A stretch of DNA of 64,000 nucleotides, taken from NCBI GenBank assembly GCA_017429685.1, contig JAFROL010000018.1, positions 1 to 64,000 of the forward strand, read 5' to 3'. The DNA is from Bacteroidales bacterium. Lineage in GTDB: Bacteria; Bacteroidota; Bacteroidia; Bacteroidales; P3. Positions 1 through 64,000 of this stretch are shown here, one piece after another. The notes below the pieces were generated by a model. It ran no database searches. It worked only from the letters and a program-made list of their open reading frames with translations, and was not told where the DNA came from. Both the position numbers and the translations under genes were made by a program. Numbering within the stretch: the first letter of the stretch is position 1; every line of letters starts with the position of its first letter.

Positions 1-173
1 GATGACTTTTACAGTAAACGGATTTGAAATCGCCATTTTGATGCATGTTTGTTTTCAATTGCATAAATAATTGATTCACATATGGTATATTTTGACATTT
101 TACCAAATTCGAGATTTCGGTTTTTTAAGTGGACACTAGTGAAATGGAATAGAAAACTAAAAATGTTAAAGAT

Positions 174-1739
174 ATGTATATCGAAAAAATAAAGCTACAC
201 AACTACAGACGTTTCAAGGACTTAGAAGTTCCCTTTAAAAAGGGTCGAAACATATTAGTTGGGGATAATGAATCGGGCAAGTCTTCAATTTTAGAAGCCA
301 TTGATTTAACGGCAAGAGGAAGTCGACATAGAGTAGAAGACATTGGAATAGAAGCTCTTCTTAATGTGGAGGAGGTTAAGATTTTTATGGCAGGAGACAG
401 AAAACTGGATGGTCTTCCTAATATGTATGTAGAGTTGTATCTTAGTGATATTATAGAGGAAGGACTTGATGGAATATGTAATAGTAATGGTAACAAAGCA
501 TACGGGATAAGAATGACTATTGAGCCAAATGATTCTTTAAGTCATCAAACGCTAGCTGTTTTAGAAACAGAGAATGCGTCGTTCCCATTTGAATTTTACA
601 ACATCTCGTTTCAGACTTTTAGTGGTGAAGCCTATAGCGGCTACACTAAGAAAGTAAAAACAATTTTCTTGGATAATAGCACTATCGGAAATGATTACGC
701 ACTAAACGACTATGTTTCATCCATATATGAAACAGCCTTAACCCATGTTGAACAATTGACTACAAAACATTGTTATGGTAATACAAAAGAATCTTTCAAA
801 GTTAATGCTCTCACCCAATTCAATAATAGACTTCCTGATGGCTATACTTTTGCCTTAAAGAATACTGGGAAAAATTGTTTGGATAATGATTTAACCATTG
901 AGTTAGAGGGGGTTCCTATTTCAGAAAAAGGTACTGGTTTACAATGTATGTTAAAAACAAAACTTGCATTAAAACGAGCACCTGATATTCCTGTTATAAT
1001 GATTGAAGAGCCGGAGAACCATCTAAGCCATACAAATATGAGGAGAATGATTGATGATATAGAGGAGAATAATCAAGCGCAAATCTTCATCTCAACACAT
1101 AGTGACCTTATTAGTACTCGGCTCAATCTCAGAAATTGCATCCTTATGAATAGTGCAACACCAAATGAAACGGTGGCATTGGATTTTATTGATGAGAACA
1201 CGGCATCTTTTTTCATGAAAGCACCTGACAACAATATGCTCCAATTTGTACTAGCAAAAAAAGTTATACTAGTTGAAGGAGATGCTGAATATATTTTAAT
1301 GGACGCTTTTTGTCATAAAGTTCTGCAGCAATCGCTATCCGAACTTGGAATCGATGTCATATCTGTCGATGGCAAATGTTTTCCTCGCTATCTCGAAATT
1401 GCCAAGGTTTTAAATATTCGAGTTGCTGTTATTACAGATAATGATGGAAATTATGCTGAGAATATTACGGCTGCATACTCTGACTATATTGATGGATATG
1501 ATAATATCGGTGTGTGGGCTGATTATGAAGACCGTCGCCGTACTTTTGAAATTGCTGTTTACGAAGATAATAAGGAAGACTGTGATGATCTGTTTCTAGC
1601 TCATCGAAGGACATTGACTGTACAAGAGTATATGCTTTCAAACAAGGCAGAAGTTGCATATAAATTGCTTTCACAAAAAAGTGAAACAATTATTCCTCCA
1701 CAATATATAAAGCAAGCTTTGGAATGGATAAATGCTTGA
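174..1739 (+). CDS. gajA: OLD-family ATPase/TOPRIM nuclease, GajA-like
   Basis: This 521-residue protein has an N-terminal ABC-type ATPase and a C-terminal TOPRIM nuclease. Visible motifs are Walker A GDNESGKS (about residues 30-37), a signature-like SEKGTGLQ (about 251), Walker B PVIMIEEPENH (about 272-283), the H-loop STHSD (about 307) and TOPRIM acidic motifs LVEGDAEY (about 366) and VITDNDGN (about 419). It overlaps the next gene, a UvrD-like helicase, by 16 nt, which implies translational coupling. An OLD nuclease beside a UvrD-like helicase is the Gabija (class 2 OLD) arrangement; Gabija acts against phage by DNA cleavage. The gene is AT-rich and contains CATG sites, unlike most of the window, suggesting acquisition from elsewhere. 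The defence role is inferred from family and context. Confidence 0.82.
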   Translation: MYIEKIKLHNYRRFKDLEVPFKKGRNILVGDNESGKSSILEAIDLTARGSRHRVEDIGIEALLNVEEVKIFMAGDRKLDGLPNMYVELYLSDIIEEGLDGICNSNGNKAYGIRMTIEPNDSLSHQTLAVLETENASFPFEFYNISFQTFSGEAYSGYTKKVKTIFLDNSTIGNDYALNDYVSSIYETALTHVEQLTTKHCYGNTKESFKVNALTQFNNRLPDGYTFALKNTGKNCLDNDLTIELEGVPISEKGTGLQCMLKTKLALKRAPDIPVIMIEEPENHLSHTNMRRMIDDIEENNQAQIFISTHSDLISTRLNLRNCILMNSATPNETVALDFIDENTASFFMKAPDNNMLQFVLAKKVILVEGDAEYILMDAFCHKVLQQSLSELGIDVISVDGKCFPRYLEIAKVLNIRVAVITDNDGNYAENITAAYSDYIDGYDNIGVWADYEDRRRTFEIAVYEDNKEDCDDLFLAHRRTLTVQEYMLSNKAEVAYKLLSQKSETIIPPQYIKQALEWINA

Positions 1740-2761
1740 TGTTGGCTGTTGCTGGTTCTGGCAAAACAACTTTCTTAATCAACCTGTTGAATACAGAGAA
1801 CAGGTTCCTACTTGTGACGTACACTAGAAATAATCATGAACACTTAAGGCGATCTATTATAAAAAAGTTCGGATACATTCCTGAAAAAATAAAGGTACTC
1901 ACATTTTTTCAGTTCTTATACTCATTTTGTTTCAAACCGTTTTGTGGTTTTAAAATGAAAACACGTGGTATCTGTTTCGATTATCCCCAAGATTGGACTA
2001 GATACCATCCAGGTGAAGAGGTTTTTTATAAAACGCAATCAGGAAGGATATTCTCAAATCGAATAGCTCATTTTTGTAGGGAACATTGTGTTGAAAATAT
2101 TAAAGATAGAATCGATAAATACTATGATTATTTCTTAATAGACGAAGTACAGGATATTGCAGGTCATGATTTCAACTTATTATTATCTATTATTCCTCAC
2201 ACATGCAATACCATATTTGTTGGCGATTATTTTCAGCACACTTTTGATACAAGTAATGACGGCAATGTGAATTCATCCCTGTATAAGAATTATAGAAAAT
2301 ATTTGAAACGATGGAAAGATGAGGGTGTAACTATTGATTTAAATACACTATCAAAAACACACAGATGTAGCAATGAAATATGTAATTTTGTTAGAAACAT
2401 GGGAATTGAAATAGAATCTACTGGAGAATCCCAAGGAAATGTTGTTGTTTTAGATAATGCGCAAGATGTGGATGCAATAGTAAATGATGATAGTATTCCA
2501 AAACTTTTTTTGAGTGAAAGCAGCAACTATAGGTGTATATCTATGAATTGGGGAGCATCAAAAGGAATAGACTCATTTATGGACGTTTGTGTTGTATTGA
2601 ACAAAAACACCCTATCTTTATTCTTGAGAGGAGAACTTGCGAATTTGAAGTCAGTATCTAAAAATAAATTATACGTGGCATGTACTCGTGCCCACAGGCA
2701 TTTATATATTACAGATTACCGATTTCTTGAAAAATACAAAAAGGAATCACGCCTCCAATAA
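1724..2761 (+). CDS. gajB: Compact UvrD/PcrA-like SF1 helicase, GajB-like
   Basis: A 345-residue superfamily 1 helicase-like ATPase. It starts almost directly at motif I (AVAGSGKTT, residues 8-16), then motif II FLIDEVQDI (about 136-144), motif III GDYFQHTFD (about 167), a THR motif (about 212) and motif VI LYVACTRAHRHLYI (about 315-328). The start ATG lies inside the end of the upstream OLD gene and gives a complete Walker A, so it is preferred. It is shorter than a typical GajB of around 500 residues, apparently lacking much of the insertion subdomains. With the upstream OLD nuclease it makes a Gabija-like pair. The region is AT-rich with several CATG sites. Confidence 0.8.
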   Translation: MDKCLMLAVAGSGKTTFLINLLNTENRFLLVTYTRNNHEHLRRSIIKKFGYIPEKIKVLTFFQFLYSFCFKPFCGFKMKTRGICFDYPQDWTRYHPGEEVFYKTQSGRIFSNRIAHFCREHCVENIKDRIDKYYDYFLIDEVQDIAGHDFNLLLSIIPHTCNTIFVGDYFQHTFDTSNDGNVNSSLYKNYRKYLKRWKDEGVTIDLNTLSKTHRCSNEICNFVRNMGIEIESTGESQGNVVVLDNAQDVDAIVNDDSIPKLFLSESSNYRCISMNWGASKGIDSFMDVCVVLNKNTLSLFLRGELANLKSVSKNKLYVACTRAHRHLYITDYRFLEKYKKESRLQ

Positions 2762-2883
2762 TATGGAGCGACCTCGAGAAGCACTCCAATAACGCATATT
2801 TCCAAATGTTGATTCAAACATATTGCGTAAGAATCATTTATCAAAAAACGTATAATATATTCCTATCAATCAGAAATAATTCG

Positions 2884-2891
2884 TATCTTTG
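2884..2891 (+). promoter_or_regulatory. Bacteroidetes -7 box (TATCTTTG) before the RM locus
   Basis: TATCTTTG matches the Bacteroidetes -7 consensus TAnnTTTG. No convincing TTTG -33 box is seen about 19 nt upstream. Transcription from here would give a leader of about 215 nt carrying the folded element at 2980-3113. Confidence 0.5.
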
Positions 2892-2979
2892 CAACCGAAA
2901 TAACAACTAAAAAAATAACATATAGAAACAGAAAAATAGAAGATAAATAACATAAAATAAAGCGTTTTTGCTTATCAAG

Positions 2980-3113
2980 CTACTCCGAAATCGCCAAATT
3001 TCAAAGTACTGTAGTAGAAAGCAGAAATGCTCACGGGTATCCGTGAGCTTTCTCGTTTACAGTACAGGCTTTGGCGAGCCTCGGAGTAGGACGGAAAGAT
3101 TCACGGATTTTTT
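2980..3113 (+). promoter_or_regulatory. Strongly folded RNA leader upstream of methyltransferase genes
   Basis: Four nested helices are visible: P1 CTACTCCGA (2980-2988) with TCGGAGTAG (3081-3089); P2 TCGCCAAA (2991-2998) with TTTGGCGA (3070-3077); P3 GTACTGTA (3006-3013) with TACAGTAC (3058-3065); and P4 GCTCACGG (3029-3036) with CCGTGAGC (3041-3048), closed by loop GTAT and extended by AGAAA/TTTCT (3023-3027/3049-3053) around one bulged T. The sequence TCACGGAT at 3101-3108, just before six T residues and the ATG at 3114, is also exactly complementary to ATCCGTGA at 3039-3046, so it competes with P4. That suggests a regulatory switch or attenuator. I do not recognise the family. Confidence 0.6.
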
Positions 3114-3758
3114 ATGCCCAGCAACGAAAACATAAAACAGATAAAGAGCCGCCAGCGGGTGGCTCAACACGGCGAGGTGTTCACCAATCCGCGCGAGGTG
3201 AATGCTATGCTCGACTTGGTACGCGACGAGTCGTTTCGGCTCGACAGCCGCTTCCTCGAGCCCGCCTGTGGCGACGGGAATTTTCTTATCGAGATTCTGC
3301 GTCGCAAGCTTTCCTTAATTGAAAACATTAAGTCTCAAACGAAATGGGAATTTAAAAGTCTTATTGCCGTAGGGTCGTGCTATGGGATTGAACTATTGGA
3401 GGACAATGCGGAGGCTTGTCGGGACAGGTTGTATCGCGAGGTTGTGGGTCAGATGCGTCGAATAGGTGATTTGGGCGACTATGAGAAGAGCTTGCGGTAT
3501 ATGCTGCAGAAGAATATCGTCTGCGGGGATGCACTGACCTATCGCACTGCGGACGGCAAACCGATTACTTTCTGTGAGTGGACTCCCATCGCGGGGAGTA
3601 TGCAGTTTGCGCGGCGCGACTTTCAGTTTGACTTCTTGGTCAACCAGACACACCAGTATTCTCTCTTCGACGAGCAGGGCGAGGCGCAGAGTTTCGATGA
3701 GCCTGTGCGGTCGTACCCTCCAGTCCACTACACCCAACTGTACACTCAATCAGATTAA
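3114..3758 (+). CDS. Small N6-adenine methyltransferase-like protein (motif I only)
   Basis: A 214-residue protein with the SAM-binding motif FLEPACGDGNFLIEIL (about residues 43-58), preceded by the GEVFTNP region typical of type I/II adenine methyltransferases. The catalytic (D/N)PPY motif is absent: where it would be expected after FDFLV the sequence reads NQTHQY. It could be a non-catalytic partner of the next methyltransferase, or the 5' part of a gene whose 3' end was lost; the reading frame runs into an intergenic repeat just downstream. The start 24 nt after the folded leader gives MPSNENIKQIK. Restriction-modification context is inferred from the genes that follow. Confidence 0.68.
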   Translation: MPSNENIKQIKSRQRVAQHGEVFTNPREVNAMLDLVRDESFRLDSRFLEPACGDGNFLIEILRRKLSLIENIKSQTKWEFKSLIAVGSCYGIELLEDNAEACRDRLYREVVGQMRRIGDLGDYEKSLRYMLQKNIVCGDALTYRTADGKPITFCEWTPIAGSMQFARRDFQFDFLVNQTHQYSLFDEQGEAQSFDEPVRSYPPVHYTQLYTQSD

Positions 3759-3763
3759 TGTTG

Positions 3764-3823
3764 AACACGAATTATCGCGAATTATCCATTAATTATATGG
3801 CCAATTATATGGCAATTCGTGTT
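3764..3823. repeat. Inverted and direct repeats between the two methyltransferase genes
   Basis: AACACGAATT (3764-3773) and AATTCGTGTT (3814-3823) form a 10-bp inverted repeat. Between them, AATTATATGGCC (3791-3802) is followed by AATTATATGGC (3803-3813), preceded by two GAATTATC units. AATT-rich repeats of similar flavour flank the other end of the locus near 8870-8963. Confidence 0.65.
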
Positions 3824-3843
3824 AAAAAAGTATAGAATCGATA

Positions 3844-5352
3844 ATGAAACAAGATTATTCACCGGACATATTGAACTGCCTGGCCAACCTGAGCAGTGAC
3901 GAGGTTTTCACCTCGCCGGAGCTGGCTAATAGGATGCTGGACTTGCTGCCGCAGGAGCTGTTCCGCAGTCCGAAGACTCGCTTTCTCGACCCCTGTGCGA
4001 AGAGTGGCGTTTTTTTGCGCGAGATTGCCAAGCGGCTGCTTGCTGGGCTGGAAGCGGAGATCCCTGACCTACAACAACGCATCGACCATATTATGACCCG
4101 ACAGGTCTTCGGCATCGCCTGTACCGACCTCACCGCCGAGATGAGCCGCCGGACACTCTACTGCTCCAAGCTTGCCAACGGCGAGTACAGCGTCACCACC
4201 TCCTTCCGCGACCAGCAAGGCAATCTGCTGTACGACCGCTGCCAACACACTTGGAATGCGCAAGGCCGATGCGAGTACTGCGGCGCCAGCAAAGGCGAGT
4301 ACCTCCGCACCGACAGCCGCGAGACCTACGCCTATCCCTTTATCCATAAATCAATCAAAGAAATATTCCATAAAGATATGCAATTCGATGTAATCATAGG
4401 AAATCCACCGTATCAACTAAATGTGGGTGTCGAGAAAGAAAACTATGCAATCGCGATATATCATAAGTTTGTTCAGCAAGCAAAAAAACTAAACCCTCGA
4501 TACTTATGTATGATTATACCTGCACGATGGTATGCTGGAGGTCGTGGCCTCGACGACTTTAGAGACGAAATGTTGCACGACAAGCATATCAAAACTATTT
4601 TGGATTACCCTAATTCTACAGATTGTTTCCCTGGTGTTGACCTTGCTGGCGGAGTATGTGTTTTTCTGCGAGATAACAATAAAATTTACGAAAATATATG
4701 TGTAAGATCATTTAAAAATGCTGAGGAAATATCTCAAATGGAAAGACCTTTGTTGGAAAAAGGTCTCGGAACATTTATAAGACATAACAATGCGATTAGC
4801 ATCTTAAGAAAAGTGCAGTGTTATAAAGAGGTTACATTTGACAATGTAGTTGGACCACAAACGCCTTTTGGTTTCGTTAGTTCCTTTAGAGAATATAAAG
4901 ATTTACCAAGCAAGAATTCTATAAAGTATTATACTTATGGCTCTGTTGGTTATGTTTCTCTAAAACAGGTTAAAAAGAATGTTCGGTGGATACCATGTCA
5001 TAAGGTTTATATATCAGCCGCATATGGCGAACGCGGTCAATATCCATATTTCTTTTTGGGCAAGCCTTTTTATGGAGAACCTGACTCTTGTTGTTCCCAA
5101 ACATATCTTGTTATTGGCCCTTTTGAGACCAAGAGAGAGTGCGAAAACGTAATTTCTTACATTTCAACAAGATTTTTTCGTTTCATGGTAATGCTAAAGA
5201 AAAACGCTCAACACAATATGAGTTATGTGTTTGGGTGCGTTCCTCTCCAAGACTTCTCCCATCCGTGGACGGACGAGATGCTGTACAAGAAATACGGCCT
5301 GACGGAGGACGAGATTGCCTTTATCGAAAGTATGATACGACCAATGGAATAG
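3844..5352 (+). CDS. Eco57I-type N6-adenine DNA methyltransferase
   Basis: A 502-residue SAM-dependent adenine methyltransferase. Motif I FLDPCAKSGVF lies at about residues 47-57, a possible zinc knuckle (C133, H135, C143, C146) follows, and catalytic motif IV GNPPY is at about 186-190, with a target-recognition region beyond it. The ends of the gene (to about 4330 and from about 5200) are GC-rich, while the middle, from just before NPPY through the putative recognition domain, is AT-rich and holds two CATG sites absent from neighbouring DNA. This looks like replacement of the specificity domain by recombination. It probably modifies the sites attacked by the helicase-nuclease at 6057-8588. 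Confidence 0.85.
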   Translation: MKQDYSPDILNCLANLSSDEVFTSPELANRMLDLLPQELFRSPKTRFLDPCAKSGVFLREIAKRLLAGLEAEIPDLQQRIDHIMTRQVFGIACTDLTAEMSRRTLYCSKLANGEYSVTTSFRDQQGNLLYDRCQHTWNAQGRCEYCGASKGEYLRTDSRETYAYPFIHKSIKEIFHKDMQFDVIIGNPPYQLNVGVEKENYAIAIYHKFVQQAKKLNPRYLCMIIPARWYAGGRGLDDFRDEMLHDKHIKTILDYPNSTDCFPGVDLAGGVCVFLRDNNKIYENICVRSFKNAEEISQMERPLLEKGLGTFIRHNNAISILRKVQCYKEVTFDNVVGPQTPFGFVSSFREYKDLPSKNSIKYYTYGSVGYVSLKQVKKNVRWIPCHKVYISAAYGERGQYPYFFLGKPFYGEPDSCCSQTYLVIGPFETKRECENVISYISTRFFRFMVMLKKNAQHNMSYVFGCVPLQDFSHPWTDEMLYKKYGLTEDEIAFIESMIRPME

Positions 5353-5502
5353 GCCAACATCGCCGACGGATCGTAGAACCCACGCCGAGGGGAAAGACTC
5401 GGCAAAAAACAATAACAGAGCGCTCTTTGAAATAAAAAATGTAATGGTGAGGCAATAAAAATGGAACTGGCGACGTTATAATGACAAAAAAAGGAGTTTA
5501 TT

Positions 5503-5727
5503 ATGACCGAGTTGACATTGAGAATCACTGACGAAAGCCTTCTGCCAAGCTTCCGCAGACTGGTGAGGAGTATCGATGGCATCGAAATCGTACCTACCAA
5601 ACGTAAGCGCAAGAGTGGTATTGAACAGGCACTTGAAGACGAAGCTGCCGGACGGGTGACCGAGTGGAAAGGTGGCGTTGACGAAATGTTTGATCATATT
5701 CTTGGCAAAGAATGGCGTACACAATAA
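5503..5727 (+). CDS. Type II antitoxin of a YafQ-like toxin
   Basis: A 74-residue acidic and basic protein beginning MTELTLRITDESLLPSF. It is preceded by a clear Shine-Dalgarno-like AGGAG about 8 nt before the ATG, unusual in this AT-leader genome. It overlaps the toxin gene by 16 nt. I identify it as an antitoxin mainly from size, order and overlap; no classical ribbon-helix-helix or Phd signature is obvious. It is embedded between the methyltransferase and helicase genes. Confidence 0.7.
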   Translation: MTELTLRITDESLLPSFRRLVRSIDGIEIVPTKRKRKSGIEQALEDEAAGRVTEWKGGVDEMFDHILGKEWRTQ

Positions 5728-5990
5728 GTTTCTCCAAGAAGTTCGAATGTTCTATGCGTCTTTGCCAGCGCAGAGGACTCCCTATGGTTAAGCTTCACGA
5801 TGTATTGTCCATTTTGAAGCAGGAGGGCACACTACCACAAAAGTATCGTCCTCATAAGCTGTCAGGTTTTGTTGGTAACAACGTTTGGGAATGCCATATC
5901 CAACCTGATTGGCTTCTCGTATGGAGGCAGTATGACGACGAACTGGTATTGCTAATGCTCGATACAGGCACACACGCCGACCTCTTCTAA
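5712..5990 (+). CDS. YafQ-family mRNA interferase toxin
   Basis: A 92-residue protein, the usual YafQ length. The C-terminal half shows the family pattern: HKLSG, WECHIQPDWLLVW, and the terminal GTHADLF. The His, Asp and Phe residues correspond to the catalytic positions of E. coli YafQ, a ribosome-dependent mRNA endonuclease. It overlaps the antitoxin gene by 16 nt. Placement inside the restriction-modification locus suggests it stabilises that locus as an addiction module; this is inference. Confidence 0.87.
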   Translation: MAYTISFSKKFECSMRLCQRRGLPMVKLHDVLSILKQEGTLPQKYRPHKLSGFVGNNVWECHIQPDWLLVWRQYDDELVLLMLDTGTHADLF

Positions 5991-6056
5991 TCCATTACAA
6001 TTTTATTTCTGCATAAGGGCGTCTGTTTGAAATGATAACGGACAAACTGACATATT

Positions 6057-8588
6057 ATGCAGACCAACGAACAGATACTACCCACTATGCGGCGTGCGGT
6101 GCCGCAGATTTATATGTATGACGACACGTCGTTTCCCGGTTGGATCAAAATCGGGCAGACGACGCGGGCCGATGTGCGGCAGCGCATCGACGAGCAGCAC
6201 CCCATCACGGAGCCGCACAAGACCTACCACCTGCTGTGGCACGACAACGCCTTCTATGCCGACGGCAGCGGCGAGAGCTTTAGCGACCACGACCTGCACG
6301 AGGTGTTGCGCCGTATGGGCAAGGAACTGATAGGCGAGTGGTGCCGTTGCTCGCTGCGCGAAGCCAAGGCCGCATACGTGGCGGTGCGCCATCGCGACAC
6401 TCATATTGAGACGGTGCGCGACCTCGACCACAAGATGCGCAAGGAACAGGAACAGGCCGTGAAGCAGACGGCGGAATACTTCGCACAGATGGACAAGGAA
6501 GAGCCCGACCGCCCCAGCCATTATCTATGGAATGCCAAGATGCGCTTCGGCAAGACCTTCGCCACCTACCAGCTGGCCAAGCGGATGGGTGCCAAGCGGG
6601 TGCTGGTGCTCACTTTCAAACCCGCTGTCGAGGACTCGTGGCGCGACGACCTGCTGCGGCACCGCGACTTCGAAGGCTGGCGGTACTATAGCAGCCGTGA
6701 GGCGGATGCCACTAACGCATTGACGCATTCCCACAATAACGCATTCCCTCTGGTGGTCTTCGGCTCCTTCCAGGACTACCTCGGCCGCGACAAGTATGGC
6801 AACATCAAGCCCAAGAACGAGTGGGTGCATACCATCAGCTGGGACCTTATTGTGCTCGACGAATATCACTTCGGCGCCTGGAACGACCACGCCAAGAGTC
6901 TGCTAGACCTTGGCGACAGCGAGGCGAGGAACCGACAGACGGAAGAGGACGAAGTAATGCGCGAAAGCGGCATCGACGTGGAGAGCGGCCGCGCGTGGGA
7001 CGACGAGGACGTTCCCATCTCTGGCCGTCACTTCCTCTACCTCAGCGGCACGCCGTTCCGCGCCCTCGCCACGGGCGAGTTTATGGAGAACCAGATTTTC
7101 AACTGGACCTATCAGGACGAGCAGAAACGCAAAGAGGCCGTCGGCGGCCCATACCTGGAGATGCCAACGATGGTGATGATGACCTACCAGATGCCGCAGG
7201 ACCTCGGCGCGATGATAGAGCAGTGGGATATGGACGGCTTCGACCTCAACGAGTTCTTCCGGGCCGAACCGGGCAAGGGTAGGGGAGTTGCCACTTTCGT
7301 CCACGAGAAGGCGGTGCAGAAGTGGCTCGACATCATCCGCGGCAAGACGCCCATCTATGGCGACAGCAGCTCGCCCCTAAACGAACATCCTCCGCTGCCC
7401 TTCGAGGACACGCGCCTGCTCGACCTCTGTGCCCACACGATGTGGTTCCTGCCCAATGTGGCCTCGTGCGACGCGATGGAAGCCCTGCTGCGCCGTCCGG
7501 CAAACGGATTCTACCAAACCTACCAAATCATCAACTGCAGTGGCACAAAGGCCGGCATCGGCATTGACGCCCTCGGGCCTGTTCGCGACGCTATGGGCGA
7601 CAACCCGCTGACGACGCGCACCATCACACTGACCTGCGGCAAGCTGACCACAGGCGTCACCCTGCGGCCGCTGGGCGGACTGCTGATGCTGCGCAACTGC
7701 AAGAGCCCGGAGACCTACTTCCAGACGGCTTTCCGCGTGCAGAGCCCGTGGACGGCGACCGACAAGGACGACCCGACGAAGAAGACCATCTTGAAGCCCA
7801 CCTGCTATGTCTTCGACTTCGCCCCCAACCGCGCCCTGCGCGAGGTGGTGACCTACGCCAACCAGCTCGACATCGATAGCAATCGCCGCATCACCGACAA
7901 GGTGAACGACTTCATCAACTTCCTGCCCATCCTCCAGTTCGACGGCAGCTCGATGAAACGGGTGAACGCCACCGAAATACTCGACTTTGTGGACAACGGC
8001 ACCAGCGGAACGCTGCTAGCCCGTCGATGGAACAGCGCCCAGCTGGTCAACGTGGACAACGCCACCCTGCAGCGCGTGCTCGACAGTCCCGAGGCGATGG
8101 CCACCATTATGAAAATCGAAGGATTCCGCGCACTGGGCAGCGACATCATAGAGAACATCGTCAACCGTGCGGAGCGGATCAAGAAACTGAAGCGCGAGGC
8201 CAGCGACGACCCCAAGAAGAAAAAGGAGCTGACCGCCGAGGAGAAGGAATACCGCAGCAAGCGTCGCGAGGTGCAAGAGAAACTGATGAAGTTCGCCACG
8301 CGCATACCCATCTTTATGTACCTCACCGACTACCGCGAGGAGAGCCTCGAAGACGTTATCCGAAAGCTGGAACCCTCGTTATTCGAAAGGGTTACCGGCC
8401 TCACCATCGACGATTTCGACCTGCTGCTGCGCATCGGCGTCTTCAACCGCGCCCAGATGAACGACGCCATCCTCAAATTCCGACGATACGAGGACGCCTC
8501 GCTGGCCTACACCGGCGTGAACCGCCACGCATCGGACACCCGCATCGGCTTGATGGACAGCAGCGTGCCGATCGAAGCCATACGATGA
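6057..8588 (+). CDS. GIY-YIG/T5orf172-like nuclease fused to a DEAD-type restriction helicase
   Basis: An 843-residue protein. Residues about 15-110 resemble the T5orf172/MUG113 branch of the GIY-YIG fold (YMYDDTSFPGWIKIGQT followed by a conserved R). From about 160 a superfamily 2 helicase follows: RFGKT Walker A (about 164), DEYH motif II (about 269), SGTPF motif III (about 335), and a C-terminal helicase lobe with TTGVTLRPLGG and SPETYFQTAFRVQSP. The C-terminal part is charged and helical. It is the probable restriction subunit pairing with the methyltransferase at 3844-5352. No separate type III or type I specificity subunit is present. Confidence 0.82.
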   Translation: MQTNEQILPTMRRAVPQIYMYDDTSFPGWIKIGQTTRADVRQRIDEQHPITEPHKTYHLLWHDNAFYADGSGESFSDHDLHEVLRRMGKELIGEWCRCSLREAKAAYVAVRHRDTHIETVRDLDHKMRKEQEQAVKQTAEYFAQMDKEEPDRPSHYLWNAKMRFGKTFATYQLAKRMGAKRVLVLTFKPAVEDSWRDDLLRHRDFEGWRYYSSREADATNALTHSHNNAFPLVVFGSFQDYLGRDKYGNIKPKNEWVHTISWDLIVLDEYHFGAWNDHAKSLLDLGDSEARNRQTEEDEVMRESGIDVESGRAWDDEDVPISGRHFLYLSGTPFRALATGEFMENQIFNWTYQDEQKRKEAVGGPYLEMPTMVMMTYQMPQDLGAMIEQWDMDGFDLNEFFRAEPGKGRGVATFVHEKAVQKWLDIIRGKTPIYGDSSSPLNEHPPLPFEDTRLLDLCAHTMWFLPNVASCDAMEALLRRPANGFYQTYQIINCSGTKAGIGIDALGPVRDAMGDNPLTTRTITLTCGKLTTGVTLRPLGGLLMLRNCKSPETYFQTAFRVQSPWTATDKDDPTKKTILKPTCYVFDFAPNRALREVVTYANQLDIDSNRRITDKVNDFINFLPILQFDGSSMKRVNATEILDFVDNGTSGTLLARRWNSAQLVNVDNATLQRVLDSPEAMATIMKIEGFRALGSDIIENIVNRAERIKKLKREASDDPKKKKELTAEEKEYRSKRREVQEKLMKFATRIPIFMYLTDYREESLEDVIRKLEPSLFERVTGLTIDDFDLLLRIGVFNRAQMNDAILKFRRYEDASLAYTGVNRHASDTRIGLMDSSVPIEAIR

Positions 8589-8921
8589 AATAGGGATATA
8601 GGAGTGCTGGTGATTTATGTTCTTAAAATAAAGTCACTTTTTTTGTGTGGACTCTGTCAGGTGAGTTTATCCGCAAATTGTAGACCCACGGGGCAGGCGG
8701 CTTAGATTGATTTCGGTTTGCTTCCCAATTGATTTACAAAGCGAAAGCATATCAGCCACACCGTTTGGCGGTGCCGCATCATTAATGTTTCATATTCATT
8801 ATATCGCTGTGGCGAATAATTGTTCATATTATATAAGTAAATGGTCAAAAATTACTTTCATTTTCTTTTAACAGGAATTACCATAAATTGGCCAGGAATT
8901 AACCAGAAATTTATTTTTTTA
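8589..8921. other. Intergenic stretch after the RM locus, no gene seen
   Basis: No convincing coding region is visible. There is a weak hairpin CACCG/CGGTG around 8759-8773 and AATT-rich phrases with GGCC (GAATTACCATAAATTGGCC near 8874) that resemble the repeats at 3764-3823. It leads into the 21-nt tandem duplication at 8922-8963. Confidence 0.5.
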
Positions 8922-8963
8922 TTTTACAGCAATTATCAGCAATTTTACAGCAATTATCAGCAA
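8922..8963. repeat. Perfect tandem duplication of a 21-nt unit
   Basis: Positions 8922-8942 and 8943-8963 are identical. Each unit contains two CAGCAA sub-repeats (TTTTACAGCAA, then TTATCAGCAA). It lies between the 3' ends of the RM locus and the hydrogenase operon. Confidence 0.85.
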
Positions 8964-9055
8964 TTCTTCTTTAGAACGTGAATGTCCGTGAATTGCCATA
9001 AATGTCAATTTAATTTTTATACGCAAATTGTGGCTTAAATCTGACACAGGAACAA

Positions 9056-9093
9056 AAAAATCGAGTTGCCATTGATTGACAACTCGATTTTTA
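9056..9093. terminator. Bidirectional intrinsic terminator
   Basis: An 11-bp perfect stem, AAATCGAGTTG (9058-9068) with CAACTCGATTT (9080-9090), has an 11-nt loop. It is flanked by A residues on the left and T residues on the right, so it can act on either strand. It lies 33 nt beyond the stop codon of the minus-strand hydrogenase operon. Confidence 0.85.
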
Positions 9094-9125
9094 TCGATTT
9101 CGGACTATCGGTCCGTAAAATCATC

Positions 9126-9602
9126 TTATTTGTACTCGGCGAGGATGCCGGGAACCATATCGGGGGTCAGACGACCGTAGACCTTTTCGCCGATCATAGC
9201 GACGGGGGCGAGACCGCAGGCACCGACGCAGCGCAGCGTGTTCAGCGAGAACTTGCCGTCGGGGGTGCACTTGCCAATCTGGACGTTCAGTTCGCGGGCG
9301 AAAGCGTCGAGAACCTTCTCAGCACCACGCACGTAGCAAGCCGTACCGAGGCAGACATCGATAGGATGCTCGCCCTTGGGCTCCATCGTGAAGAAGCTGT
9401 AGAAAGAGACGATGCCGTATACGCGCGACACGGGGATATTCAGTTCGTGGGCGACGACTTCCTGCACCTCAGCGGGCAGATAGCCGAACTTGCCCTGCAC
9501 CTGGTGGAGGACGTTGATGACCTCGCCGGCACGGTTACCAAAGGATTTAGCAATCTCTTTGATGATGTTGACTTTATCTTCAGATAATTTGATATTTGCC
9601 AT
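9126..9602 (-). CDS. hndA: NADP-reducing hydrogenase subunit HndA / NuoE-like [2Fe-2S] protein
   Basis: A 158-residue thioredoxin-like ferredoxin subunit of the NuoE family. The four cluster cysteines lie in CLGTAC and CVGAC contexts. The start MANIKLSEDKV at 9602 is chosen because the 20 residues upstream come from a repeat-rich spacer and are not family-like. It is the last gene of the operon hndB-hndC-hndD-hndA. In [FeFe] hydrogenases of this type the subunit passes electrons between the NuoF-like NAD(P)H/FMN subunit and the catalytic subunit. Confidence 0.93.
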   Translation of the reverse strand: MANIKLSEDKVNIIKEIAKSFGNRAGEVINVLHQVQGKFGYLPAEVQEVVAHELNIPVSRVYGIVSFYSFFTMEPKGEHPIDVCLGTACYVRGAEKVLDAFARELNVQIGKCTPDGKFSLNTLRCVGACGLAPVAMIGEKVYGRLTPDMVPGILAEYK

Positions 9603-9617
9603 TGTATTTCTGTTTTT

Positions 9618-9686
9618 GTGACCCGTGACCTGTGACCTGTGATACGAACGAGTGCGTTTCACTGGTCACTGGTCACTTGTCACGGA
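9618..9686. repeat. 7-nt tandem repeats in opposite orientations (GTGACCT / TCACTGG)
   Basis: Units GTGACCC, GTGACCT, GTGACCT, GTGATAC (9618-9645) are followed by TCACTGG, TCACTGG, TCACTTG, TCACGGA (9659-9686). The two halves are roughly complementary and could form a long stem. The array fills the spacer between hndD and hndA. Confidence 0.8.
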
Positions 9687-9691
9687 TTAAT

Positions 9692-11458
9692 TTACTTTGT
9701 TGCTTCGAGTTTGTCTGATTTGTCGAAGTAGTGGGTGTGCAGCTGCTCGTGGCTGAGGTGGCCGCAGGGTTCGCCGTAGTACTCCTTGTAAATAGCCAAA
9801 ATCTCGGGGTTCTCGTGGCTCTTGCGGATGGGTTTGCCAGCATCCTCGCGGTAGATGGCTTCCATACGCTTGCGGATGATGTCGCTGTTGCCGTGGTGGT
9901 AGGGCTGGCCGGCACCGCCGATGCAGCCACCGGGGCAAGCCATAACCTCGATGAAGTGGTAGCCGTTGGGGTTGCCCTGACGTACCTGTTCCATCATCTT
10001 GCGTGCGTTGCCGAGGCTGTAGACGACAGCAATCTTCAGCGGGAAACCGTCGAAATCGATGGTGGCTTCCTTGACGCCGTCGAAACCGCGGGTCTCCATA
10101 AAGTCGATCTTCGGCAGGGTCTTGCCGGTGTGGACCTCGTAGGCGGTACGCAGAGCGGCCTCCATAACACCACCGGTGGCACCGAAAATGACGGCAGCAC
10201 CAGACGACTGGCCGAGAGGGCTGTCGAAGTCTTCTTCGGGCATATCGTTGAGGTCGAGGTTGCACTGGCGGATCATATGGGCAAGTTCGCGAGTGGTGAG
10301 CGAGTAGTTGACATCGCTGTCGCCGTTGACGCTGAGTTCCTCACGTGCGCGCTCGCTCTTCTTGGCAAGGCAAGGCATAATGGAGACGACGACGAGGTCT
10401 TCGCGTTTCACACCGAGCTTCGGAGCCAGGTAGTTCTTGGCAACGGCGCCGAACATACCCTGGGGCGACTTGGCTGTCGAGGGGTACTCGAGCAGGTCGG
10501 GGAAATTCTTCTCGTAGAAGGTGACCCAAGCGGGGCAGCAGGAGGTGAACATAGGCAGTTTGACCTCTTCGCCGGCGAGGGCTTTCTTGAGGCGGCCGAG
10601 GAGCTCGGTGCCTTCCTCCATAATGGTGAGGTCGGCGCTCCAGTCGGTGTCGTAGACCTGGTCGAAACCAAGACGACGGAGAGCGGCAGCCATTTTGCCG
10701 GTGACGATTTCGCCGGGTTTCATACCGAACTCTTCGCCGAGGGCAACGCGGACGGCGGGAGCGGTCTGGACGACGACCTTCTTGGTCGGGTCGGCGATAG
10801 CTTCCATAACTTTGGCGATGTCGTCAACAAGGGTGAGGGCTCCGACGGGGCACACCTGGACGCACTGGCCGCAGTTGACGCAGCTGCTGTCGCCAAGGTT
10901 CTGCTCGAAAGCGGGAGCAACAACGGCCTGGAAGCCACGGTTGACACCGCTCAGGGCACCGGCGGTCATAAACTTGTTGCACATCGTCTCGCAACGACGG
11001 CACATAACGCACTTGTCCATATCGCGATAGACACTGAGGGTCGAGTCCTTGCGGTAGGTCGAGGTTTCGCCCTTGAAGGGGATTTCCTTGATGCCGAGGC
11101 GTTTGGTGAGGCTCTGCAGTTCGCAGTCGCCGTTCTTCTCGCACTGGAGGCAGTCGTTCGGGTGGTCGCTGAGGATCAGCTCGACGACGGTCTTACGGGC
11201 GTTGATGACGCGTGCGCTGTGGGTCAGGACTTCCATACCCTCCATAACGTCGGTGGCGCAAGCGGGAGCCAGGTTGCGGCGGCCTTTGACTTCGACCACG
11301 CAGACGCGGCATCCGCCGGGTTTGTTTTCAAAATTCATTCCGTCCAGCTCGAAGTGGCAGAGGGTCGGAATATCGATACCGTTCATACGGGCAGCCTTGA
11401 GGATGGTGGTGCCTTCGGGAACTTGAATCGCTTTGTTATCTATTGTGAGATTAATCAT
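9692..11458 (-). CDS. hndD: [FeFe] hydrogenase catalytic subunit HydA/HndD
   Basis: A 588-residue catalytic subunit. Domains in order: plant-type [2Fe-2S] (C34, C50, C53, C67), NuoG-like His-Cys [4Fe-4S] (H99, C103, C106, C111), two [4Fe-4S] ferredoxin motifs (about 150-160 and 193-203), then the H-cluster domain with signatures TSCCPAW (305-311), MPCLAKK (361-367) and MACPGGC (506-512). A short C-terminal domain follows. It reduces protons to H2 or oxidises H2 with NAD(P) and possibly ferredoxin through the HndA/HndC partners. All H-cluster cysteines are intact. Confidence 0.97.
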   Translation of the reverse strand: MINLTIDNKAIQVPEGTTILKAARMNGIDIPTLCHFELDGMNFENKPGGCRVCVVEVKGRRNLAPACATDVMEGMEVLTHSARVINARKTVVELILSDHPNDCLQCEKNGDCELQSLTKRLGIKEIPFKGETSTYRKDSTLSVYRDMDKCVMCRRCETMCNKFMTAGALSGVNRGFQAVVAPAFEQNLGDSSCVNCGQCVQVCPVGALTLVDDIAKVMEAIADPTKKVVVQTAPAVRVALGEEFGMKPGEIVTGKMAAALRRLGFDQVYDTDWSADLTIMEEGTELLGRLKKALAGEEVKLPMFTSCCPAWVTFYEKNFPDLLEYPSTAKSPQGMFGAVAKNYLAPKLGVKREDLVVVSIMPCLAKKSERAREELSVNGDSDVNYSLTTRELAHMIRQCNLDLNDMPEEDFDSPLGQSSGAAVIFGATGGVMEAALRTAYEVHTGKTLPKIDFMETRGFDGVKEATIDFDGFPLKIAVVYSLGNARKMMEQVRQGNPNGYHFIEVMACPGGCIGGAGQPYHHGNSDIIRKRMEAIYREDAGKPIRKSHENPEILAIYKEYYGEPCGHLSHEQLHTHYFDKSDKLEATK

Positions 11459-11480
11459 TGTTTCTTCTTTAATTTTTTTC

Positions 11481-11519
11481 TAGTCGTACTAGCCGTACTA
11501 GTCGTACTAGTGTTACTAG
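11481..11519. repeat. 9-nt tandem repeat TAGTCGTAC, four units
   Basis: TAGTCGTAC, TAGCCGTAC, TAGTCGTAC and TAGTGTTAC lie head to tail at 11481-11516, followed by a partial TAG. The array occupies the spacer between hndC and hndD. Confidence 0.85.
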
Positions 11520-11531
11520 TTTAGACTATAA

Positions 11532-13346
11532 TTAATGAATAGAGATGGCACCGAATTTACAGTTGTTGATGCAAGCACCGCACTTGATGCACTTGGTGCT
11601 GTCGATTACCATCGAAGCCAGTTTGTGGCCGGGAGCGGTGTAGTCCGTGCGGCTGATAGCCTCGACGGGGCATCCCTTGGCGCACTTGCCGCAGCCGATG
11701 CACTTCTCGCGGTCGATGACATAGCTCATAAGTTTCTTGCAGACACCTGCACGGCACTTCTTGTCGACGACGTGCTCCACGTACTCGTCCCAGAAGTTGT
11801 CGAGGGTCGACAGGACGGGGTTCGGCGAGGTCTGGCCAAGGCCGCAAAGAGCGGTATCCTTGATAACGGCGGCCAGGTTGCGGAGTTCGGTAAGGTCTTC
11901 CATCGTACCGCGACCGTCGGTGATCTTCTCGAGGATTTCGCACAGACGCTTGTTGCCGATACGGCAGGGCGAGCACTTGCCGCAGCTCTCCTCGCAGGTG
12001 AACTCGAGGTAGAACTTGGCGATGGCGGGCATACAGCTGGTCTCGTCCATAACGACCATACCGCCCGAGCCCATCATCGAGCCGGCAGCCACGAGGCTGT
12101 CGTAGTCGATAGCGGTGTCGAGGTGCTTTGCGGTGAGGCAGCCGCCGGAAGGACCGCCGGTCTGGACGGCCTTGAACTGGCGTCCGTTCTTGATGCCACC
12201 GCCGATTTCGTAGATAATCTCACGCAGGGTGATGCCCATCGGGACTTCGATAAGACCCACGTTGTTGATCTGGCCTGCCAGAGCGAACACCTTGGTACCC
12301 TTCGATTTCTCGGTTCCGATGCTGCTGAACCAGGCAGCGCCTTTGGTGATGATGATAGGAACGTTGGCAAAGGTCTCGACGTTGTTGACGTTCGAGGGCT
12401 TGCCCATATAGCCGCTGACAGCGGGGAACGGGGGTTTCAGCGTGGGCTCGCCGCGCTGGCCTTCCATCGAGTGGATCAGAGCAGTCTCTTCACCGCAGAC
12501 GAAAGCGCCGGCACCGTAGCGGAGCTCGATGTCGAAATTGAAGCCGGTTCCGAGGATGTCGTCGCCGAGGAGGCCGTATTCGCGGGCCTGGGTGATGGCG
12601 ATTTTCAGACGCTCGATGGCGAGAGGATACTCGGCACGGATGTAGACCAGACCCTTGCTGGCACCGATGGCGTAGCCGCAGATGGCCATAGCCTCGACGA
12701 TGCTGTTGGGGTCGCCCTCAAGGATGGAACGGTCCATAAAGGCACCGGGGTCACCCTCGTCGGCGTTGCAGATGACGTACTTCTGGTCGGCTTTGTTCTT
12801 GGCGCAGAGTTCCCACTTCAGACCGGTGGGGAAGCCGGCGCCGCCACGGCCGCGGAGGCCAGAGGCCTTCATCTCGGCGATGACCTGCTCGGGGGTCATC
12901 TCGGTGAGGCACTTGGCCAGACCTTCGTAACCGCCGCGCGAGATGCTCTCTTCGATGTTCTCGGGATCAACGAAACCGCAGTTGCGCAGGGCGATACGGA
13001 TCTGCTTGCGGTAGAAGTCCATATGCTTCGAGTCGCTGACGTGCTCTTTGTTTTCGGGGTTGGTGTAGAGCAGGTCGGGCACCTTACGGCCTTTGATGAT
13101 GTGCTCGTTGACGATGCGCTCAGCATCCTCGGGTTTCACCTGTGTGTAGAAGGTGTTGTCGGGCATAATCTTGACGATGGGGCCGCGCTCGCAGAATCCG
13201 AAGCAGCCGGTCTTGATGACCTGTACGTCGTTGCTCAAACCCTTCTCGGCAAGGATATTCTTGAAGTTTTCGATAATCTGGAGGCTGTTGGAGCTTTTGC
13301 ATCCGGTACCGCCGCAGATTAGGATATGCATTTTGTATTTTGCCAT
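11532..13346 (-). CDS. hndC: NADP-reducing hydrogenase subunit HndC / NuoF-like flavoprotein (HydB)
   Basis: A 604-residue NuoF-type subunit. The N-terminus is a thioredoxin-like [2Fe-2S] domain (CGGTGC near residue 11 and TGCFGFC), followed by the FMN and NAD(H)-binding core with glycine-rich GLRGRGGAGFPTG, an SLBB region, the NuoF [4Fe-4S] motif ESCGKCSPCRIG, and a C-terminal pair of [4Fe-4S] motifs (CIGCGKCAKGC and CIKCGACINNC). It oxidises or reduces NAD(P)H and is where electron bifurcation would occur if this is the bifurcating type; sequence alone does not settle that. Confidence 0.96.
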   Translation of the reverse strand: MAKYKMHILICGGTGCKSSNSLQIIENFKNILAEKGLSNDVQVIKTGCFGFCERGPIVKIMPDNTFYTQVKPEDAERIVNEHIIKGRKVPDLLYTNPENKEHVSDSKHMDFYRKQIRIALRNCGFVDPENIEESISRGGYEGLAKCLTEMTPEQVIAEMKASGLRGRGGAGFPTGLKWELCAKNKADQKYVICNADEGDPGAFMDRSILEGDPNSIVEAMAICGYAIGASKGLVYIRAEYPLAIERLKIAITQAREYGLLGDDILGTGFNFDIELRYGAGAFVCGEETALIHSMEGQRGEPTLKPPFPAVSGYMGKPSNVNNVETFANVPIIITKGAAWFSSIGTEKSKGTKVFALAGQINNVGLIEVPMGITLREIIYEIGGGIKNGRQFKAVQTGGPSGGCLTAKHLDTAIDYDSLVAAGSMMGSGGMVVMDETSCMPAIAKFYLEFTCEESCGKCSPCRIGNKRLCEILEKITDGRGTMEDLTELRNLAAVIKDTALCGLGQTSPNPVLSTLDNFWDEYVEHVVDKKCRAGVCKKLMSYVIDREKCIGCGKCAKGCPVEAISRTDYTAPGHKLASMVIDSTKCIKCGACINNCKFGAISIH

Positions 13347-13436
13347 AATTCTCTTTTTTTGTTGAGATGTTGATATTGATGCGGAGTTATTGTTTCAGCA
13401 TTCCTGACGGATATCAGCATTCAACGTATGAACAAT

Positions 13437-13832
13437 TTATTTATCGATTGTTTCGTAATTGACGGGGATGATGCCCTCGACCAGTTCGCCGTTCTGGACG
13501 TATTTGGTCAGGATTTCATCGGCACGGTTGTTGTCGACGTGGCCGAAGACGATGGGGTCCTTGCCCGGCACGCGCACCTCGAGGGTGGGCTCGGCGTGGC
13601 AGTAGCCCATACATCCCGTCTGGGTGAACACAGCGGGGATGCCCAGCTCGTCAGCCTTCTGCATCATATGTTCCATTACTTGCTTGGCACCAGCTGCAAT
13701 ACCGCAGGTGGCCATAGCGACTTTGATTTGCACAAGCGACTCGGGATGCTCGGCTTTTTCGCGGACATCCAGATTCGACTGAAGCTTTTCTCTCATAGCC
13801 TTGAGGTCGGCCAGCGATTTAACTTTTGTCAT
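13437..13832 (-). CDS. hndB: HndB-like [2Fe-2S] ferredoxin-domain subunit
   Basis: A 131-residue protein with a thioredoxin-like [2Fe-2S] fold; cysteines fall in MATCGIAAG and QTGCMGYC. It is the first gene of the hydrogenase operon, 30 nt after a TATCTTTG-containing promoter region begins upstream. It corresponds to HndB of the Desulfovibrio HndABCD complex, an electron-transfer subunit. Confidence 0.88.
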   Translation of the reverse strand: MTKVKSLADLKAMREKLQSNLDVREKAEHPESLVQIKVAMATCGIAAGAKQVMEHMMQKADELGIPAVFTQTGCMGYCHAEPTLEVRVPGKDPIVFGHVDNNRADEILTKYVQNGELVEGIIPVNYETIDK

Positions 13833-13924
13833 TGTGTAAACTCCTTTTAATTAGTTTGTGGATTAATATTTATTTACTTGTTATATAATACGTTGTATAG
13901 AAATGTGCATAACATTTCACCGTG

Positions 13925-13955
13925 CAAAGATACGCATTTTTTATATATGTACAAC
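13925..13955 (-). promoter_or_regulatory. Promoter of the hydrogenase operon
   Basis: On the minus strand the -7 box TATCTTTG is at 13925-13932, and GTTG (13952-13955) sits 19 nt upstream as a near-match to the TTTG -33 box. Transcription would start about 85 nt upstream of hndB. Confidence 0.65.
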
Positions 13956-14142
13956 GTTTTCGGGAATTTTTTTCTTCCTTTTTTTTCGGCCGCTGCGTGT
14001 GCGATTTGTGCCGTGGCGGCGGCGGAGTTCCTAATCGGAAGAGAATCAGTGTGATGTGCGGACGGGATGCGGCTTTGGGCAGAACGGTGACCGGACCGGA
14101 CGGGCGGGGTCTCTGCGTCGCCTTTTCGGACATCGTTTGTAT

Positions 14143-14195
14143 GCAGTTCTTATATCGTTCTTATATTGCGGATATAAGAACGATATAAGAACTGC
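14143..14195. repeat. Long perfect palindrome, copy 1 of 3
   Basis: A 24-bp perfect stem (14143-14166 with 14172-14195) has the 5-nt loop TGCGG. Each arm is a tandem direct repeat of the 11-mer GTTCTTATATC. It lies downstream of the acyl-CoA transferase gene. The rest of the 13956-14280 spacer is GC-rich and shows no gene. Confidence 0.92.
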
Positions 14196-14280
14196 CTGTT
14201 TTGGATATGGAAAGGGGCGGAGCTGGCGGCTTGCGGCCGCGGCGTGTCGCCGGTTCCGGCGGTTGCTGTGGGTCAGGTGG

Positions 14281-15585
14281 TTAGCCTTCGTACTTGCATT
14301 TGTAGCGGCGTTCGTATTCCTCGATCAGCATCGGACGGAAGTCGGGGTGTGCGATTTTGATGAGGTCTTCGGCGCGGTGCTTGAGGGTGCGTCCCTTGAG
14401 GCGGGCGATGCCGTATTCGGTGACGAGGTAGTTGACGTCGTTGCGCGTCGTGCTGACGGCGGCGCCGGGTGTGAGGAACGGCTTGATGCGCGATATGGTG
14501 CCTCCGGCCGCTGTGCTGGGCATAGCGATGATGCTTTTGCCTTCGCGTGCCATCGAGGCGCCGCGCACAAAGTCGATCTGGCCGCCGATGCCGCTGTACT
14601 GGCGCATACCGATGCTTTCGCTGGCCACTTGTCCCATCAGGTCGACCTCGAGGCAGGAGTTGATGGATATCATCCTGTATTGCTGTGCGATGATGATGGG
14701 GTCGTTGGTGTAGTCGACGGGGTAGAGCTCGATGTCTTCGTTGCCGTCGATGAAGTTGTAGAGCTCGCGGCTGCCCATAATGAACGTTGCCACGGCCTTG
14801 CCCTTGTGGAGGGTTTTGCGGCTGCCGTTGATGATGCCTTGCTGCATCAGCTGCATCACGCCGTCGCTGAACATCTCGCTGTGGATGCCGAGGTCGTTTT
14901 TGTCGCCCAGCGACTGGAGCACGGCGTTGGGGATGGCGCCGATGCCCAGCTGCAGCGTGGAGCCGTCGGTGACCAGCGAGGCGCAGTTGCGTCCTATGGC
15001 CATCTCGACCTCGGAGGGTGCGTCGCTGTGCAGTTCGGGCAGGTGGTAGGCGCAGGGGATGATGTGGTCTATCTGCGACACGTGGATCATCGTGTCGCCG
15101 TATGTGAAGGGCATCATCTCGTTGGTTTCGATGATGACGCTTTTGGCCACGCGTATGGCTGCGAGGGCGTAGTCGCAGCTGACGCCCAGCGAGCAGTAGC
15201 CGTCGTCGTTGGGGGGTGTGGCCTGGAAGACGGCGACGTCGCAGGGTATCTCGTCGCCGATCATTTCGGGCACGTCGTGGAAGTAGGCGGGGAAGAAGTC
15301 GCCTTCGAGGTGGTTGACGGCTTCGCGCGAGTTGCCGCTGAGGAAGTTGCTGACGTGGCGGAAGTGGCCGTAGCAGCGCGGGTGCAGCAGCTCGTTGTCG
15401 CCAAGGGTGGTCATATGGAATATGAGCACGTCGTTGTAGTCTTCGCAGTGCTCGGCCATAGCGTGGGGTATTATGCGCGGCACGGCGGCGGCGTGGCCCA
15501 TCACCACGCAGTTGCCGTCGTGGATGTCTTTTATCGCTTTGTCGGGAGTCGACACTTTTTTTCTGTAGTCGTCTTTCCAGTTCAT
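14281..15585 (-). CDS. Acetyl-CoA hydrolase/transferase family (4-hydroxybutyrate or butyryl/propionyl CoA-transferase type)
   Basis: A 434-residue class I-like CoA-transferase. The start MNWKDDYRKKV at 15585 is chosen; an open upstream extension to 15744 is arginine-rich and not family-like. Features include a GIGAIPNAVLQSL glycine-rich motif (about 220), the probable catalytic Glu in GIHSEMFSDG (about 240), and the C-terminal GGQIDFVRGA and PSTAAGGTISRI motifs. It moves CoA between short-chain acids (acetate, butyrate, propionate, succinate or 4-hydroxybutyrate); the substrate cannot be read from sequence. A cobalamin riboswitch and a good promoter lie directly upstream, so expression is probably B12-responsive, which is unusual for this family. 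Confidence 0.9.
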   Translation of the reverse strand: MNWKDDYRKKVSTPDKAIKDIHDGNCVVMGHAAAVPRIIPHAMAEHCEDYNDVLIFHMTTLGDNELLHPRCYGHFRHVSNFLSGNSREAVNHLEGDFFPAYFHDVPEMIGDEIPCDVAVFQATPPNDDGYCSLGVSCDYALAAIRVAKSVIIETNEMMPFTYGDTMIHVSQIDHIIPCAYHLPELHSDAPSEVEMAIGRNCASLVTDGSTLQLGIGAIPNAVLQSLGDKNDLGIHSEMFSDGVMQLMQQGIINGSRKTLHKGKAVATFIMGSRELYNFIDGNEDIELYPVDYTNDPIIIAQQYRMISINSCLEVDLMGQVASESIGMRQYSGIGGQIDFVRGASMAREGKSIIAMPSTAAGGTISRIKPFLTPGAAVSTTRNDVNYLVTEYGIARLKGRTLKHRAEDLIKIAHPDFRPMLIEEYERRYKCKYEG

Positions 15586-15751
15586 TGTGTATGTTGTTTT
15601 TTCTTTGTTCTTTAGTTGTAAAAGGCTCTTTTGGCGCATTGTCGTGCGGCAACGCGTGCGGCAAAAAAAAGCGGGAAAACTTGCAGGACCCTCCGAAGGA
15701 TGAGTGGGTGTCGACAACCGCCTTTTTCGCGAAAGCATTGCCAATCATAGA

Positions 15752-15911
15752 GGCAGGTATCCTGGCTTGCCGACTCCGCGGGGCGCCTTCTCGGCCAGTG
15801 GCGGCCAATGGCATTGTGCCCTTTGTCTTGCGCCGGCTTACAGTTGCGCGACAGCTCACGATTTGCACGTGATTCCCTCTTGGTCCTCCCGTTTTCGGGG
15901 CGGAGACCTGA
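15752..15911 (-). promoter_or_regulatory. Cobalamin riboswitch
   Basis: Read on the minus strand, this leader contains GTGCAAATC (15860-15868), CAACTGTAA (15838-15846) and the B12 box GCCACTG (15796-15802) in canonical order, followed by GAGTCGGCAAGCCAGGATA. P1 closes by pairing CAGGT (15906-15910) with ACCTG (15754-15758), and a CCCCG/CGGG hairpin lies near the 5' end. It sits between a promoter at 15982-16012 and the acyl-CoA transferase start at 15585, with about 165 nt available for an expression platform that includes an eight-T run on the minus strand at 15664-15671. Confidence 0.92.
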
Positions 15912-15981
15912 ATGATGTTTTTAAACCAATGTGCTCATACGCCACACGTTGCGCCGTTGCCGGCATTGTGCAAACGTGTTG

Positions 15982-16012
15982 CAAAGATATGCATTTGTTT
16001 TGAATCGGCAAA
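15982..16012 (-). promoter_or_regulatory. Promoter driving the cobalamin riboswitch leader
   Basis: On the minus strand, -33 TTTG (16009-16012) and -7 TATCTTTG (15982-15989) are separated by 19 nt, a textbook Bacteroidetes promoter. Transcription would begin roughly 65 nt before the riboswitch P1. Confidence 0.82.
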
Positions 16013-16088
16013 ATAAAAAAATCACCTTGTTTCGGGCGCTTTGCCCTGGCGGGCGAAAGTCCTTGTGCCAAGGTGGCCTGTGCCCGGT

Positions 16089-18146
16089 TCAGCTTCGCTT
16101 CGGGAGGCGGATGAGCAGCACTTCGGCGGCGAGCATAAGCAGTGCGAGGATTATGCACCAATGCCACAGGCGGTGCCCCTGCATCTGCTCTTTGAGGTAG
16201 CTGTCGAGGGGCTTGTCGGCGTTGCGGACTATGGAATAGTTGCCGAGGTTGTTGTCTTTTAGTGCTTTGGCGAGTGCGTCGCGGCCTATGAAGTCCATTT
16301 TCGACTCGAGCCGCGAATAGTTGAACGAGAGCCCTTCGGTGGGCGTTCCGCCTTGCGACAGGCTGTAGTTGCCCGCTGTGGCTATGGTTCCGTGCGGCAT
16401 CAGCGAGCTGACGCTTCCGGTGCGTCGTATGTCGGGTATTTCCTCATATCCGTCCTGTCCTGACGCCGACAGTTTTACGGAGCCTTGGCTGTTGTCGTAG
16501 TTGGCGGCCAGCGGAATCGGTTTTGTCGTGCCGATAGTGGTCGCCAGCGGGGTCGGGCGGATGCTGTAGAGTGCCATATTGTAGAGCGTTGGCACGAACA
16601 GTGCCTGCCGGACGAAGTCGGTGTTGGCGTCGCGCAGCGGTGCGGCGAAAAGGTAGATTTTGCCTTTGCCGCAGGGTATGGCGCAGAGGTAGTCGTCGCC
16701 GTTGGCAAGGCTTATGATGGGTTCGCGCAGCGTGGCTGCATCGGACGCCAGGCGGAAGTAGCCGGTCACGGTGGGCAGCTCCATATTGTCGATGTCGCGG
16801 CTTGAGGCGAACACGTTGCGGTAGAGTGTGTTGGCGAGGTCGACCTTTGCTGCCGCCACGCGCCCGTTGATGCGTCCGGCCAGCTGCGGTGCGGCGAAGA
16901 GGCGCAGGGCTTCGTTGTAGCTTGCTGCGTCGCTTTCGTTGGCCGGAACGATGACCAGGGTGCCACCTTCGTCGACGAAAGTGCGCAGGGTCTGGACCAT
17001 TCCTGTCGACAGTGCCGGCAGTTCGTCGAGCACTATGATGTCGTTGCCGTCGATGCGGCTGAAGTCCATCTGCCGCAGGTTCAGAGATGTGTGGCTGACC
17101 GACGAGTCGCCGTCGAACAATCGTGCGAGGTACGGGTTCCTGTCTGCCCCTTCGACGGTGAGCATCCTTATGCGGTTGCGTATGTTGAGTGTGAAAAAGT
17201 AGCGGTCGTCGAAGGTGACGGGGTAGTCTGTTGTCTCGATGCGGCAGTCGAGAATGCCTTCTTCGTCGATGGTGAAATGCATTGTCGCCGCAGCGCTGCT
17301 GCGTGCCGGCAGGTCGACGGTGGCCAGGGCCCGTTGCCGGTTGTTGACGAAGAGCGTCAGCGGCACTTTGTCCAGGTCGTCGTCGCCTTCGTTGCGAAGC
17401 CACACTTCAGCGCTGACGCTGTTGCCGCGATAGTATGCCGGTGCGTTGAGCGCCACGGAGTCGATATACACGTTGTTGAGGGCTGCCGCTTCGAGAGGCA
17501 AAAGGGTGCAGGCCACTGTGCTGTCGGTGGGCAGGTTGCCGAAATCGACGGCGGAAGACTGGAAGTCGGAGATGATGAAAGCCTGCTTGTTGAGACTGTG
17601 TCCTGAGGCCAGGAAGTCGAACTGCCGGCGCACTATTGTCGAAAGGGCAGGGGATGCGCTGCTGGCTTCGAGCCCGTCGACGGCCAGCAGGAATTCGTCC
17701 TTGGTGACCCAGTGGAACTGCTTTCCTTCGAGGTCGTTGGTTATCAGTTGGAAACGGTCGGTGGGGCTGAAGGCTGACGCTATTTCGCGGGCTTTCTTTT
17801 TGGCCAGTTCAAGCAGGGTGGTGTTGCCGTCGCTGTTTTCCATACTGAATGAATTGTCGATGAAGATGCTGACGTCGTTTGAGCCGCTTTGCAGCGTGCT
17901 GTTGCGGCTGGGTATGACGGGACGTGCAAAAGCCAGGACCAGGAAGACGATGGCCAGGATGCGGCACAGCAGTATCAGTATCTGGCGCAGGGTGGATTGG
18001 CGGCGTGTCTCGGTCTGTATCTGTTCGAGCTGGTCCACGTTGCTGAAATACACTTTTTTGTAGCGACGGAAGTTGAACAGATGGACTATTATCGGTATCG
18101 CTATGGCGGCAAGGCCTATCAGAAACAGCGGCGAAGTGAGTGTCAT
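16089..18146 (-). CDS. BatA-type membrane protein with von Willebrand A domain
   Basis: A 685-residue inner-membrane protein. It has the BatA N-terminal double-transmembrane module (about residues 7-25 and 57-76, with FNFRRYKKVYFSN between), a vWA domain with MIDAS FIDNSFSM (about 91), a long extracytoplasmic region and a C-terminal transmembrane helix. Bacteroidetes Bat proteins are linked to stress tolerance and protein assembly, but this longer variant has no defined partner. It is last in an operon with rhomboid, EEP phosphatase and endonuclease III genes (34-nt gap to nth). Confidence 0.88.
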   Translation of the reverse strand: MTLTSPLFLIGLAAIAIPIIVHLFNFRRYKKVYFSNVDQLEQIQTETRRQSTLRQILILLCRILAIVFLVLAFARPVIPSRNSTLQSGSNDVSIFIDNSFSMENSDGNTTLLELAKKKAREIASAFSPTDRFQLITNDLEGKQFHWVTKDEFLLAVDGLEASSASPALSTIVRRQFDFLASGHSLNKQAFIISDFQSSAVDFGNLPTDSTVACTLLPLEAAALNNVYIDSVALNAPAYYRGNSVSAEVWLRNEGDDDLDKVPLTLFVNNRQRALATVDLPARSSAAATMHFTIDEEGILDCRIETTDYPVTFDDRYFFTLNIRNRIRMLTVEGADRNPYLARLFDGDSSVSHTSLNLRQMDFSRIDGNDIIVLDELPALSTGMVQTLRTFVDEGGTLVIVPANESDAASYNEALRLFAAPQLAGRINGRVAAAKVDLANTLYRNVFASSRDIDNMELPTVTGYFRLASDAATLREPIISLANGDDYLCAIPCGKGKIYLFAAPLRDANTDFVRQALFVPTLYNMALYSIRPTPLATTIGTTKPIPLAANYDNSQGSVKLSASGQDGYEEIPDIRRTGSVSSLMPHGTIATAGNYSLSQGGTPTEGLSFNYSRLESKMDFIGRDALAKALKDNNLGNYSIVRNADKPLDSYLKEQMQGHRLWHWCIILALLMLAAEVLLIRLPKRS

Positions 18147-18180
18147 TTTGCAGAAGATTGTGAATGGACAATAGTTTTAG

Positions 18181-18882
18181 TCACTGATTGCTTGTGTTTG
18201 TTTTTGTTTTGGCGTTTGTTTTCCGCTCCGCGCCATTGGCTTTCCGTTTTTTGGTTTGGTACATACGGCAGATGTCGCTGATGCCGCATTCTGCGCAGTG
18301 CGGGTTGCGGGCGGTGCAGACGTAGCGTCCGTGCAGTATCAGCCAGTGGTGCGCTATGGGGATTTTGTCGGCGGGGAAGTGTTTTTCGAGAGCCAGTTCG
18401 GTTTGTAGCGGTGTCTTTGAGTTGGTGGTCAGTCCGATGCGGTTTGAGACGCGGAACACGTGTGTGTCGACAGGCATCACCGACTGGTTGAAGATGACTG
18501 CGGCAATGACGTTTGCCGTCTTGCGTCCCACGCCAGGCAGGGTCTGCAGCTGTTCCACACTGTCGGGCACGATGCCGTTGAAGTCGGCGTGGAGCTTTTC
18601 GGCCATCTCTTTCAGATGTTTCGATTTGCTGTTGGGGTACGATACCGAACGGACGTAGCTGTAGATTTCCTCTACCGATGCTGCTGCCATCGTTGCGGCG
18701 TCGGGCATAGCGGCAAAGAGGGCCGGGGTGACCATATTGACCCGCTTGTCGGTGCATTGTGCCGACAATATTACGGCCACCAGCAGTTGGAATGGGTTTT
18801 CGTATTTCAGCTCGCTTTGTGCTGTAGGTCGCTCGCGTTCAAAATATTCGACAAGTCGGTCGTATCGTTCCTGGATTTGCAT
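18181..18882 (-). CDS. nth: Endonuclease III, DNA glycosylase/AP lyase
   Basis: A 233-residue base-excision repair enzyme that removes oxidised pyrimidines. The helix-hairpin-helix LPGVGRKTANVI carries the catalytic Lys, VDTHVFR the catalytic Asp, and the C-terminal C-X6-C-X2-C-X5-C pattern (CTARNPHCAECGISDIC) binds [4Fe-4S]. A lysine- and asparagine-rich tail follows the cluster. It overlaps nothing but lies 2 nt after the preceding EEP gene. Confidence 0.97.
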   Translation of the reverse strand: MQIQERYDRLVEYFERERPTAQSELKYENPFQLLVAVILSAQCTDKRVNMVTPALFAAMPDAATMAAASVEEIYSYVRSVSYPNSKSKHLKEMAEKLHADFNGIVPDSVEQLQTLPGVGRKTANVIAAVIFNQSVMPVDTHVFRVSNRIGLTTNSKTPLQTELALEKHFPADKIPIAHHWLILHGRYVCTARNPHCAECGISDICRMYQTKKRKANGAERKTNAKTKTNTSNQ

Positions 18883-18884
18883 CG

Positions 18885-19985
18885 TTATTGCTGTGTTTTG
18901 AGTTTCAATGTTGTTATGACAGGGTAGTGGTCTGACATTTCAGACTTTATGCGCTTGTAGGTCAGCGCTTCGAGGTCGGGGGTGTGCAGCACCATATCGA
19001 TTCGGAAAGCGGGGAAAATCGTGCTGCCTCTGCGTGTGAAGAGGCCGTGATAGGTGGTGCTGAAGCCCTGTCCTGCCTCGCAGTAGCTGTCTTTCAGGTA
19101 TTCGCGGCACTGCTGATAGAAGTATGATGCCGGAGGGTCGTTGAAGTCGCCAGCAACGATGGAGAGGTTGCGTTTGCGGTCGAAATAGGGTTGCATTACC
19201 TGCCATTCGTGCTCGTGCTCCAATATCGTGGCGCGGAATTTGTGCAGCGTGCTGCGTCCCGTGAGGCTGTCGACGTTGCCGTGCGAGATGTCGTGAATCT
19301 GCTGGTGGTCGCTTTCGTCGAGGCCGTAGGAATTGAGGTGCAGGCAGTAGAAGCGCAGAGTGTCGTCGTCCCACAGCAGTTCGGCGTAGAGCTTCGACGG
19401 TCCTTCGATGCGGACTACGCGCCCGATGGGCAGCTTGGAGAAAATCACCTCGCCGGTGATTGAGCCGTTGCTGTAGCCGGAAGTCATATGGCTGTAGCCG
19501 CGATTTTGCAGTTGCTCGGTCAGGTGCAGCGTGTCGCCGCGTCCGACGTATTCTTGCAGGGCCATCACGTCTGGTTGTTCTTCGTCGACTATTTTAAGGA
19601 AAGATGCCATATTGGTGTCGTCCGTGCCGCTGTCGGGGTTGATGCCGTGGAAGTGGTGCGCGTTGAATGTCAGTATTTTCAGTAGTCTTTCGGTGGGCTG
19701 TTCCTTGTCGAGCTGGTCGCTGCCGCCGATTTGGAAATAGAGTGGCAGGAATGCCCACCGCACTATTATCGCCGCTGCCGGAAGGATGAACCATTTGCTG
19801 CCAATCAGTAGCCAGATGATGATGAATATTATGTTGGCAATGAGGAAGTAGAGGTAGCCGTAGCTGAGCAATGCGAATCCGACGAACTGGGACGGGGCTA
19901 TGTGTCCGGACATCGTGGACGCGAGAAAGAGGGCTATGACGATGACGTTGATTATGAGTAGTATTGTCTTGAGTAATCGTTTCAT
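18885..19985 (-). CDS. Membrane-anchored endonuclease/exonuclease/phosphatase family protein
   Basis: A 366-residue protein starting at MKRLLKTILLII; the 33-residue upstream extension is lysine-rich and not family-like. Three N-terminal hydrophobic segments (about 5-25, 30-55, 60-80) anchor an EEP domain with LTFNAHHFHG, ALQEY (metal-binding Glu), GDFNDPP and the terminal SDHYPV. It hydrolyses phosphodiester or phosphomonoester bonds; the substrate is unknown. It is cotranscribed with the rhomboid and nth genes. Confidence 0.9.
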   Translation of the reverse strand: MKRLLKTILLIINVIVIALFLASTMSGHIAPSQFVGFALLSYGYLYFLIANIIFIIIWLLIGSKWFILPAAAIIVRWAFLPLYFQIGGSDQLDKEQPTERLLKILTFNAHHFHGINPDSGTDDTNMASFLKIVDEEQPDVMALQEYVGRGDTLHLTEQLQNRGYSHMTSGYSNGSITGEVIFSKLPIGRVVRIEGPSKLYAELLWDDDTLRFYCLHLNSYGLDESDHQQIHDISHGNVDSLTGRSTLHKFRATILEHEHEWQVMQPYFDRKRNLSIVAGDFNDPPASYFYQQCREYLKDSYCEAGQGFSTTYHGLFTRRGSTIFPAFRIDMVLHTPDLEALTYKRIKSEMSDHYPVITTLKLKTQQ

Positions 19986-20001
19986 TGTTTTTTGCTGGTT
20001 T

Positions 20002-20877
20002 TCAGTTTTTGAACAGGAATTCTTTTTCTTCTTTTGTGAGGTTTTCGTAGCCGGATTTCGAAATCTTGTCGAGGATTTCGTCAACTCGCTTTTGGTTTGT
20101 TGCGCGGCGCCGGTTGTACTCGTCGTCGCTCATCGGACGTCGGCTGGCAGGTTTCTGTTTGCTCTTTTTGCTCTTTTTGCTTTGGAAAGGTTTGCTTTTA
20201 AGCATTTTGCCGATGTCGGCACGTAGCGCCACGACATAAAGCCATCCTGTCAGTGCACCGCCCAAGTGTGCGATGTGGCCTCCGGCGTTTGAGGCTGGAA
20301 TGGACAGCAAGTCGATGACAACTAAGGCGATGGCTACATATTTCAGTTTGAACTGTATGTTTCTGAACGGCCAAATGGAGACTTCCTGGTTTGGCACATA
20401 GGTGCCGACGGCAATGAAAACGCCGAGCACTGCCGCCGATGCGCCGACAAGTGTCGATGTGGAGGTTCTGCTAATGGGAAACAGATTGAAAACCAATAGG
20501 TAAAAGATGGCTCCTATGATGCCGGAAAGGAAGTATATCCAGGCGAAGCGTTTCTGGCCGAGGTAGCGGCAGCACATCAGACCTCCGAAATAGAGCATCA
20601 ACATATTGAAAAGCAGGTGCAAGAGTCCGTCGTGGAGGAACATATAGGTCAGCAGTGTCCACGGCCGGTGCAGCAGACTGTCCCATTGCGACGAGAGGGC
20701 GAACCACGAGTACCACCCTTCACGGGCATATCCGCGAGGCCGGGCATATAGATCGTCGGCCAGCGGGAACAGCAGACTCAGTATCCACAGTGCGGTGCAT
20801 ACGATTATTATTATTGAGAGCAGACTGCCGCTTTTTAGAAATGAAGATAGTTGATTATTAGTTTTTTGTTGTCGCAT
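20002..20877 (-). CDS. Rhomboid-family intramembrane serine protease
   Basis: A 291-residue membrane protein with the six-helix rhomboid core. The HxxxN motif (HLLFN), catalytic Ser in GASAA and catalytic His in GGHIAHLGGA are all present. The hydrophilic C-terminus is lysine-rich. It is first in the four-gene operon ending with batA and has a TAAATTTG -7 box just upstream. Confidence 0.93.
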   Translation of the reverse strand: MRQQKTNNQLSSFLKSGSLLSIIIIVCTALWILSLLFPLADDLYARPRGYAREGWYSWFALSSQWDSLLHRPWTLLTYMFLHDGLLHLLFNMLMLYFGGLMCCRYLGQKRFAWIYFLSGIIGAIFYLLVFNLFPISRTSTSTLVGASAAVLGVFIAVGTYVPNQEVSIWPFRNIQFKLKYVAIALVVIDLLSIPASNAGGHIAHLGGALTGWLYVVALRADIGKMLKSKPFQSKKSKKSKQKPASRRPMSDDEYNRRRATNQKRVDEILDKISKSGYENLTKEEKEFLFKN

Positions 20878-20897
20878 TGCGTTTTTTTTTCAAGATG

Positions 20898-20905
20898 CAA
20901 ATTTA
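20898..20905 (-). promoter_or_regulatory. -7 box TAAATTTG for the rhomboid operon
   Basis: TAAATTTG on the minus strand, 21 nt upstream of the rhomboid start codon, fits TAnnTTTG. The -33 region is AT-rich without a clear TTTG. Confidence 0.55.
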
Positions 20906-21573
20906 CACTTTTTTTTAGAATAGCGTCGAGTTTGAGGAAAGCTTTTGTCTACAGATTTCGGAGGATGATTTTAATCAGTTTTACTGCTCTGAAAATGAGT
21001 TGATGTGGTTTGATTCGAAGGATGAATGTCTTTTTTTGTGGTTAGCGTGGCTGACGATTGTTGGTGAAGCAGTGTCGTGCGATTTTTTTGCCAGGATTTC
21101 AGATTTGTAATTGTGTTTTGGCTTGAACGAAATGCTTGACTGTGATGAATCTAAATCCTTGTAAGTGTGTTTTCTATAAAAAAAAGTTTGCGGATTTAAG
21201 ATTTTTTAACTGTTCTGGCTAAACTTTTTGGGGCCAAAATGGACACTTGTATTGTTGGGAACCTTTTTTCTTCCAGTATGTGGGTTTGGTAAAGTAGGCT
21301 TTTGTAGTGTCGCAGGTGGTGTGTTAGCATAAGGTTTGTGCCAAAGGGGCTCGGCGCTTTTGTTTTTTAAAAAACAATTATTGTAATGTATTGGTATGAA
21401 AATGGTTATGGCGAATGTTTGAATAAAAAATAAATTTATTTTATAAAAAGGTCTTATTTGTTGAACTTTTTGTGTAACTTTGTACGTTTAAAAAGTGCTG
21501 CCGCACGTTGTCGCGGTAGTGCAAAATATGATGGCTAAAGAATTATAATATAGAAAAATATAATAATATCAAT
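20906..21573 (+). other. Long T-rich leader region before the giant secreted protein gene
   Basis: No gene is seen in this 668-nt stretch. The strongest signal is a -7 box TAACTTTG at 21475-21482, about 90 nt before the start codon at 21574. The -33 sequence is not clear. The remaining sequence is G/T-rich on the plus strand without evident hairpins. Confidence 0.55.
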
Positions 21574-24500
21574 ATGAAAAAAGTATCATTGTTTTTGTGC
21601 TTGATTTTTCTGATTTCGGCTCTTGGTGTGCAGGGTCAGATAGTAACTAAGTACCAACAAGGATTTGAAGCGAGTGGCGAGACCCACTCTTACACGGTTA
21701 CGCAGGGCTCTGCGACGCCTGTGACCAACGTGGCATCGTCAGGTAACCGAAGCCTGAAACTGACGCACGGCACACAGGATGTTATCGTTATGCTCGATAC
21801 CATCGATTTCAGCGACAACGGATCGTTGCAGTATTTCTATCTGGAATTTATGCACATCTGCGATGTCGTGCCTGCCACGAGTGCTTCTGGCCCTTCGAAC
21901 GTGGGTGTCATTGAAATCCGTCTGATAGGCGAGACCGAGTGGACTGGCCTTGATGGTAACGACTTCTATGACAACTCGTGGGGCGGAGGTAGTAGCGACT
22001 TCGTCGGTACCAACTCGTTCTCGCGTGAGTCCTACATCGCGTGGAGCGGTACGACGCCCAACAACACGTGGTGGAAGCGTGAGCGTTTCAAACTGACGCA
22101 GCAGCTGCTTCCCGCCTCGTTGGCCGACCGTAAGCTGCTGATCCGCTACGTGCTGAAAGCCAGAAGAGCCGATGCCGGTGTCACCAACACGGGATGGTAT
22201 CTTGACAATGTCAAGGTGCAGTGCAGCCCTGTGTCGATGCTGCTTCCGGTGATGACAATGATAGACTTCCCCGATTTGGACAAGTATCCCACAAGCCGTG
22301 GAACACATATCGCAGCCAGTTTCTCGACTCCGCTGCCCCAGGGTATGTGTGCCGACTCGATATATGTGGACTACCAGCTGGGCCACGACGGCATTGCCCG
22401 TCGCAATGTTATGACTCCTATAGCCGGACAAACGGGAGCCTACGAGACCTACCTGCCCTTCTGCGGATACGACACCATAGTCAAGTGGCGCCTTGTAGGT
22501 AAGGATGCCACCACAAACCATAACGAGACCAGTTTCCCGCCAGACGCCGACGGCTGGAACAAATATTGTTCCGTACGCGGCAAGGCAGCATATTCCTCAA
22601 TCGCCACTATATCAGACTGGAATTACAATCCCGGCACCACCAATCTGGTTCCCTTCCCGAGCGATGGCGACTCGAAAAGCGAGATTGTATTCGACAGCGC
22701 TGAAATGGCTATGCATTTCGGACCTGGTGCCATCACGCAGATCCGATACCCTGTAGTTTCGAATGTCACCAATTCGGTCCGTAACCGAGTGGTCATCAAA
22801 ATGCGCAACCTGGACAATAGTTTTGCCTACACTACCAGCCGCTACTACTCGACAGACTTCCAGAAACAGGTCTACGATTCGTCGCTGGTCATCACGCAGA
22901 ATGCCCAAACACTTGGAACCATTGACCTTCAGGATACATTCTTCTATGCAGGAAAGGGTCTGATGATAACTTTCTATACCGACAACACGACTTCCGACCC
23001 GTCTGCCGTCAATGTGAGGACGTTCCCTTCTGCCGCAGGAAGCAACTCGACTGGTGTTCTGCGCAAGTCGTACAGCGTCAGTACTGGTGTCAACGTATTC
23101 ACTTCGTCGTATTTCAGGACTGCCAATAGTACAATTTCCAATGCACGCCCCAATTTCACGCTTCGTGTCAACGCCAACTTACCGCTGTATTATGACTGCG
23201 GTATCAGTGGCTATATCCATCCCAACGACAGTACTCCCGGTACCGCCAATATCAACGATAATATTATCGTGACCCTGAAGAACTACGGTACCGAGCCAAT
23301 AAACGCCGTGCGTATCTACTATGCTGTTGACAATGGAGCGCATCAGTACTACGACTGGACGGGCAATTTGGCCGGAGGTTCGCAGACCGATGTCACTGTC
23401 AGCACCACACAGCAGTATGCCGCAGGCTACCACGAACTCCTTGCCTGGGTCGACGACTCGGTGACGACTTCCGGAATGCGCTATCGCGACCACGAGCCTT
23501 TCAACGACACGTTGTGGACTAAGTTCATAACTTGCGACGGCCCGATGCACGGCACACGCATTGTCGGTGGCTCGACACCTGACTATGCCACGCTCGAGAA
23601 ACTGCTATATGCTCTCAGCCAGTGCGGTGTCGACGGTCCGCTGACTGTCAAGCTGGCTCCAGGATACTATATGCCCCACACGTTCCCGGTCATACCTGGC
23701 ATTTCGAAAAACAATTATGTACAGTTCGAGCCTCTCAGCGGCTCGGTGACCTTTGTGTCGGCAATGGGCGACACGGCGCTGGTCAATTCGCTGGTCAACC
23801 TGCAGCGCACACACCACGTGAGGTTCAAGAAAATCAATTTCCTGTCAAACTCGGCCAGCAACCCTGCCACTTATCTGGTTCGTATGGGTACCAACAGTGT
23901 GGGCTGCCAGTTTGACAGTTGCTCGTTCAGCGAGATACAGGGAGGTACGATGTCTGAATCCTATATGGCCTCGTCGGCCCTGCTGTATTCAGGCGGTGCC
24001 GACTCGCTGGTGGTGAGCAACAACACCTTCAACCGTGGTACTATGGGTCTTAGCCTCGTCGGTCCTGCACAGGACAATATGGCTCACGGTAGCATTGTCC
24101 GTGGCAATATTTTCACCAACCAGGGTACCAACAGTATGGTCATCCGTAACCAGATCGATGCCGTCGTCGACAGCAACGTTTGCGACAAGGTCTACGCCAA
24201 CTCGAGCTATGCCATCCTGCTACAAGACTGTAGCGGTGCAACTAAGGTGAACCGCAATACGGTTTATGTCACCTCTGGTGCTTCCTGTATCGGTGCCACT
24301 CAGCTCAACGGCTCGGCATCAGGTTATGCCGTCATTGCCAACAATATGCTTGTCAGTAACGACGACGGCACATCCAATATGCTTACCACGCCACTTAATA
24401 TCATCACCGCCAACTATGCCAAGATTCTCCACAATTCAGTGAAGCTGACAGCTCCGACGCGTAGCGGTATCGCTGCGGCTACTTTCGGTGGCGGCGTGCT

Positions 24501-27500
24501 TGAGAACAGTATGTTCTACAACAACATCGTGGCTTGTTTCGATACGGTCAACTTCGCATTCAACTATATTCCTACCGAGGACGCTACTAATTATATTGGA
24601 TACAATATATATTATTCACGCGGCCCGCTTCTGAACAAGTACGACGGCATCAACTGCCTTTCGTTAACTACTTGGCAGAACCAGTGCCCCACCGACGGCA
24701 ACTCGCAGAATGTCAATCCCGCGTTCCTTAACAGCACTCTGACCGACTTGCGCTCATACAGCCAGAATGTCAAAAACCACGGTGTCCATTTCGACGAGGT
24801 ACTCGACGATATCTTCGGCACCTTGCGTAACGCAACGACCCCTTGCGTTGGTGCTTTCGAGTTCTCTGCTCTGCCGTACGACTTTGAAATCGTCGAATTT
24901 ATTGAGCCTTTAGACGAATACTGCGTTGCTCCTACTGCAGCACCTTTGCGTGTTGTTATCAAGAACAGCGGTGTGAATGCCTACGATCCCGCGACGAGTT
25001 CGTCCAGCGTCCAGCTGTCCTATTCGCGAGGCACCACTCCGGGAGTACTGGTTCCCGGTGCTTCTGGCAATGTGATTGTCAACAGGGTCATCCCTGCACT
25101 CGATACCATCATTTTCGATGCCGGTGCAGCAATTCCGTTCCCGACACAAGGTCTCAACGACAGCACCTATAGCTTCTATGCTTGGCTGACGGCTCCTATC
25201 GACCCCAACCCGGCCAACGACACAAGCTCGCTTATGGTGACATCGCACTATCACGCTCCGGCTCCCGACAGCATTGTCGTCAACTCCAACTATGGCGTTC
25301 CCGCAACGGTGACTGCCACGGGCGGCTTGCAGACGTGGTATTCCAATGTCTACACACAGAGCACGCAGCACAAGTCGGAAGTGTACTGGTATCTCAGCCC
25401 CGATAGCGACTCGGCCATATGGCGTGGCAACACATTTGTCACCGACCCGCTCTATACCGACACGTCGTTCTATATCCGCCAGAAACGTGACTTCCCACTT
25501 GTCAAGATCACAGAGGTCCAGCTCAAACAGAACCAACCGGGTGTCACGTATCCTATGCCGTTATGGATGAACGCTTCGACCGCTTTTGCCATCGAGTTCA
25601 CCAATGTCGGCGACTATCCTGTCAACTTGAATAATGATTCCGTGACGATTGTCAGCAACACCGGTACATTCAACAACAAACATTACCGTTTCCCGAATGT
25701 GACAATCCAACCGGGCCAGTGTCTTGTGTTGCAGTACCGTTCGGGTATCAACAATGTTGACTCTACCAAGACAATAGCAACAACAACTCTCAACCCGAAC
25801 CTCAACACCAAGATGGCAATCCTCTACAAACATAATGGATCGTATGAAGATGCCGTTGTTATCAACGACACGGCCTATGCCAACTGGACCAACAAGCACG
25901 TACCTCACACCGTATGGTTTGGCAATGGTATTATTATTCCTGACTCTGTTGCCACAGCAGGTGTTGTACGCAAGGGCTGGCCCCAGTACCCGTCGTCGCT
26001 AACGACCTCGTCGTTGCTTTGGGAGATTGCCGACGACAGTCATAGAATGACTCTTGGCACCCCCAACAAAAAACTTGTACGCTACTACGACAACGGCTGC
26101 CTTGGCGATCCGGCTCCTGTTCGTATCCATCTTATCAACCTGCCCGATGTGGATATGGCTATCGACGAGCTGACACTCGACGACGGCTGCGGTATGGGTT
26201 TGGAGCCTGTCACTGTCTCTGTCCACAACCGCGGAGCCTATCCCAGTGGCGAGCTTGTACTGCACTATCGTATTGAAGGCCATCCGCAGTACAGCGGTCA
26301 GGCCATCCCGTTGCAGACTTGCACGGATACATTGACTGCTGGCGTCGGCGCTTCTTCCACCATATCGTATACCTTTAGTCAGATTCCCGACTTCACCGTG
26401 GCTTCGGCATCGGTCGACTTCGACATTACCGTCTGGGTCGACAAGGTGACTACCGACAACACTGGCTTCAACGATACCATACACCAGTCGTTGACGTCGC
26501 TCTTTATGCCGGGCTATCCCAATGTGAATCAATACGACACTGTTGTGTACGACGGTACGCTCGTTCTCCAATCCATAACTCCTCCCACCGATTCTTTGGC
26601 TTGGTACGACCGTAATATGATGCCGCTTGATACCTGCAATGTCTATACTGTCGACCATATCTATGCCGACGACACATTCTATGTTACCGCCTTTGGTGCC
26701 CGTATCGACAACGTGCATATTGGAACGCTGTATGGAACAAATTCTGCAACGGCCTATCCTTCGCCGTACAACCCGCGCCGCAAATATGTCAAGGAGCAGT
26801 ACCTCTACACTGCTGAAGAACTTGTCGAAGCTGGCCATAGCGCAGGTGTCATCCAGACAATCGCCTTCTATCTCGACACAATCCTTGCTCCTTCCGGCTC
26901 AATGACTCTTACTGACTATGTGATTTCTGTCGGTACGACATCACAGTCCACTTTCACCTCCAACAACGGCTGGCTCGCTGTGTCGCCGGTCTCTACAATC
27001 GATACCCTCACACTTACCAATTCGACGAAGGGATGGGTGCTCCACAACCTCAATGTCCCGTTCAATTGGAATGGTGTCGACAACATCGTTGTTCAGATTA
27101 CGCGTACTGTTGATCCTGCCATCATTCAGGGTGCCAAGACCCGTTACACCAGCGCAGGAAACGCCAATAAGGTCATTACTAAATATGACGACAACAACAG
27201 CGTCGTCAACTTCTCTGCAAACGGTACCCGCAGTGCCAACCGCCCCGACATCCAGTTCGGCTTCGTTGGCTATGGCTGCGAGGGTCCTGCCAAACCTATT
27301 TACATCACTGTCACCGATGTGCCTGCGTCGGATGCCGCTTTGAGTTGGAGTGCTGCTGACACAATGGCATACACCTCTTGTGACAGTACGACAATCTATG
27401 TCGACCTCAAAAATATGGGTGTGCAGCAGTTCGACAGCTATTCTGTCGACTATTGGATCGACGGCCAGCACGGCGTATACAATGGCAATACGGCAATAGC

Positions 27501-30500
27501 CAGCGAGGCCACTGCCACCATTCCTGTTGTAAAATATCTCTTCAATCCCGGACGTCACACTATGAAGATGGCCGTCACGTTGCCGGGCGACACTGTCCAG
27601 TCGAACGATACCATCTCACGTATGATCAATGTCCGCTTCTGCGCAGGCCATTACACCATAGGTGCTACCGGTCTTTATCCTGATTTCACCACCGCTATCG
27701 ATACCCTCAACAATGCAGGTGTCGACGGTCCGGTGGTCTTTGACGTTGAGCCCGGCACGTACGTGGAACAGTTGACAATTGGAGCTGTCGACGGCGCTTC
27801 GGCTACCAACACCATTACCTTCTCCGGTGTGCCGCAGAGCAAAGAGAGCGTCGTCCTCCGCTTTGCTCCCGTCAACGGCGCCAACTACGTTATCGATATC
27901 GATGGTGCCGAATATGTCAACTTTGAATGGATGACGTTCCTTGGCCGCGGTACCGGCAACTACTCCAATGTTGTCAATATTGCCAATTCGCACCAGGTCC
28001 GTTTCCGCAACGACGTTATCCGTGTCAAAGGCGGTCTGAACAACATCAATGCCTCCTGCGTTATTGTCAATGAGGGTGTCAGTGCACTCTACTTTGACTA
28101 CTGCGTACTCGACAGCGGTTATTATTCGGTGCGAAGTATGGTCCCGACCCTTGAGGGTTCGGAGGGCGTATACCTGAACAACGACACGCTGACCAACTTT
28201 ATGTTTATGGGTGTCTATATGCGCAAGGTCAACGATGTGTATCTGGTTGGCAACCGCATCACCACGGGTGCAAGCTCTAACGGCAAGGCCCTGACGGGTA
28301 TCTTCGTCGCACAGCACAATGGCCCGGTAACTATCGAGCGCAACAACATTATCCTTTCCGATAATTTCACCGGTGCCAAGACAGCAATCCGTATCATCGA
28401 CGTCAATGGCTCGAACGCAACACGTAGCCACATCCATAATAATATGTGTGCTATCTATGGCGGCAACAACAACTCGTCGGCAGGTATCTCTATCGACAGT
28501 AGTACGTGGATCAATGCCTACTACAACACCTGCCAGGTTTATGCCGGTACAGGCTCGCAAGGCCAGAACACCAAGGCTATGTATGTCGGTACGACGAGCT
28601 CCGACATCTATATTATGAACAGCATATTCTCCAACACCAGTGCTGGATATGCACTTTATGTCCAGCTTGCTGCCAACGTTGCCAATACCGACTACAACGA
28701 CTACTGGTCGTCCTCCGAGACACGCCTCGCATACTGGGGTGTGGAATGCGCGGACTTCGCAACGCTTCATCAGACCAACGGACGCGACGACCACTCGCTC
28801 AACATCAAACCCTACTTTGTCGGCAATACCGACTTGCACCTCTCTATCGGTTCGTTCTGCGAACGTGCCCAGTACAACACCGAAACACCGCTCGATATCG
28901 ACGGTCAGCTGCGTCCGCAGATTCCTAACCCGACAATCGGTGCCGACGAGTTCTTCCGCAAGAACCACAACGTGGCCATTATGGAAATTCTCAAACCCGG
29001 TATCAAGACCTATTCGGCCCAGATTACCGGATTCACCGACAATATCGAGAGCGACACCCTCTGGGTTGTGGCCACTTTCACCAACGACGGTACTTCGACG
29101 GAAAGCAACCTGCGCTGGTGGGCCGAAATCAAGGACGTCACTCCCACGTTGCGTTCCACCGATCACATCATCGACGAGCTGCTGCCGCAAGAGACTGTGA
29201 CCGACTCCAACTACATTGTGATGCCGATCGGTATCATCGATACGCAGACGGTCATCGCCTACTTCCCGCTGGTCGGCGATTCCGTTCCCGAAAACAACGT
29301 TGCCGAAAAGCTCTGCTTCCTCGATCCGGCTTACAACTTTATGGCCGAGCAGGTGCGTATCTACGACAGTATAGGATGCCGTCTCTACAACACGCCTGTC
29401 GGAGTCAAGCTGAAGAATGTCGGCCGTAAGGCCTTCCCGGGCGGATGGCAGATCCCGCTGGGTTTCCAGGCTATTCTGCAAACCAGCGGTGTGACGGTGC
29501 CGACCCTGCCGATCACCTTTACCGAAAATGTGGCTCTGCCTTACGATATCGAGCCCAACGAGTCGGTCATCCTCGACTTCACCACGACACCAAACCTATA
29601 TCCTACAGGCAACGACAAGGATATCGTGGTACGCATACGTGCCTGGTCAGAGCATCAGTACGACCAGAAGCCTCTCAACGACACCTCGACATACCTGAAT
29701 GTCAACTCCTACTACACGCCAAGAGCTCCTATCGGAACCGATCTCCATATTCCTTATGCTACTTGGGATACCATCTTCGCCACCCAGACCGACTATCCTC
29801 CCGCAGGTGCCGCTCCCATCCATCGCAACATCCGTTGGCATCGCGACTCGCTCGATGCTCCTTACTTTGAACCCAATAACTACGCTCGTTCCTGCTGGTG
29901 GGAGACACCTCAGTATTTCCACGACTCGGTCTACTACCTCAGTACTCTTATCACGCACACCAACTTCTCTAAACAGGTAGCCTGCACCAGCTATTATAAC
30001 CCCGTCCACGTGTACCTCAACCCGCGTGTGCCGGTCGATATGGCTGTTCTCAACGTCGTCGAGCCTGTCGGAACGCGTGTCTATATGACCAACGACTCGG
30101 TCAAGGTCTCGCTCATCAACTATGGCGCCCAGCCTATATCCAACATCCCGGTTGTATATCAGCTCTACAACAGCTCCAATGTCCTGCTGCAGGAAGTCAG
30201 AGAGGTATGCCCGGCTACCGTCCAGCCCGATTCTGTATACGTCTTCAGTTTCGACTCACTCCTCAGCATCCCCTCCTGGTCCAGCACCACCCAGTACCAT
30301 CTGCGCGTGTGGACCGATATGCAAAATGAAAATGTGCGTCTGAACGATACACTGCGCGAATTCTCCTACTTCTATGCTGTACCCGACGACGTCTATATGC
30401 CGGTCAATGTGGGTCAGAAGCAGGGTCTCGACATTACTCGTGTGGCCTACAGCTCGCTCGACAATACCGTGTCGCCTTCAGGCAACAGCTACATCAACTT

Positions 30501-33500
30501 CGTCAATGCCTCGCTCCAGACTCCGGCCATAAACACCCCGACTTTGCTTGCCGAGACTTTGCCCGACTATGGTGGCCAGAGCAATAGCTCCTATCAGGCA
30601 ATCAACACCCTGCGCGCACTGCATCTGGTCAAGGGTACCGTCGATACGATGATTGTTGAGTGCCAGAACAGCGACAAGTCGAACGACAACACCACAAGCG
30701 GCTGGCTCTCGATATGGGTCGATGTCAACCGCGACGGACATTTCGAGTATATGCCGCTCTTGTTAGGCGAAGACAGCGCCGACTACACATATCCTTACAC
30801 CGAAATTCTCTATCAGGATACTATCGTCAGCAACATTCCGAAGAAGTTTGTCTTCTCGCTGCCCGATGATGTACGTACCGGATATATGCGTATGCGTGTT
30901 GTTGTCCATCAGGGAACAGCCAGCCCTGTGAATGTCGACAACTTTGACGAAATCAAGTTCGGCTGCGTACACGACTATCTGCTCTATGTCGAGGACCGTC
31001 CTGTCGACTACGACCTGTGCGCTTCGCGCATCATCGCACCGCGCGAGCAGCACATCGGCGGACACACGGCAACCAATGCCGATTCGTCGGTCGTTGTCTC
31101 GTTCCAGATTGCCAACAAAGGCCTTCAGGCCGTCCCTGGCGCCACGGTCAACTACCGTTTCCAGAATGCACGCTACGGCACCGAGAGCGGCACCCTTCAG
31201 GTCAACGACATTATCCAGCCTGGTCAAAGTGTCGCCGTCGCTTTGCCGGCACGTGTGTTCGACTATGGTGTGACCAATGTCAGAATCACCGTCTCGACTC
31301 CTGGCGACACAAATCTTGGCAACGACACATTGCTCTACCAGTACTACCGCCCGTACGTGAAGAAACTTGTCTTCACCGACAATTTCGAGAACCTCAGCCA
31401 GTGGTTCATCCCGCGTGGATATACGGCATTCTCGCAGAACCTGTGGCAAATCGGACGTACACAGAAACCGCATATTATGGCTTGTGTCAGCGACTCCAAC
31501 GTGATTGCTACCAACCTGTCTGGATATGTCAATGTCGCCTCCACGGGCAACGTAAGCTATGCTTATACTCCCATCTTCGACATCCATACTATCCGTCCCG
31601 ACACGATTGAGCTTTGGGTGGCTCGCGATATGGCAGAAGGCCATCTTACCCGCATCGAGTATTGTAACTATCTAGGCTTGTGGACAACCCTTGGCAGCGG
31701 CAACGATTCGCTGTGGTACAACAAGGGTGCCTGCTGGGACAGCGTCAGTGCCGGCTATGGCTACGTCAAGCATCGCTTCTCGCTCAACAGTATCGGCGCC
31801 GAATTCCAGCAGATGCTCCAATTCCGACTCGTCTATAAGGCTATGTCCGAATCGCCTTCGTGCGACGGTGTCGCTATCGACGACTTTGTCGTAGGACGTG
31901 CACGCCGTAATATCGATGTCGGTGTCGTCGCCATTACGTACCCCACCGAACCCAAGTTCGGTCAGATTGTCAATCCGCGTGTCGTCCTCAAGAACTATGG
32001 TCTTGACTCAATCCGCGACGTCACTCTCGCATATCTGCCCTATGGTGTCAACCTGCCTCGCATCGGCACTTACCATAATTCTGATGGTCTTGCCCCGGGA
32101 GCTACCGACATCTACGAGTTCCCGACGCCGTTCATCGTGCGAGACAATTTCCCCGACACCTTCCAGATTTGCGCTTTCACCACGCTCAATATGGACGTCT
32201 ATTCCGATAACGACACTGTGTGCAGCGACTTCTACCTTTCGCCTCTCGACAATGATATGGGTATCGTCTCGTTTATCGATCCTGGCGACCGTGTCGTCGC
32301 TGGCGACTCCATCACCGTCACCGCACGCATCCGCAACTACGGCCAGGCCCCTGTCCAGAGCGTTACCGCCACATATATCTACAATGGCAACTTTACCGTG
32401 ACAGAGGAAATCAACTTCAACGAAATCCTTGGACGCGACCTGCAGTCGTTCGAATATTTCAACTATTCGTTCCGTCAGAAATTCCGCGCTTCGATGGGTA
32501 ATATGAATTTGATGGCTTATATCGAGATGCCCAACGACGATTATCTCTTCAACGACACTATCAGCAAGCGCATCACCGGCCTTTCGGCTATCACCGATCT
32601 CAGGGCCCGCGAGGTCGTTGTCGATACTATGAGCCACAACTACGCCAAGATCAGTCTCGTTATCGAGAATGTCGGTGCCCGTGGCGTCGATCACTTCAGG
32701 GTAGGTTTCTGGTACTATAACGACACCAGCACGCGCACCGAATATGTCTACGAAGGTGGTATGCTGCCGTCTCTTGGAACCTACTGCTACAAATTCCCCG
32801 ATTTGCCCAAGCATCCGGAATACTACAACTATGTCACTGCCTATGTCTATTGTGACGAAGACAACGACCGCACCAACGACACTACGGACGTCATTGCAAT
32901 GCCTTACGTCGACTTGCGTCCTTTGCGCGTCCTCATCGAAGAGAACCGCACCGACTCCTGTCGTGTACGTGTCGAGGTGGCCAACGTCGGCAACACCGTC
33001 AACCACCTTGAGCAGGACATTTCCAACAAGGCCATCATCAACGGACAGACAATCCGCGCCAACGGCATCTCTAGCGAAATCCAGCCCGGTAGCTACACTA
33101 CTATCGAGTTCTCGAAGAAGATTCCGAAGAATCCGAACAGAACCTATACCGTCTGGGATTCGACAATGTTTGAGGGTGACTATAACCATTCGAACAACAC
33201 GACAACCAATGTCGAGGTCATCAACTACTTCGAGGGTGTTCCGCTTGTCGACGAAGCCGACGGTATGCTGTTGCGCCAGAACTATCCCAACCCGTTCGAC
33301 AACTCCACACGCATCGAGTTCTATCTGCCTACTTCGGGCGATGTGCGCTTCTTCGTGATGGACGAACTGGGACGCCTTGTGCACCAAAGCACCAACTATT
33401 ATGGCTACGGCGACCATACTGTCACGTTCAGTGGCGACGAGTTCCCGACCGGTGTCTACTACTACGGCATCGAGAAGGACGGTATGCGCCTGATGCGCAA

Positions 33501-33519
33501 GATGGTCCTGAAACGTTGA
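21574..33519 (+). CDS. Giant type IX-secreted multidomain protein (adhesin-like)
   Basis: A 3981-residue exported protein. A Sec signal peptide (MKKVSLFLCLIFLISALG) is followed by repeated CARDB-like beta domains, most ending in an NDT motif (for example GFNDTIHQSL, FNDTISKRIT), two right-handed beta-helix regions (about residues 655-1080 and 2025-2450, both opening with a GVDGP phrase), a lamin-tail-like domain (about 1306-1460) and a GEVED-like domain (about 3045-3140). The last 80 residues form a type A T9SS sorting domain with QNYPNPF and terminal KMVLKR. The cargo is probably displayed on the cell surface or released; a carbohydrate or surface-binding role is inference. No catalytic domain was recognised. 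Confidence 0.93.
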   Translation: MKKVSLFLCLIFLISALGVQGQIVTKYQQGFEASGETHSYTVTQGSATPVTNVASSGNRSLKLTHGTQDVIVMLDTIDFSDNGSLQYFYLEFMHICDVVPATSASGPSNVGVIEIRLIGETEWTGLDGNDFYDNSWGGGSSDFVGTNSFSRESYIAWSGTTPNNTWWKRERFKLTQQLLPASLADRKLLIRYVLKARRADAGVTNTGWYLDNVKVQCSPVSMLLPVMTMIDFPDLDKYPTSRGTHIAASFSTPLPQGMCADSIYVDYQLGHDGIARRNVMTPIAGQTGAYETYLPFCGYDTIVKWRLVGKDATTNHNETSFPPDADGWNKYCSVRGKAAYSSIATISDWNYNPGTTNLVPFPSDGDSKSEIVFDSAEMAMHFGPGAITQIRYPVVSNVTNSVRNRVVIKMRNLDNSFAYTTSRYYSTDFQKQVYDSSLVITQNAQTLGTIDLQDTFFYAGKGLMITFYTDNTTSDPSAVNVRTFPSAAGSNSTGVLRKSYSVSTGVNVFTSSYFRTANSTISNARPNFTLRVNANLPLYYDCGISGYIHPNDSTPGTANINDNIIVTLKNYGTEPINAVRIYYAVDNGAHQYYDWTGNLAGGSQTDVTVSTTQQYAAGYHELLAWVDDSVTTSGMRYRDHEPFNDTLWTKFITCDGPMHGTRIVGGSTPDYATLEKLLYALSQCGVDGPLTVKLAPGYYMPHTFPVIPGISKNNYVQFEPLSGSVTFVSAMGDTALVNSLVNLQRTHHVRFKKINFLSNSASNPATYLVRMGTNSVGCQFDSCSFSEIQGGTMSESYMASSALLYSGGADSLVVSNNTFNRGTMGLSLVGPAQDNMAHGSIVRGNIFTNQGTNSMVIRNQIDAVVDSNVCDKVYANSSYAILLQDCSGATKVNRNTVYVTSGASCIGATQLNGSASGYAVIANNMLVSNDDGTSNMLTTPLNIITANYAKILHNSVKLTAPTRSGIAAATFGGGVLENSMFYNNIVACFDTVNFAFNYIPTEDATNYIGYNIYYSRGPLLNKYDGINCLSLTTWQNQCPTDGNSQNVNPAFLNSTLTDLRSYSQNVKNHGVHFDEVLDDIFGTLRNATTPCVGAFEFSALPYDFEIVEFIEPLDEYCVAPTAAPLRVVIKNSGVNAYDPATSSSSVQLSYSRGTTPGVLVPGASGNVIVNRVIPALDTIIFDAGAAIPFPTQGLNDSTYSFYAWLTAPIDPNPANDTSSLMVTSHYHAPAPDSIVVNSNYGVPATVTATGGLQTWYSNVYTQSTQHKSEVYWYLSPDSDSAIWRGNTFVTDPLYTDTSFYIRQKRDFPLVKITEVQLKQNQPGVTYPMPLWMNASTAFAIEFTNVGDYPVNLNNDSVTIVSNTGTFNNKHYRFPNVTIQPGQCLVLQYRSGINNVDSTKTIATTTLNPNLNTKMAILYKHNGSYEDAVVINDTAYANWTNKHVPHTVWFGNGIIIPDSVATAGVVRKGWPQYPSSLTTSSLLWEIADDSHRMTLGTPNKKLVRYYDNGCLGDPAPVRIHLINLPDVDMAIDELTLDDGCGMGLEPVTVSVHNRGAYPSGELVLHYRIEGHPQYSGQAIPLQTCTDTLTAGVGASSTISYTFSQIPDFTVASASVDFDITVWVDKVTTDNTGFNDTIHQSLTSLFMPGYPNVNQYDTVVYDGTLVLQSITPPTDSLAWYDRNMMPLDTCNVYTVDHIYADDTFYVTAFGARIDNVHIGTLYGTNSATAYPSPYNPRRKYVKEQYLYTAEELVEAGHSAGVIQTIAFYLDTILAPSGSMTLTDYVISVGTTSQSTFTSNNGWLAVSPVSTIDTLTLTNSTKGWVLHNLNVPFNWNGVDNIVVQITRTVDPAIIQGAKTRYTSAGNANKVITKYDDNNSVVNFSANGTRSANRPDIQFGFVGYGCEGPAKPIYITVTDVPASDAALSWSAADTMAYTSCDSTTIYVDLKNMGVQQFDSYSVDYWIDGQHGVYNGNTAIASEATATIPVVKYLFNPGRHTMKMAVTLPGDTVQSNDTISRMINVRFCAGHYTIGATGLYPDFTTAIDTLNNAGVDGPVVFDVEPGTYVEQLTIGAVDGASATNTITFSGVPQSKESVVLRFAPVNGANYVIDIDGAEYVNFEWMTFLGRGTGNYSNVVNIANSHQVRFRNDVIRVKGGLNNINASCVIVNEGVSALYFDYCVLDSGYYSVRSMVPTLEGSEGVYLNNDTLTNFMFMGVYMRKVNDVYLVGNRITTGASSNGKALTGIFVAQHNGPVTIERNNIILSDNFTGAKTAIRIIDVNGSNATRSHIHNNMCAIYGGNNNSSAGISIDSSTWINAYYNTCQVYAGTGSQGQNTKAMYVGTTSSDIYIMNSIFSNTSAGYALYVQLAANVANTDYNDYWSSSETRLAYWGVECADFATLHQTNGRDDHSLNIKPYFVGNTDLHLSIGSFCERAQYNTETPLDIDGQLRPQIPNPTIGADEFFRKNHNVAIMEILKPGIKTYSAQITGFTDNIESDTLWVVATFTNDGTSTESNLRWWAEIKDVTPTLRSTDHIIDELLPQETVTDSNYIVMPIGIIDTQTVIAYFPLVGDSVPENNVAEKLCFLDPAYNFMAEQVRIYDSIGCRLYNTPVGVKLKNVGRKAFPGGWQIPLGFQAILQTSGVTVPTLPITFTENVALPYDIEPNESVILDFTTTPNLYPTGNDKDIVVRIRAWSEHQYDQKPLNDTSTYLNVNSYYTPRAPIGTDLHIPYATWDTIFATQTDYPPAGAAPIHRNIRWHRDSLDAPYFEPNNYARSCWWETPQYFHDSVYYLSTLITHTNFSKQVACTSYYNPVHVYLNPRVPVDMAVLNVVEPVGTRVYMTNDSVKVSLINYGAQPISNIPVVYQLYNSSNVLLQEVREVCPATVQPDSVYVFSFDSLLSIPSWSSTTQYHLRVWTDMQNENVRLNDTLREFSYFYAVPDDVYMPVNVGQKQGLDITRVAYSSLDNTVSPSGNSYINFVNASLQTPAINTPTLLAETLPDYGGQSNSSYQAINTLRALHLVKGTVDTMIVECQNSDKSNDNTTSGWLSIWVDVNRDGHFEYMPLLLGEDSADYTYPYTEILYQDTIVSNIPKKFVFSLPDDVRTGYMRMRVVVHQGTASPVNVDNFDEIKFGCVHDYLLYVEDRPVDYDLCASRIIAPREQHIGGHTATNADSSVVVSFQIANKGLQAVPGATVNYRFQNARYGTESGTLQVNDIIQPGQSVAVALPARVFDYGVTNVRITVSTPGDTNLGNDTLLYQYYRPYVKKLVFTDNFENLSQWFIPRGYTAFSQNLWQIGRTQKPHIMACVSDSNVIATNLSGYVNVASTGNVSYAYTPIFDIHTIRPDTIELWVARDMAEGHLTRIEYCNYLGLWTTLGSGNDSLWYNKGACWDSVSAGYGYVKHRFSLNSIGAEFQQMLQFRLVYKAMSESPSCDGVAIDDFVVGRARRNIDVGVVAITYPTEPKFGQIVNPRVVLKNYGLDSIRDVTLAYLPYGVNLPRIGTYHNSDGLAPGATDIYEFPTPFIVRDNFPDTFQICAFTTLNMDVYSDNDTVCSDFYLSPLDNDMGIVSFIDPGDRVVAGDSITVTARIRNYGQAPVQSVTATYIYNGNFTVTEEINFNEILGRDLQSFEYFNYSFRQKFRASMGNMNLMAYIEMPNDDYLFNDTISKRITGLSAITDLRAREVVVDTMSHNYAKISLVIENVGARGVDHFRVGFWYYNDTSTRTEYVYEGGMLPSLGTYCYKFPDLPKHPEYYNYVTAYVYCDEDNDRTNDTTDVIAMPYVDLRPLRVLIEENRTDSCRVRVEVANVGNTVNHLEQDISNKAIINGQTIRANGISSEIQPGSYTTIEFSKKIPKNPNRTYTVWDSTMFEGDYNHSNNTTTNVEVINYFEGVPLVDEADGMLLRQNYPNPFDNSTRIEFYLPTSGDVRFFVMDELGRLVHQSTNYYGYGDHTVTFSGDEFPTGVYYYGIEKDGMRLMRKMVLKR

Positions 33520-34850
33520 CGGCAGTGCAACAAAAGTTTGAACAGTTTATCCGCAGCGAGCACCTGTTCCCCGATGGGGGGCAGGTGCTTCTCGCTGTCA
33601 GCGGCGGACGCGACTCGGTGGTGCTGACCGACCTTGTCGGACACGCTCGCATCCCTTTTGCCGTCGCCCATTGCAATTTCCATCTGCGCCCAGACGAATG
33701 CGACCGCGACGAGGCTTTTGTGCGCAGTCTGGCACAGCGCTGGGGTGCGAAGTGCCACGTGGCCCAGTTCGACACGCTGGCTTTTGCCGCCGACCGCCAT
33801 CTGTCGGTCGAAGAGGCTGCACGCCGACTGCGCTATGATTTTTTCGAACAGGTGCGCAGCCAAAACGGCTATTCCTGCATCGCCACGGCCCATCATCGCG
33901 ACGATGCCATCGAGACGTTTTTTATCAATCTGCTGCGCGGAACGGGCCTTGCCGGGCTGCAGGGCATACCGCTGCGCAACGGGCACGTGGTCAGACCGCT
34001 CCTGCCGTTCGGGCGCGACGAGATCGACAGCTATGTGCGTCGCAATCGGCTCACCTATGTCGACGACTCGACCAACAGCCAGACGCTCTTTCTGCGCAAC
34101 CGCATACGCCTTCAGCTGGTGCCGATGCTGCGCTCGCTGTCGCCGGCCTTCGACCGCACAATGCAGTCCAATATGCGCCATCTGGCCGATGCCGACGTCA
34201 TCTACCGCTCGGCGCTTGAACAGCAGCGGGCATCGCTTGTCAGACCTGACGGCGACGGCTTTTGCATCAGTGTCGATTCGCTGCTGCAGTTGACGCCGGT
34301 CGCCACCTGGCTGTTCGAGTTCCTTCGCCCCTTCGGCTTTTCGCCAGCTGTTGTCGACGAGATTGCCGAGGCCCTTGACGGCCAAAGCGGCAAGCAGTTC
34401 TTTTCGCCCACACATCGCCTGGTCAAAGACCGCTCGCGCCTGCTCATCAGACCCCTTTCGGCCGGCTCTGACGAAAGCTACACGATAGGCGACGCTGCCG
34501 ATTGCCTGTCGTTGCCTGTCGGCCTCGTGATGCAGCGTTCGCCGAACACAGGCCGCCACATACGACTAAACCCCGACGAGGCCTGGTTCGACAGCGACCG
34601 TGTCGCTTTCCCGCTGACCCTGCGCCGCTGGCGCGCTGGCGACCGTTTTGTGCCCTTCGGAATGAAGGGAAGCCGCCTGGTCAGCGATCTGCTCAGCGAC
34701 CTGAAGCTCAGTCTGCCCGACAAGGAGCGCATATGGCTGCTCTGCGATGCCACCGGTGCCATACTTTGGGTCGTCGGCCTGCGCTCGTCGGCTGTGGCTT
34801 CGGTCTCTGCGGCTACAACCAACATTCTGCAGTTTAAGTTTTTACAGTAA
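33516..34850 (+). CDS. tilS: tRNA(Ile)-lysidine synthase
   Basis: A 444-residue N-type PP-loop ATPase that makes lysidine at the wobble C of tRNA-Ile(CAU), allowing AUA decoding. The PP-loop AVSGGRDSVV (about 28-37), the TAHHRDDAIET motif (about 125) and a C-terminal TilS domain are present. The start is either TTG at 33516, overlapping the stop of the giant gene, or GTG at 33525; both give a complete PP-loop. It is probably cotranscribed with the gene upstream or uses an internal promoter. Confidence 0.95.
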   Translation: MTAVQQKFEQFIRSEHLFPDGGQVLLAVSGGRDSVVLTDLVGHARIPFAVAHCNFHLRPDECDRDEAFVRSLAQRWGAKCHVAQFDTLAFAADRHLSVEEAARRLRYDFFEQVRSQNGYSCIATAHHRDDAIETFFINLLRGTGLAGLQGIPLRNGHVVRPLLPFGRDEIDSYVRRNRLTYVDDSTNSQTLFLRNRIRLQLVPMLRSLSPAFDRTMQSNMRHLADADVIYRSALEQQRASLVRPDGDGFCISVDSLLQLTPVATWLFEFLRPFGFSPAVVDEIAEALDGQSGKQFFSPTHRLVKDRSRLLIRPLSAGSDESYTIGDAADCLSLPVGLVMQRSPNTGRHIRLNPDEAWFDSDRVAFPLTLRRWRAGDRFVPFGMKGSRLVSDLLSDLKLSLPDKERIWLLCDATGAILWVVGLRSSAVASVSAATTNILQFKFLQ

Positions 34851-34897
34851 TTCTTAGGGTTCCCTGCCTTCCGGCCTGACGGCTTTTCCCGGCCGTT

Positions 34898-34938
34898 GGA
34901 CCCGGCACCGCTTTAGGCCCGGTCAGGGTCCCCTTTTT
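34898..34938 (+). terminator. Intrinsic terminator after tilS
   Basis: GGACCC (34898-34903) pairs with GGGTCC (34926-34931), with an inner ACCG/CGGT helix, and is followed by CCTTTTT. It lies 48 nt beyond the tilS stop. Confidence 0.72.
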
Positions 34939-34951
34939 GCATACTTTTTTT

Positions 34952-35008
34952 ATTCAGTTCTTATATCGTTCTTATATCTGGAATATAAGAACGATATAAG
35001 AACTGAAT
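34952..35008. repeat. Long perfect palindrome, copy 2 of 3
   Basis: A 26-bp perfect stem (34952-34977 with 34983-35008) has loop CTGGA. It carries the same doubled 11-mer GTTCTTATATC as the copies at 14143 and 48059. It lies between the convergent ends of tilS and the plug gene, just after the terminator. The rest of 35009-35170 shows no gene. Confidence 0.92.
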
Positions 35009-35170
35009 GCCGAGGCTATGGGAAAAGGCCTGCCGGTCGTGGTTCAAAAATGTCCGGGATGGGGGAGGGGCGTGCTGCCTGAAAACAGAAACAGCGGGAA
35101 TAGTCGCAGGACTGTCCCCACTGTTTGTTTTGGTATGCTGTTTCTTGCCTTTGGACTTTTACCCGCCAGC

Positions 35171-36421
35171 CTAATGGAACACTTCGCTGACTGTCCCCAC
35201 CAGGCGGTCGTAGCGTGAGCCCGGTGCGCGGTAGTAGACGCGGACGGTATAGTTGTTGGTCATCTCATAATGGTCGCCCTCGATGGGCGATGTCAGTGCT
35301 TCGCGTTCGCCGGTGGGCAGGAATAGCAGCTGGTATGAATAGTAGCCTTGCTTGAGCAGCATTCGCTTTGTGTAGGCTTTGTATTCGGCGTTCCATTCCA
35401 TTCGGCTGGCGTCGTCGAGATGCCATTGAGTCAGCTCGCCGGCAATATGCACGCTGCCGTCGAGGAAGGGGCGCTGCATCGGGAGGCTGAAATTGACCCA
35501 CACGTAGTCGGCTTCGGTGTCGGGGTCCGGATGGTCGCGTACGTTGACTTTCATACCGCCGTTCAGGCTGTTATATTGCGTGTACACCTTGCGCGAACGC
35601 TCTTCGTCGGGCTGCAGGAAAGCGAATATCTCGCCGCCCCATTGCTCGATGCGCTGCACGTGGTACATCCTGGCCCAGAGGTTGCTGAGGTCGAAATAGC
35701 GGAAATGGTTGCCGCCGGCAAAGACGTTGCGGGTGCCCCATTCGTAGCGCATAGCGTTGCCGCTGTAGCCGTTGAAGTCCAGACGTCGCCGCAGGTCTTC
35801 GCGGCGGTTTTGCTGCAGCTCGACGATGTAGTGGCTTTCCTGCATCGTCAGGTTGCTGCCGTTGCGAGGCGACACGGTTACGTCCACCTGCTGGTCGCGT
35901 CCGAAGCTTCCGTAGGCTGCCGACGGTTTGCCCATTGTGACCGCGATGTCGACCATCTCTTCGTAGACTCGGAACCGCCGCACCAGGAGAATGCTGTCGG
36001 GCCGGTCGTCGGGAAATACCTCGACGATGTAGTTGCCCGAGGCGGTCAGCCTGTTGTACCTGCCCGGAACAACCTGTTCGTAATGGATGTAGTCGGTGCG
36101 TGTGTTGAACGACGCTTTGTAGTTGTCGATAATGCCTTCGGCAAGGCCGTTGATGAACTCGACGGCGTCGAGCTGGTCGGGCATCCATTGTGCGTTGCAG
36201 TGGCGTATGCGGTAGCGCAGGTGCGCCGGCTGCGGCCCAAGTATGTCGAAGCTCAGTGTGGTTTGCGGCCCTTCGTTGTCGAAAGTGTCGCCCAGCCGCA
36301 GCTCTGTGGGGCCGATTACGACTGTTTTTATGTCGGCGCAATAGTTGCTGTCGGTCATTATCTGACTGAAAGACAGACCGGACAGTAGTAAAAACAATGC
36401 TATGGACAGTATTCGTTTCAC
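35171..36421 (-). CDS. Type IX secretion system plug protein (DUF5103)
   Basis: A 416-residue exported protein with an N-terminal signal peptide. The LSFDILG and RYRIRHCNAQW segments and the C-terminal beta domain match DUF5103. In Flavobacterium, the Plug protein of this family closes the periplasmic side of the SprA outer-membrane translocon. Its presence agrees with the T9SS substrate at 21574-33519. It is probably monocistronic, with a TAAATTTG box at its 5' end. Confidence 0.85.
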   Translation of the reverse strand: MKRILSIALFLLLSGLSFSQIMTDSNYCADIKTVVIGPTELRLGDTFDNEGPQTTLSFDILGPQPAHLRYRIRHCNAQWMPDQLDAVEFINGLAEGIIDNYKASFNTRTDYIHYEQVVPGRYNRLTASGNYIVEVFPDDRPDSILLVRRFRVYEEMVDIAVTMGKPSAAYGSFGRDQQVDVTVSPRNGSNLTMQESHYIVELQQNRREDLRRRLDFNGYSGNAMRYEWGTRNVFAGGNHFRYFDLSNLWARMYHVQRIEQWGGEIFAFLQPDEERSRKVYTQYNSLNGGMKVNVRDHPDPDTEADYVWVNFSLPMQRPFLDGSVHIAGELTQWHLDDASRMEWNAEYKAYTKRMLLKQGYYSYQLLFLPTGEREALTSPIEGDHYEMTNNYTVRVYYRAPGSRYDRLVGTVSEVFH

Positions 36422-36425
36422 GCTG

Positions 36426-36433
36426 CAAATTTA
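36426..36433 (-). promoter_or_regulatory. -7 box TAAATTTG for the plug gene
   Basis: The minus-strand TAAATTTG lies only 5 nt before the start codon, so the transcript would be nearly leaderless if this is used. Confidence 0.4.
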
Positions 36434-36476
36434 CAAAAAATATTACTTGCATCGTTTTTTTTGTGTTGATAAATTT

Positions 36477-36519
36477 ACAGGGCCGTGGCGCACTCCTGTG
36501 GAGTGCATCACGGCCCTGT
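36477..36519. terminator. Strong hairpin after the purine permease gene
   Basis: An 11-bp outer stem ACAGGGCCGTG/CACGGCCCTGT, a 3x3 internal loop and a 6-bp inner stem CACTCC/GGAGTG with loop TGT. It lies about 60 nt past the permease stop on the minus strand. It lacks a U-run, so it may be a Rho-assisted end, an RNA-stabilising structure or a palindromic repeat. Confidence 0.6.
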
Positions 36520-36579
36520 AGTAAGGGTTTGGCAATCAGTTTATTTTTGATATATTGCCCTTTGGCGGTTAACCAGCCG

Positions 36580-37965
36580 CTAAATGAATATGTATCTCAA
36601 TATGAAGAGTATTGCCAGCACCCACATTGTGGGGGTGATTTTCTGGAAGCGGCCGCAGCAGGCGTTGAGGAGCACGTAGCTTATCATACCGATCAGGATG
36701 CCGTCGCTGATGCTGTAGGCGAAGGGCATAACGACAAGGGTGATGAATGCCGGGATGCTATCGCGATAGTCGAGCCAATTGATTTTGACCACAGGCTGCA
36801 TCATCATCATACCAACGATGACGAGTGCCGGGGCTGTGGCTGCCGGCGGAATGGCCAGAAAGAGAGGTGCAAAAAGCAGTGCCAGAGCAAAGCAGACGGC
36901 TGCCGAAAAAGCAGTGAGACCCGTGCGTCCACCAGCGCCGACGCCGGCAGCGCTTTCGACATAGGTGGTCGTTGTGCTGGTACCCAGGGCGGCGCCGCAG
37001 ATGGTACCGATACTGTCGGCCATAAAGCACTGGTTGATGCCGTCGACGTTGCCTTCTTCGTCCACATAGCCAGCCTTTTCGCTGACGCCGATGAGGGTCC
37101 CCATTGTGTCGAACATATCGATGAAGAGGAAGGTGAAGACCACGACAATCATATCGAGGATGCCCTTGCTTGTGGCCAGTTCGCTCCAGGTGAACTGGAA
37201 GGCTATGCCGCTGATGCTGGGCGGTGTCGAGACGATGCCGCTGAACGAGGTGAGGGCAGCGCGGACAACCTCGCCGTCGGCGCCCATAACGTTATAGATA
37301 GGCAGCAGGCCGAGGAATGTGGTGGCCAGGATGCCCCACAGGATGCCTCCGCGCACGTGCAGCATCACCAGGGTGCAGCTCACCACAAGGCCGATGATAC
37401 CCAGCAGGGCGGTGCCGTTGAAGAAGGCGGCTCCGCTGGCGTCGTGCAGCTTAAGGCCGAGGGTGACCAGCGTGGCGTCGCTGTTGACAACGATGCCGGC
37501 GTTCTGGAAGCCGATGAAGGCGATGAAAAGGCCTATACCGGCGCCGATGGCGTATTTCAGCGAAAGAGGTATGGCGTCGACAATCCATTTGCGCACGTTG
37601 GTGAGCGTCAGGATGATGAAGATGACACCTTCGATGAAGACGGCCGTCAGTGCAAACTGCCACGTGTGGCCCATCAGCAGGCAGACGGTGTAGACAAAGA
37701 AGGCGTTGAGGCCCATACCGGGAGCCAGCACGAAGGGCTTTTTGGCGATGAACGCCATAGCCAGCGTGCCGATGACGGCAGCCAGCGCGGTGGCGGTGAA
37801 GACGGCACCGTTCGATTTGGACATCTCGCCGCCCAGGGCGTCGAAAATGTTTGGGTTGACGGCCAGGATGTAGGCCATCGTAAGGAATGTGGTCAGACCG
37901 GCGATGATTTCGGTCCGCACATTATGCTTTTCGGGGTCGAACCCCAAGAATTTCAGGAATTTCAT
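36580..37965 (-). CDS. NCS2-family purine permease (AzgA/PbuG type)
   Basis: A 461-residue inner-membrane protein with about 12-14 hydrophobic segments. The N-terminus EIIAGLTTFLTMAYILAVNP and the segment APGMGLNAFFVY are hallmarks of the AzgA group of adenine/guanine/hypoxanthine permeases. It lies downstream of a DUF5020 outer-membrane protein, likely its outer-membrane channel, with an octamer repeat array between the two genes. Confidence 0.92.
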   Translation of the reverse strand: MKFLKFLGFDPEKHNVRTEIIAGLTTFLTMAYILAVNPNIFDALGGEMSKSNGAVFTATALAAVIGTLAMAFIAKKPFVLAPGMGLNAFFVYTVCLLMGHTWQFALTAVFIEGVIFIILTLTNVRKWIVDAIPLSLKYAIGAGIGLFIAFIGFQNAGIVVNSDATLVTLGLKLHDASGAAFFNGTALLGIIGLVVSCTLVMLHVRGGILWGILATTFLGLLPIYNVMGADGEVVRAALTSFSGIVSTPPSISGIAFQFTWSELATSKGILDMIVVVFTFLFIDMFDTMGTLIGVSEKAGYVDEEGNVDGINQCFMADSIGTICGAALGTSTTTTYVESAAGVGAGGRTGLTAFSAAVCFALALLFAPLFLAIPPAATAPALVIVGMMMMQPVVKINWLDYRDSIPAFITLVVMPFAYSISDGILIGMISYVLLNACCGRFQKITPTMWVLAILFILRYIFI

Positions 37966-38022
37966 TGTTTGTGGATTTAGGATTTAAAGTTTATGGTTTA
38001 TGGAAATGAACTCGACAAAGAC

Positions 38023-38094
38023 TAACGCATTAACACATTAGCAAATTAACGAATTAACAAATTAACGAATTAACTCATTAACGAATTAACACAT
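38023..38094. repeat. Octamer tandem repeat TAACGAAT-type, nine units
   Basis: Nine contiguous 8-nt units follow the pattern TAACnnAT (TAACGCAT, TAACACAT, TAGCAAAT, TAACGAAT, TAACAAAT, TAACGAAT, TAACTCAT, TAACGAAT, TAACACAT). The array occupies most of the spacer between the DUF5020 gene and the permease gene. Related arrays occur at 45688-45743 and 59142-59189 in the opposite orientation. Confidence 0.88.
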
Positions 38095-38096
38095 TC

Positions 38097-38858
38097 TTAG
38101 AAGTTCCATTTGATGCCAAGGCAGGGGGCGACGGTGAGACCCTTGTTGACGTTGCCCAGAATGGGGTCGAACTCTTTCCAACCGCCGGCAAAGTTGTAGG
38201 CTATTTCCACCTCGCCGCCGATGTTCAGGTTCTCGCAACCGAAGTGCTGGCCTACGTTGTACCAGATTTGCGGTTCGGTCAGGATTACCCAGTCGGTCTC
38301 TTCGGTAGTGTAGCCAAGCAGGGCCGTATTGTCTTCGACCCTCCAGGTCTGTTTCTCGCCCCAGATGTCGAGGAATCCGCTGAAGGTCAGGCCCTTCACG
38401 CCAAACAGGTTCTGCATACCCCATACGAAGGTGAATTGGAGGGGTATGTAGTCTGTGGCGATTTGATTTAGGTTGCGTATCTCTTTGTACATCAGCTCGA
38501 AGGTGAACGTGTTGGTGTAGTCGCTGTTGTGTAGGAAATATTCGGCACCAAAAAGCCAGGCGTTGCTTGCAAACTGGCCGCCGTTCCACTCGACGTGCAG
38601 GCTCAGGGCTCCGAGTTTGCTGTCCTGCCAGAAGTTGAGGGCGCGGGCAATCTCGGTGTAGTAGCCAGTCGGCGTTGTCAGGTTGGGATGGTAGATGTCG
38701 TTGAAGAAGAAGGTCGATCCCCACTTGTCGGCCTTGAACATCTCAAGGGTCGTGGTGAAATGACCGCGGTTGAAGTCGTACATCTCCTGGATGTTGGTCT
38801 GTGCTTTGAGGCCAAGGGTGGCCAAGAGCATTGCTGCAACTAATAATGTTTTTTTCAT
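38097..38858 (-). CDS. DUF5020 outer-membrane protein (Tsx-like channel)
   Basis: A 253-residue exported protein with a signal peptide ending LGLKAQ and an amphipathic beta-strand pattern rich in aromatic residues, consistent with an outer-membrane beta barrel. It matches DUF5020 of Bacteroidales, related in fold to nucleoside channels. Its placement immediately upstream of a purine permease suggests the pair carries nucleobases or nucleosides across both membranes. Confidence 0.78.
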   Translation of the reverse strand: MKKTLLVAAMLLATLGLKAQTNIQEMYDFNRGHFTTTLEMFKADKWGSTFFFNDIYHPNLTTPTGYYTEIARALNFWQDSKLGALSLHVEWNGGQFASNAWLFGAEYFLHNSDYTNTFTFELMYKEIRNLNQIATDYIPLQFTFVWGMQNLFGVKGLTFSGFLDIWGEKQTWRVEDNTALLGYTTEETDWVILTEPQIWYNVGQHFGCENLNIGGEVEIAYNFAGGWKEFDPILGNVNKGLTVAPCLGIKWNF

Positions 38859-38920
38859 TGTGTTGAGTTTTAATGGTTATTGAAATGATTTTGCAGAAAT
38901 TCTTGCAAATTTCAGAAATG

Positions 38921-38928
38921 CAAAGATA
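38921..38928 (-). promoter_or_regulatory. -7 box TATCTTTG for the DUF5020-permease operon
   Basis: TATCTTTG on the minus strand lies about 60 nt before the start codon at 38858. No good -33 TTTG is visible at 19 nt spacing. Confidence 0.55.
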
Positions 38929-39026
38929 CGAAATATTATTTAAATTTTGTAAATTTTAACAAAAAAAACATTATTCCGCTTTGGCACGAAAAATGAGGAT
39001 TGATTATGCTTTGTGGTGTAAATGTT

Positions 39027-39698
39027 TTATAATGAGTATGATGCTCGTAATGTTATTTTGTATGGTCTGACGTGTAATTTGTGCGAGTCGACGTTAAGCA
39101 AATCGGTGATGCCCCATTTCAGGTCGACTGCCATCTGCCATTTTCTGTCGATATGCACTGCCAATGTCATTGCTGCACCCGCGCAGAGGTCGCCCAAGGC
39201 AAAAATAGGGTTGTCGGTGCGAGGGTTGTTGGTGCTGGTGCGGCTGTAGGGGTTCGCAACGCTGTGGTTGCTGCTGTGGCTGAAAACGATGAAATGGGTG
39301 TAGGGGCCTGCCAGCAACTGGAGGGAATTGTTGTTGAGGTCGAAACTGTATCCTGCCTGTACCATTATGTCGGTGCCTCCAGTGGTGATAACAGCTGTCG
39401 GTTCGTCTGTGACAATGCGTGCCCGCTCGATGGTGGCAAGAGCGGTCATCTGCAGTCGCCAGTTGCGTGTGATGTGGTAGCTGATGGCTGCTCCTGCATC
39501 GGCTCCCAGGGCTGGGCGAATATGGTCGGGGGCATAGTCGGTCGATTGCAGGTTGTAGCGGTATCCGCCAAGGTTCGGACCGGCAGTGAGGCTCCAGCTT
39601 GTGTATTGCCGGAAGAGGTCGCTGCTGTCGGCGTTTTGAGCGTCAGCAGAAGCTATCAGAATGATTAAAGATATGATTGTAAAGATGTTCTTTCTCAT
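39027..39698 (-). CDS. Outer-membrane beta-barrel protein
   Basis: A 223-residue exported protein with signal peptide MRKNIFTIISLIILIASADA and alternating beta strands (SLTAGPNLGGYRYNL, LQLLAGPYTHFIVF, KITLRASYSL) ending in a near-terminal aromatic residue. This fits the small PorT/OMP-beta-barrel group of Bacteroidetes. It is the last gene of an operon with DUF5686 and the fucosidase (4-nt gap). Function unknown. Confidence 0.78.
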   Translation of the reverse strand: MRKNIFTIISLIILIASADAQNADSSDLFRQYTSWSLTAGPNLGGYRYNLQSTDYAPDHIRPALGADAGAAISYHITRNWRLQMTALATIERARIVTDEPTAVITTGGTDIMVQAGYSFDLNNNSLQLLAGPYTHFIVFSHSSNHSVANPYSRTSTNNPRTDNPIFALGDLCAGAAMTLAVHIDRKWQMAVDLKWGITDLLNVDSHKLHVRPYKITLRASYSL

Positions 39699-39702
39699 AA
39701 TG

Positions 39703-42318
39703 CTAAAGTGTGAATTTGAATTCTATTTTAATAAATCCCTTTTCTTTGGAACTCATACCTTCGTTGTAGCTGATACGGCGTATGTAGTCTATGCGAATGA
39801 ATTTCAGGATGTTTTCGATGCCGATGCTCCATTCCATATAGGGCTTTTCGCCAAGTGGCGACGTGCCGTCGGGCAACTTGAAGAGGCCTGTGGGGTCGCC
39901 AGCGGCAGGGTTGTTTTTGGTTGTGAGTCCGCCGTAGAGGATGTTGAATCCTGCAACTTCGCGCAGCCGGAGCCGCTTGATGAGCGGTATGTTGTTGAGT
40001 ATCCATCCTTTAAGGTGATATGTGGCGAAAAAGGCGGCATACTGGTCGGTGACAAATTCCATTGGCCGCATAGTGTTGAACGCGGAGGATGAGATGAATA
40101 TATTGTCGTTGCCGCTGGGGAAGCAGAGCCGTGGGTATGGGACGCGGTTCCAGACGATGCCGGAAACAAGTTTGGCGTCGATGTGGCCGAATGCGCTGAG
40201 CCAGAATCGTTTCTCGGCACTGAAATCGGTGCGCTGGTAGCGGAATCCGCCTTCCATCAGGCCGATGCGGTGTGTCAGGTTTATGGTGGGGGCATCTTTT
40301 TTGAGCGTGGTGATGTTGGCGCTGCCTGGGCGTCGGCTGTCGGGGTCACGGTTGGGGCTGAAAGTCAGTTTGCCCATCCATTCGGCTTCGGCAAAATGGT
40401 CTACGGTGCGAAGTGTTCCGTCGTCCTGATACTGATGGTATTGCAGCAGTGAGGTGGGTTCGTAGCGGCGTGCAGCCAGCCAGGTGTCGATGCGCAGATG
40501 GCTGGGCCACTGCTTCTGCAAACGCAGTACGCCTTGTGCCACATATTGCAGTTTCTGAGGTACATTGCTGGACATCATTATGTTGTCGCGATCAAAGTTG
40601 TCGAAGCTTTGTCCGGGGGCTTCCAGCTCATAGGATGCGGTGAGGCTGACGCGGTTCTGGGGCGATTCGTGCGAGTGAAGCTCTTTGTCTTCAAAGGTAT
40701 GAATCAGCGAAGTGTTGAATTTCATTCGTTTGTCGCCAAAACCGTAGGCTAAGTATCCTTCGGCGAAATTGCGTGGATTGAGTTTTGCCGTCGTCATTGC
40801 ACCCAGGCGAATGCGCCACCCTTCGGTGTGATTGTGGCTTACGAAGTTGTATATGGGACCTATGTACACACGGCTTGAATCGAATTTCGCGGCGGTGGGT
40901 ATATAGCCCGTAAAGGAGATTTCGGCTATCCGTCGCAGGCGCTGCATTTCGGGCAGGCGTGCCAGTTCGTAGCGCAGGCTGTCGATAACAGTCTCCTTTA
41001 CAGTTAACTCGATGGGGCGCAGTTCGTTCCACACTTTGCGCCGCATTTTTGTTTTTGGCAGCGAGGCATTGTTCGACAATGGCGAAAAAAGGCTGTCGGG
41101 CAGCATCGATGCGGTGTCGGAAATGTTGTAGTGGTGATAGATTCTAACCTGGTGGGCGTAGACTTCCTGCAGCTTTTTGTGGATGAACATACGGGCGTAG
41201 GTGTCGCTGCGGTCAGGTATGTACATCGGATGATTTGCGTTGCCGATGCTGTCGTCCAAACGGCTGAATGTCTGCACGATGTTGAGGTCGCGCACAAAGT
41301 TGAGGTTGACGTGTGGCGAGACGGTCATATTGTACTGCGTTACAGCATAGCTGCTGTCGAGGGCAATGTACATCTGTCCGGTGAAACCGTAACTGCGGTC
41401 GTTGGCCGGCACAAAAGACAGCTCTACGCATCGGGTTCCGTTGATTTCGACGGTATCGGTTATATAGTATTTGTAGAACGTGATGCCTATGGTGCTGCTT
41501 AGCGGACTGGTGAATCGGTTGAGCATCAGCTCGATGTCGTTGTCGTAGATGTCTATGGGGACGAACATCCCGCTTAGGCTCGCGTCGATGCCTTCCTGTC
41601 CCAGCATCTGGTCAAGGCCTTCCATTCGTTTGGCGGTGAGCAGGGTCCGGTTCTGACGAGGCTTTTGCCGGTACGACTGTTGCATCATCTGCTCGCGCAT
41701 CGAAATGGTAAGTATCGGTGTGGCGTCGAATGGCGTTTGGTCGATGTATTTTTCCAAGAAATTGAGTTTGCGCCAAATGCGTTTGTTCTCAAAGTCGGGA
41801 TGGAAGTCGTCGAGGGCGAGGGTTGTTTTTTCGTACACCTCGCGTCGGTAGCGCGGCAGCGATTGTGTGCGGTTCTGCTCTTTGTGCTCTATTACTGTGC
41901 GTGCCAGCTCAACGGCTGGGTTGTTGCGACGGCGGTAGCGTTTGCGGTCCTTGCGCGAGGCGGTGATGACAACTTCTTGCATCACCGTCGACCGCCGTTT
42001 CATCGCCACCTTGATGTTGCGTTTTGTCGTGCCTGACGCAATGATTTGTATTTCTGGCTCGTAGCCGAGCATCTGGAAACGGATGGTGTCCTGGCTGTGG
42101 CCTGCCGAGGCCTTTTTTGTCAGGCGGAACCGTCCGTCCATATCGCTTGTTGTGCCAGTGTTTGTACCAATAAAACCTATTTGCACGAAAGGCAAAGCCT
42201 CGCCGCTGACGGCGTCGGTGACGATGCCCTGAACCGTGGTGGCTCGCTCTTGTGCCGGTAGGCGAGTCGCCGAAGCCAGCAGCAAAATCAATAGCGCTAT
42301 GTGTCGGATTTGGTGCAT
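39703..42318 (-). CDS. DUF5686 outer-membrane protein with carboxypeptidase-like regulatory domain
   Basis: An 871-residue exported protein. After the signal peptide comes a carboxypeptidase-regulatory-like beta domain (VQGIVTDAVSGEALPFVQIG, about 29-115), then the DUF5686 region, predicted as a large beta barrel running to the C-terminus (KGFIKIEFKFTL). The family is widespread in Bacteroidetes, and its transport role is not established. The gene is 4 nt after the fucosidase and 4 nt before the small barrel gene, so all three are probably one transcript. Confidence 0.88.
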   Translation of the reverse strand: MHQIRHIALLILLLASATRLPAQERATTVQGIVTDAVSGEALPFVQIGFIGTNTGTTSDMDGRFRLTKKASAGHSQDTIRFQMLGYEPEIQIIASGTTKRNIKVAMKRRSTVMQEVVITASRKDRKRYRRRNNPAVELARTVIEHKEQNRTQSLPRYRREVYEKTTLALDDFHPDFENKRIWRKLNFLEKYIDQTPFDATPILTISMREQMMQQSYRQKPRQNRTLLTAKRMEGLDQMLGQEGIDASLSGMFVPIDIYDNDIELMLNRFTSPLSSTIGITFYKYYITDTVEINGTRCVELSFVPANDRSYGFTGQMYIALDSSYAVTQYNMTVSPHVNLNFVRDLNIVQTFSRLDDSIGNANHPMYIPDRSDTYARMFIHKKLQEVYAHQVRIYHHYNISDTASMLPDSLFSPLSNNASLPKTKMRRKVWNELRPIELTVKETVIDSLRYELARLPEMQRLRRIAEISFTGYIPTAAKFDSSRVYIGPIYNFVSHNHTEGWRIRLGAMTTAKLNPRNFAEGYLAYGFGDKRMKFNTSLIHTFEDKELHSHESPQNRVSLTASYELEAPGQSFDNFDRDNIMMSSNVPQKLQYVAQGVLRLQKQWPSHLRIDTWLAARRYEPTSLLQYHQYQDDGTLRTVDHFAEAEWMGKLTFSPNRDPDSRRPGSANITTLKKDAPTINLTHRIGLMEGGFRYQRTDFSAEKRFWLSAFGHIDAKLVSGIVWNRVPYPRLCFPSGNDNIFISSSAFNTMRPMEFVTDQYAAFFATYHLKGWILNNIPLIKRLRLREVAGFNILYGGLTTKNNPAAGDPTGLFKLPDGTSPLGEKPYMEWSIGIENILKFIRIDYIRRISYNEGMSSKEKGFIKIEFKFTL

Positions 42319-42322
42319 AAGA

Positions 42323-43798
42323 CTATTGTTTTGTGTTGGTTATTTCGTCCATAAACAGCCCGATGCGGTTCAGGACCGGACAAGCCATCGATTTTTCGAT
42401 TTTGATTTGCACCTGACGGGCCGTTACTGTCGGCGTCAGCAGGATGCGCTTGTAGCCCACGGTTGTGCCTTCTGTCAGCCTGTGGCGTCTGCCGTCGGTG
42501 TCGGTATAGGCAATGCAGAATTTCTCGATGCGTTGACCCAGTGGTATGTATTCTTGCAGCATCACCCGATTGAAAGTCGCTGGTTGTTCGAAGGTTAGAG
42601 TCAGCACGGGTGTCAGCACGCTGTCGTCGGTAGTCCAGTAGCTGTCGAAGTCGCTGTCGAGCAGATTGCTGGCTCGGAATGCTTTGCCGCGCCATCCGCC
42701 TCGAGTGTTGCTGGCGTCGATGACGCCTTTTTGTGCCAGATCAGTGCTGAAAATGCTGTCCAGTGCGCCACGGAACTCCAGCAGCCTGATGGAGTCTTCG
42801 GTGGCAATCAGTCCTCTGCGGTCGGGCGGCACGTTGAGCAGCAGCAGCGAGTTGCGTCCCACGCTGGTATAGTAGATGTGGAGCAGCTCGTCTAAGCTCT
42901 TGGGGCGCTCGTTTTCGTGCCAGAACCAGCCGGGGCGGATGCTTACGTCGGTTTCGGCAGGAATCCAATGCTGTCCGTCTCGGTCGCCTCTGTTCAGAAT
43001 GACGGTGCCTGGCGATCCGGCGCCGGGTGTGAAGCCGTCGCTGTTGAGCGTCGAGAAACAGGTCTCGCCAGCCTCGCCACTTTCGTTGCCAACCCAGCGG
43101 CATCCGGGACCCACGTCGCTGAAAATTACTGCGTCGGGCTGCAGGCGTGCCACTGTTGCGTTGAACAGCGGCCAGTCGTAGGTCTGGCGTTTGCCGTTAG
43201 GGCCTTCGCCGTTGGCGCCGTCGAACCATTGCTCAAAGATGCGGCGTCGCCCTTTGCTGTCGGAAGCGCCATATTGCGACAGGACACTTTCGAGCGTCAG
43301 CCGGAAAGTTTCGTTGTAGGCCTCGCTGCCGTAGGTCGGCGCGTTGCGGTCCCACGGCGAGACGTAAACGCCCATCGCTATGCCGGCTTCGGTGCAGGCA
43401 TCGCTCAGTTCGCGCAGCACATCGCCCTTGCCGTCGTGCCAGCTGCTTTGCGCCACGGTGTGGGTGCTGTGCGGATTGGGCCATAGGCAGAAGCCGTCGT
43501 GGTGCTTGGCGGTGACGATGATGCCGCCCATACCTGCCTGGCGCGCCACTGTGGCCCACTGGCGACAGTCGAGTGCCGTCGGGTTGAACAGGTCTTCGGC
43601 TTCGGTGCCGTCGCCCCATTCGGCGCCGCTGAACGTGTTTGGGCCGAAATGGCAGAACATAATTATTTCCATACGTTGCCAAGCCACTTGCTGCGGCGTC
43701 GGACAGGCTCCGAAAGGCTCGGGCGGAGCTATGTTCTTGCACGCGGCAAATAAGAATATGTGTAATATAATCAGAAGTTTGGCTATTTTTTCTTTCAT
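42323..43798 (-). CDS. Alpha-L-fucosidase lipoprotein (GH29) with C-terminal F5/8-type domain
   Basis: A 491-residue protein starting MKEKIAKLL at 43798, giving a lipoprotein signal peptide (LLIILHIFLFAAC). The GH29 fold is seen in FCHFGPNTFSG, TAKHHDGFCLWP and the nucleophile Asp of EQWFDGANG. The final 140 residues resemble a discoidin/CBM32-type domain. It would release terminal fucose from glycans, at the cell surface or in the periplasm. Gut or mucosal glycan use is inferred. Confidence 0.93.
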   Translation of the reverse strand: MKEKIAKLLIILHIFLFAACKNIAPPEPFGACPTPQQVAWQRMEIIMFCHFGPNTFSGAEWGDGTEAEDLFNPTALDCRQWATVARQAGMGGIIVTAKHHDGFCLWPNPHSTHTVAQSSWHDGKGDVLRELSDACTEAGIAMGVYVSPWDRNAPTYGSEAYNETFRLTLESVLSQYGASDSKGRRRIFEQWFDGANGEGPNGKRQTYDWPLFNATVARLQPDAVIFSDVGPGCRWVGNESGEAGETCFSTLNSDGFTPGAGSPGTVILNRGDRDGQHWIPAETDVSIRPGWFWHENERPKSLDELLHIYYTSVGRNSLLLLNVPPDRRGLIATEDSIRLLEFRGALDSIFSTDLAQKGVIDASNTRGGWRGKAFRASNLLDSDFDSYWTTDDSVLTPVLTLTFEQPATFNRVMLQEYIPLGQRIEKFCIAYTDTDGRRHRLTEGTTVGYKRILLTPTVTARQVQIKIEKSMACPVLNRIGLFMDEITNTKQ

Positions 43799-43821
43799 TT
43801 TTATCGACACGTTACAACGTG

Positions 43822-43829
43822 CAAAATTA
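43822..43829 (-). promoter_or_regulatory. -7 box TAATTTTG for the fucosidase operon
   Basis: TAATTTTG on the minus strand lies about 24 nt upstream of the fucosidase start and matches TAnnTTTG. Confidence 0.5.
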
Positions 43830-43888
43830 CAAAAAAAAACGGGGACTATGCTTTGCATTGTCCCCATAATTGTGCCGCTTGGTCGCAA

Positions 43889-45562
43889 TCAGTCGGTTAT
43901 TGCCTCGCTGACGTTGATGACGTGGTCGGCGAGTTTCTCGTATTGGGCATATAGGCTGCTGTAGGCGTTGCCGACGGCATAGTTGTATTTTCCTTGCTTC
44001 AGGGCTTCGATGTGCTCGGCACGGAGTCGGTCGCGCAAAGAGTTGACGTTGTATTCGGCGTCGTTGGCGGCACGCAGGTTGGCGTTGTCGAAGTCGGACA
44101 GGTTGGTATCCATCACTTTGAGGGCTTTTTCGACCGCGGCGGTCATCTGCTCCAGGTTGGCGTTGAGGTGGTCGTTGAAGTGGACGGCATCCTCGCGTTT
44201 GTTTTTGCGTGTCTGCGCGATTTGGAAGATGGTGTCGCCGATGCTTTCGAGGTTGTCACTGATGCGCAGCATCGAACCGACGCGCTGCGATGCGTGCTGG
44301 CTCAGTCCGCCACTGCCGACAGCGGTGAGGAAGTTGGTGATTTCGCGGTCCATACGGTCGGTAAGTTCCTCGTATTCCGATATCTGATTGACGAGACTGT
44401 CGAACTCTTTTTCGCTCTTTGCCGTCCGCAGTCCCGGCAGCAGGTGGTACATCTTAAGAACCTCTTGTGAAAAGAGTTGCAGCTCTTTCTTGGCCGACTG
44501 CAGGTTGAGCTCGGCGGTCGACACGGTACCACCGCTGATGTAGGTCAGATGGTACTCGTCCTGACGCTCTTTGCCCGTGCTCTCTTTGGCTTCGGGCACC
44601 ATACGGTCCACAAGCCACAAGATCTGAGGTATGAACCAGGCCAGCAATAATGTGTTGCCGACGTTGAAAAGCGTGTGGAACAGGGTGATGGCCATCGGCA
44701 CATCGGTAGGGTAGACGGATTGGACCAGCGTGACGATTGGCCGGAAGAGGACCAGCGTGACCAGTACGCCGACGACGTTGAACACCAGGTGGGCACGGGC
44801 CGCACGCTTGCCGGCCGTGTTGGCCACGGCGGCGGCGATGTTGGCCGTAATGGTGGTTCCGATGTTCTGGCCCATAACGAGGGCTATGGCCATTTCCGTG
44901 CCAAGCATCCCGTTGTAGCACATCAGCAGCGTGATGGCCATCATAGCCGACGACGACTGTACGAGGCAGGTGAGCACGGTTCCGATGGCGATGAACAGCA
45001 ATATTGACCAGAACCCAAAGCCGCTCAGCGAGGCAATGCCTTCGAGCAGACCCGGATACTGCTCCAGATTGGGCATTGCGCTCTGCAGCAGATCCATACC
45101 CACAAGCAACAGGGCTAGGCCGATAACCGTCTCGCCGACAGGCTTCAGCGACTCGCGTTTGGAGAATATGAAGAAAAGGCTGATGGCGGCCAGCAGCATC
45201 GGCAGCGAAAAGGCACCTGACCCTTCGCCAAGGCCCAGCAGGGCAATGATCCAGGCCGTGGCCGTGGTTCCGATGTTGGCACCCATAATGACAGCCACGG
45301 CACCGCTGAGCGACAGCAGGCCGGCGTTGACGAAACTAACGACCATCACCGTCGTTGCCGACGACGACTGGATGACGGCCGTGACGGCGGTGCCGGTAAG
45401 GATGCCGCTCACAGGATTTCCCGTGATGCGTCCCAGGATGGCTCGCATTTTGCTTCCTGCGGCTTTCTGCAGACCTTCGCTCATCATTTTCATAGCGAAG
45501 AGAAACACTGCCAGCGCACCGGCAAAATTGATGATAATAAGAATGATGTCTACAAAACTCAT
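43889..45562 (-). CDS. Na/Pi cotransporter with C-terminal PhoU-like domain
   Basis: A protein of about 557 residues starting at MSFVDIILI; a 14-residue TTG-initiated extension upstream is considered unlikely. Two inverted PNaS repeats carry the QSSSA signatures (VIQSSSATTV and LVQSSSAMMA) that form the phosphate path. From about residue 350 a helical PhoU-like domain follows. It imports phosphate with sodium, or exports it. A Pho-box-like 11-nt repeat array is upstream. Confidence 0.93.
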   Translation of the reverse strand: MSFVDIILIIINFAGALAVFLFAMKMMSEGLQKAAGSKMRAILGRITGNPVSGILTGTAVTAVIQSSSATTVMVVSFVNAGLLSLSGAVAVIMGANIGTTATAWIIALLGLGEGSGAFSLPMLLAAISLFFIFSKRESLKPVGETVIGLALLLVGMDLLQSAMPNLEQYPGLLEGIASLSGFGFWSILLFIAIGTVLTCLVQSSSAMMAITLLMCYNGMLGTEMAIALVMGQNIGTTITANIAAAVANTAGKRAARAHLVFNVVGVLVTLVLFRPIVTLVQSVYPTDVPMAITLFHTLFNVGNTLLLAWFIPQILWLVDRMVPEAKESTGKERQDEYHLTYISGGTVSTAELNLQSAKKELQLFSQEVLKMYHLLPGLRTAKSEKEFDSLVNQISEYEELTDRMDREITNFLTAVGSGGLSQHASQRVGSMLRISDNLESIGDTIFQIAQTRKNKREDAVHFNDHLNANLEQMTAAVEKALKVMDTNLSDFDNANLRAANDAEYNVNSLRDRLRAEHIEALKQGKYNYAVGNAYSSLYAQYEKLADHVINVSEAITD

Positions 45563-45591
45563 ATCGTTGTGTATTTGTTTTTTCTGGTTGC

Positions 45592-45686
45592 AAAAGTACT
45601 TCAAAAGTTACAAAACCCTGTTACGTTTCGGTTAAGATTCGGTTAAGATATTGTTTCGATTTTGTTACATAATTGTTACAATAATG
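45592..45686 (-). promoter_or_regulatory. Promoter with six 11-nt direct repeats resembling a Pho box
   Basis: The minus-strand -7 box TACTTTTG is at 45592-45599. Upstream, six 11-nt units start with GTTA or GTTT on the plus strand: GTTACGTTTCG (45621), GTTAAGATTCG (45632), GTTAAGATATT (45643), GTTTCGATTTT (45654), GTTACATAATT (45665) and GTTACAATAAT (45676). Read on the minus strand, two contain CTTAACCGA. The 11-nt phasing and core resemble PhoB-type operators, and the gene served is a phosphate transporter. There is no clear -33 box, as expected for an activated promoter. Confidence 0.65.
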
Positions 45687-45687
45687 A

Positions 45688-45743
45688 ATTCGTTAATTCG
45701 TTAATGTGTTAGTGTGTTAATTTGTAAATTCGTTAGTGTGTTA
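45688..45743. repeat. Octamer tandem repeat ATTCGTTA-type, seven units
   Basis: Seven units: ATTCGTTA, ATTCGTTA, ATGTGTTA, GTGTGTTA, ATTTGTAA, ATTCGTTA, GTGTGTTA. This is the reverse complement of the family at 38023-38094. It lies between the divergent Na/Pi cotransporter and dipeptidase genes. Confidence 0.86.
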
Positions 45744-45754
45744 TTCTTAACCAA

Positions 45755-46564
45755 ATGCTCGATATGAAGGCCGGAAAATTTTGGATTGCACTGCTTTGCG
45801 TTCTTGCGTCCGCCTGCAGCGAAAACAGGACGCAAATGCCTGTCGACACGGTGCCTGCCAGGGCTGTGGACAGCTGCGAAATGCCTGTGACCGAGTACGA
45901 CACTACGGGCATCGGAGGCTTTGTCGTTTTGACCGATGTTGTGCCCGATGCCATACTTGAGATACGATATTTTGGGACATATAATTTTGTGGGACAACGC
46001 ATAGACGGGTATCTGCAACCCACGGCACTGTTGTCGCGCCGTGCGGCCGACAGTCTGCGCGCCGTCAGCGACGAGCTTGTGGCTCAAGGTTTTAGGCTTA
46101 AGTTTTTCGACGCCTACCGTCCCCGGATGGCTGTAGACCACTTTGTGCGCTGGAACCGCGACTATGGCGACACGCTGATGCGGCGCTATTTCTATCCCAA
46201 TGTCGACCGCCGCAGGCTGTTCCAACTGGGGTATATAGCCTCGAAAAGCGGCCATTCGCGCGGGTCGACAGTCGATTTGACGCTGTTCGATATGCGTACG
46301 GGCAAAGAGGTCGATATGGGCGGCACCTTCGATTGGTTTGGCAACGAAAGCCATCCCGACTGCGGCGGCGACCCCGCAACGGGACGCTACCGCCCCAACG
46401 ATACCCTCAGCATCGAACAGTTCAGCAACCGTATGCGTCTGCGCAACGCAATGCTGCGCCACGGGTTCCGTCCGCTTGCCACCGAGTGGTGGCACTTCAC
46501 GTTGCGCAACGAGCCATACCCTGACACCTACTTCAATTTCCCCGTCAGGGAATTATGCGATTGA
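45755..46564 (+). CDS. VanX-like D-alanyl-D-alanine dipeptidase lipoprotein (M15D)
   Basis: A 269-residue protein with a lipoprotein signal (LLCVLASAC). Zinc and catalytic motifs of M15D are intact: SGHSRGSTVDLTL (His and Asp ligands), FDAYRP (the substrate-binding Arg) and the terminal EWWHF (catalytic Glu and third ligand). It cleaves D-Ala-D-Ala dipeptide, probably in cell-wall turnover rather than vancomycin resistance, since no VanHA partners are nearby. The long antisense frame at 45701-46495 was rejected in its favour. Confidence 0.92.
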   Translation: MLDMKAGKFWIALLCVLASACSENRTQMPVDTVPARAVDSCEMPVTEYDTTGIGGFVVLTDVVPDAILEIRYFGTYNFVGQRIDGYLQPTALLSRRAADSLRAVSDELVAQGFRLKFFDAYRPRMAVDHFVRWNRDYGDTLMRRYFYPNVDRRRLFQLGYIASKSGHSRGSTVDLTLFDMRTGKEVDMGGTFDWFGNESHPDCGGDPATGRYRPNDTLSIEQFSNRMRLRNAMLRHGFRPLATEWWHFTLRNEPYPDTYFNFPVRELCD

Positions 46565-46627
46565 GTGCTGATATGTTGGATAATTATATGAATAACTTGG
46601 CCGTCAGTGCATTAACATATTATAGCG

Positions 46628-47776
46628 TTATGCGTTTTCAGCCGGCGGCAGGGCGTGGTGACGCCGCGTCAGGAAGACTTGCAACAGGAATAGCAAACCG
46701 ATATACATTGCCACTTTATAGGGTCCGCCGAGTATGGCCGACAAAGGTCCTACGATGAGCGGCGACAGAAACTGTCCCAGATAGAGCGCTGCCGAAATGA
46801 GCGGCATCACGGTAATGGCGGCGTCGCGTCCGCCTTTAATGCTGGCTATAGTGTTGACGTAGGGGACGCCGGCACCGTTGGCGAGGCCGATTAGCGTCGA
46901 TGCGACAATCATTCCCGTCAGTCCGGGAAAGAAGGCCAGCACGCCATATCCGGCAATAAAAAAGAGCGGGGCGGCATACTTCATCTGGCGGCGCATCTTG
47001 TGCATCAGCCATCCGAAGAGCAGTCCGACGCCGAAAGCGACGACATCAAGCCACACCATCACCAGCGTTGTCGTCAGCGGGTCGATGCCAGCCTGGCGCG
47101 CAGTCAGTGCAAAGTTGGTGGGATAGACGAAGAAGAGTATCATTATCAGCAGCATTGCCGTCACCGATGGATGGAAACGCGTCAGGGTGCTCAGTCTGAT
47201 TCTTGAGCCTTTGGCTGCCAGCTGCTCGTTGGGCAACAATGCCGCGACAAGCACCATTGCCGGCAGTGCCGCCAGATAGACGAGGAATGCGTACCGCCAC
47301 TCGATGGTAGCCAGCAGACCGGCCAGCAAAGTGGCAATGACACCGCCCATCTGGTTCATCGCGGCGGAAAGACCCATCAGCCGACCCTGCTCCTCGGGCG
47401 GAAAAAAGTAGGAGAGGAGGCCTGTCGAGAGCGGCATTATCATACCGACGCTAATGCCCAGCAGGGCGCGCATAGCGAGCAGCAGGGCGATGTCGTCGAC
47501 GAGGAAGGCGCCGGCACCGGCGGCGACATAAAGTGTCAGTCCGGTCAAGGCCAGGGTGCGAGTCCGCATCAGTCGGCAAAGCGGACGGAAAAAGAATGTG
47601 GTGACAATGATCAGCAGCGCCGGAAGGCTGACAATGAGTTGGATAGTTAGCGGGCTGCATCCGGCAAAGTGTTGTTGGATCGCTCCCAAAGCCGGAGCCA
47701 TAGCGGCGCCAGCCATAACGGTGAGCAGGCTGATAGAGAGGATGGCATAGGTCAATCCACGCAAGTTTTTTTTCAT
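46628..47776 (-). CDS. Major facilitator superfamily exporter
   Basis: A 382-residue protein with about 12 transmembrane segments. Motif A-like loops include FRPLCRLMRTRTLAL (between helices 2 and 3) and LLFGWLMHKMRRQMK. It resembles drug/H+ antiporter-like MFS transporters. The substrate is unknown. A TATCTTTG -7 box lies about 100 nt upstream. Confidence 0.87.
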   Translation of the reverse strand: MKKNLRGLTYAILSISLLTVMAGAAMAPALGAIQQHFAGCSPLTIQLIVSLPALLIIVTTFFFRPLCRLMRTRTLALTGLTLYVAAGAGAFLVDDIALLLAMRALLGISVGMIMPLSTGLLSYFFPPEEQGRLMGLSAAMNQMGGVIATLLAGLLATIEWRYAFLVYLAALPAMVLVAALLPNEQLAAKGSRIRLSTLTRFHPSVTAMLLIMILFFVYPTNFALTARQAGIDPLTTTLVMVWLDVVAFGVGLLFGWLMHKMRRQMKYAAPLFFIAGYGVLAFFPGLTGMIVASTLIGLANGAGVPYVNTIASIKGGRDAAITVMPLISAALYLGQFLSPLIVGPLSAILGGPYKVAMYIGLLFLLQVFLTRRHHALPPAENA

Positions 47777-47878
47777 TTCTTGTGTCTTTTTTTGTTAGTA
47801 AACTGAATGGAGTTGTCCGCTCTACCAAGCGGAAAGCCAGCGGTTTGGACCATCGTCGGGCCTGCTGTTTTTCGTGTG

Positions 47879-47886
47879 CAAAGATA
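47879..47886 (-). promoter_or_regulatory. -7 box TATCTTTG for the MFS gene
   Basis: TATCTTTG on the minus strand lies about 103 nt upstream of the MFS start. The -33 area about 19 nt upstream reads GTTCG, a weak match. Confidence 0.5.
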
Positions 47887-48058
47887 GCGAAATTTTCGAA
47901 AACGACGAACTGTAAAATGAAAATAATATTTCCTCCGAAATGTTCCGAAGTGCACCAAATGGCTGGTTTTGCAGCCGTTTGCTGAACTCAGTGCAAGCCT
48001 CGGGGCAAGCCTCCGCCTTCGAGACCTCTGCCAGCCCTTTTCGCCCACCGTCCGAAGT

Positions 48059-48109
48059 CAGTTCTTATATCGTTCTTATATCCGCGATATAAGAACGATA
48101 TAAGAACTG
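48059..48109. repeat. Long perfect palindrome, copy 3 of 3
   Basis: A 23-bp perfect stem (48059-48081 with 48087-48109) has loop CCGCG and the same doubled 11-mer GTTCTTATATC. It lies downstream of the lipoprotein gene at 48284-49408. Confidence 0.92.
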
Positions 48110-48283
48110 CATAAAAACGGAATGCAAAAAGGCACCCCAGCCGGCAATGGGAACCAGCGCATATCTCCGGCAGCGCGGCCTCCGGTTTTGAAAGAATGCA
48201 AAATTACGAACTTTTTCCGATATGGCAAAAAACAATCGTTTGCTGTGGCTCGAATACGAAATAAACCAAATCGGTAGGACTAA

Positions 48284-49408
48284 TCAATAGTATTCATCGC
48301 CATTTACGCTGGTGTAGGGGATGATCGGTTTGAGTTTGCCGACTATGCGGCTATGGATGTCGGCGGTAAGGTTGTCGTACGACGTTCCCCGGTCGTCGGG
48401 CAGTGCAGCCGCAAGTTTCTGCCGTGCGGCCAGCCAGCTTGAAAAGCATTTTCTGATAGCAGTCACGCATTCCGTAATAGTGCTGTCGGACGGGTAGTTC
48501 TCGTAGCGGTCATCTTTGTTTTGTGCGTTATAATCCATTGGCTGCGAATGCTTTTTGATCCATTGTTCCCATTGGGGTGTCGTTACGGTTTTCCCTTGCT
48601 GAGCGTATTTGCTTCCTTTAAGGATTATGTCCTTTTCGATATCGAGTTCGGCCCGCCTGTTTTCGGACAGGCTTCGGTAATAGCCCTCGATTTCCAGAGG
48701 TTTCATACTGTACCATTCCTGCGTGAAATACACGTCGCGCCACAGGGTGAAACGCGCCTCGTTCAGGTCGTGCCACGCTTTGTATTCCTCTTTTGCCAAG
48801 GCTTTTATGTCGTTTGGCGCTTTTTCGAGCCATTCCCGATATGCGTCGATAGTCCGATAATAGTCGATAGAAGACATTACATAGCACTCCAGGTTCATAT
48901 CTGCCTGTTTTTGTGCCGAGAATTTGTCGAATAGGCGAAGTATGTCGTAAATCGTCGTGTCGCGACGGGCGCAGGGCACTTCGCTGCAGAACGAGTCGAT
49001 GATGCTGCCCACAGCCTGTGCCCACTGCAGTTTGTCCATAGCGTCGCCGTTAATGTCCACCAAATGGTGCATCCGCATAAAGCGATTGGCAAGGCGCAAG
49101 GCACAGGAATCGCGGTGCGTCATCTCCAGTCCATCGCCGTAATCCCGCCATTCTTCAAACCAAGAGTCAAGTGTGTGTACCTCAGTTAGATTGAGTAAAT
49201 CCGCTGCCGAGATAGGACTTATGGTTATCGCGTTTTCGATGTACGCGATGCTGTCCTCGCCGGTAAGACCTTCCGGTACCTGCACCGTGTCGCGTGGATC
49301 GAAATCACTGGAACTGTTTTTGCAGGATAGAACTGCAATACAGCAGATTGTGATTAACGACAGATTGAAACAAAAGTGTTTCCGGCGTGTGGGTCTGGTT
49401 GTTGTCAT
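48284..49408 (-). CDS. Lipoprotein of unknown function
   Basis: A 374-residue protein with a lipoprotein signal ending in IAVLSC at about residue 29. The mature part is predicted mostly helical, rich in Trp and Tyr (LDSWFEEWRDYG, EAYKAWHDLNEARFTLWRD), with four further cysteines. I do not recognise the family. It is monocistronic and flanked downstream by palindrome copy 3. Confidence 0.7.
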   Translation of the reverse strand: MTTTRPTRRKHFCFNLSLITICCIAVLSCKNSSSDFDPRDTVQVPEGLTGEDSIAYIENAITISPISAADLLNLTEVHTLDSWFEEWRDYGDGLEMTHRDSCALRLANRFMRMHHLVDINGDAMDKLQWAQAVGSIIDSFCSEVPCARRDTTIYDILRLFDKFSAQKQADMNLECYVMSSIDYYRTIDAYREWLEKAPNDIKALAKEEYKAWHDLNEARFTLWRDVYFTQEWYSMKPLEIEGYYRSLSENRRAELDIEKDIILKGSKYAQQGKTVTTPQWEQWIKKHSQPMDYNAQNKDDRYENYPSDSTITECVTAIRKCFSSWLAARQKLAAALPDDRGTSYDNLTADIHSRIVGKLKPIIPYTSVNGDEYY

Positions 49409-49548
49409 TTTCTTCTGAATAATAAATTCCTGTTTCCAGTGTGTTGCTTAAGCATTAGCCTGCATTTTGTTTGAGCTGGCTTCTTGCACATAATTTAAAA
49501 GGCTATCGTTATAACGGGAAAAGTTAAATTATATTTTATGCCATATTA

Positions 49549-49591
49549 ATACGCCCCCCTTCAAGAGTTGAAAATATGAAGGGGGGCGTAT
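49549..49591 (-). terminator. Intrinsic terminator-like hairpin after the 49618-50403 gene
   Basis: A 14-bp perfect stem (49549-49562 with 49578-49591) containing six consecutive G:C pairs, with a 15-nt loop. It lies 27 nt past the stop codon on the minus strand and is followed there by A/T-rich sequence. Confidence 0.75.
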
Positions 49592-49617
49592 GCTGAGGAT
49601 TATTGTGGAGTCAGTTG

Positions 49618-50403
49618 CTATTCGGTCGCTGTAATAGAAAAACTGGATTCGAAAGACGATATTGTGCCGCTGTGGTGCAGGTCGAAGCGGAATGAATGGG
49701 TTCCTATAGACAGGTCCGTATTGTCAAATGTTGTATACTGAATTTCATTTTCTATCCGTTCTTGAAGTTGGCCGTCCAAAAATATCTCCCAATATTCAAA
49801 GTCGTTTGCATTGTAATCAAGACGAACATTTGTCTTAATGCCTTCGCAATCATTGCCCTTGACGGAAATATCAATGTGCGTGGTGGCGTTGTCGACGACC
49901 TCCTCGGTAAAATCGGTTTCTTTTGTTGGTGTGCAGGGTTCAGCATTAAGATCCAGGACTTCGAATCTAAGGATGTTGCTGGTTGTTACGATGTTTCCCA
50001 TATAATGCGAGTAGCCTGTGACCTTATATATATGTGTTCCGATAGCCAGTCCGGTGATGTCGTATTCCTTTTCCCACGGAGTAGAATAGACTCTTTCTAT
50101 TTTTTGCTCGTCAAGCATTACATCAATGGAGTCATAATTACTCCCGTTTTGTATTGATATTTCTGAAGTTATTCCTTCACAATCATCGCCACTTAAATCA
50201 ACGCTGAATGATGGTCCATTACCTGTAATAATATTTAAACTGCTTTTCACCCCCTTTGTAGGTACGCAAGGATTGTCGGGGTCAGTCTCGCAAGGACACG
50301 GATTTTGATTGTCGCCACACTCGCATTTTTTTTCACAAGAGGATACTAAAGATAAAGATCCTAATACAAAGAGCACCCAAGCATAAAATGTTATTTTTTT
50401 CAT
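49618..50403 (-). CDS. Lipoprotein with two Ig-like repeats
   Basis: A 261-residue protein. The lipobox VSSC at about residue 23 is followed by a cysteine-rich linker (CEKKCECGDNQNPC). Two similar beta domains follow, each with a GDDCEG or GNDCEG motif and a late GTHxYxV or GTHSFRF strand. Surface exposure is plausible because the mature N-terminus has several acidic residues in the region after the lipidated Cys. It is AT-rich like the cluster upstream, but a terminator and a 160-nt gap separate them. Confidence 0.72.
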   Translation of the reverse strand: MKKITFYAWVLFVLGSLSLVSSCEKKCECGDNQNPCPCETDPDNPCVPTKGVKSSLNIITGNGPSFSVDLSGDDCEGITSEISIQNGSNYDSIDVMLDEQKIERVYSTPWEKEYDITGLAIGTHIYKVTGYSHYMGNIVTTSNILRFEVLDLNAEPCTPTKETDFTEEVVDNATTHIDISVKGNDCEGIKTNVRLDYNANDFEYWEIFLDGQLQERIENEIQYTTFDNTDLSIGTHSFRFDLHHSGTISSFESSFSITATE

Positions 50404-50565
50404 ATCATTAGGCCCTAATACGTGTCGGGCGCAACGGTTGATGTTATATTATTAAAAAACTTTAGTTTGGTAATGCTATATTTCTATATGCTACTATTGG
50501 AGCAATAATTTCTTCTTGCATCTTGTTGTACTTCTTCTGGAAATGAAATACAATTCGTAATTTCT

Positions 50566-50982
50566 TCATAACGTTGTTTGATTATTATGGTATAGGTTGA
50601 GCAATACTTTATGCAGTTCGTTGGTATCTCGTACAAAATGGACTTTAGGAGCGAACGCTCCTAAACTGTCTAAAGAGCTTTTTATGAATTTATCGGGATA
50701 TAGTTGAACCATTTGATTACTATCCATTCCCCAGTCAATATCTTTAATGCTCATTTTGTAGTCGATGACGGATTTAAAGGCTGATACTGTTGTCGCATTA
50801 TCTACATAGACAGAAAAAGAGTCGAAGTCTATTTGGATGATTGTAATATCGCGCCGTCGGCTTTGAACGCGAATACTTTGGCGCGAGATATTACTACTGT
50901 CAATACCATAATGTACTTTAAGGTACGAATCATACATCTTCAAGCGAGTACGGAAATCTAGTTCTTCGTAGGAATATGGCAT
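50566..50982 (-). CDS. Small cytosolic protein of unknown function, end of the GTPase cluster
   Basis: A 138-residue protein without signal peptide or membrane segment. It is predicted alpha/beta and contains QSRRRDITIIQIDFDSFSVY. I recognise no family. It is the last gene of the minus-strand AT-rich run, about 50 nt after the DUF805 gene, so membership of the cluster is plausible but not proven. Confidence 0.6.
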   Translation of the reverse strand: MPYSYEELDFRTRLKMYDSYLKVHYGIDSSNISRQSIRVQSRRRDITIIQIDFDSFSVYVDNATTVSAFKSVIDYKMSIKDIDWGMDSNQMVQLYPDKFIKSSLDSLGAFAPKVHFVRDTNELHKVLLNLYHNNQTTL

Positions 50983-51032
50983 ATATTATTATAAAGAGCC
51001 TTATTTTTTATGCGTACAGTATCTTCAACTGT

Positions 51033-51521
51033 TTATTGTTTAATCTCTTTATTTGTCTTTTTGTAATTAGGCGATTCCTTTTCTCTGTTCGGTAAAAGTC
51101 CATAGTCATTATCTTCGGGTGAGCCATTAGCCAATAGAAGATAAATGTTATAAAATGGAACAAGCAAAAACCAAGCACTATGATTACAATCGTGTACTCG
51201 CTTGGCAGCTTGTACCAATATAAATAATAATAATATTCCTGGAATGATATAATAGTCGGCATTCCGTGCTAAGTTATGTCGATTTTCTATTTGGGCAGCT
51301 CCTTCTTGTATTTTACCACCACCTCGTTCAACCCATCTATTATAATTAGGTGTTTCCAGATAGATATACGAAAGATGTACAATAGACCAAAAAATAACGC
51401 ATAGGAATATTCTAAAAAAGAAACTTTTACGCGTGATTCTACCTTGTACCCAAAAGAGACTTGACTCTACATGGTTGGATTTATCGTAGGGTATTTCTCC
51501 CATACCAATTCTTTTTTTCAT
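51033..51521 (-). CDS. DUF805 membrane protein
   Basis: A 162-residue protein with about three hydrophobic segments. The DUF805 pattern is clear: an N-terminal GRITRKSFF, and KRVHDCNHSAWFLLVPFYN with the later EDNDYG. The family is a small inner-membrane protein of unknown function. Its start lies 3 nt after the stop of the subtilisin-like gene. Confidence 0.85.
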   Translation of the reverse strand: MKKRIGMGEIPYDKSNHVESSLFWVQGRITRKSFFFRIFLCVIFWSIVHLSYIYLETPNYNRWVERGGGKIQEGAAQIENRHNLARNADYYIIPGILLLFILVQAAKRVHDCNHSAWFLLVPFYNIYLLLANGSPEDNDYGLLPNREKESPNYKKTNKEIKQ

Positions 51522-51524
51522 TCT

Positions 51525-53036
51525 TTACCAAGTTGATAGTTGAACCTCAAGATTCTTAACACTAATAATTTCCATATTGCCAATTTTATACGCATAGAAA
51601 CCTTCGCTTTCGCCAGCAGCAAGTGCGTAATACATTGGACGAATATCATACTCTGATTCGATTGCTTTCAGCCGAATATTCAAGTTGCCATCCGTTTTAT
51701 TGTACAGATAAATTGCCTTAACAGCTCCAGATAAGTAATCGTAAGTATAAGTGTTATGAACTTCATATTTTACAATCTTTTCCTCATTATCGTCAGACAA
51801 ATTCCATTCCCCAGAATAATTAGACGTTAAATCAAGTCTATATGTATAACTTTTATTACCTAAAAGTCTGCTTGCAATTATTTTTGCTTCACGTTCGAAC
51901 ATTTCATAAGTCATTGGCTTCTTTGGGTCTTTGGGAGTAGCGTTCCGAATAGCCTGCAATATTTGCTGGGCATTTAAGTTCTCGTATTTACTATGTATCC
52001 TATCAATAAAACCCATAAGTTTGGGAGATGCGAAAGACGTACCTGACCACGGTTCTTTGGTGATGTCAACTGTAGTCATAAGAGAATGTTTGTCCGTTGG
52101 ATAATTAGAGTATAATACATCGCTTTTGGTATCGTATGCACCAACAAGAATGAGATTATCTTTCAGAGTGTTTAATGTTTTATTATCCAGTAATGCAAAG
52201 ACTTCTTGCATACTATGCATACGATAGTTTCCAGAACTTCTTGTTACAATAAAGTTTGAAATACCTTTTCTCTTCATTTTGTTGAAGCATACGGCCAATT
52301 GTTGGAGTTCATTAGCATATAGTTTTACATAGAGTTTTTGATTGTTCGTATCAATATCATCGTATTTATCATATTCGGTTTTCTTACCTGGCAATGCTGT
52401 CCCAAACGACATATTGATTAATATTAAATCTTCATTTGCAGTATTTTTTGCCGCTTTCAGCAGATTTGACATTATTACATTGTTGCTGATTATGTGATAA
52501 CGCCTTGCAGAGTCGCTATTTGTCAAGAATACCATATCCACACTATGAATATTATCAGATACGGCGTATTTTGAAAAAGTTTTACGAACACCATTGCCGT
52601 GCGTTGTAAGCATTGACTCTTCTAAATTAAGGAAATCGTCATATATATAAATTTCGGATGCGAACTGAGAAAGGGTGTTGAAGAATGTATACTCGACATC
52701 GTCTCGACCGTTCAAAAAAGACAGAAATTCACTTTCTTTACCATCACGTACACTGACAAGATAATAGTTAAATGCAGGAATTTGCTCAACAATCTTGCCT
52801 CCACCCGATTTGATTATCTTTTTAGCCGTATGTTGCGAAACCGAATCGGAGAATAAAACAATGCACTGGTTAGCAACTGTAGTTATTTCGTAAGTCTTAC
52901 CGTTCTCCGAATAAGATACTGTTTTTATTTGTGGATATTTCCCTTTATATGTAATATCTTTAGACTCATTATTCCCGCACGAAAACAGAAAGATTATAGA
53001 GAACAGAACTAAAAATGGAAATTTTTTACGAAACAT
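51525..53036 (-). CDS. Subtilisin-like (S8) serine protease lipoprotein, divergent
   Basis: A 503-residue protein with lipobox FLFSC (Cys20). An I9-like propeptide (about 58-120) is followed by a divergent S8 domain: catalytic His in THGNGV (His146), oxyanion Asn in SSGN (Asn270) and catalytic Ser in SGTSFASP (Ser334). The Asp motif is not canonical; IYIYDDF (about 130-136) is the best candidate. A C-terminal beta domain of about 110 residues follows. It is likely periplasmic or surface anchored. Within the GTPase cluster it is the only recognisable effector-like enzyme. Confidence 0.8.
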   Translation of the reverse strand: MFRKKFPFLVLFSIIFLFSCGNNESKDITYKGKYPQIKTVSYSENGKTYEITTVANQCIVLFSDSVSQHTAKKIIKSGGGKIVEQIPAFNYYLVSVRDGKESEFLSFLNGRDDVEYTFFNTLSQFASEIYIYDDFLNLEESMLTTHGNGVRKTFSKYAVSDNIHSVDMVFLTNSDSARRYHIISNNVIMSNLLKAAKNTANEDLILINMSFGTALPGKKTEYDKYDDIDTNNQKLYVKLYANELQQLAVCFNKMKRKGISNFIVTRSSGNYRMHSMQEVFALLDNKTLNTLKDNLILVGAYDTKSDVLYSNYPTDKHSLMTTVDITKEPWSGTSFASPKLMGFIDRIHSKYENLNAQQILQAIRNATPKDPKKPMTYEMFEREAKIIASRLLGNKSYTYRLDLTSNYSGEWNLSDDNEEKIVKYEVHNTYTYDYLSGAVKAIYLYNKTDGNLNIRLKAIESEYDIRPMYYALAAGESEGFYAYKIGNMEIISVKNLEVQLSTW

Positions 53037-53041
53037 ATCGG

Positions 53042-53731
53042 CTAATTTGTTTGAATAAGGTTCTGACTTTTTAATAACTCAAAAACATCTGTGACCGCTT
53101 TGTTTTTAGCTTTAAGTGCATCTATATCACAATCACAGTTGTTTACCACTGTATCTTTTGTGACCAGATAATCAATTCTGCGAGTTTGTTTTCGTCTTAA
53201 ATGTGTTATTTTTTTTGTGTAGGTCTCAACATAATTAGAATACTGGAGAATGTGCAATGTTACATCGTCTTCACTATATCCGCTAGCTCTGTTATGCCAC
53301 CAAGCGGAGTGGTCAATTCTAAAAGTATGTGTATTATTAGGATAAATGGTTACATAATTGGTTGACTTTGCCATATCTTGCCAAACTCCTTTTGTTTCAT
53401 TGTAATCCTTGCCCTCAATCCTTATTGCGAAGCGGTTGGAATAGGTTTCATTGGTGTTTCTGATTGTAATATAATGAGTACACGTAGAACCTGTTTCTTT
53501 CCCTTCGGAATTGGTGTAATATTTCTTTTTTGTGTAATATTTCTCGATCTTATAAGACACAGTGGTATCTATCATTTCATTTACCGTCACTACAGAATCT
53601 TTTTCTACCCAATAGTCTTCATATCTTGTCTGCCAGTCAGCAACCTGAATTGTAATATCTTTGCAGTCTGGTGCACAAGAAGATGCAACTAACCCCAGAA
53701 TTACAAGTAGAATTGTAGGTATTGTCTTCAT
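53042..53731 (-). CDS. Lipoprotein of unknown function in the GTPase cluster
   Basis: A 229-residue protein with lipobox ASSC (Cys19). The mature part is beta-rich and strongly charged, with IEKYYTKKKYY, a CTHYITIRNTNETYSNRFAI stretch and CDCDIDALKAKN near the end. No family recognised. It lies 5 nt from the protease gene. Confidence 0.68.
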   Translation of the reverse strand: MKTIPTILLVILGLVASSCAPDCKDITIQVADWQTRYEDYWVEKDSVVTVNEMIDTTVSYKIEKYYTKKKYYTNSEGKETGSTCTHYITIRNTNETYSNRFAIRIEGKDYNETKGVWQDMAKSTNYVTIYPNNTHTFRIDHSAWWHNRASGYSEDDVTLHILQYSNYVETYTKKITHLRRKQTRRIDYLVTKDTVVNNCDCDIDALKAKNKAVTDVFELLKSQNLIQTN

Positions 53732-53737
53732 AGCACT

Positions 53738-54289
53738 CTAATTCACGTTGTTTATAATGTCATTATATTGTTCTATTAAGGCTCTATAATATGCCTTTTG
53801 AGGTTGAGACAGCCAAGAAAACACATTGTCGCTGACATCTGAATTTATTGAGTCTATGATGTGTAATGCCTTTTCTGAACTTTCTTTTAACTTTTTCAGG
53901 AACTCTGCAGTTGAGCCTTCGACTTTCGGGTCAAGGGTACACTTCAAATCGTGAATCAGTCTAATCAGATTATAGAAATCACGGCTTCGGGCGCATAATG
54001 ACGCTGGGTCAACAGATTGAAATTTACTCCCGAATATTGACGTGTCTTGAATGTTTAAGAATTCGTCAAGAGCAAGGCTACGCATTCTGTCACGCATAAT
54101 TTTCAGATCGTTATTAAGCTTACCGTTAGTGAATTCCAATTCCTCTACAGATTGATGAAGAATGTTGTATTCCGCCTTTAAGACAGTGTCATATAGACAC
54201 GTGTCCATCTTCATTCTAATTTCGCAATGCTGAGCATTGGTCGAAAAGAAGAAAAACATCAATAATGTAAAAATGATGAATCTTTTCAT
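53738..54289 (-). CDS. Secreted helical protein in the GTPase cluster
   Basis: A 183-residue protein with a Sec signal peptide (MKRFIIFTLLMFFFFSTNAQ). The mature part is predicted helical with coiled-coil potential (VEELEFTNGKLNNDLKIMRD). It contains several cysteines that could form disulfides. No family recognised. It is tightly packed between the two neighbouring genes. Confidence 0.68.
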   Translation of the reverse strand: MKRFIIFTLLMFFFFSTNAQHCEIRMKMDTCLYDTVLKAEYNILHQSVEELEFTNGKLNNDLKIMRDRMRSLALDEFLNIQDTSIFGSKFQSVDPASLCARSRDFYNLIRLIHDLKCTLDPKVEGSTAEFLKKLKESSEKALHIIDSINSDVSDNVFSWLSQPQKAYYRALIEQYNDIINNVN

Positions 54290-54299
54290 AACGTCTATT

Positions 54300-55856
54300 T
54301 TATTTTGAAATATTTATTTGTGATGATGCAAGCGTGGTTCCATTGCGAGAAACACTAAAGCTATATGTTCCGCTTGTTTTTAAAGATATAGTTATTGGGT
54401 TAATGTTTGTATTTTCGTTTACGGACTTTATTTCTGGAGGGAAATGCCATTGCACTTTCTTAATGATTTTTTTGTTTTTATCCACAGCACTAATCTCTAC
54501 ATTACCACCTATAGGAAACCAATAATCTGAGGTGTTTTGTCCGTTGTTGTATAATATCGTTATGCTTTGTTCATCTTTCATTTTGTCTATTTTGTGATCC
54601 GTTGTGGGCTTTCTGGCAATTATATACTGTTGTCTACCAACTTCAGTGCCTTTATATTCAGCCACCACCGTTACAACGGTTTCGTTATCAGGTTTGTGCA
54701 GGACTTTTAGTTTGTATTTGTTTTCATTTTCTATTTTTTCCAATTTCACGATGTCAGTATGGTCTATACTGTAATTAATATCGCTACTTATGATGCTACT
54801 ATTTGGGGATTTATTGAGTGTGGGGATAATGGCACAAGACTCATTTATGGGTTGGTCCCAGGGCTTGAATGTTACAGAAACTGAGTCTTCATTAGTTGCC
54901 ATCCTGCCGGATGCAGTACTTCCACCAGAGCCTCCTATTGTTTCTGTCTTGGATGGAGTTTGTTCGTTCTCTTTTTCATTCTTAGGCTTAAGGAATAACA
55001 CAAGCAGGAGAATAATTGCCGAAACAACAATGCCCAACAAAATCATTGTTTTTCTATTTAATCCTATACCTTTTCTCTCTTCTTCTTTATCATCATAAAT
55101 TATATCATTGCTTGAACTTTCGTTTGAGTCCTGTTCTACAGTTCCTTTATTTACCGTTCCCCATTTGAGTGGCTTTTGGGGTTTCACGATAGAACTAGTT
55201 GTGTTTTCATTATGGAAATCTACAATCTTATCGTCTTTTATCTTATATATTTTTTTGTTTGCCAATTTAAGTACCACATTATTTATAGGGTCTTTAAATA
55301 TGTCACTATTGCTAGAAATATATACGTCTTCATATTCTTTTATTTGTTGTTCTACATCGAAAATTTGATCAAATTCTGGAGCGTACAACAAGCATAGTTT
55401 TTTGTTTGGGGTCTGAGGCCTTCCTGACCTGATTGGCTTTTTTATAATCGAAATGTCTTCATCTGGCCATTTGGTACCTTTTAAAATATCCAGTACTGAT
55501 GGAGTTTTGAATCTCCAATCATCTTCTTTTGTAAGTAGTAATTCGGCAAATTCCGTACGATATTGATATAACACATCATTTACTAATTGTTTAGCATCAA
55601 ATTCGTGGTTGGTTTTTAATGCAATACCAAAGACGATGCCACCACGTTCAGACTCAAATCCATTCACTCTGCTATAGTATTCCATTCCAGAATAACCACT
55701 CCTTGAAAAGTAATGCAATACTGGTTCATCGTAGTTTTGGGGCTTCAATAATGGTTCTTGAAAAGAATTGTCATCGGCTACAGTTTTATCCACATCAAAA
55801 CCATATTCATGTGATTCAAATGCCCTGGGTTTCCCATATACAACTATATTTATCAT
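54300..55856 (-). CDS. Single-pass membrane protein with cytosolic N-domain and periplasmic Ig-like domains
   Basis: A 518-residue protein. The first 250 residues form an unknown cytosolic domain beginning MINIVVYGKPRAF, followed by an acidic linker, one transmembrane helix (about 275-295) and about 220 periplasmic residues with two Ig-like beta units. The N-domain may resemble the GTPase-associated domains of predicted conflict systems, but I cannot confirm this. It follows the GTPase gene and is a plausible sensor or signal relay. Confidence 0.7.
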   Translation of the reverse strand: MINIVVYGKPRAFESHEYGFDVDKTVADDNSFQEPLLKPQNYDEPVLHYFSRSGYSGMEYYSRVNGFESERGGIVFGIALKTNHEFDAKQLVNDVLYQYRTEFAELLLTKEDDWRFKTPSVLDILKGTKWPDEDISIIKKPIRSGRPQTPNKKLCLLYAPEFDQIFDVEQQIKEYEDVYISSNSDIFKDPINNVVLKLANKKIYKIKDDKIVDFHNENTTSSIVKPQKPLKWGTVNKGTVEQDSNESSSNDIIYDDKEEERKGIGLNRKTMILLGIVVSAIILLLVLFLKPKNEKENEQTPSKTETIGGSGGSTASGRMATNEDSVSVTFKPWDQPINESCAIIPTLNKSPNSSIISSDINYSIDHTDIVKLEKIENENKYKLKVLHKPDNETVVTVVAEYKGTEVGRQQYIIARKPTTDHKIDKMKDEQSITILYNNGQNTSDYWFPIGGNVEISAVDKNKKIIKKVQWHFPPEIKSVNENTNINPITISLKTSGTYSFSVSRNGTTLASSQINISK

Positions 55857-55948
55857 TCTATCTACTCTGGCTTTTGTGTTGTCAATTTATGTTATCATTC
55901 AATTGCCCTACTGTGTTTATCGGCAAAATGCATTGAAAGTGGGGTAAG

Positions 55949-55976
55949 GAGCGACAGATGAAACCATCTATCGCTC
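55949..55976. promoter_or_regulatory. Hairpin between the GTPase gene and the next gene
   Basis: GAGCGA-C-AGATG pairs with CATCT-A-TCGCTC around loop AAAC. It lies in the 135-nt gap downstream of the GTPase stop and may attenuate transcription into the rest of the cluster. It lacks a clear U-run. Confidence 0.5.
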
Positions 55977-55991
55977 ACCTGCCCAATATGT

Positions 55992-56948
55992 TTAAGAGAG
56001 AATACGTTTCCACCACGGCAAAACGTGTTTGCCCGTGCACCAACGGTACAATGTATACCAAAAGTTTCTCGGTGATCGTAGTACCATTTTTATGATTGTA
56101 TTACCAACGACATCGCCAACCGAGTATGGAATCAAGCCGTATGACCTCGAAAAACCAGAATATTCGCTATATAGAGTATTGCGGTGCAGTTGGATGTATT
56201 TTTCCGGACTAACTCGCTTTGGCAGTTTATCCCATTTGGTTATTATCAACAAAAATTTCGTCATATTATAAAGACGAGGTGAAGTTGTTCTCAAGGATGT
56301 GATGAAAGAATGCATTTCGGTGTCCTCAGCCTTGTCAAATTCAGATGCATACCCCACTTCTAGCATTTGTTCGTCTACTGGTGAAAGAATTGCAAAAATA
56401 GCCCTTTGTGCAATACAGGCCGCCAATATCTGTTTAATTTTTTCAGCAGAGGACTGTTCGTCATCCGTTCGCTTCCCCGTCAGTCGCTCAATATCTTCAC
56501 CCGAAAAGTCAAGTAGTGTTATTTTTATTCTTTTCTTACGATAACGAGATTCCATATCAAGGTCAGTTATCGTCATTTCGTCAGGACGTGTAGATGGCAA
56601 TACATTGCTTCCATCCAATGCTGTTAGTATCGTATCTACACCAGATTCTTTCCTGTCACCTGCTACAGCAAAATTGCAGGAATTGTCTTCTTTGTTGTCT
56701 CGTCTAAATGCGTATGCAATTAAAGACGCAATAAACATTGATTTTCCTGACTGAGGGAGGCCGATAGGAATAATTAATCGACGACCATCTGCTATACGTT
56801 TTGCAATATCCTTTAGAATCTCTTCATTACTGAATTCCTGTAGCAAGTGATTACCAACTATATTGTATCTGCCATTAGATGTAGGCTTATAAGCCTTTTG
56901 TGATGTACTCGTTGTAGAACTTGTTATTTCTGGAGCTTGGATTGACAT
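55992..56948 (-). CDS. P-loop GTPase (TRAFAC-like) of unknown system
   Basis: A 318-residue protein starting MSIQAPEIT at 56948; an upstream extension overlapping the neighbouring gene is rejected. The Walker A GLPQSGKS (63-70), a DxxG-type Walker B LLDFSGED (about 145-152) and TKWD (237-240, resembling NKxD for guanine) are present, followed by IPYSVGD. It ends in LPWWKRILS, a motif shared with the preceding membrane protein. It is probably a regulatory GTPase controlling the cluster. A membrane role is inferred from context. Confidence 0.8.
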   Translation of the reverse strand: MSIQAPEITSSTTSTSQKAYKPTSNGRYNIVGNHLLQEFSNEEILKDIAKRIADGRRLIIPIGLPQSGKSMFIASLIAYAFRRDNKEDNSCNFAVAGDRKESGVDTILTALDGSNVLPSTRPDEMTITDLDMESRYRKKRIKITLLDFSGEDIERLTGKRTDDEQSSAEKIKQILAACIAQRAIFAILSPVDEQMLEVGYASEFDKAEDTEMHSFITSLRTTSPRLYNMTKFLLIITKWDKLPKRVSPEKYIQLHRNTLYSEYSGFSRSYGLIPYSVGDVVGNTIIKMVLRSPRNFWYTLYRWCTGKHVLPWWKRILS

Positions 56949-56973
56949 AATGATTGTATTTATATGTTTATAA

Positions 56974-58083
56974 TTAATTAATTCCGAAAATTCGTTTCCA
57001 CCAAGGGCGATCAAAAACTCCTGGGTCTGAACCAAATTCGTCTTCCTCATCTTCTCTGATGTAGAAGTAGAACAGAAATGGTCCTAAAAGGTCGAAGAAG
57101 AAGCATACTATTATAACTCCCCAAGTGTCCAATTTCCCTAATCTTTCTCTTACGGAAATCAATGTGTGCTCAAATGTGCCTAATTTCTGTGTCTTGGGAA
57201 ATGCAATAGTTTCTTTTCCTGATACAAGAGGTATAAATGAAACCGTACTACTTACTGAATTGACATTATTGGCGACCTTGTCTAGTTTTGAAGTCAGTTC
57301 CTTCATCACTTTTATTTGAGGATTATTGTTCACATCTTCACGTGCAATGCTGACTTTGGAGTTTTCTTCAAGAATTAAATCTATTTTAGGACCGTACTCA
57401 TCAACAATGCTGTCCAATTCGTATTTGGCGTTGACCATTTTTTCGGCAGCTCTGTCGTCTCCATTGAGTTTAACAATAAAACTTTTTATGCCTTCGTCTG
57501 TTTTCTTTTTCCATTCTGCGCGAAGTCTTTCGTTCTCTTCTTTGTTATGAGTAACTGTTCTCTCTCCGGTATATTTTGTTCCTGCTAATTCGTTAAAGTT
57601 CCTCAGCTGCAGGTTTGCTTCTGGGCCAAATCCATCGCGATCCTTTATTTCGGTTAAAAGATTTGTTTGAAACTCTCTCAATCTTTGGAGTTTTGCTAAG
57701 GCCAGAGAATCGCCTTTAATGGCAATAGCATCAAGTTCGTTTGGCATTCTGTCCAATCTGTCCTTTAAAACTTTGGCTTCTTCGTTCACCAGCGTCCGCC
57801 CCAAATAATGAGGGTAAAGATAGGAGAGATTAAATACGAAAAATAAAATTTCACCTGTAAGATAGAGGTAAATCATTTTTCTACGACCTTTGACAGAAGC
57901 GAGATACCCTCCAAAAACCATTACGAGAGGAATAATGGCCAAGAACCAGCTGCCCGCATTGCTTCCAAATGCATCGAACATTCTTAAACCCATCACTGTG
58001 TTGTAATACCCAAAGACAAAACAACCTATAGCAGCCAACCAAAAAATGACTACTAAAAACTTTGATTTTTTGTTATCTTCCAT
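56974..58083 (-). CDS. Multi-pass membrane protein with coiled-coil insert, C-terminal PWWKRI
   Basis: A 369-residue protein with hydrophobic helices at about 8-25, 43-60 and 70-90 and a final one at about 320-345. Between them is about 220 residues of coiled-coil-prone charged sequence. The topology somewhat resembles DUF4407 membrane proteins; unconfirmed. The C-terminus after the last helix ends RPWWKRIFGIN. The gene starts 3 nt after the small upstream gene and is followed after 25 nt by the GTPase gene. Confidence 0.78.
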   Translation of the reverse strand: MEDNKKSKFLVVIFWLAAIGCFVFGYYNTVMGLRMFDAFGSNAGSWFLAIIPLVMVFGGYLASVKGRRKMIYLYLTGEILFFVFNLSYLYPHYLGRTLVNEEAKVLKDRLDRMPNELDAIAIKGDSLALAKLQRLREFQTNLLTEIKDRDGFGPEANLQLRNFNELAGTKYTGERTVTHNKEENERLRAEWKKKTDEGIKSFIVKLNGDDRAAEKMVNAKYELDSIVDEYGPKIDLILEENSKVSIAREDVNNNPQIKVMKELTSKLDKVANNVNSVSSTVSFIPLVSGKETIAFPKTQKLGTFEHTLISVRERLGKLDTWGVIIVCFFFDLLGPFLFYFYIREDEEDEFGSDPGVFDRPWWKRIFGIN

Positions 58084-58086
58084 ATT

Positions 58087-58416
58087 TTATATTTTGTTTC
58101 CTGTTCTTACGGCTTCGCAGGTATTGCCTTTATATTGTTTTAATTTTGATTTCTCTTTTTGCCATTCTGAGTTCTCGTTGGTGGCAATTATACATAATAA
58201 AAAAGCATAGAACTCGTGTCGCTTTAGTTCTATACTTTCTAGGCATCGCCAAACGCCTTTCCCAAATAAAACTAACGTGAACCTTATCCTATGCTTCAAT
58301 ATGTAATAGTTATAAACCAATACATATGCAAAAGAAAAAGGCATCAGTATAATAAGTCCTTGGGTTAAATTTTGGCGAAATTTAGAAAGTGGACTGACTA
58401 CAAATGCTTTTTGCAT
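58087..58416 (-). CDS. Small membrane protein opening the GTPase cluster
   Basis: A 109-residue protein starting MQKAFVVSPL at 58416. An earlier ATG at 58458 overlaps the -7 box, so the later start is preferred. One or two hydrophobic segments (LIILMPFSFAYVLVYNYYI and the FYAFLLCIIA region) are seen, with a basic C-terminus. It ends 3 nt before the multi-pass membrane gene, so is probably translationally coupled to it. No family recognised. Confidence 0.58.
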   Translation of the reverse strand: MQKAFVVSPLSKFRQNLTQGLIILMPFSFAYVLVYNYYILKHRIRFTLVLFGKGVWRCLESIELKRHEFYAFLLCIIATNENSEWQKEKSKLKQYKGNTCEAVRTGNKI

Positions 58417-58445
58417 CGCACGACAACTCGCGTCGATTTCGGATG

Positions 58446-58453
58446 CAAAAATA
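58446..58453 (-). promoter_or_regulatory. -7 box TATTTTTG for the GTPase cluster
   Basis: TATTTTTG on the minus strand lies about 30 nt before the start at 58416. The -33 region has no obvious TTTG, so regulation by an activator is possible. Confidence 0.45.
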
Positions 58454-58625
58454 CGCATTTTTTTCGATACTGATGTCTTTTTGGGATAAGATTCTTTTAA
58501 ATAACTGATAATAAATGTAATATTGTTTTGTTTTTGTTGTTTTTCGTAATGCTTTATTATTGTATTGTTTTCTTTGTATTGTTATTTTGAATATTTTTTT
58601 CGTGCTTTTATTTGTATTGGAACGC

Positions 58626-59141
58626 TCAGATTGCTATTCCGTTATCTGTGATTAGCTTTATCAGCTGGTCGGTGTTGGCGCCGAAGGCGGGGAGGGTGAG
58701 TTGTGCCTGATTGTAGTAGGGTAGGCGCTGCTGGAGTTGTTCGGTTATGTATTGCCGCACCTGTTCGGGCGTTTTGTTTTTCAGCAGGGGGCGTGTGCGT
58801 CGTGCGTGTGCGATGCGCTCCATTATGTCGTCGACGCTCATTTGCAGGTGAATGGCGGTGCCGTGGTCGAGGATGAAGCGGATATTGCTATCGTTGCAGG
58901 GGGTGCCTCCGCCGGTGGATATGATGACGTTGTCCATCTCGGCTGTGCTTTGCAGAATCTGCCTCTCGATGATGCGGAAGGCCTGTTCGCCGTAGTGGCT
59001 GAAGAATGTCGAGATGGTGGTGCGGTATTTCAGTTCGATAGCCTTGTCGGTGTCGAAAAACTGCACGCCCAATCGTCTGGCCGTTTCGCGTCCCAGGGTC
59101 GTCTTGCCACTATAGCTGTAGCCTATGAGGTAGATGCGCAT
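58626..59141 (-). CDS. aroK: Shikimate kinase
   Basis: A 171-residue P-loop kinase phosphorylating shikimate at O3 in the aromatic amino-acid pathway. Walker A GYSYSGKTT, the DTD motif (FFDTDKAIE), STGGGTP and the lid RTRPLL are present. The length is normal. It follows the M23 peptidase gene in a sufS-recN-M23-aroK run, with an octamer repeat array just upstream of its start. Confidence 0.96.
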   Translation of the reverse strand: MRIYLIGYSYSGKTTLGRETARRLGVQFFDTDKAIELKYRTTISTFFSHYGEQAFRIIERQILQSTAEMDNVIISTGGGTPCNDSNIRFILDHGTAIHLQMSVDDIMERIAHARRTRPLLKNKTPEQVRQYITEQLQQRLPYYNQAQLTLPAFGANTDQLIKLITDNGIAI

Positions 59142-59189
59142 CTTTGTTAATTCGAGAATTCGTTAATGTGTGAATTTGTTAATGTGTTA
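59142..59189. repeat. Octamer tandem repeat ATTCGTTA-type, six units
   Basis: CTTTGTTA, ATTCGAGA, ATTCGTTA, ATGTGTGA, ATTTGTTA, ATGTGTTA lie head to tail between aroK and the M23 peptidase gene, the same family as at 38023 and 45688. Confidence 0.82.
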
Positions 59190-59193
59190 TGTG

Positions 59194-60948
59194 TCAGAAG
59201 TATAATTTCCAGATTTGTTCTACGGTGTTGCCCACGGCGTCGGTGAGGCGGAAGCTTACGCTGTTATGCCCTTTGCGCAGATGCCGCGCGTCGACGCTGA
59301 GGGTGGCGGTCTTGCCGTCGTGTTCGGCCAGCTGCCATTCGCCGTTGATGAAACAGCTATAGCTGACCACGCCGGTCAGGTTGTCGCTGATTTTTACTGT
59401 TATTTTGTTTTTTCTGAATGTCTTGCCGTTGGTGAAGTTGAGCGGTTTTATGGTTGGGGCTACGGTGTCGAGGCGGATGGCGAAGCCGCCAAACGAGCGT
59501 GTGGGCGCACGCAGTCGGCCTTCTTCAATGGTGGTTGGCAATGCGCTGACATTCTTGCCGTTGATGCAGACTATCGTAAGTTTGCCGAGCTGTTCGTCGC
59601 TAATGCCTTGTGGAATGTCGAGCCATACGTCGAAGCTTTGGTGTGGCGGCAAGGGATGTTTGACGAGGTTGATGTGGTGACGGTCGGTGAGCGAAAGTGG
59701 GTCTTTGCTGCGGTGGTACGACAGTTGGTCGTTCTCGTAGACTGTGTAGGGCCGTATGTCGACAGAGAAATTTTCGCGGTTGAGCCGGAAGCGCCGGAAA
59801 TAGGTTATTGGCTCGCCGGTGGCGGCTATTGCTGGCGTATTTGCCTGGTCTGTTGTGGGTTGGCCGGGAATAGAGCGCAGGTAGAGCGTTTGCTGCGCGT
59901 AGTTGCCTTTATGGTCGATGGCACGATATCGGATTTGGTGTATCTTGTTGTCGTCGAAATGGATATAGCCATTGTTGCGATAGGCGGTGCTGAAATTATT
60001 GCGGTCGCCGCGCAGGTGGCGCGAAATGATGTAGTATTCGTGTGTGCGTTGGTAGTGAGGATAGTCGATGATGGCATTGACGGCGCGTGTTTCGTCGAAG
60101 ACAAAGGTGGGAACGGTATAGACATAGAAAAGCGTGTCGTCGATGTAGAGTTCGATGCGGTGGATGCCGTTTTTGTTGCGCGAGCCGGGCTCGTGCTGGT
60201 CGTAGGTATAGATGCCTGTGTAGAAGCGTCCGCAGACGGTAAGTGTGTCATATAGAGGTAGCTGCTTTGAAAGTAGGGTGAATGTTCCGTTCTTGCCGTC
60301 GATAGTGGCGTTGTCGCTTGCGGGGTAGATTTTGATGCCTGCTATTGTCGGTGCAATCAAGTCGGTGTATTCCAGGCCAAAAAGTAGCGGATTGATTGGC
60401 TGGTCGTTTTCGGCCAGGCGGATTTCGTAGTGCAGATGAGGTCCGGCGGAGCCTCCGGTATTGCCAGTAAGGGCCACGAGCTGGCCTTTGCTGACGCGTA
60501 TCGAGTCTTTGGGCAGTTCTATGTCGAAAGCGTACAGGTGGTTGGCATACTGGTAGTCGTGGACGAACTGTCCGATTTTGCCACAAAACTCGCTAAGGTG
60601 CATATATACTGTGCGGTATCCGTCGGGGTGGGTTATGTAGAGCACTTTGCCTCCGCCCCAAGCCGAGATGTTGATGCGCGACACGTAGCCGTCGTTGGGA
60701 GCATAGACGCATTCGCCCTCCTTGCCGTCTGTGCGTAGGTCGAGGCCGCTGTGGAAATGGTTGGGGCGTATCTCGGCAAAGCCTCCGGCCATCGATACGG
60801 GCAGGCGAAGGGGCAGCGTGGTGTAGCATTCCGGAGCGTTGATGCGCTTGCCTTGAAACGTCTGCGGCGTTTGGCATACGGAGATGGCGCTTGTGAGGAA
60901 CAACTGCAAAAACAGCAGTGCGAACTTGGTAGGGAATTGCTCTTTCAT
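59194..60948 (-). CDS. M23-family metallopeptidase (LytM)
   Basis: A 584-residue exported protein with a signal peptide. The LytM domain (about 45-185) holds the zinc ligands in HFHSGLDLRT and HLHYEIR. C-terminal beta domains follow, ending in VGNTVEQIWKLYF. It would act on peptidoglycan cross-bridges, or be a non-catalytic activator; all zinc ligands appear intact. It is cotranscribed with recN (12-nt gap). Confidence 0.9.
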   Translation of the reverse strand: MKEQFPTKFALLFLQLFLTSAISVCQTPQTFQGKRINAPECYTTLPLRLPVSMAGGFAEIRPNHFHSGLDLRTDGKEGECVYAPNDGYVSRINISAWGGGKVLYITHPDGYRTVYMHLSEFCGKIGQFVHDYQYANHLYAFDIELPKDSIRVSKGQLVALTGNTGGSAGPHLHYEIRLAENDQPINPLLFGLEYTDLIAPTIAGIKIYPASDNATIDGKNGTFTLLSKQLPLYDTLTVCGRFYTGIYTYDQHEPGSRNKNGIHRIELYIDDTLFYVYTVPTFVFDETRAVNAIIDYPHYQRTHEYYIISRHLRGDRNNFSTAYRNNGYIHFDDNKIHQIRYRAIDHKGNYAQQTLYLRSIPGQPTTDQANTPAIAATGEPITYFRRFRLNRENFSVDIRPYTVYENDQLSYHRSKDPLSLTDRHHINLVKHPLPPHQSFDVWLDIPQGISDEQLGKLTIVCINGKNVSALPTTIEEGRLRAPTRSFGGFAIRLDTVAPTIKPLNFTNGKTFRKNKITVKISDNLTGVVSYSCFINGEWQLAEHDGKTATLSVDARHLRKGHNSVSFRLTDAVGNTVEQIWKLYF

Positions 60949-60960
60949 TTGCAGGAAGGG

Positions 60961-62622
60961 TTAGTTGTTCTCCATCAGTTCTGCTGCGGTTTGCAGTGCG
61001 GCTTCCGAAGGTGGTTCTGACGACAGCATCACGGCTATTTCGTGTCGGCGTTCGTCGGCGTCGAGCTGGCGGATGCGCGATGTTGTCTTCTCGTCGTTGT
61101 TTTCCTTGTAAACCTTGTAGTGCTGTGCGGCGCGTGCGGCAATCTGTGGCAGGTGGGTTATGGCTACGACTTGCATTCCTTGTGCCATACGCTGCATAAT
61201 GCGGCCCACTTTGACTGATATGTCGCCCGATATGCCGGCGTCGATTTCGTCGAAGATGATTGTCGGCAGCAGTTTGGTGCGTGTGGTGAGCGCCTTTATT
61301 GCCAGCATCAGACGCGACATTTCGCCGCCCGAAGCCACTTTTGAGAGTTCTCGCAGCTGCCCGCCTTTGTTGGCGTTGAAAAGCAGCAGTATGCTGTTGT
61401 TGCCCTGCGGGCCGTAGTCGGGCAGTTCCTTGATGTCGGCTTTGAGTGTGGCGTTGGCCAGGCCGAGGTCGTGGAGCAGGGGAACAATCTGGGTTTCAAG
61501 TTCCGCGGCTGCTTCTCGGCGCCGTTTGGACAGGGCGTCGGCTTTCTTCTGAAGTGTTTTGAAAGCGTTGTCAACGGCTTCCATCACCTGCTTGATTTGT
61601 TGGTCGACGTTGCCGGCTTCGCCCAACTGCCGGTCAAGGTTGTCCTGAATGGTTAGCAGCTCGGCCACGGTGCTGACGTTGTGTTTTTTCTGAAGGCGGT
61701 AGATCGTGTCCAGCCGCTCGTCGACCTGCTCCTGACGTTCTGGCGAGAAGGTTATCTCGTCGTCGAGCGACTGCAGAGTGGCGATGATGTCGCGAAGCTC
61801 TATTATCGATGATTCAAGGCGTTCGCGCAGCTGGCCTATTCCTTTGTGGCAGTCAGCGACTTTGCTGATGAGCGATTTCGAAGCGTTCAGGCGCTGCAGA
61901 GCCGAATCCTCCTCGCCGTCGCAGAGTTCGACGGTTTGGTTCAGCGCCTGCTTGATGTTTTCGGCGTTGGCGAGGATTGTGGCCTCTTCTTCCAATGCCT
62001 CTTGTTCGCCGTCGGCGAGGGCGGCTTGTGCCAGCTCGTCGTACAGGAACTTGTTGTAGTCGTAGTCCTTGCGGTTTTGCTGTTCGGCAGCAGTGAGCTC
62101 TTCGAGCTTGCGTTTCAGGTCGGTATATTGTCGGTATGTGCTGCGGTATTCATCCAGTTCGGCTTGGTCGCCGGCAATGCTGTCGAGCAGCGAGGTCTGG
62201 AATCCGCTGTCGGCAAGCAGTAGGGTGGCGTGCTGCGAGTGGATGTCGATAAGAGTGGACCCCAGCTGGCGAAGGAAGGGCAGCTGTACGGGTGTGTCGT
62301 TGACGAAGGCGCGCGACTTGCCGCTGGGCAGAATCTCGCGTCGGATGATGACGGTGTCGTCGCTATAGTCGACATCGTTTTCGGCAAACAGTTCGTTCAG
62401 CTTGAGTGCGGCAGTGTCGAACTGTGCCTCGACGACGCACTTCCGCGTGCTGTCGTAGAGCGTCTTGCTGTCGGCGCGCTGGCCAAGCAGCAGGTTGAGC
62501 GCTCCAAGCAGGATGGATTTGCCCGCTCCCGTTTCGCCGGTGATGGCCACAAAACCACTGTCGAAAGCAATGTCGCTTTGGCGTATGAGGGCGTAGTTTT
62601 CTATGTGCAGTGTGCGTAGCAT
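60961..62622 (-). CDS. recN: DNA repair protein RecN
   Basis: A 553-residue SMC-like ATPase used in double-strand break repair. Walker A GETGAGKSI (about 30-38), a long central coiled coil, the signature VASGGEMSRLMLAIK (about 430) and Walker B PTIIFDEIDAGISG are present. The length is normal. Confidence 0.97.
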   Translation of the reverse strand: MLRTLHIENYALIRQSDIAFDSGFVAITGETGAGKSILLGALNLLLGQRADSKTLYDSTRKCVVEAQFDTAALKLNELFAENDVDYSDDTVIIRREILPSGKSRAFVNDTPVQLPFLRQLGSTLIDIHSQHATLLLADSGFQTSLLDSIAGDQAELDEYRSTYRQYTDLKRKLEELTAAEQQNRKDYDYNKFLYDELAQAALADGEQEALEEEATILANAENIKQALNQTVELCDGEEDSALQRLNASKSLISKVADCHKGIGQLRERLESSIIELRDIIATLQSLDDEITFSPERQEQVDERLDTIYRLQKKHNVSTVAELLTIQDNLDRQLGEAGNVDQQIKQVMEAVDNAFKTLQKKADALSKRRREAAAELETQIVPLLHDLGLANATLKADIKELPDYGPQGNNSILLLFNANKGGQLRELSKVASGGEMSRLMLAIKALTTRTKLLPTIIFDEIDAGISGDISVKVGRIMQRMAQGMQVVAITHLPQIAARAAQHYKVYKENNDEKTTSRIRQLDADERRHEIAVMLSSEPPSEAALQTAAELMENN

Positions 62623-62639
62623 AGCGGTAGGTGATGTTG

Positions 62640-63854
62640 TTATTGAAGCATCGGGGCGATGCGTTTTATCGCCGAAATCAGAGTGTCCACCTCTTCGCGG
62701 GTGTTGTATGCGGCAAACGAGGCGCGCACGGTGCCGGGGATTCCGTAGCGGTCCATAATGGGCTGTGTGCAGTGGTGTCCGGTGCGGACAGCGATGCCGA
62801 GCTTGTCGAGCAGTGTGCCGACATCGTAGGGGTGCGCGTCGCCTATCAGGAACGAGATGACCGACGTCTTTTCGGGTGCGTTGCCGAAGATGCGCATCCC
62901 GCCGATCTGCATCAGCTGACTGGTGGCGTATTCGGTGAGTTCGTGTTCGTGGCGGGCAATATTTTCGATACCCGTCTGGTTGATGAAATCAATGGCTGTG
63001 CCGAGACCCAGCACGTCGCCGACGGCGGGGGTGCCGGCTTCGAACTTGAATGGCAGTTCGTTGTAGGTGGTGCGCTCGAAGGTGACGTCCTTGATCATTT
63101 CGCCGCCGCCTTGATAGGGGGGAATCTGCTCCAGCAGCTCTTCGCGGCCGTACATCACGCCGACGCCCATCGGGCCGTACATCTTGTGTCCCGAAAAGCA
63201 ATAGAAATCGCAATCCAGTTGCTGCACGTCGATGCGGCGGTGTGCTATGCCCTGGGCTCCGTCGATGAGGACGGGGATGTTGTGGCTGTGGGCCATACGC
63301 ACTATTTCGGCTATGGGATTGACTGTGCCGAGGGTGTTGCTGACATTGGTGACGGCCACGATGCGCGTTTTTTCGTTCATAAGGCCTTCGAAGGCTTCCA
63401 GGTCAAGGACACCATTGTCGTTGAAGGGTATGACGCGAAGGTGCGCACCTTGACGCTCGCAGGCCAGCTGCCAGGGTACTATGTTGCTGTGGTGCTCCAT
63501 AGCGGAGATGACCACCTCGTCGTCCTTACCGATAAACCGTTGGCTGAATGAGCTGGCAACCAGATTGATGCTTTCTGTTGTCCCGCGAGTGAAGACAATC
63601 TCGTGGCTGTGGCGTGCGTTGATGAATTTCTGCACGCTGCGGCGGGTCTGTTCGTATTGTTCGGTGGCCTGTGCCGCCAGATAGTGTGCGCCGCGGTGAA
63701 TATTGCTGTTGAGTGTAAGGTAGTAGTTGCTCAGCGTTTCGATGACGCTTGTCGGTTTTTGCGTCGTCGCGGCGTTGTCGAGATAGACAAGCGGCTTGCC
63801 ATAAACCGTTTGGTCAAGGATAGGGAATTGGGAACGTATGTTGTCGATATTCAT
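62640..63854 (-). CDS. sufS: Cysteine desulfurase SufS
   Basis: A 404-residue PLP-dependent enzyme supplying persulfide sulfur for Fe-S clusters. The PLP Lys is in FSGHKMYG, His-rich EHHSN and the catalytic Cys in RTGHHCTQP indicate group II. No sufBCD or sufE is in the window. It begins a run of closely spaced minus-strand genes with recN, the M23 peptidase and aroK. Confidence 0.95.
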   Translation of the reverse strand: MNIDNIRSQFPILDQTVYGKPLVYLDNAATTQKPTSVIETLSNYYLTLNSNIHRGAHYLAAQATEQYEQTRRSVQKFINARHSHEIVFTRGTTESINLVASSFSQRFIGKDDEVVISAMEHHSNIVPWQLACERQGAHLRVIPFNDNGVLDLEAFEGLMNEKTRIVAVTNVSNTLGTVNPIAEIVRMAHSHNIPVLIDGAQGIAHRRIDVQQLDCDFYCFSGHKMYGPMGVGVMYGREELLEQIPPYQGGGEMIKDVTFERTTYNELPFKFEAGTPAVGDVLGLGTAIDFINQTGIENIARHEHELTEYATSQLMQIGGMRIFGNAPEKTSVISFLIGDAHPYDVGTLLDKLGIAVRTGHHCTQPIMDRYGIPGTVRASFAAYNTREEVDTLISAIKRIAPMLQ

Positions 63855-63917
63855 TAAGCGAAGATGATAAACAGTTGAATTATTACTTGTTATTTTCTTT
63901 AATCAGGTTCATAATCC

Positions 63918-64000
63918 TTACACCCCCTGGTTCTTGTATTTGATAAACATAACGACGAGATATGCAATCATAAGGAGCAGGACGGCGTAGAATGCCCAGC
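63918..64000 (-). CDS. Membrane protein, 3' end only (cut by window edge)
   Basis: The minus strand reads WAFYAVLLLMIAYLVVMFI then KYKNQGV and a TAA stop at 63918-63920. This is the C-terminal transmembrane helix and a short basic tail of a protein whose remainder lies beyond the window. No family can be assigned. Confidence 0.55.
   Translation of the reverse strand, partial: WAFYAVLLLMIAYLVVMFIKYKNQGV

What the first reader, a model, noticed from the sequence alone, without database searches (positions are those of the whole stretch)
50566..58416. Nine-gene AT-rich cluster built around a GTPase, membrane proteins and a subtilisin-like lipoprotein
The genes run one way with mostly short gaps: small membrane protein, multi-pass membrane coiled-coil protein, P-loop GTPase, single-pass protein with cytosolic N-domain and periplasmic Ig-like domains, secreted helical protein, lipoprotein, S8-like protease lipoprotein, DUF805, small cytosolic protein. 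The products would span cytosol, inner membrane and periplasm or surface. Base composition is unlike the flanks. The arrangement suggests a signal passed from a cytosolic GTPase across the membrane to an extracytoplasmic protease, fitting either a conflict system or an envelope machine. I know of no named system with this set.
Basis: partly seen in the sequence, partly recalled or inferred. Interest (0 to 1): 0.85.

Follow-up and report, generated by a model that had tools for sequence, protein, structure and literature searches.

The report
Cross-membrane GTPase system in Bacteroidota
A horizontally acquired set of genes in a Bacteroidota genome encodes a GTP-driven switch inside the cell that is built across the inner membrane and comes with changeable partners outside it, among them proteases; it looks like an undescribed relative of the predicted DO-GTPase conflict systems, but nobody has tested what it does.

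Summary
In detail: nine same-strand ORFs, GC3 0.26-0.42 against 0.60-0.75 in flanking genes. The GTPase passes the Pfam cut-off for DO-GTPase1, the switch of the predicted 'GTPase-centric' conflict systems (PMC7159879). The outer two ORFs are not conserved. The conserved core is g2 (3+1 TM protein, large periplasmic helical domain), g3 (GTPase), g4 (cytosolic domain, TM, periplasmic Ig) and g8 (DUF805): 8 of 8 complete loci, the ninth cut at a contig edge. A g2-g3-g4 trio recurs across the phylum, beside RHS-like genes in one genus; SrfB/SrfC operons carry a look-alike set. Outer parts vary: subtilisin lipoprotein (two intact, one truncated), retropepsin-like lipoprotein instead (one intact, one truncated), LysM on two partners, or an Ig domain shared by g4 and g8. 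Distribution is patchy (2 of 120 genomes of the genus, its own included), with signs of transfer.

Best reading: a trans-envelope DO-GTPase switch, probably for conflict or envelope defence, relaying between cytosol and exchangeable extracytoplasmic partners. Function is untested; GAP1 was not detected; in three of nine loci no protease was recognised in the cluster, so 'a GTPase drives a protease' is not general. New variant of a known kind.

The parts
58446..58453 (-). TATTTTTG, a possible Bacteroidota -7 promoter element (TAnnTTTG, consensus recalled)
   Evidence: read; not tested
58087..58416 (-). g1, small one-TM ORF (123 aa if started at 58458); doubtful member
   Evidence: no BLAST match in L002-L009
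56974..58083 (-). g2, 369 aa: three TM segments, ~228-residue periplasmic helical domain, fourth TM, cytosolic tail ending PWWKRIFGIN; core
55992..56948 (-). g3, 318 aa DO-GTPase1: GLPQSGKS, DFSGED, TKWD; C-terminus PWWKRILS; core
   Evidence: Pfam PF19975 1.5e-9, 37.9 bits over cut-off 27
55949..55976 (-). 12-bp hairpin in the 135-nt g3-g4 gap
   Evidence: gap is 18-30 nt in L004-L007
54300..55856 (-). g4, 518 aa: cytosolic N-domain (~1-225), TM 271-289, periplasmic Ig-like domain (~322-419); core
53738..54289 (-). g5, 183 aa secreted helical protein
   Evidence: 5 of 9 window-like loci
53042..53731 (-). g6, 229 aa lipoprotein with conserved cysteines
   Evidence: 5 of 9 loci
51525..53036 (-). 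g7, 503 aa S8 protease lipoprotein with prodomain; D133 H146 N270 S334 kept
   Evidence: PF00082 5.8e-9, PF22148 2.1e-7
51033..51521 (-). g8, 162 aa DUF805 membrane protein; core
   Evidence: PF05656 2.4e-11
50566..50982 (-). g9, 138 aa cytosolic protein, accessory
   Evidence: no BLAST match in L002-L009
49618..50403 (-). g10, 261 aa lipoprotein in the same AT-rich tract, membership uncertain
   Evidence: PF04170 NlpE 2.2e-5; GC3 0.405

Best explanation
A horizontally acquired trans-envelope DO-GTPase switch, most likely of the conflict (defence) type. Shown from sequence: a cytosolic P-loop GTPase of the DO-GTPase1 family, encoded between a 3+1 TM protein with a large periplasmic helical domain (g2) and an adaptor with a cytosolic N-domain, one TM and a periplasmic Ig domain (g4), together with DUF805 (g8) and a changing set of secreted and lipid-anchored partners, including proteases. 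Inferred: g2 senses a disturbance of the envelope, such as phage entry; the GTPase docks on the cytosolic faces of g2 and g4, perhaps helped by the C-terminal PWWKR tails; GTP binding or hydrolysis changes g4, and the change passes through its TM to the periplasmic Ig/LysM platform. That platform holds or releases the outer partners: in this window the subtilisin lipoprotein would cut an envelope or invader protein. g4 takes the place that GAP1 holds in known DO-GTPase systems.
For: DO-GTPase1 above cut-off in the window (37.9 bits), L055 and L101, L040 and L061. Of 18 g3-type proteins all have the P-loop, 15 have [DE]xxGE, 17 have [TS][KQ]WD. Core kept in 8 of 8 complete window-like loci. Profile comparison: g2 type A+B to C 99.0% over 294 columns, g3 types 93.5-99.7%, g4 A+B to C 85.6% over 174 columns; six unrelated cross-pairs at 1.0% or less. 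All 17 g2-type proteins show the 3+1 TM pattern. g4: cytosolic residues 1-225 are 29-51% identical to four relatives, the periplasmic part 14-22%. Exchangeable parts: S8 or retropepsin-like protease; Ig domain shared by g4 and g8 of L007, 39%, E 9e-14; LysM on both g4 and g6 of L102. Patchiness: 2 of 120 genomes of the genus, own included; g3 66/61/61% identical to L004/L005/L006 but 40% to congener L007. Restriction systems 3.4 and 1.8 kb from the trio in L059 and L060, not tested for enrichment. A PADLOC 'subtilase' model matches the S8 of L040 (1.3e-18). Kaur et al. describe GAP1 fused to C-terminal TMs with cadherin domains (passages).
Against: No functional test. GAP1-N was not detected in g4; no GASH or second GTPase was recognised. 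The window's own proteins have only weak PADLOC matches: g3 to mad8 (18.2 bits), g6 to Cas8a (14.0), g7 none. GTPases of L059 (22.7 bits), L013 (17.1) and L056 (15.7, but over the DO-GTPase2 cut-off) fall below the PF19975 cut-off of 27 and L102 has no match; nine further g3 proteins were not scanned singly. L063 and L064 have GG and L102 GD where the Walker B glutamate is expected. g4 A alone to C scores 1.9% and B alone to C 0.2%. In 3 of 9 window-like loci and in all seven type-C trios no protease was recognised in the cluster. No relatives were found in phages (g2), plasmids (g2, g3, g7) or viral contigs (g2, g3, g7). L058's trio sits among genes that look like housekeeping genes (by eye). 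Transfer and variability also fit envelope or niche functions.
Confidence: 0.4

Rival explanations
1. An envelope maintenance or assembly machine: the GTPase drives a trans-envelope complex that builds, anchors or turns over surface proteins, with proteases as processing enzymes and LysM/Ig domains as cell-wall anchors.
For: LysM domains on g4 and g6 of L102; trio directly downstream of RHS-like genes in 3 of 3 loci from one genus; SrfB/SrfC operons with the same component types; DO-GTPase linked to membrane stress in Psp operons (passage of PMC11237479).
Against: 2 of 120 genomes of the genus carry it, so it is dispensable; the periplasmic part of g4 changes quickly; protease genes are truncated in two loci.
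Confidence: 0.32
2. An antagonism or surface-delivery system: the GTPase module controls exposure of large surface proteins (RHS) or secreted proteases aimed at competing cells.
For: RHS-like genes 71, 77 and 81 nt upstream of the trio in L061, L063 and L064 (RHS Pfam match tested on L061 only; YD-like motifs counted 8, 2 and 7); protease partners of different classes.
Against: No variable toxin tip was recognised in the RHS C-termini by eye; no immunity gene or secretion machinery was recognised; no RHS gene was seen beside the window's cluster.
Confidence: 0.13
3. A passive island: unrelated AT-rich genes that merely landed together.
For: Outer ORFs g1 and g9 had no match in L002-L009; composition differs from the flanks.
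Against: g2-g3-g4-g8 order is kept in 8 of 8 complete loci.
Confidence: 0.03

Closest known systems
DO-GTPase/GAP1 'GTPase-centric' conflict systems (Kaur et al. 2020, PMC7159879; abstract and passages read)
   Same: GTPase family with glutamate in the DxxGE motif, membrane-linked partners, constant core plus variable parts, a core protein with TM and an outer beta-sandwich domain, proteases among partners.
   Different: Single GTPase, no detectable GAP1, GASH or FNIII; a 3+1 TM partner and DUF805 instead. The words DUF805, LysM, RHS and SrfB had no occurrence in the paper's main text.
SrfABC operon (PF07520, PF10139)
   Same: L040 and L056 place SrfB-SrfC before S8, a 3+1 TM protein, DO-GTPase, TM adaptor, lipoprotein and coiled-coil protein (the last two of L056 judged by eye).
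   Different: No Srf match among the ten window proteins; g2 and g4 of that type are not detectably related by sequence to the window's.
T9SS motor proteins PorM/GldM
   Same: Weak profile matches of g2 around residues 96-198 to three PorM/GldM chains, E 0.18-0.76.
   Different: Not significant; arginase (0.067), pore-forming toxin components and designed proteins score as well or better in the same list; g2 has 3+1 TM and a GTPase partner.
Gabija and type IIG-like restriction genes in the same window
   Same: AT-rich Gabija pair (GC3 0.28-0.29) in the same window.
   Different: Located at 174-8588, about 42 kb away; unrelated proteins.

Membership tests
DO-GTPase1 (PF19975) | GTPase profile above Pfam gathering score | tested here: met
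   37.9 bits against 27 for the window's g3
DO-GTPase1 (PF19975) | P-loop and conserved glutamate in Walker B | tested here: met
   GLPQSGKS and DFSGED in the window; DxxGED in all five type-A proteins; [DE]xxGE in 15 of 18 g3-type proteins, not in L063, L064, L102
DO-GTPase/GAP1 conflict system | GAP1 protein with GAP1-N1 or N2 | tested here: inconclusive
   No such Pfam match in 5 g4 proteins, none by profile comparison; position and architecture agree; the N-domain fold was not searched on its own
DO-GTPase/GAP1 conflict system | GASH (N1 type) or FNIII (N2 type) partner | tested here: inconclusive
   No such Pfam match in the ten proteins scanned; g4 has an Ig-like domain
DO-GTPase/GAP1 conflict system | Protects against invaders | not testable with these tools
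   Predicted only, in the passages of PMC7159879 that I read
Peptidase S8 (PF00082) | Profile above cut-off and Asp-His-Asn-Ser residues | tested here: met
   36.1 bits against 21.8; D133 H146 N270 S334 kept in window and L006; Asp-His spacing of 13 is short
DUF805 (PF05656) | Profile above cut-off | tested here: met
   44.5 bits against 25.7
Known anti-phage systems in PADLOC | Clear match of the window's proteins to a defence model | tested here: not met
   Only mad8 at 18.2 bits (E 3.4e-4) for g3, and Cas8a at 14.0 bits for g6
SrfABC | SrfB and SrfC genes present | tested here: not met
   No such Pfam match among the ten window proteins

The most novel reading that the evidence does not exclude
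A GTPase immune switch that acts across the inner membrane: a cytosolic DO-GTPase linked to a four-TM receptor and a TM adaptor controls a periplasmic platform to which interchangeable lipid-anchored proteases (subtilisin, retropepsin-like) and cell-wall binders attach through shared domains. It would be a periplasmic counterpart of the effector-associated-domain logic described for cytosolic conflict systems, widespread in Bacteroidota, with SrfB/SrfC operons as its large form.
Probability: 0.25. Interest if true: 0.8.

Novelty: new variant of a known kind. Interest (0 to 1): 0.52.

Why it matters
DO-GTPase systems were predicted in 2020, and in the library searched here I found only two papers that use the name in this sense. 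A compact four-gene core that couples such a GTPase to two membrane proteins and to exchangeable outer partners gives a small, testable unit to find out what these GTPases do. It also suggests a setting for DUF805 proteins and a link to the SrfB/SrfC operons. If the output is a periplasmic protease, it would be an unusual way to carry a GTPase signal out of the cytosol.

Tried and rejected
GAP1 in g4: looked for with Pfam on five proteins and with profile comparisons, not found. Ties of the SrfB/SrfC-type g2 and g4 (and lipoprotein and coiled-coil protein) to the window type: not detectable by sequence beyond a signal peptide, so they rest on the GTPase, order and topology only.

Mobile carriers: no match in plasmids (g2, g3, g7), phages (g2 only tested) or viral contigs (g2, g3, g7). 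A clean empty site was not found: congener G005 keeps SufS-RecN-M23-shikK without the cluster, but its next genes differ. No flanking repeat that would mark an element was recognised. No Rfam match at 48000-60000.

Dropped hits: G035 and G094 look like unrelated proteins; G785 looks like signal-recognition GTPase Ffh (recalled from its sequence); G624 is a GAP1-N1 system; G881 is a contig-edge fragment.

PWWKR: the coding pattern occurs only twice in the own genome, at the C-termini of g2 and g3, but the backward-read control also occurs twice, so the count alone is not remarkable; the position is. In L007 the g2 tail reads PWWKKR.
Full report
WHAT IS THERE. Nine ORFs run on the - strand from 58458 (or 58416) to 50566. 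GC3 is 0.26-0.42 for g1-g9 and 0.405 for the next ORF g10, against 0.69-0.75 for six flanking genes and 0.60 for g11. Gaps are 3, 25, 135, 10, 6, 5, 3 and 50 nt. The GTPase gene starts at 56948.

FAMILIES. Pfam gives DO-GTPase1 for g3 (1.5e-9, 37.9 bits, cut-off 27), Peptidase_S8 plus a fervidolysin-type prodomain for g7, and DUF805 for g8; g1, g2, g4, g5, g6 and g9 have no match above cut-off. PADLOC and NCBIfam add only weak or below-cut-off matches.

THE CONSERVED UNIT. One scan of genome contigs with g3 found four loci, and genome searches added others. Nine loci are of the window type: the window, L004, L005, L006, L007 (same sequence as congener G029), L013, L055, L101 and L102. g3, g4 and g8 are present in 9 of 9; g2 in 8 of 9, L005 starting at its contig edge just upstream of g3. 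g5 was found in 5 of 9 (window, L004-L007) and g6 in 5 of 9 (window, L004, L005, L006, L102). An intact S8 gene is in 2 of 9 (window, L006), and L004 keeps only a 68-residue ORF matching its N-terminus. In L055 the slot after g8 holds a lipoprotein with a retropepsin-like domain (PF13975, 4.2e-14); in L101, a relative 95% identical in g2 and g3, this ORF stops after 126 residues, 91 nt before the contig end. L005 has a C10 protease as third ORF after g8, which may not belong. In L007, L013 and L102 no protease was recognised inside the cluster (partly Pfam, partly by eye); genes further out were not screened systematically. In 213 genomes of the order, the g7 profile matched only the window's own genome at E 1e-8 or better.

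WIDER FAMILY. The phylum search with g3 matched 12 of 395 genomes. Ten, including the window's own, have a 3+1 TM gene and an adaptor gene beside the GTPase; the other two are a GAP1-N1 system (G624) and what looks like an Ffh protein (G785). Seven loci (L057-L061, L063, L064) are type-C trios with no further conserved partner recognised. In L061, L063 and L064, all from one genus, an RHS-like gene lies 71, 77 and 81 nt upstream; the RHS Pfam match was tested on L061 only, YD-like motifs number 8, 2 and 7. L040 and L056 are long operons: SrfB (3.1e-192) and SrfC (1.7e-123) in L040 with BLAST-related genes in L056, then S8, 3+1 TM protein, DO-GTPase, TM adaptor, lipoprotein and coiled-coil protein (the last two of L056 by weak BLAST or by eye). 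In L056 the GTPase passes the cut-off of DO-GTPase2, not DO-GTPase1.

HOMOLOGY TESTS. Profile comparison gives g2 A to C 97.8% over 297 columns, and A+B to C 99.0% over 294; all ten g3 pairings, the GAP1-system GTPases included, score 93.5-99.7%; g4 A to B 82.8%. g4 A to C alone gives 1.9% and B to C 0.2%, but A+B to C, with two more B sequences and the N-domain only, 85.6% over 174 columns. g2 and g4 of the SrfB type, and GAP1, show no relation (3.4% or less), and six cross-controls give 1.0% or less. All 17 g2-type proteins, SrfB type included, have three TM segments near the N-terminus and one starting at residue 259-328, at the 1.4 threshold of a simple hydropathy scan (L059 splits the last into two); 17 of 18 g4-type proteins have a TM after a 250-440 residue N-domain, L057 being the exception. 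Among 18 g3-type proteins all have GxxxxGK[ST], 15 have [DE]xxGE (not L063, L064, L102) and 17 have [TS][KQ]WD (L056 has TKTD).

ANATOMY. Positive charges at the N-terminus of g2 and between TM2 and TM3 put its ~228-residue domain in the periplasm and its tail in the cytosol (inference by the positive-inside rule; the tail itself has 4 basic and 8 acidic residues). g3 ends in PWWKR plus a few residues in 5 of 5 type-A loci and g2 in 3 of 4, the fourth (L007) having PWWKKR; the coding pattern is found nowhere else in the own genome, though the control pattern is as frequent. g4 identity to the window is 32-51% (residues 1-120) and 29-40% (121-225), 2-18% in the cytosolic linker and 14-22% in the periplasmic part; the periplasmic domain of g2 is better kept (40-65%, TM part 67-80%). 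g7 keeps the catalytic Asp, His, Asn and Ser, with a short Asp-His spacing of 13. In L007 the g4 Ig domain recurs at the end of g8 (39% over 97 residues, E 9e-14; score 164 against at most 51 in 500 shuffles); in L102 LysM domains end both g4 and g6. These look like shared outer docking or anchoring domains (inference).

TRANSFER. 2 of 120 genomes of the genus, the own included, carry g2. The window's g3 is 66, 61 and 61% identical to L004, L005 and L006 but 40% to the congener L007. In the g2 tree L102 joins L055/L101, from a family outside its class, (97/94) rather than L013 of its own family; L013 is flagged there as a long branch, so this conflict is weaker than its support. Of 26 genus genomes searched, the nearest by shikimate kinase, G005 (67%), has the flank without the cluster.

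MECHANISM. Shown: the parts and their likely places. Inferred: the 4-TM protein senses, the GTPase switches, g4 relays through the membrane, and outer partners act. The conflict reading rests on the family name, patchiness, exchangeable outer parts, truncated protease genes and, in two of seven type-C loci, neighbouring restriction systems (HsdM/HsdS in L059, GmrSD in L060), which were picked by eye and not tested for enrichment. The envelope-machine reading rests on LysM, RHS and Srf links and on a Psp-operon link reported for a DO-GTPase. I weigh them 0.40 to 0.32.

LITERATURE. Of PMC7159879 I read the abstract and passages found by search terms; of PMC11237479 two passages; SrfABC papers only in a search listing. 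'DO-GTPase' or 'double-GTPase' was found in three papers since 2020; the third, on an alignment method, I did not open. This library lacks most subscription papers and all preprints, so absence from print is not shown.

Noticed in passing
window 174-2761 (+): Gabija defence pair: GajA (4.1e-110) and GajB (2.7e-54), GC3 0.28-0.29.
   Followed up: partly
window 3844-5352 and 6057-8588 (+): Two ORFs matching the methylase half (2.9e-39) and an N-terminal part (5.9e-34) of one type IIG restriction enzyme model, in reversed order relative to that model; the first matches a type II methylase model better (4.4e-47).
   Followed up: partly
window 55949-55976: 12-bp hairpin in a 135-nt g3-g4 gap that is 18-30 nt in L004-L007; folding z-score -2.42, 3 of 200 shuffles as good. 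Possibly an inserted or regulatory element.
   Followed up: partly
window 21574-33519 (+): 3981-residue ORF with a signal-like N-terminus, no PADLOC match.
   Followed up: no
L040 705-18808; L056: Long Bacteroidota operon of SrfB, SrfC, S8, 3+1 TM protein, DO-GTPase, TM adaptor, lipoprotein, coiled coil; in L040 also a vWA protein.
   Followed up: partly
L061 2765-12062, L063 169-7134, L064 1355-10545: RHS-like repeat gene directly upstream of the 4TM-GTPase-adaptor trio in three genomes of one genus.
   Followed up: partly
L102 123-1346 (-): TM protein with a DMSGST motif resembling a vWA metal site (motif recalled), right after g8; no Pfam vWA match.
   Followed up: no
L042 63-11515: Operon with tubulin-like protein, a protein that joins what looks like a ParA-type ATPase to a DO-GTPase-like domain below cut-off (23 bits), and a TM trypsin.
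   Followed up: no
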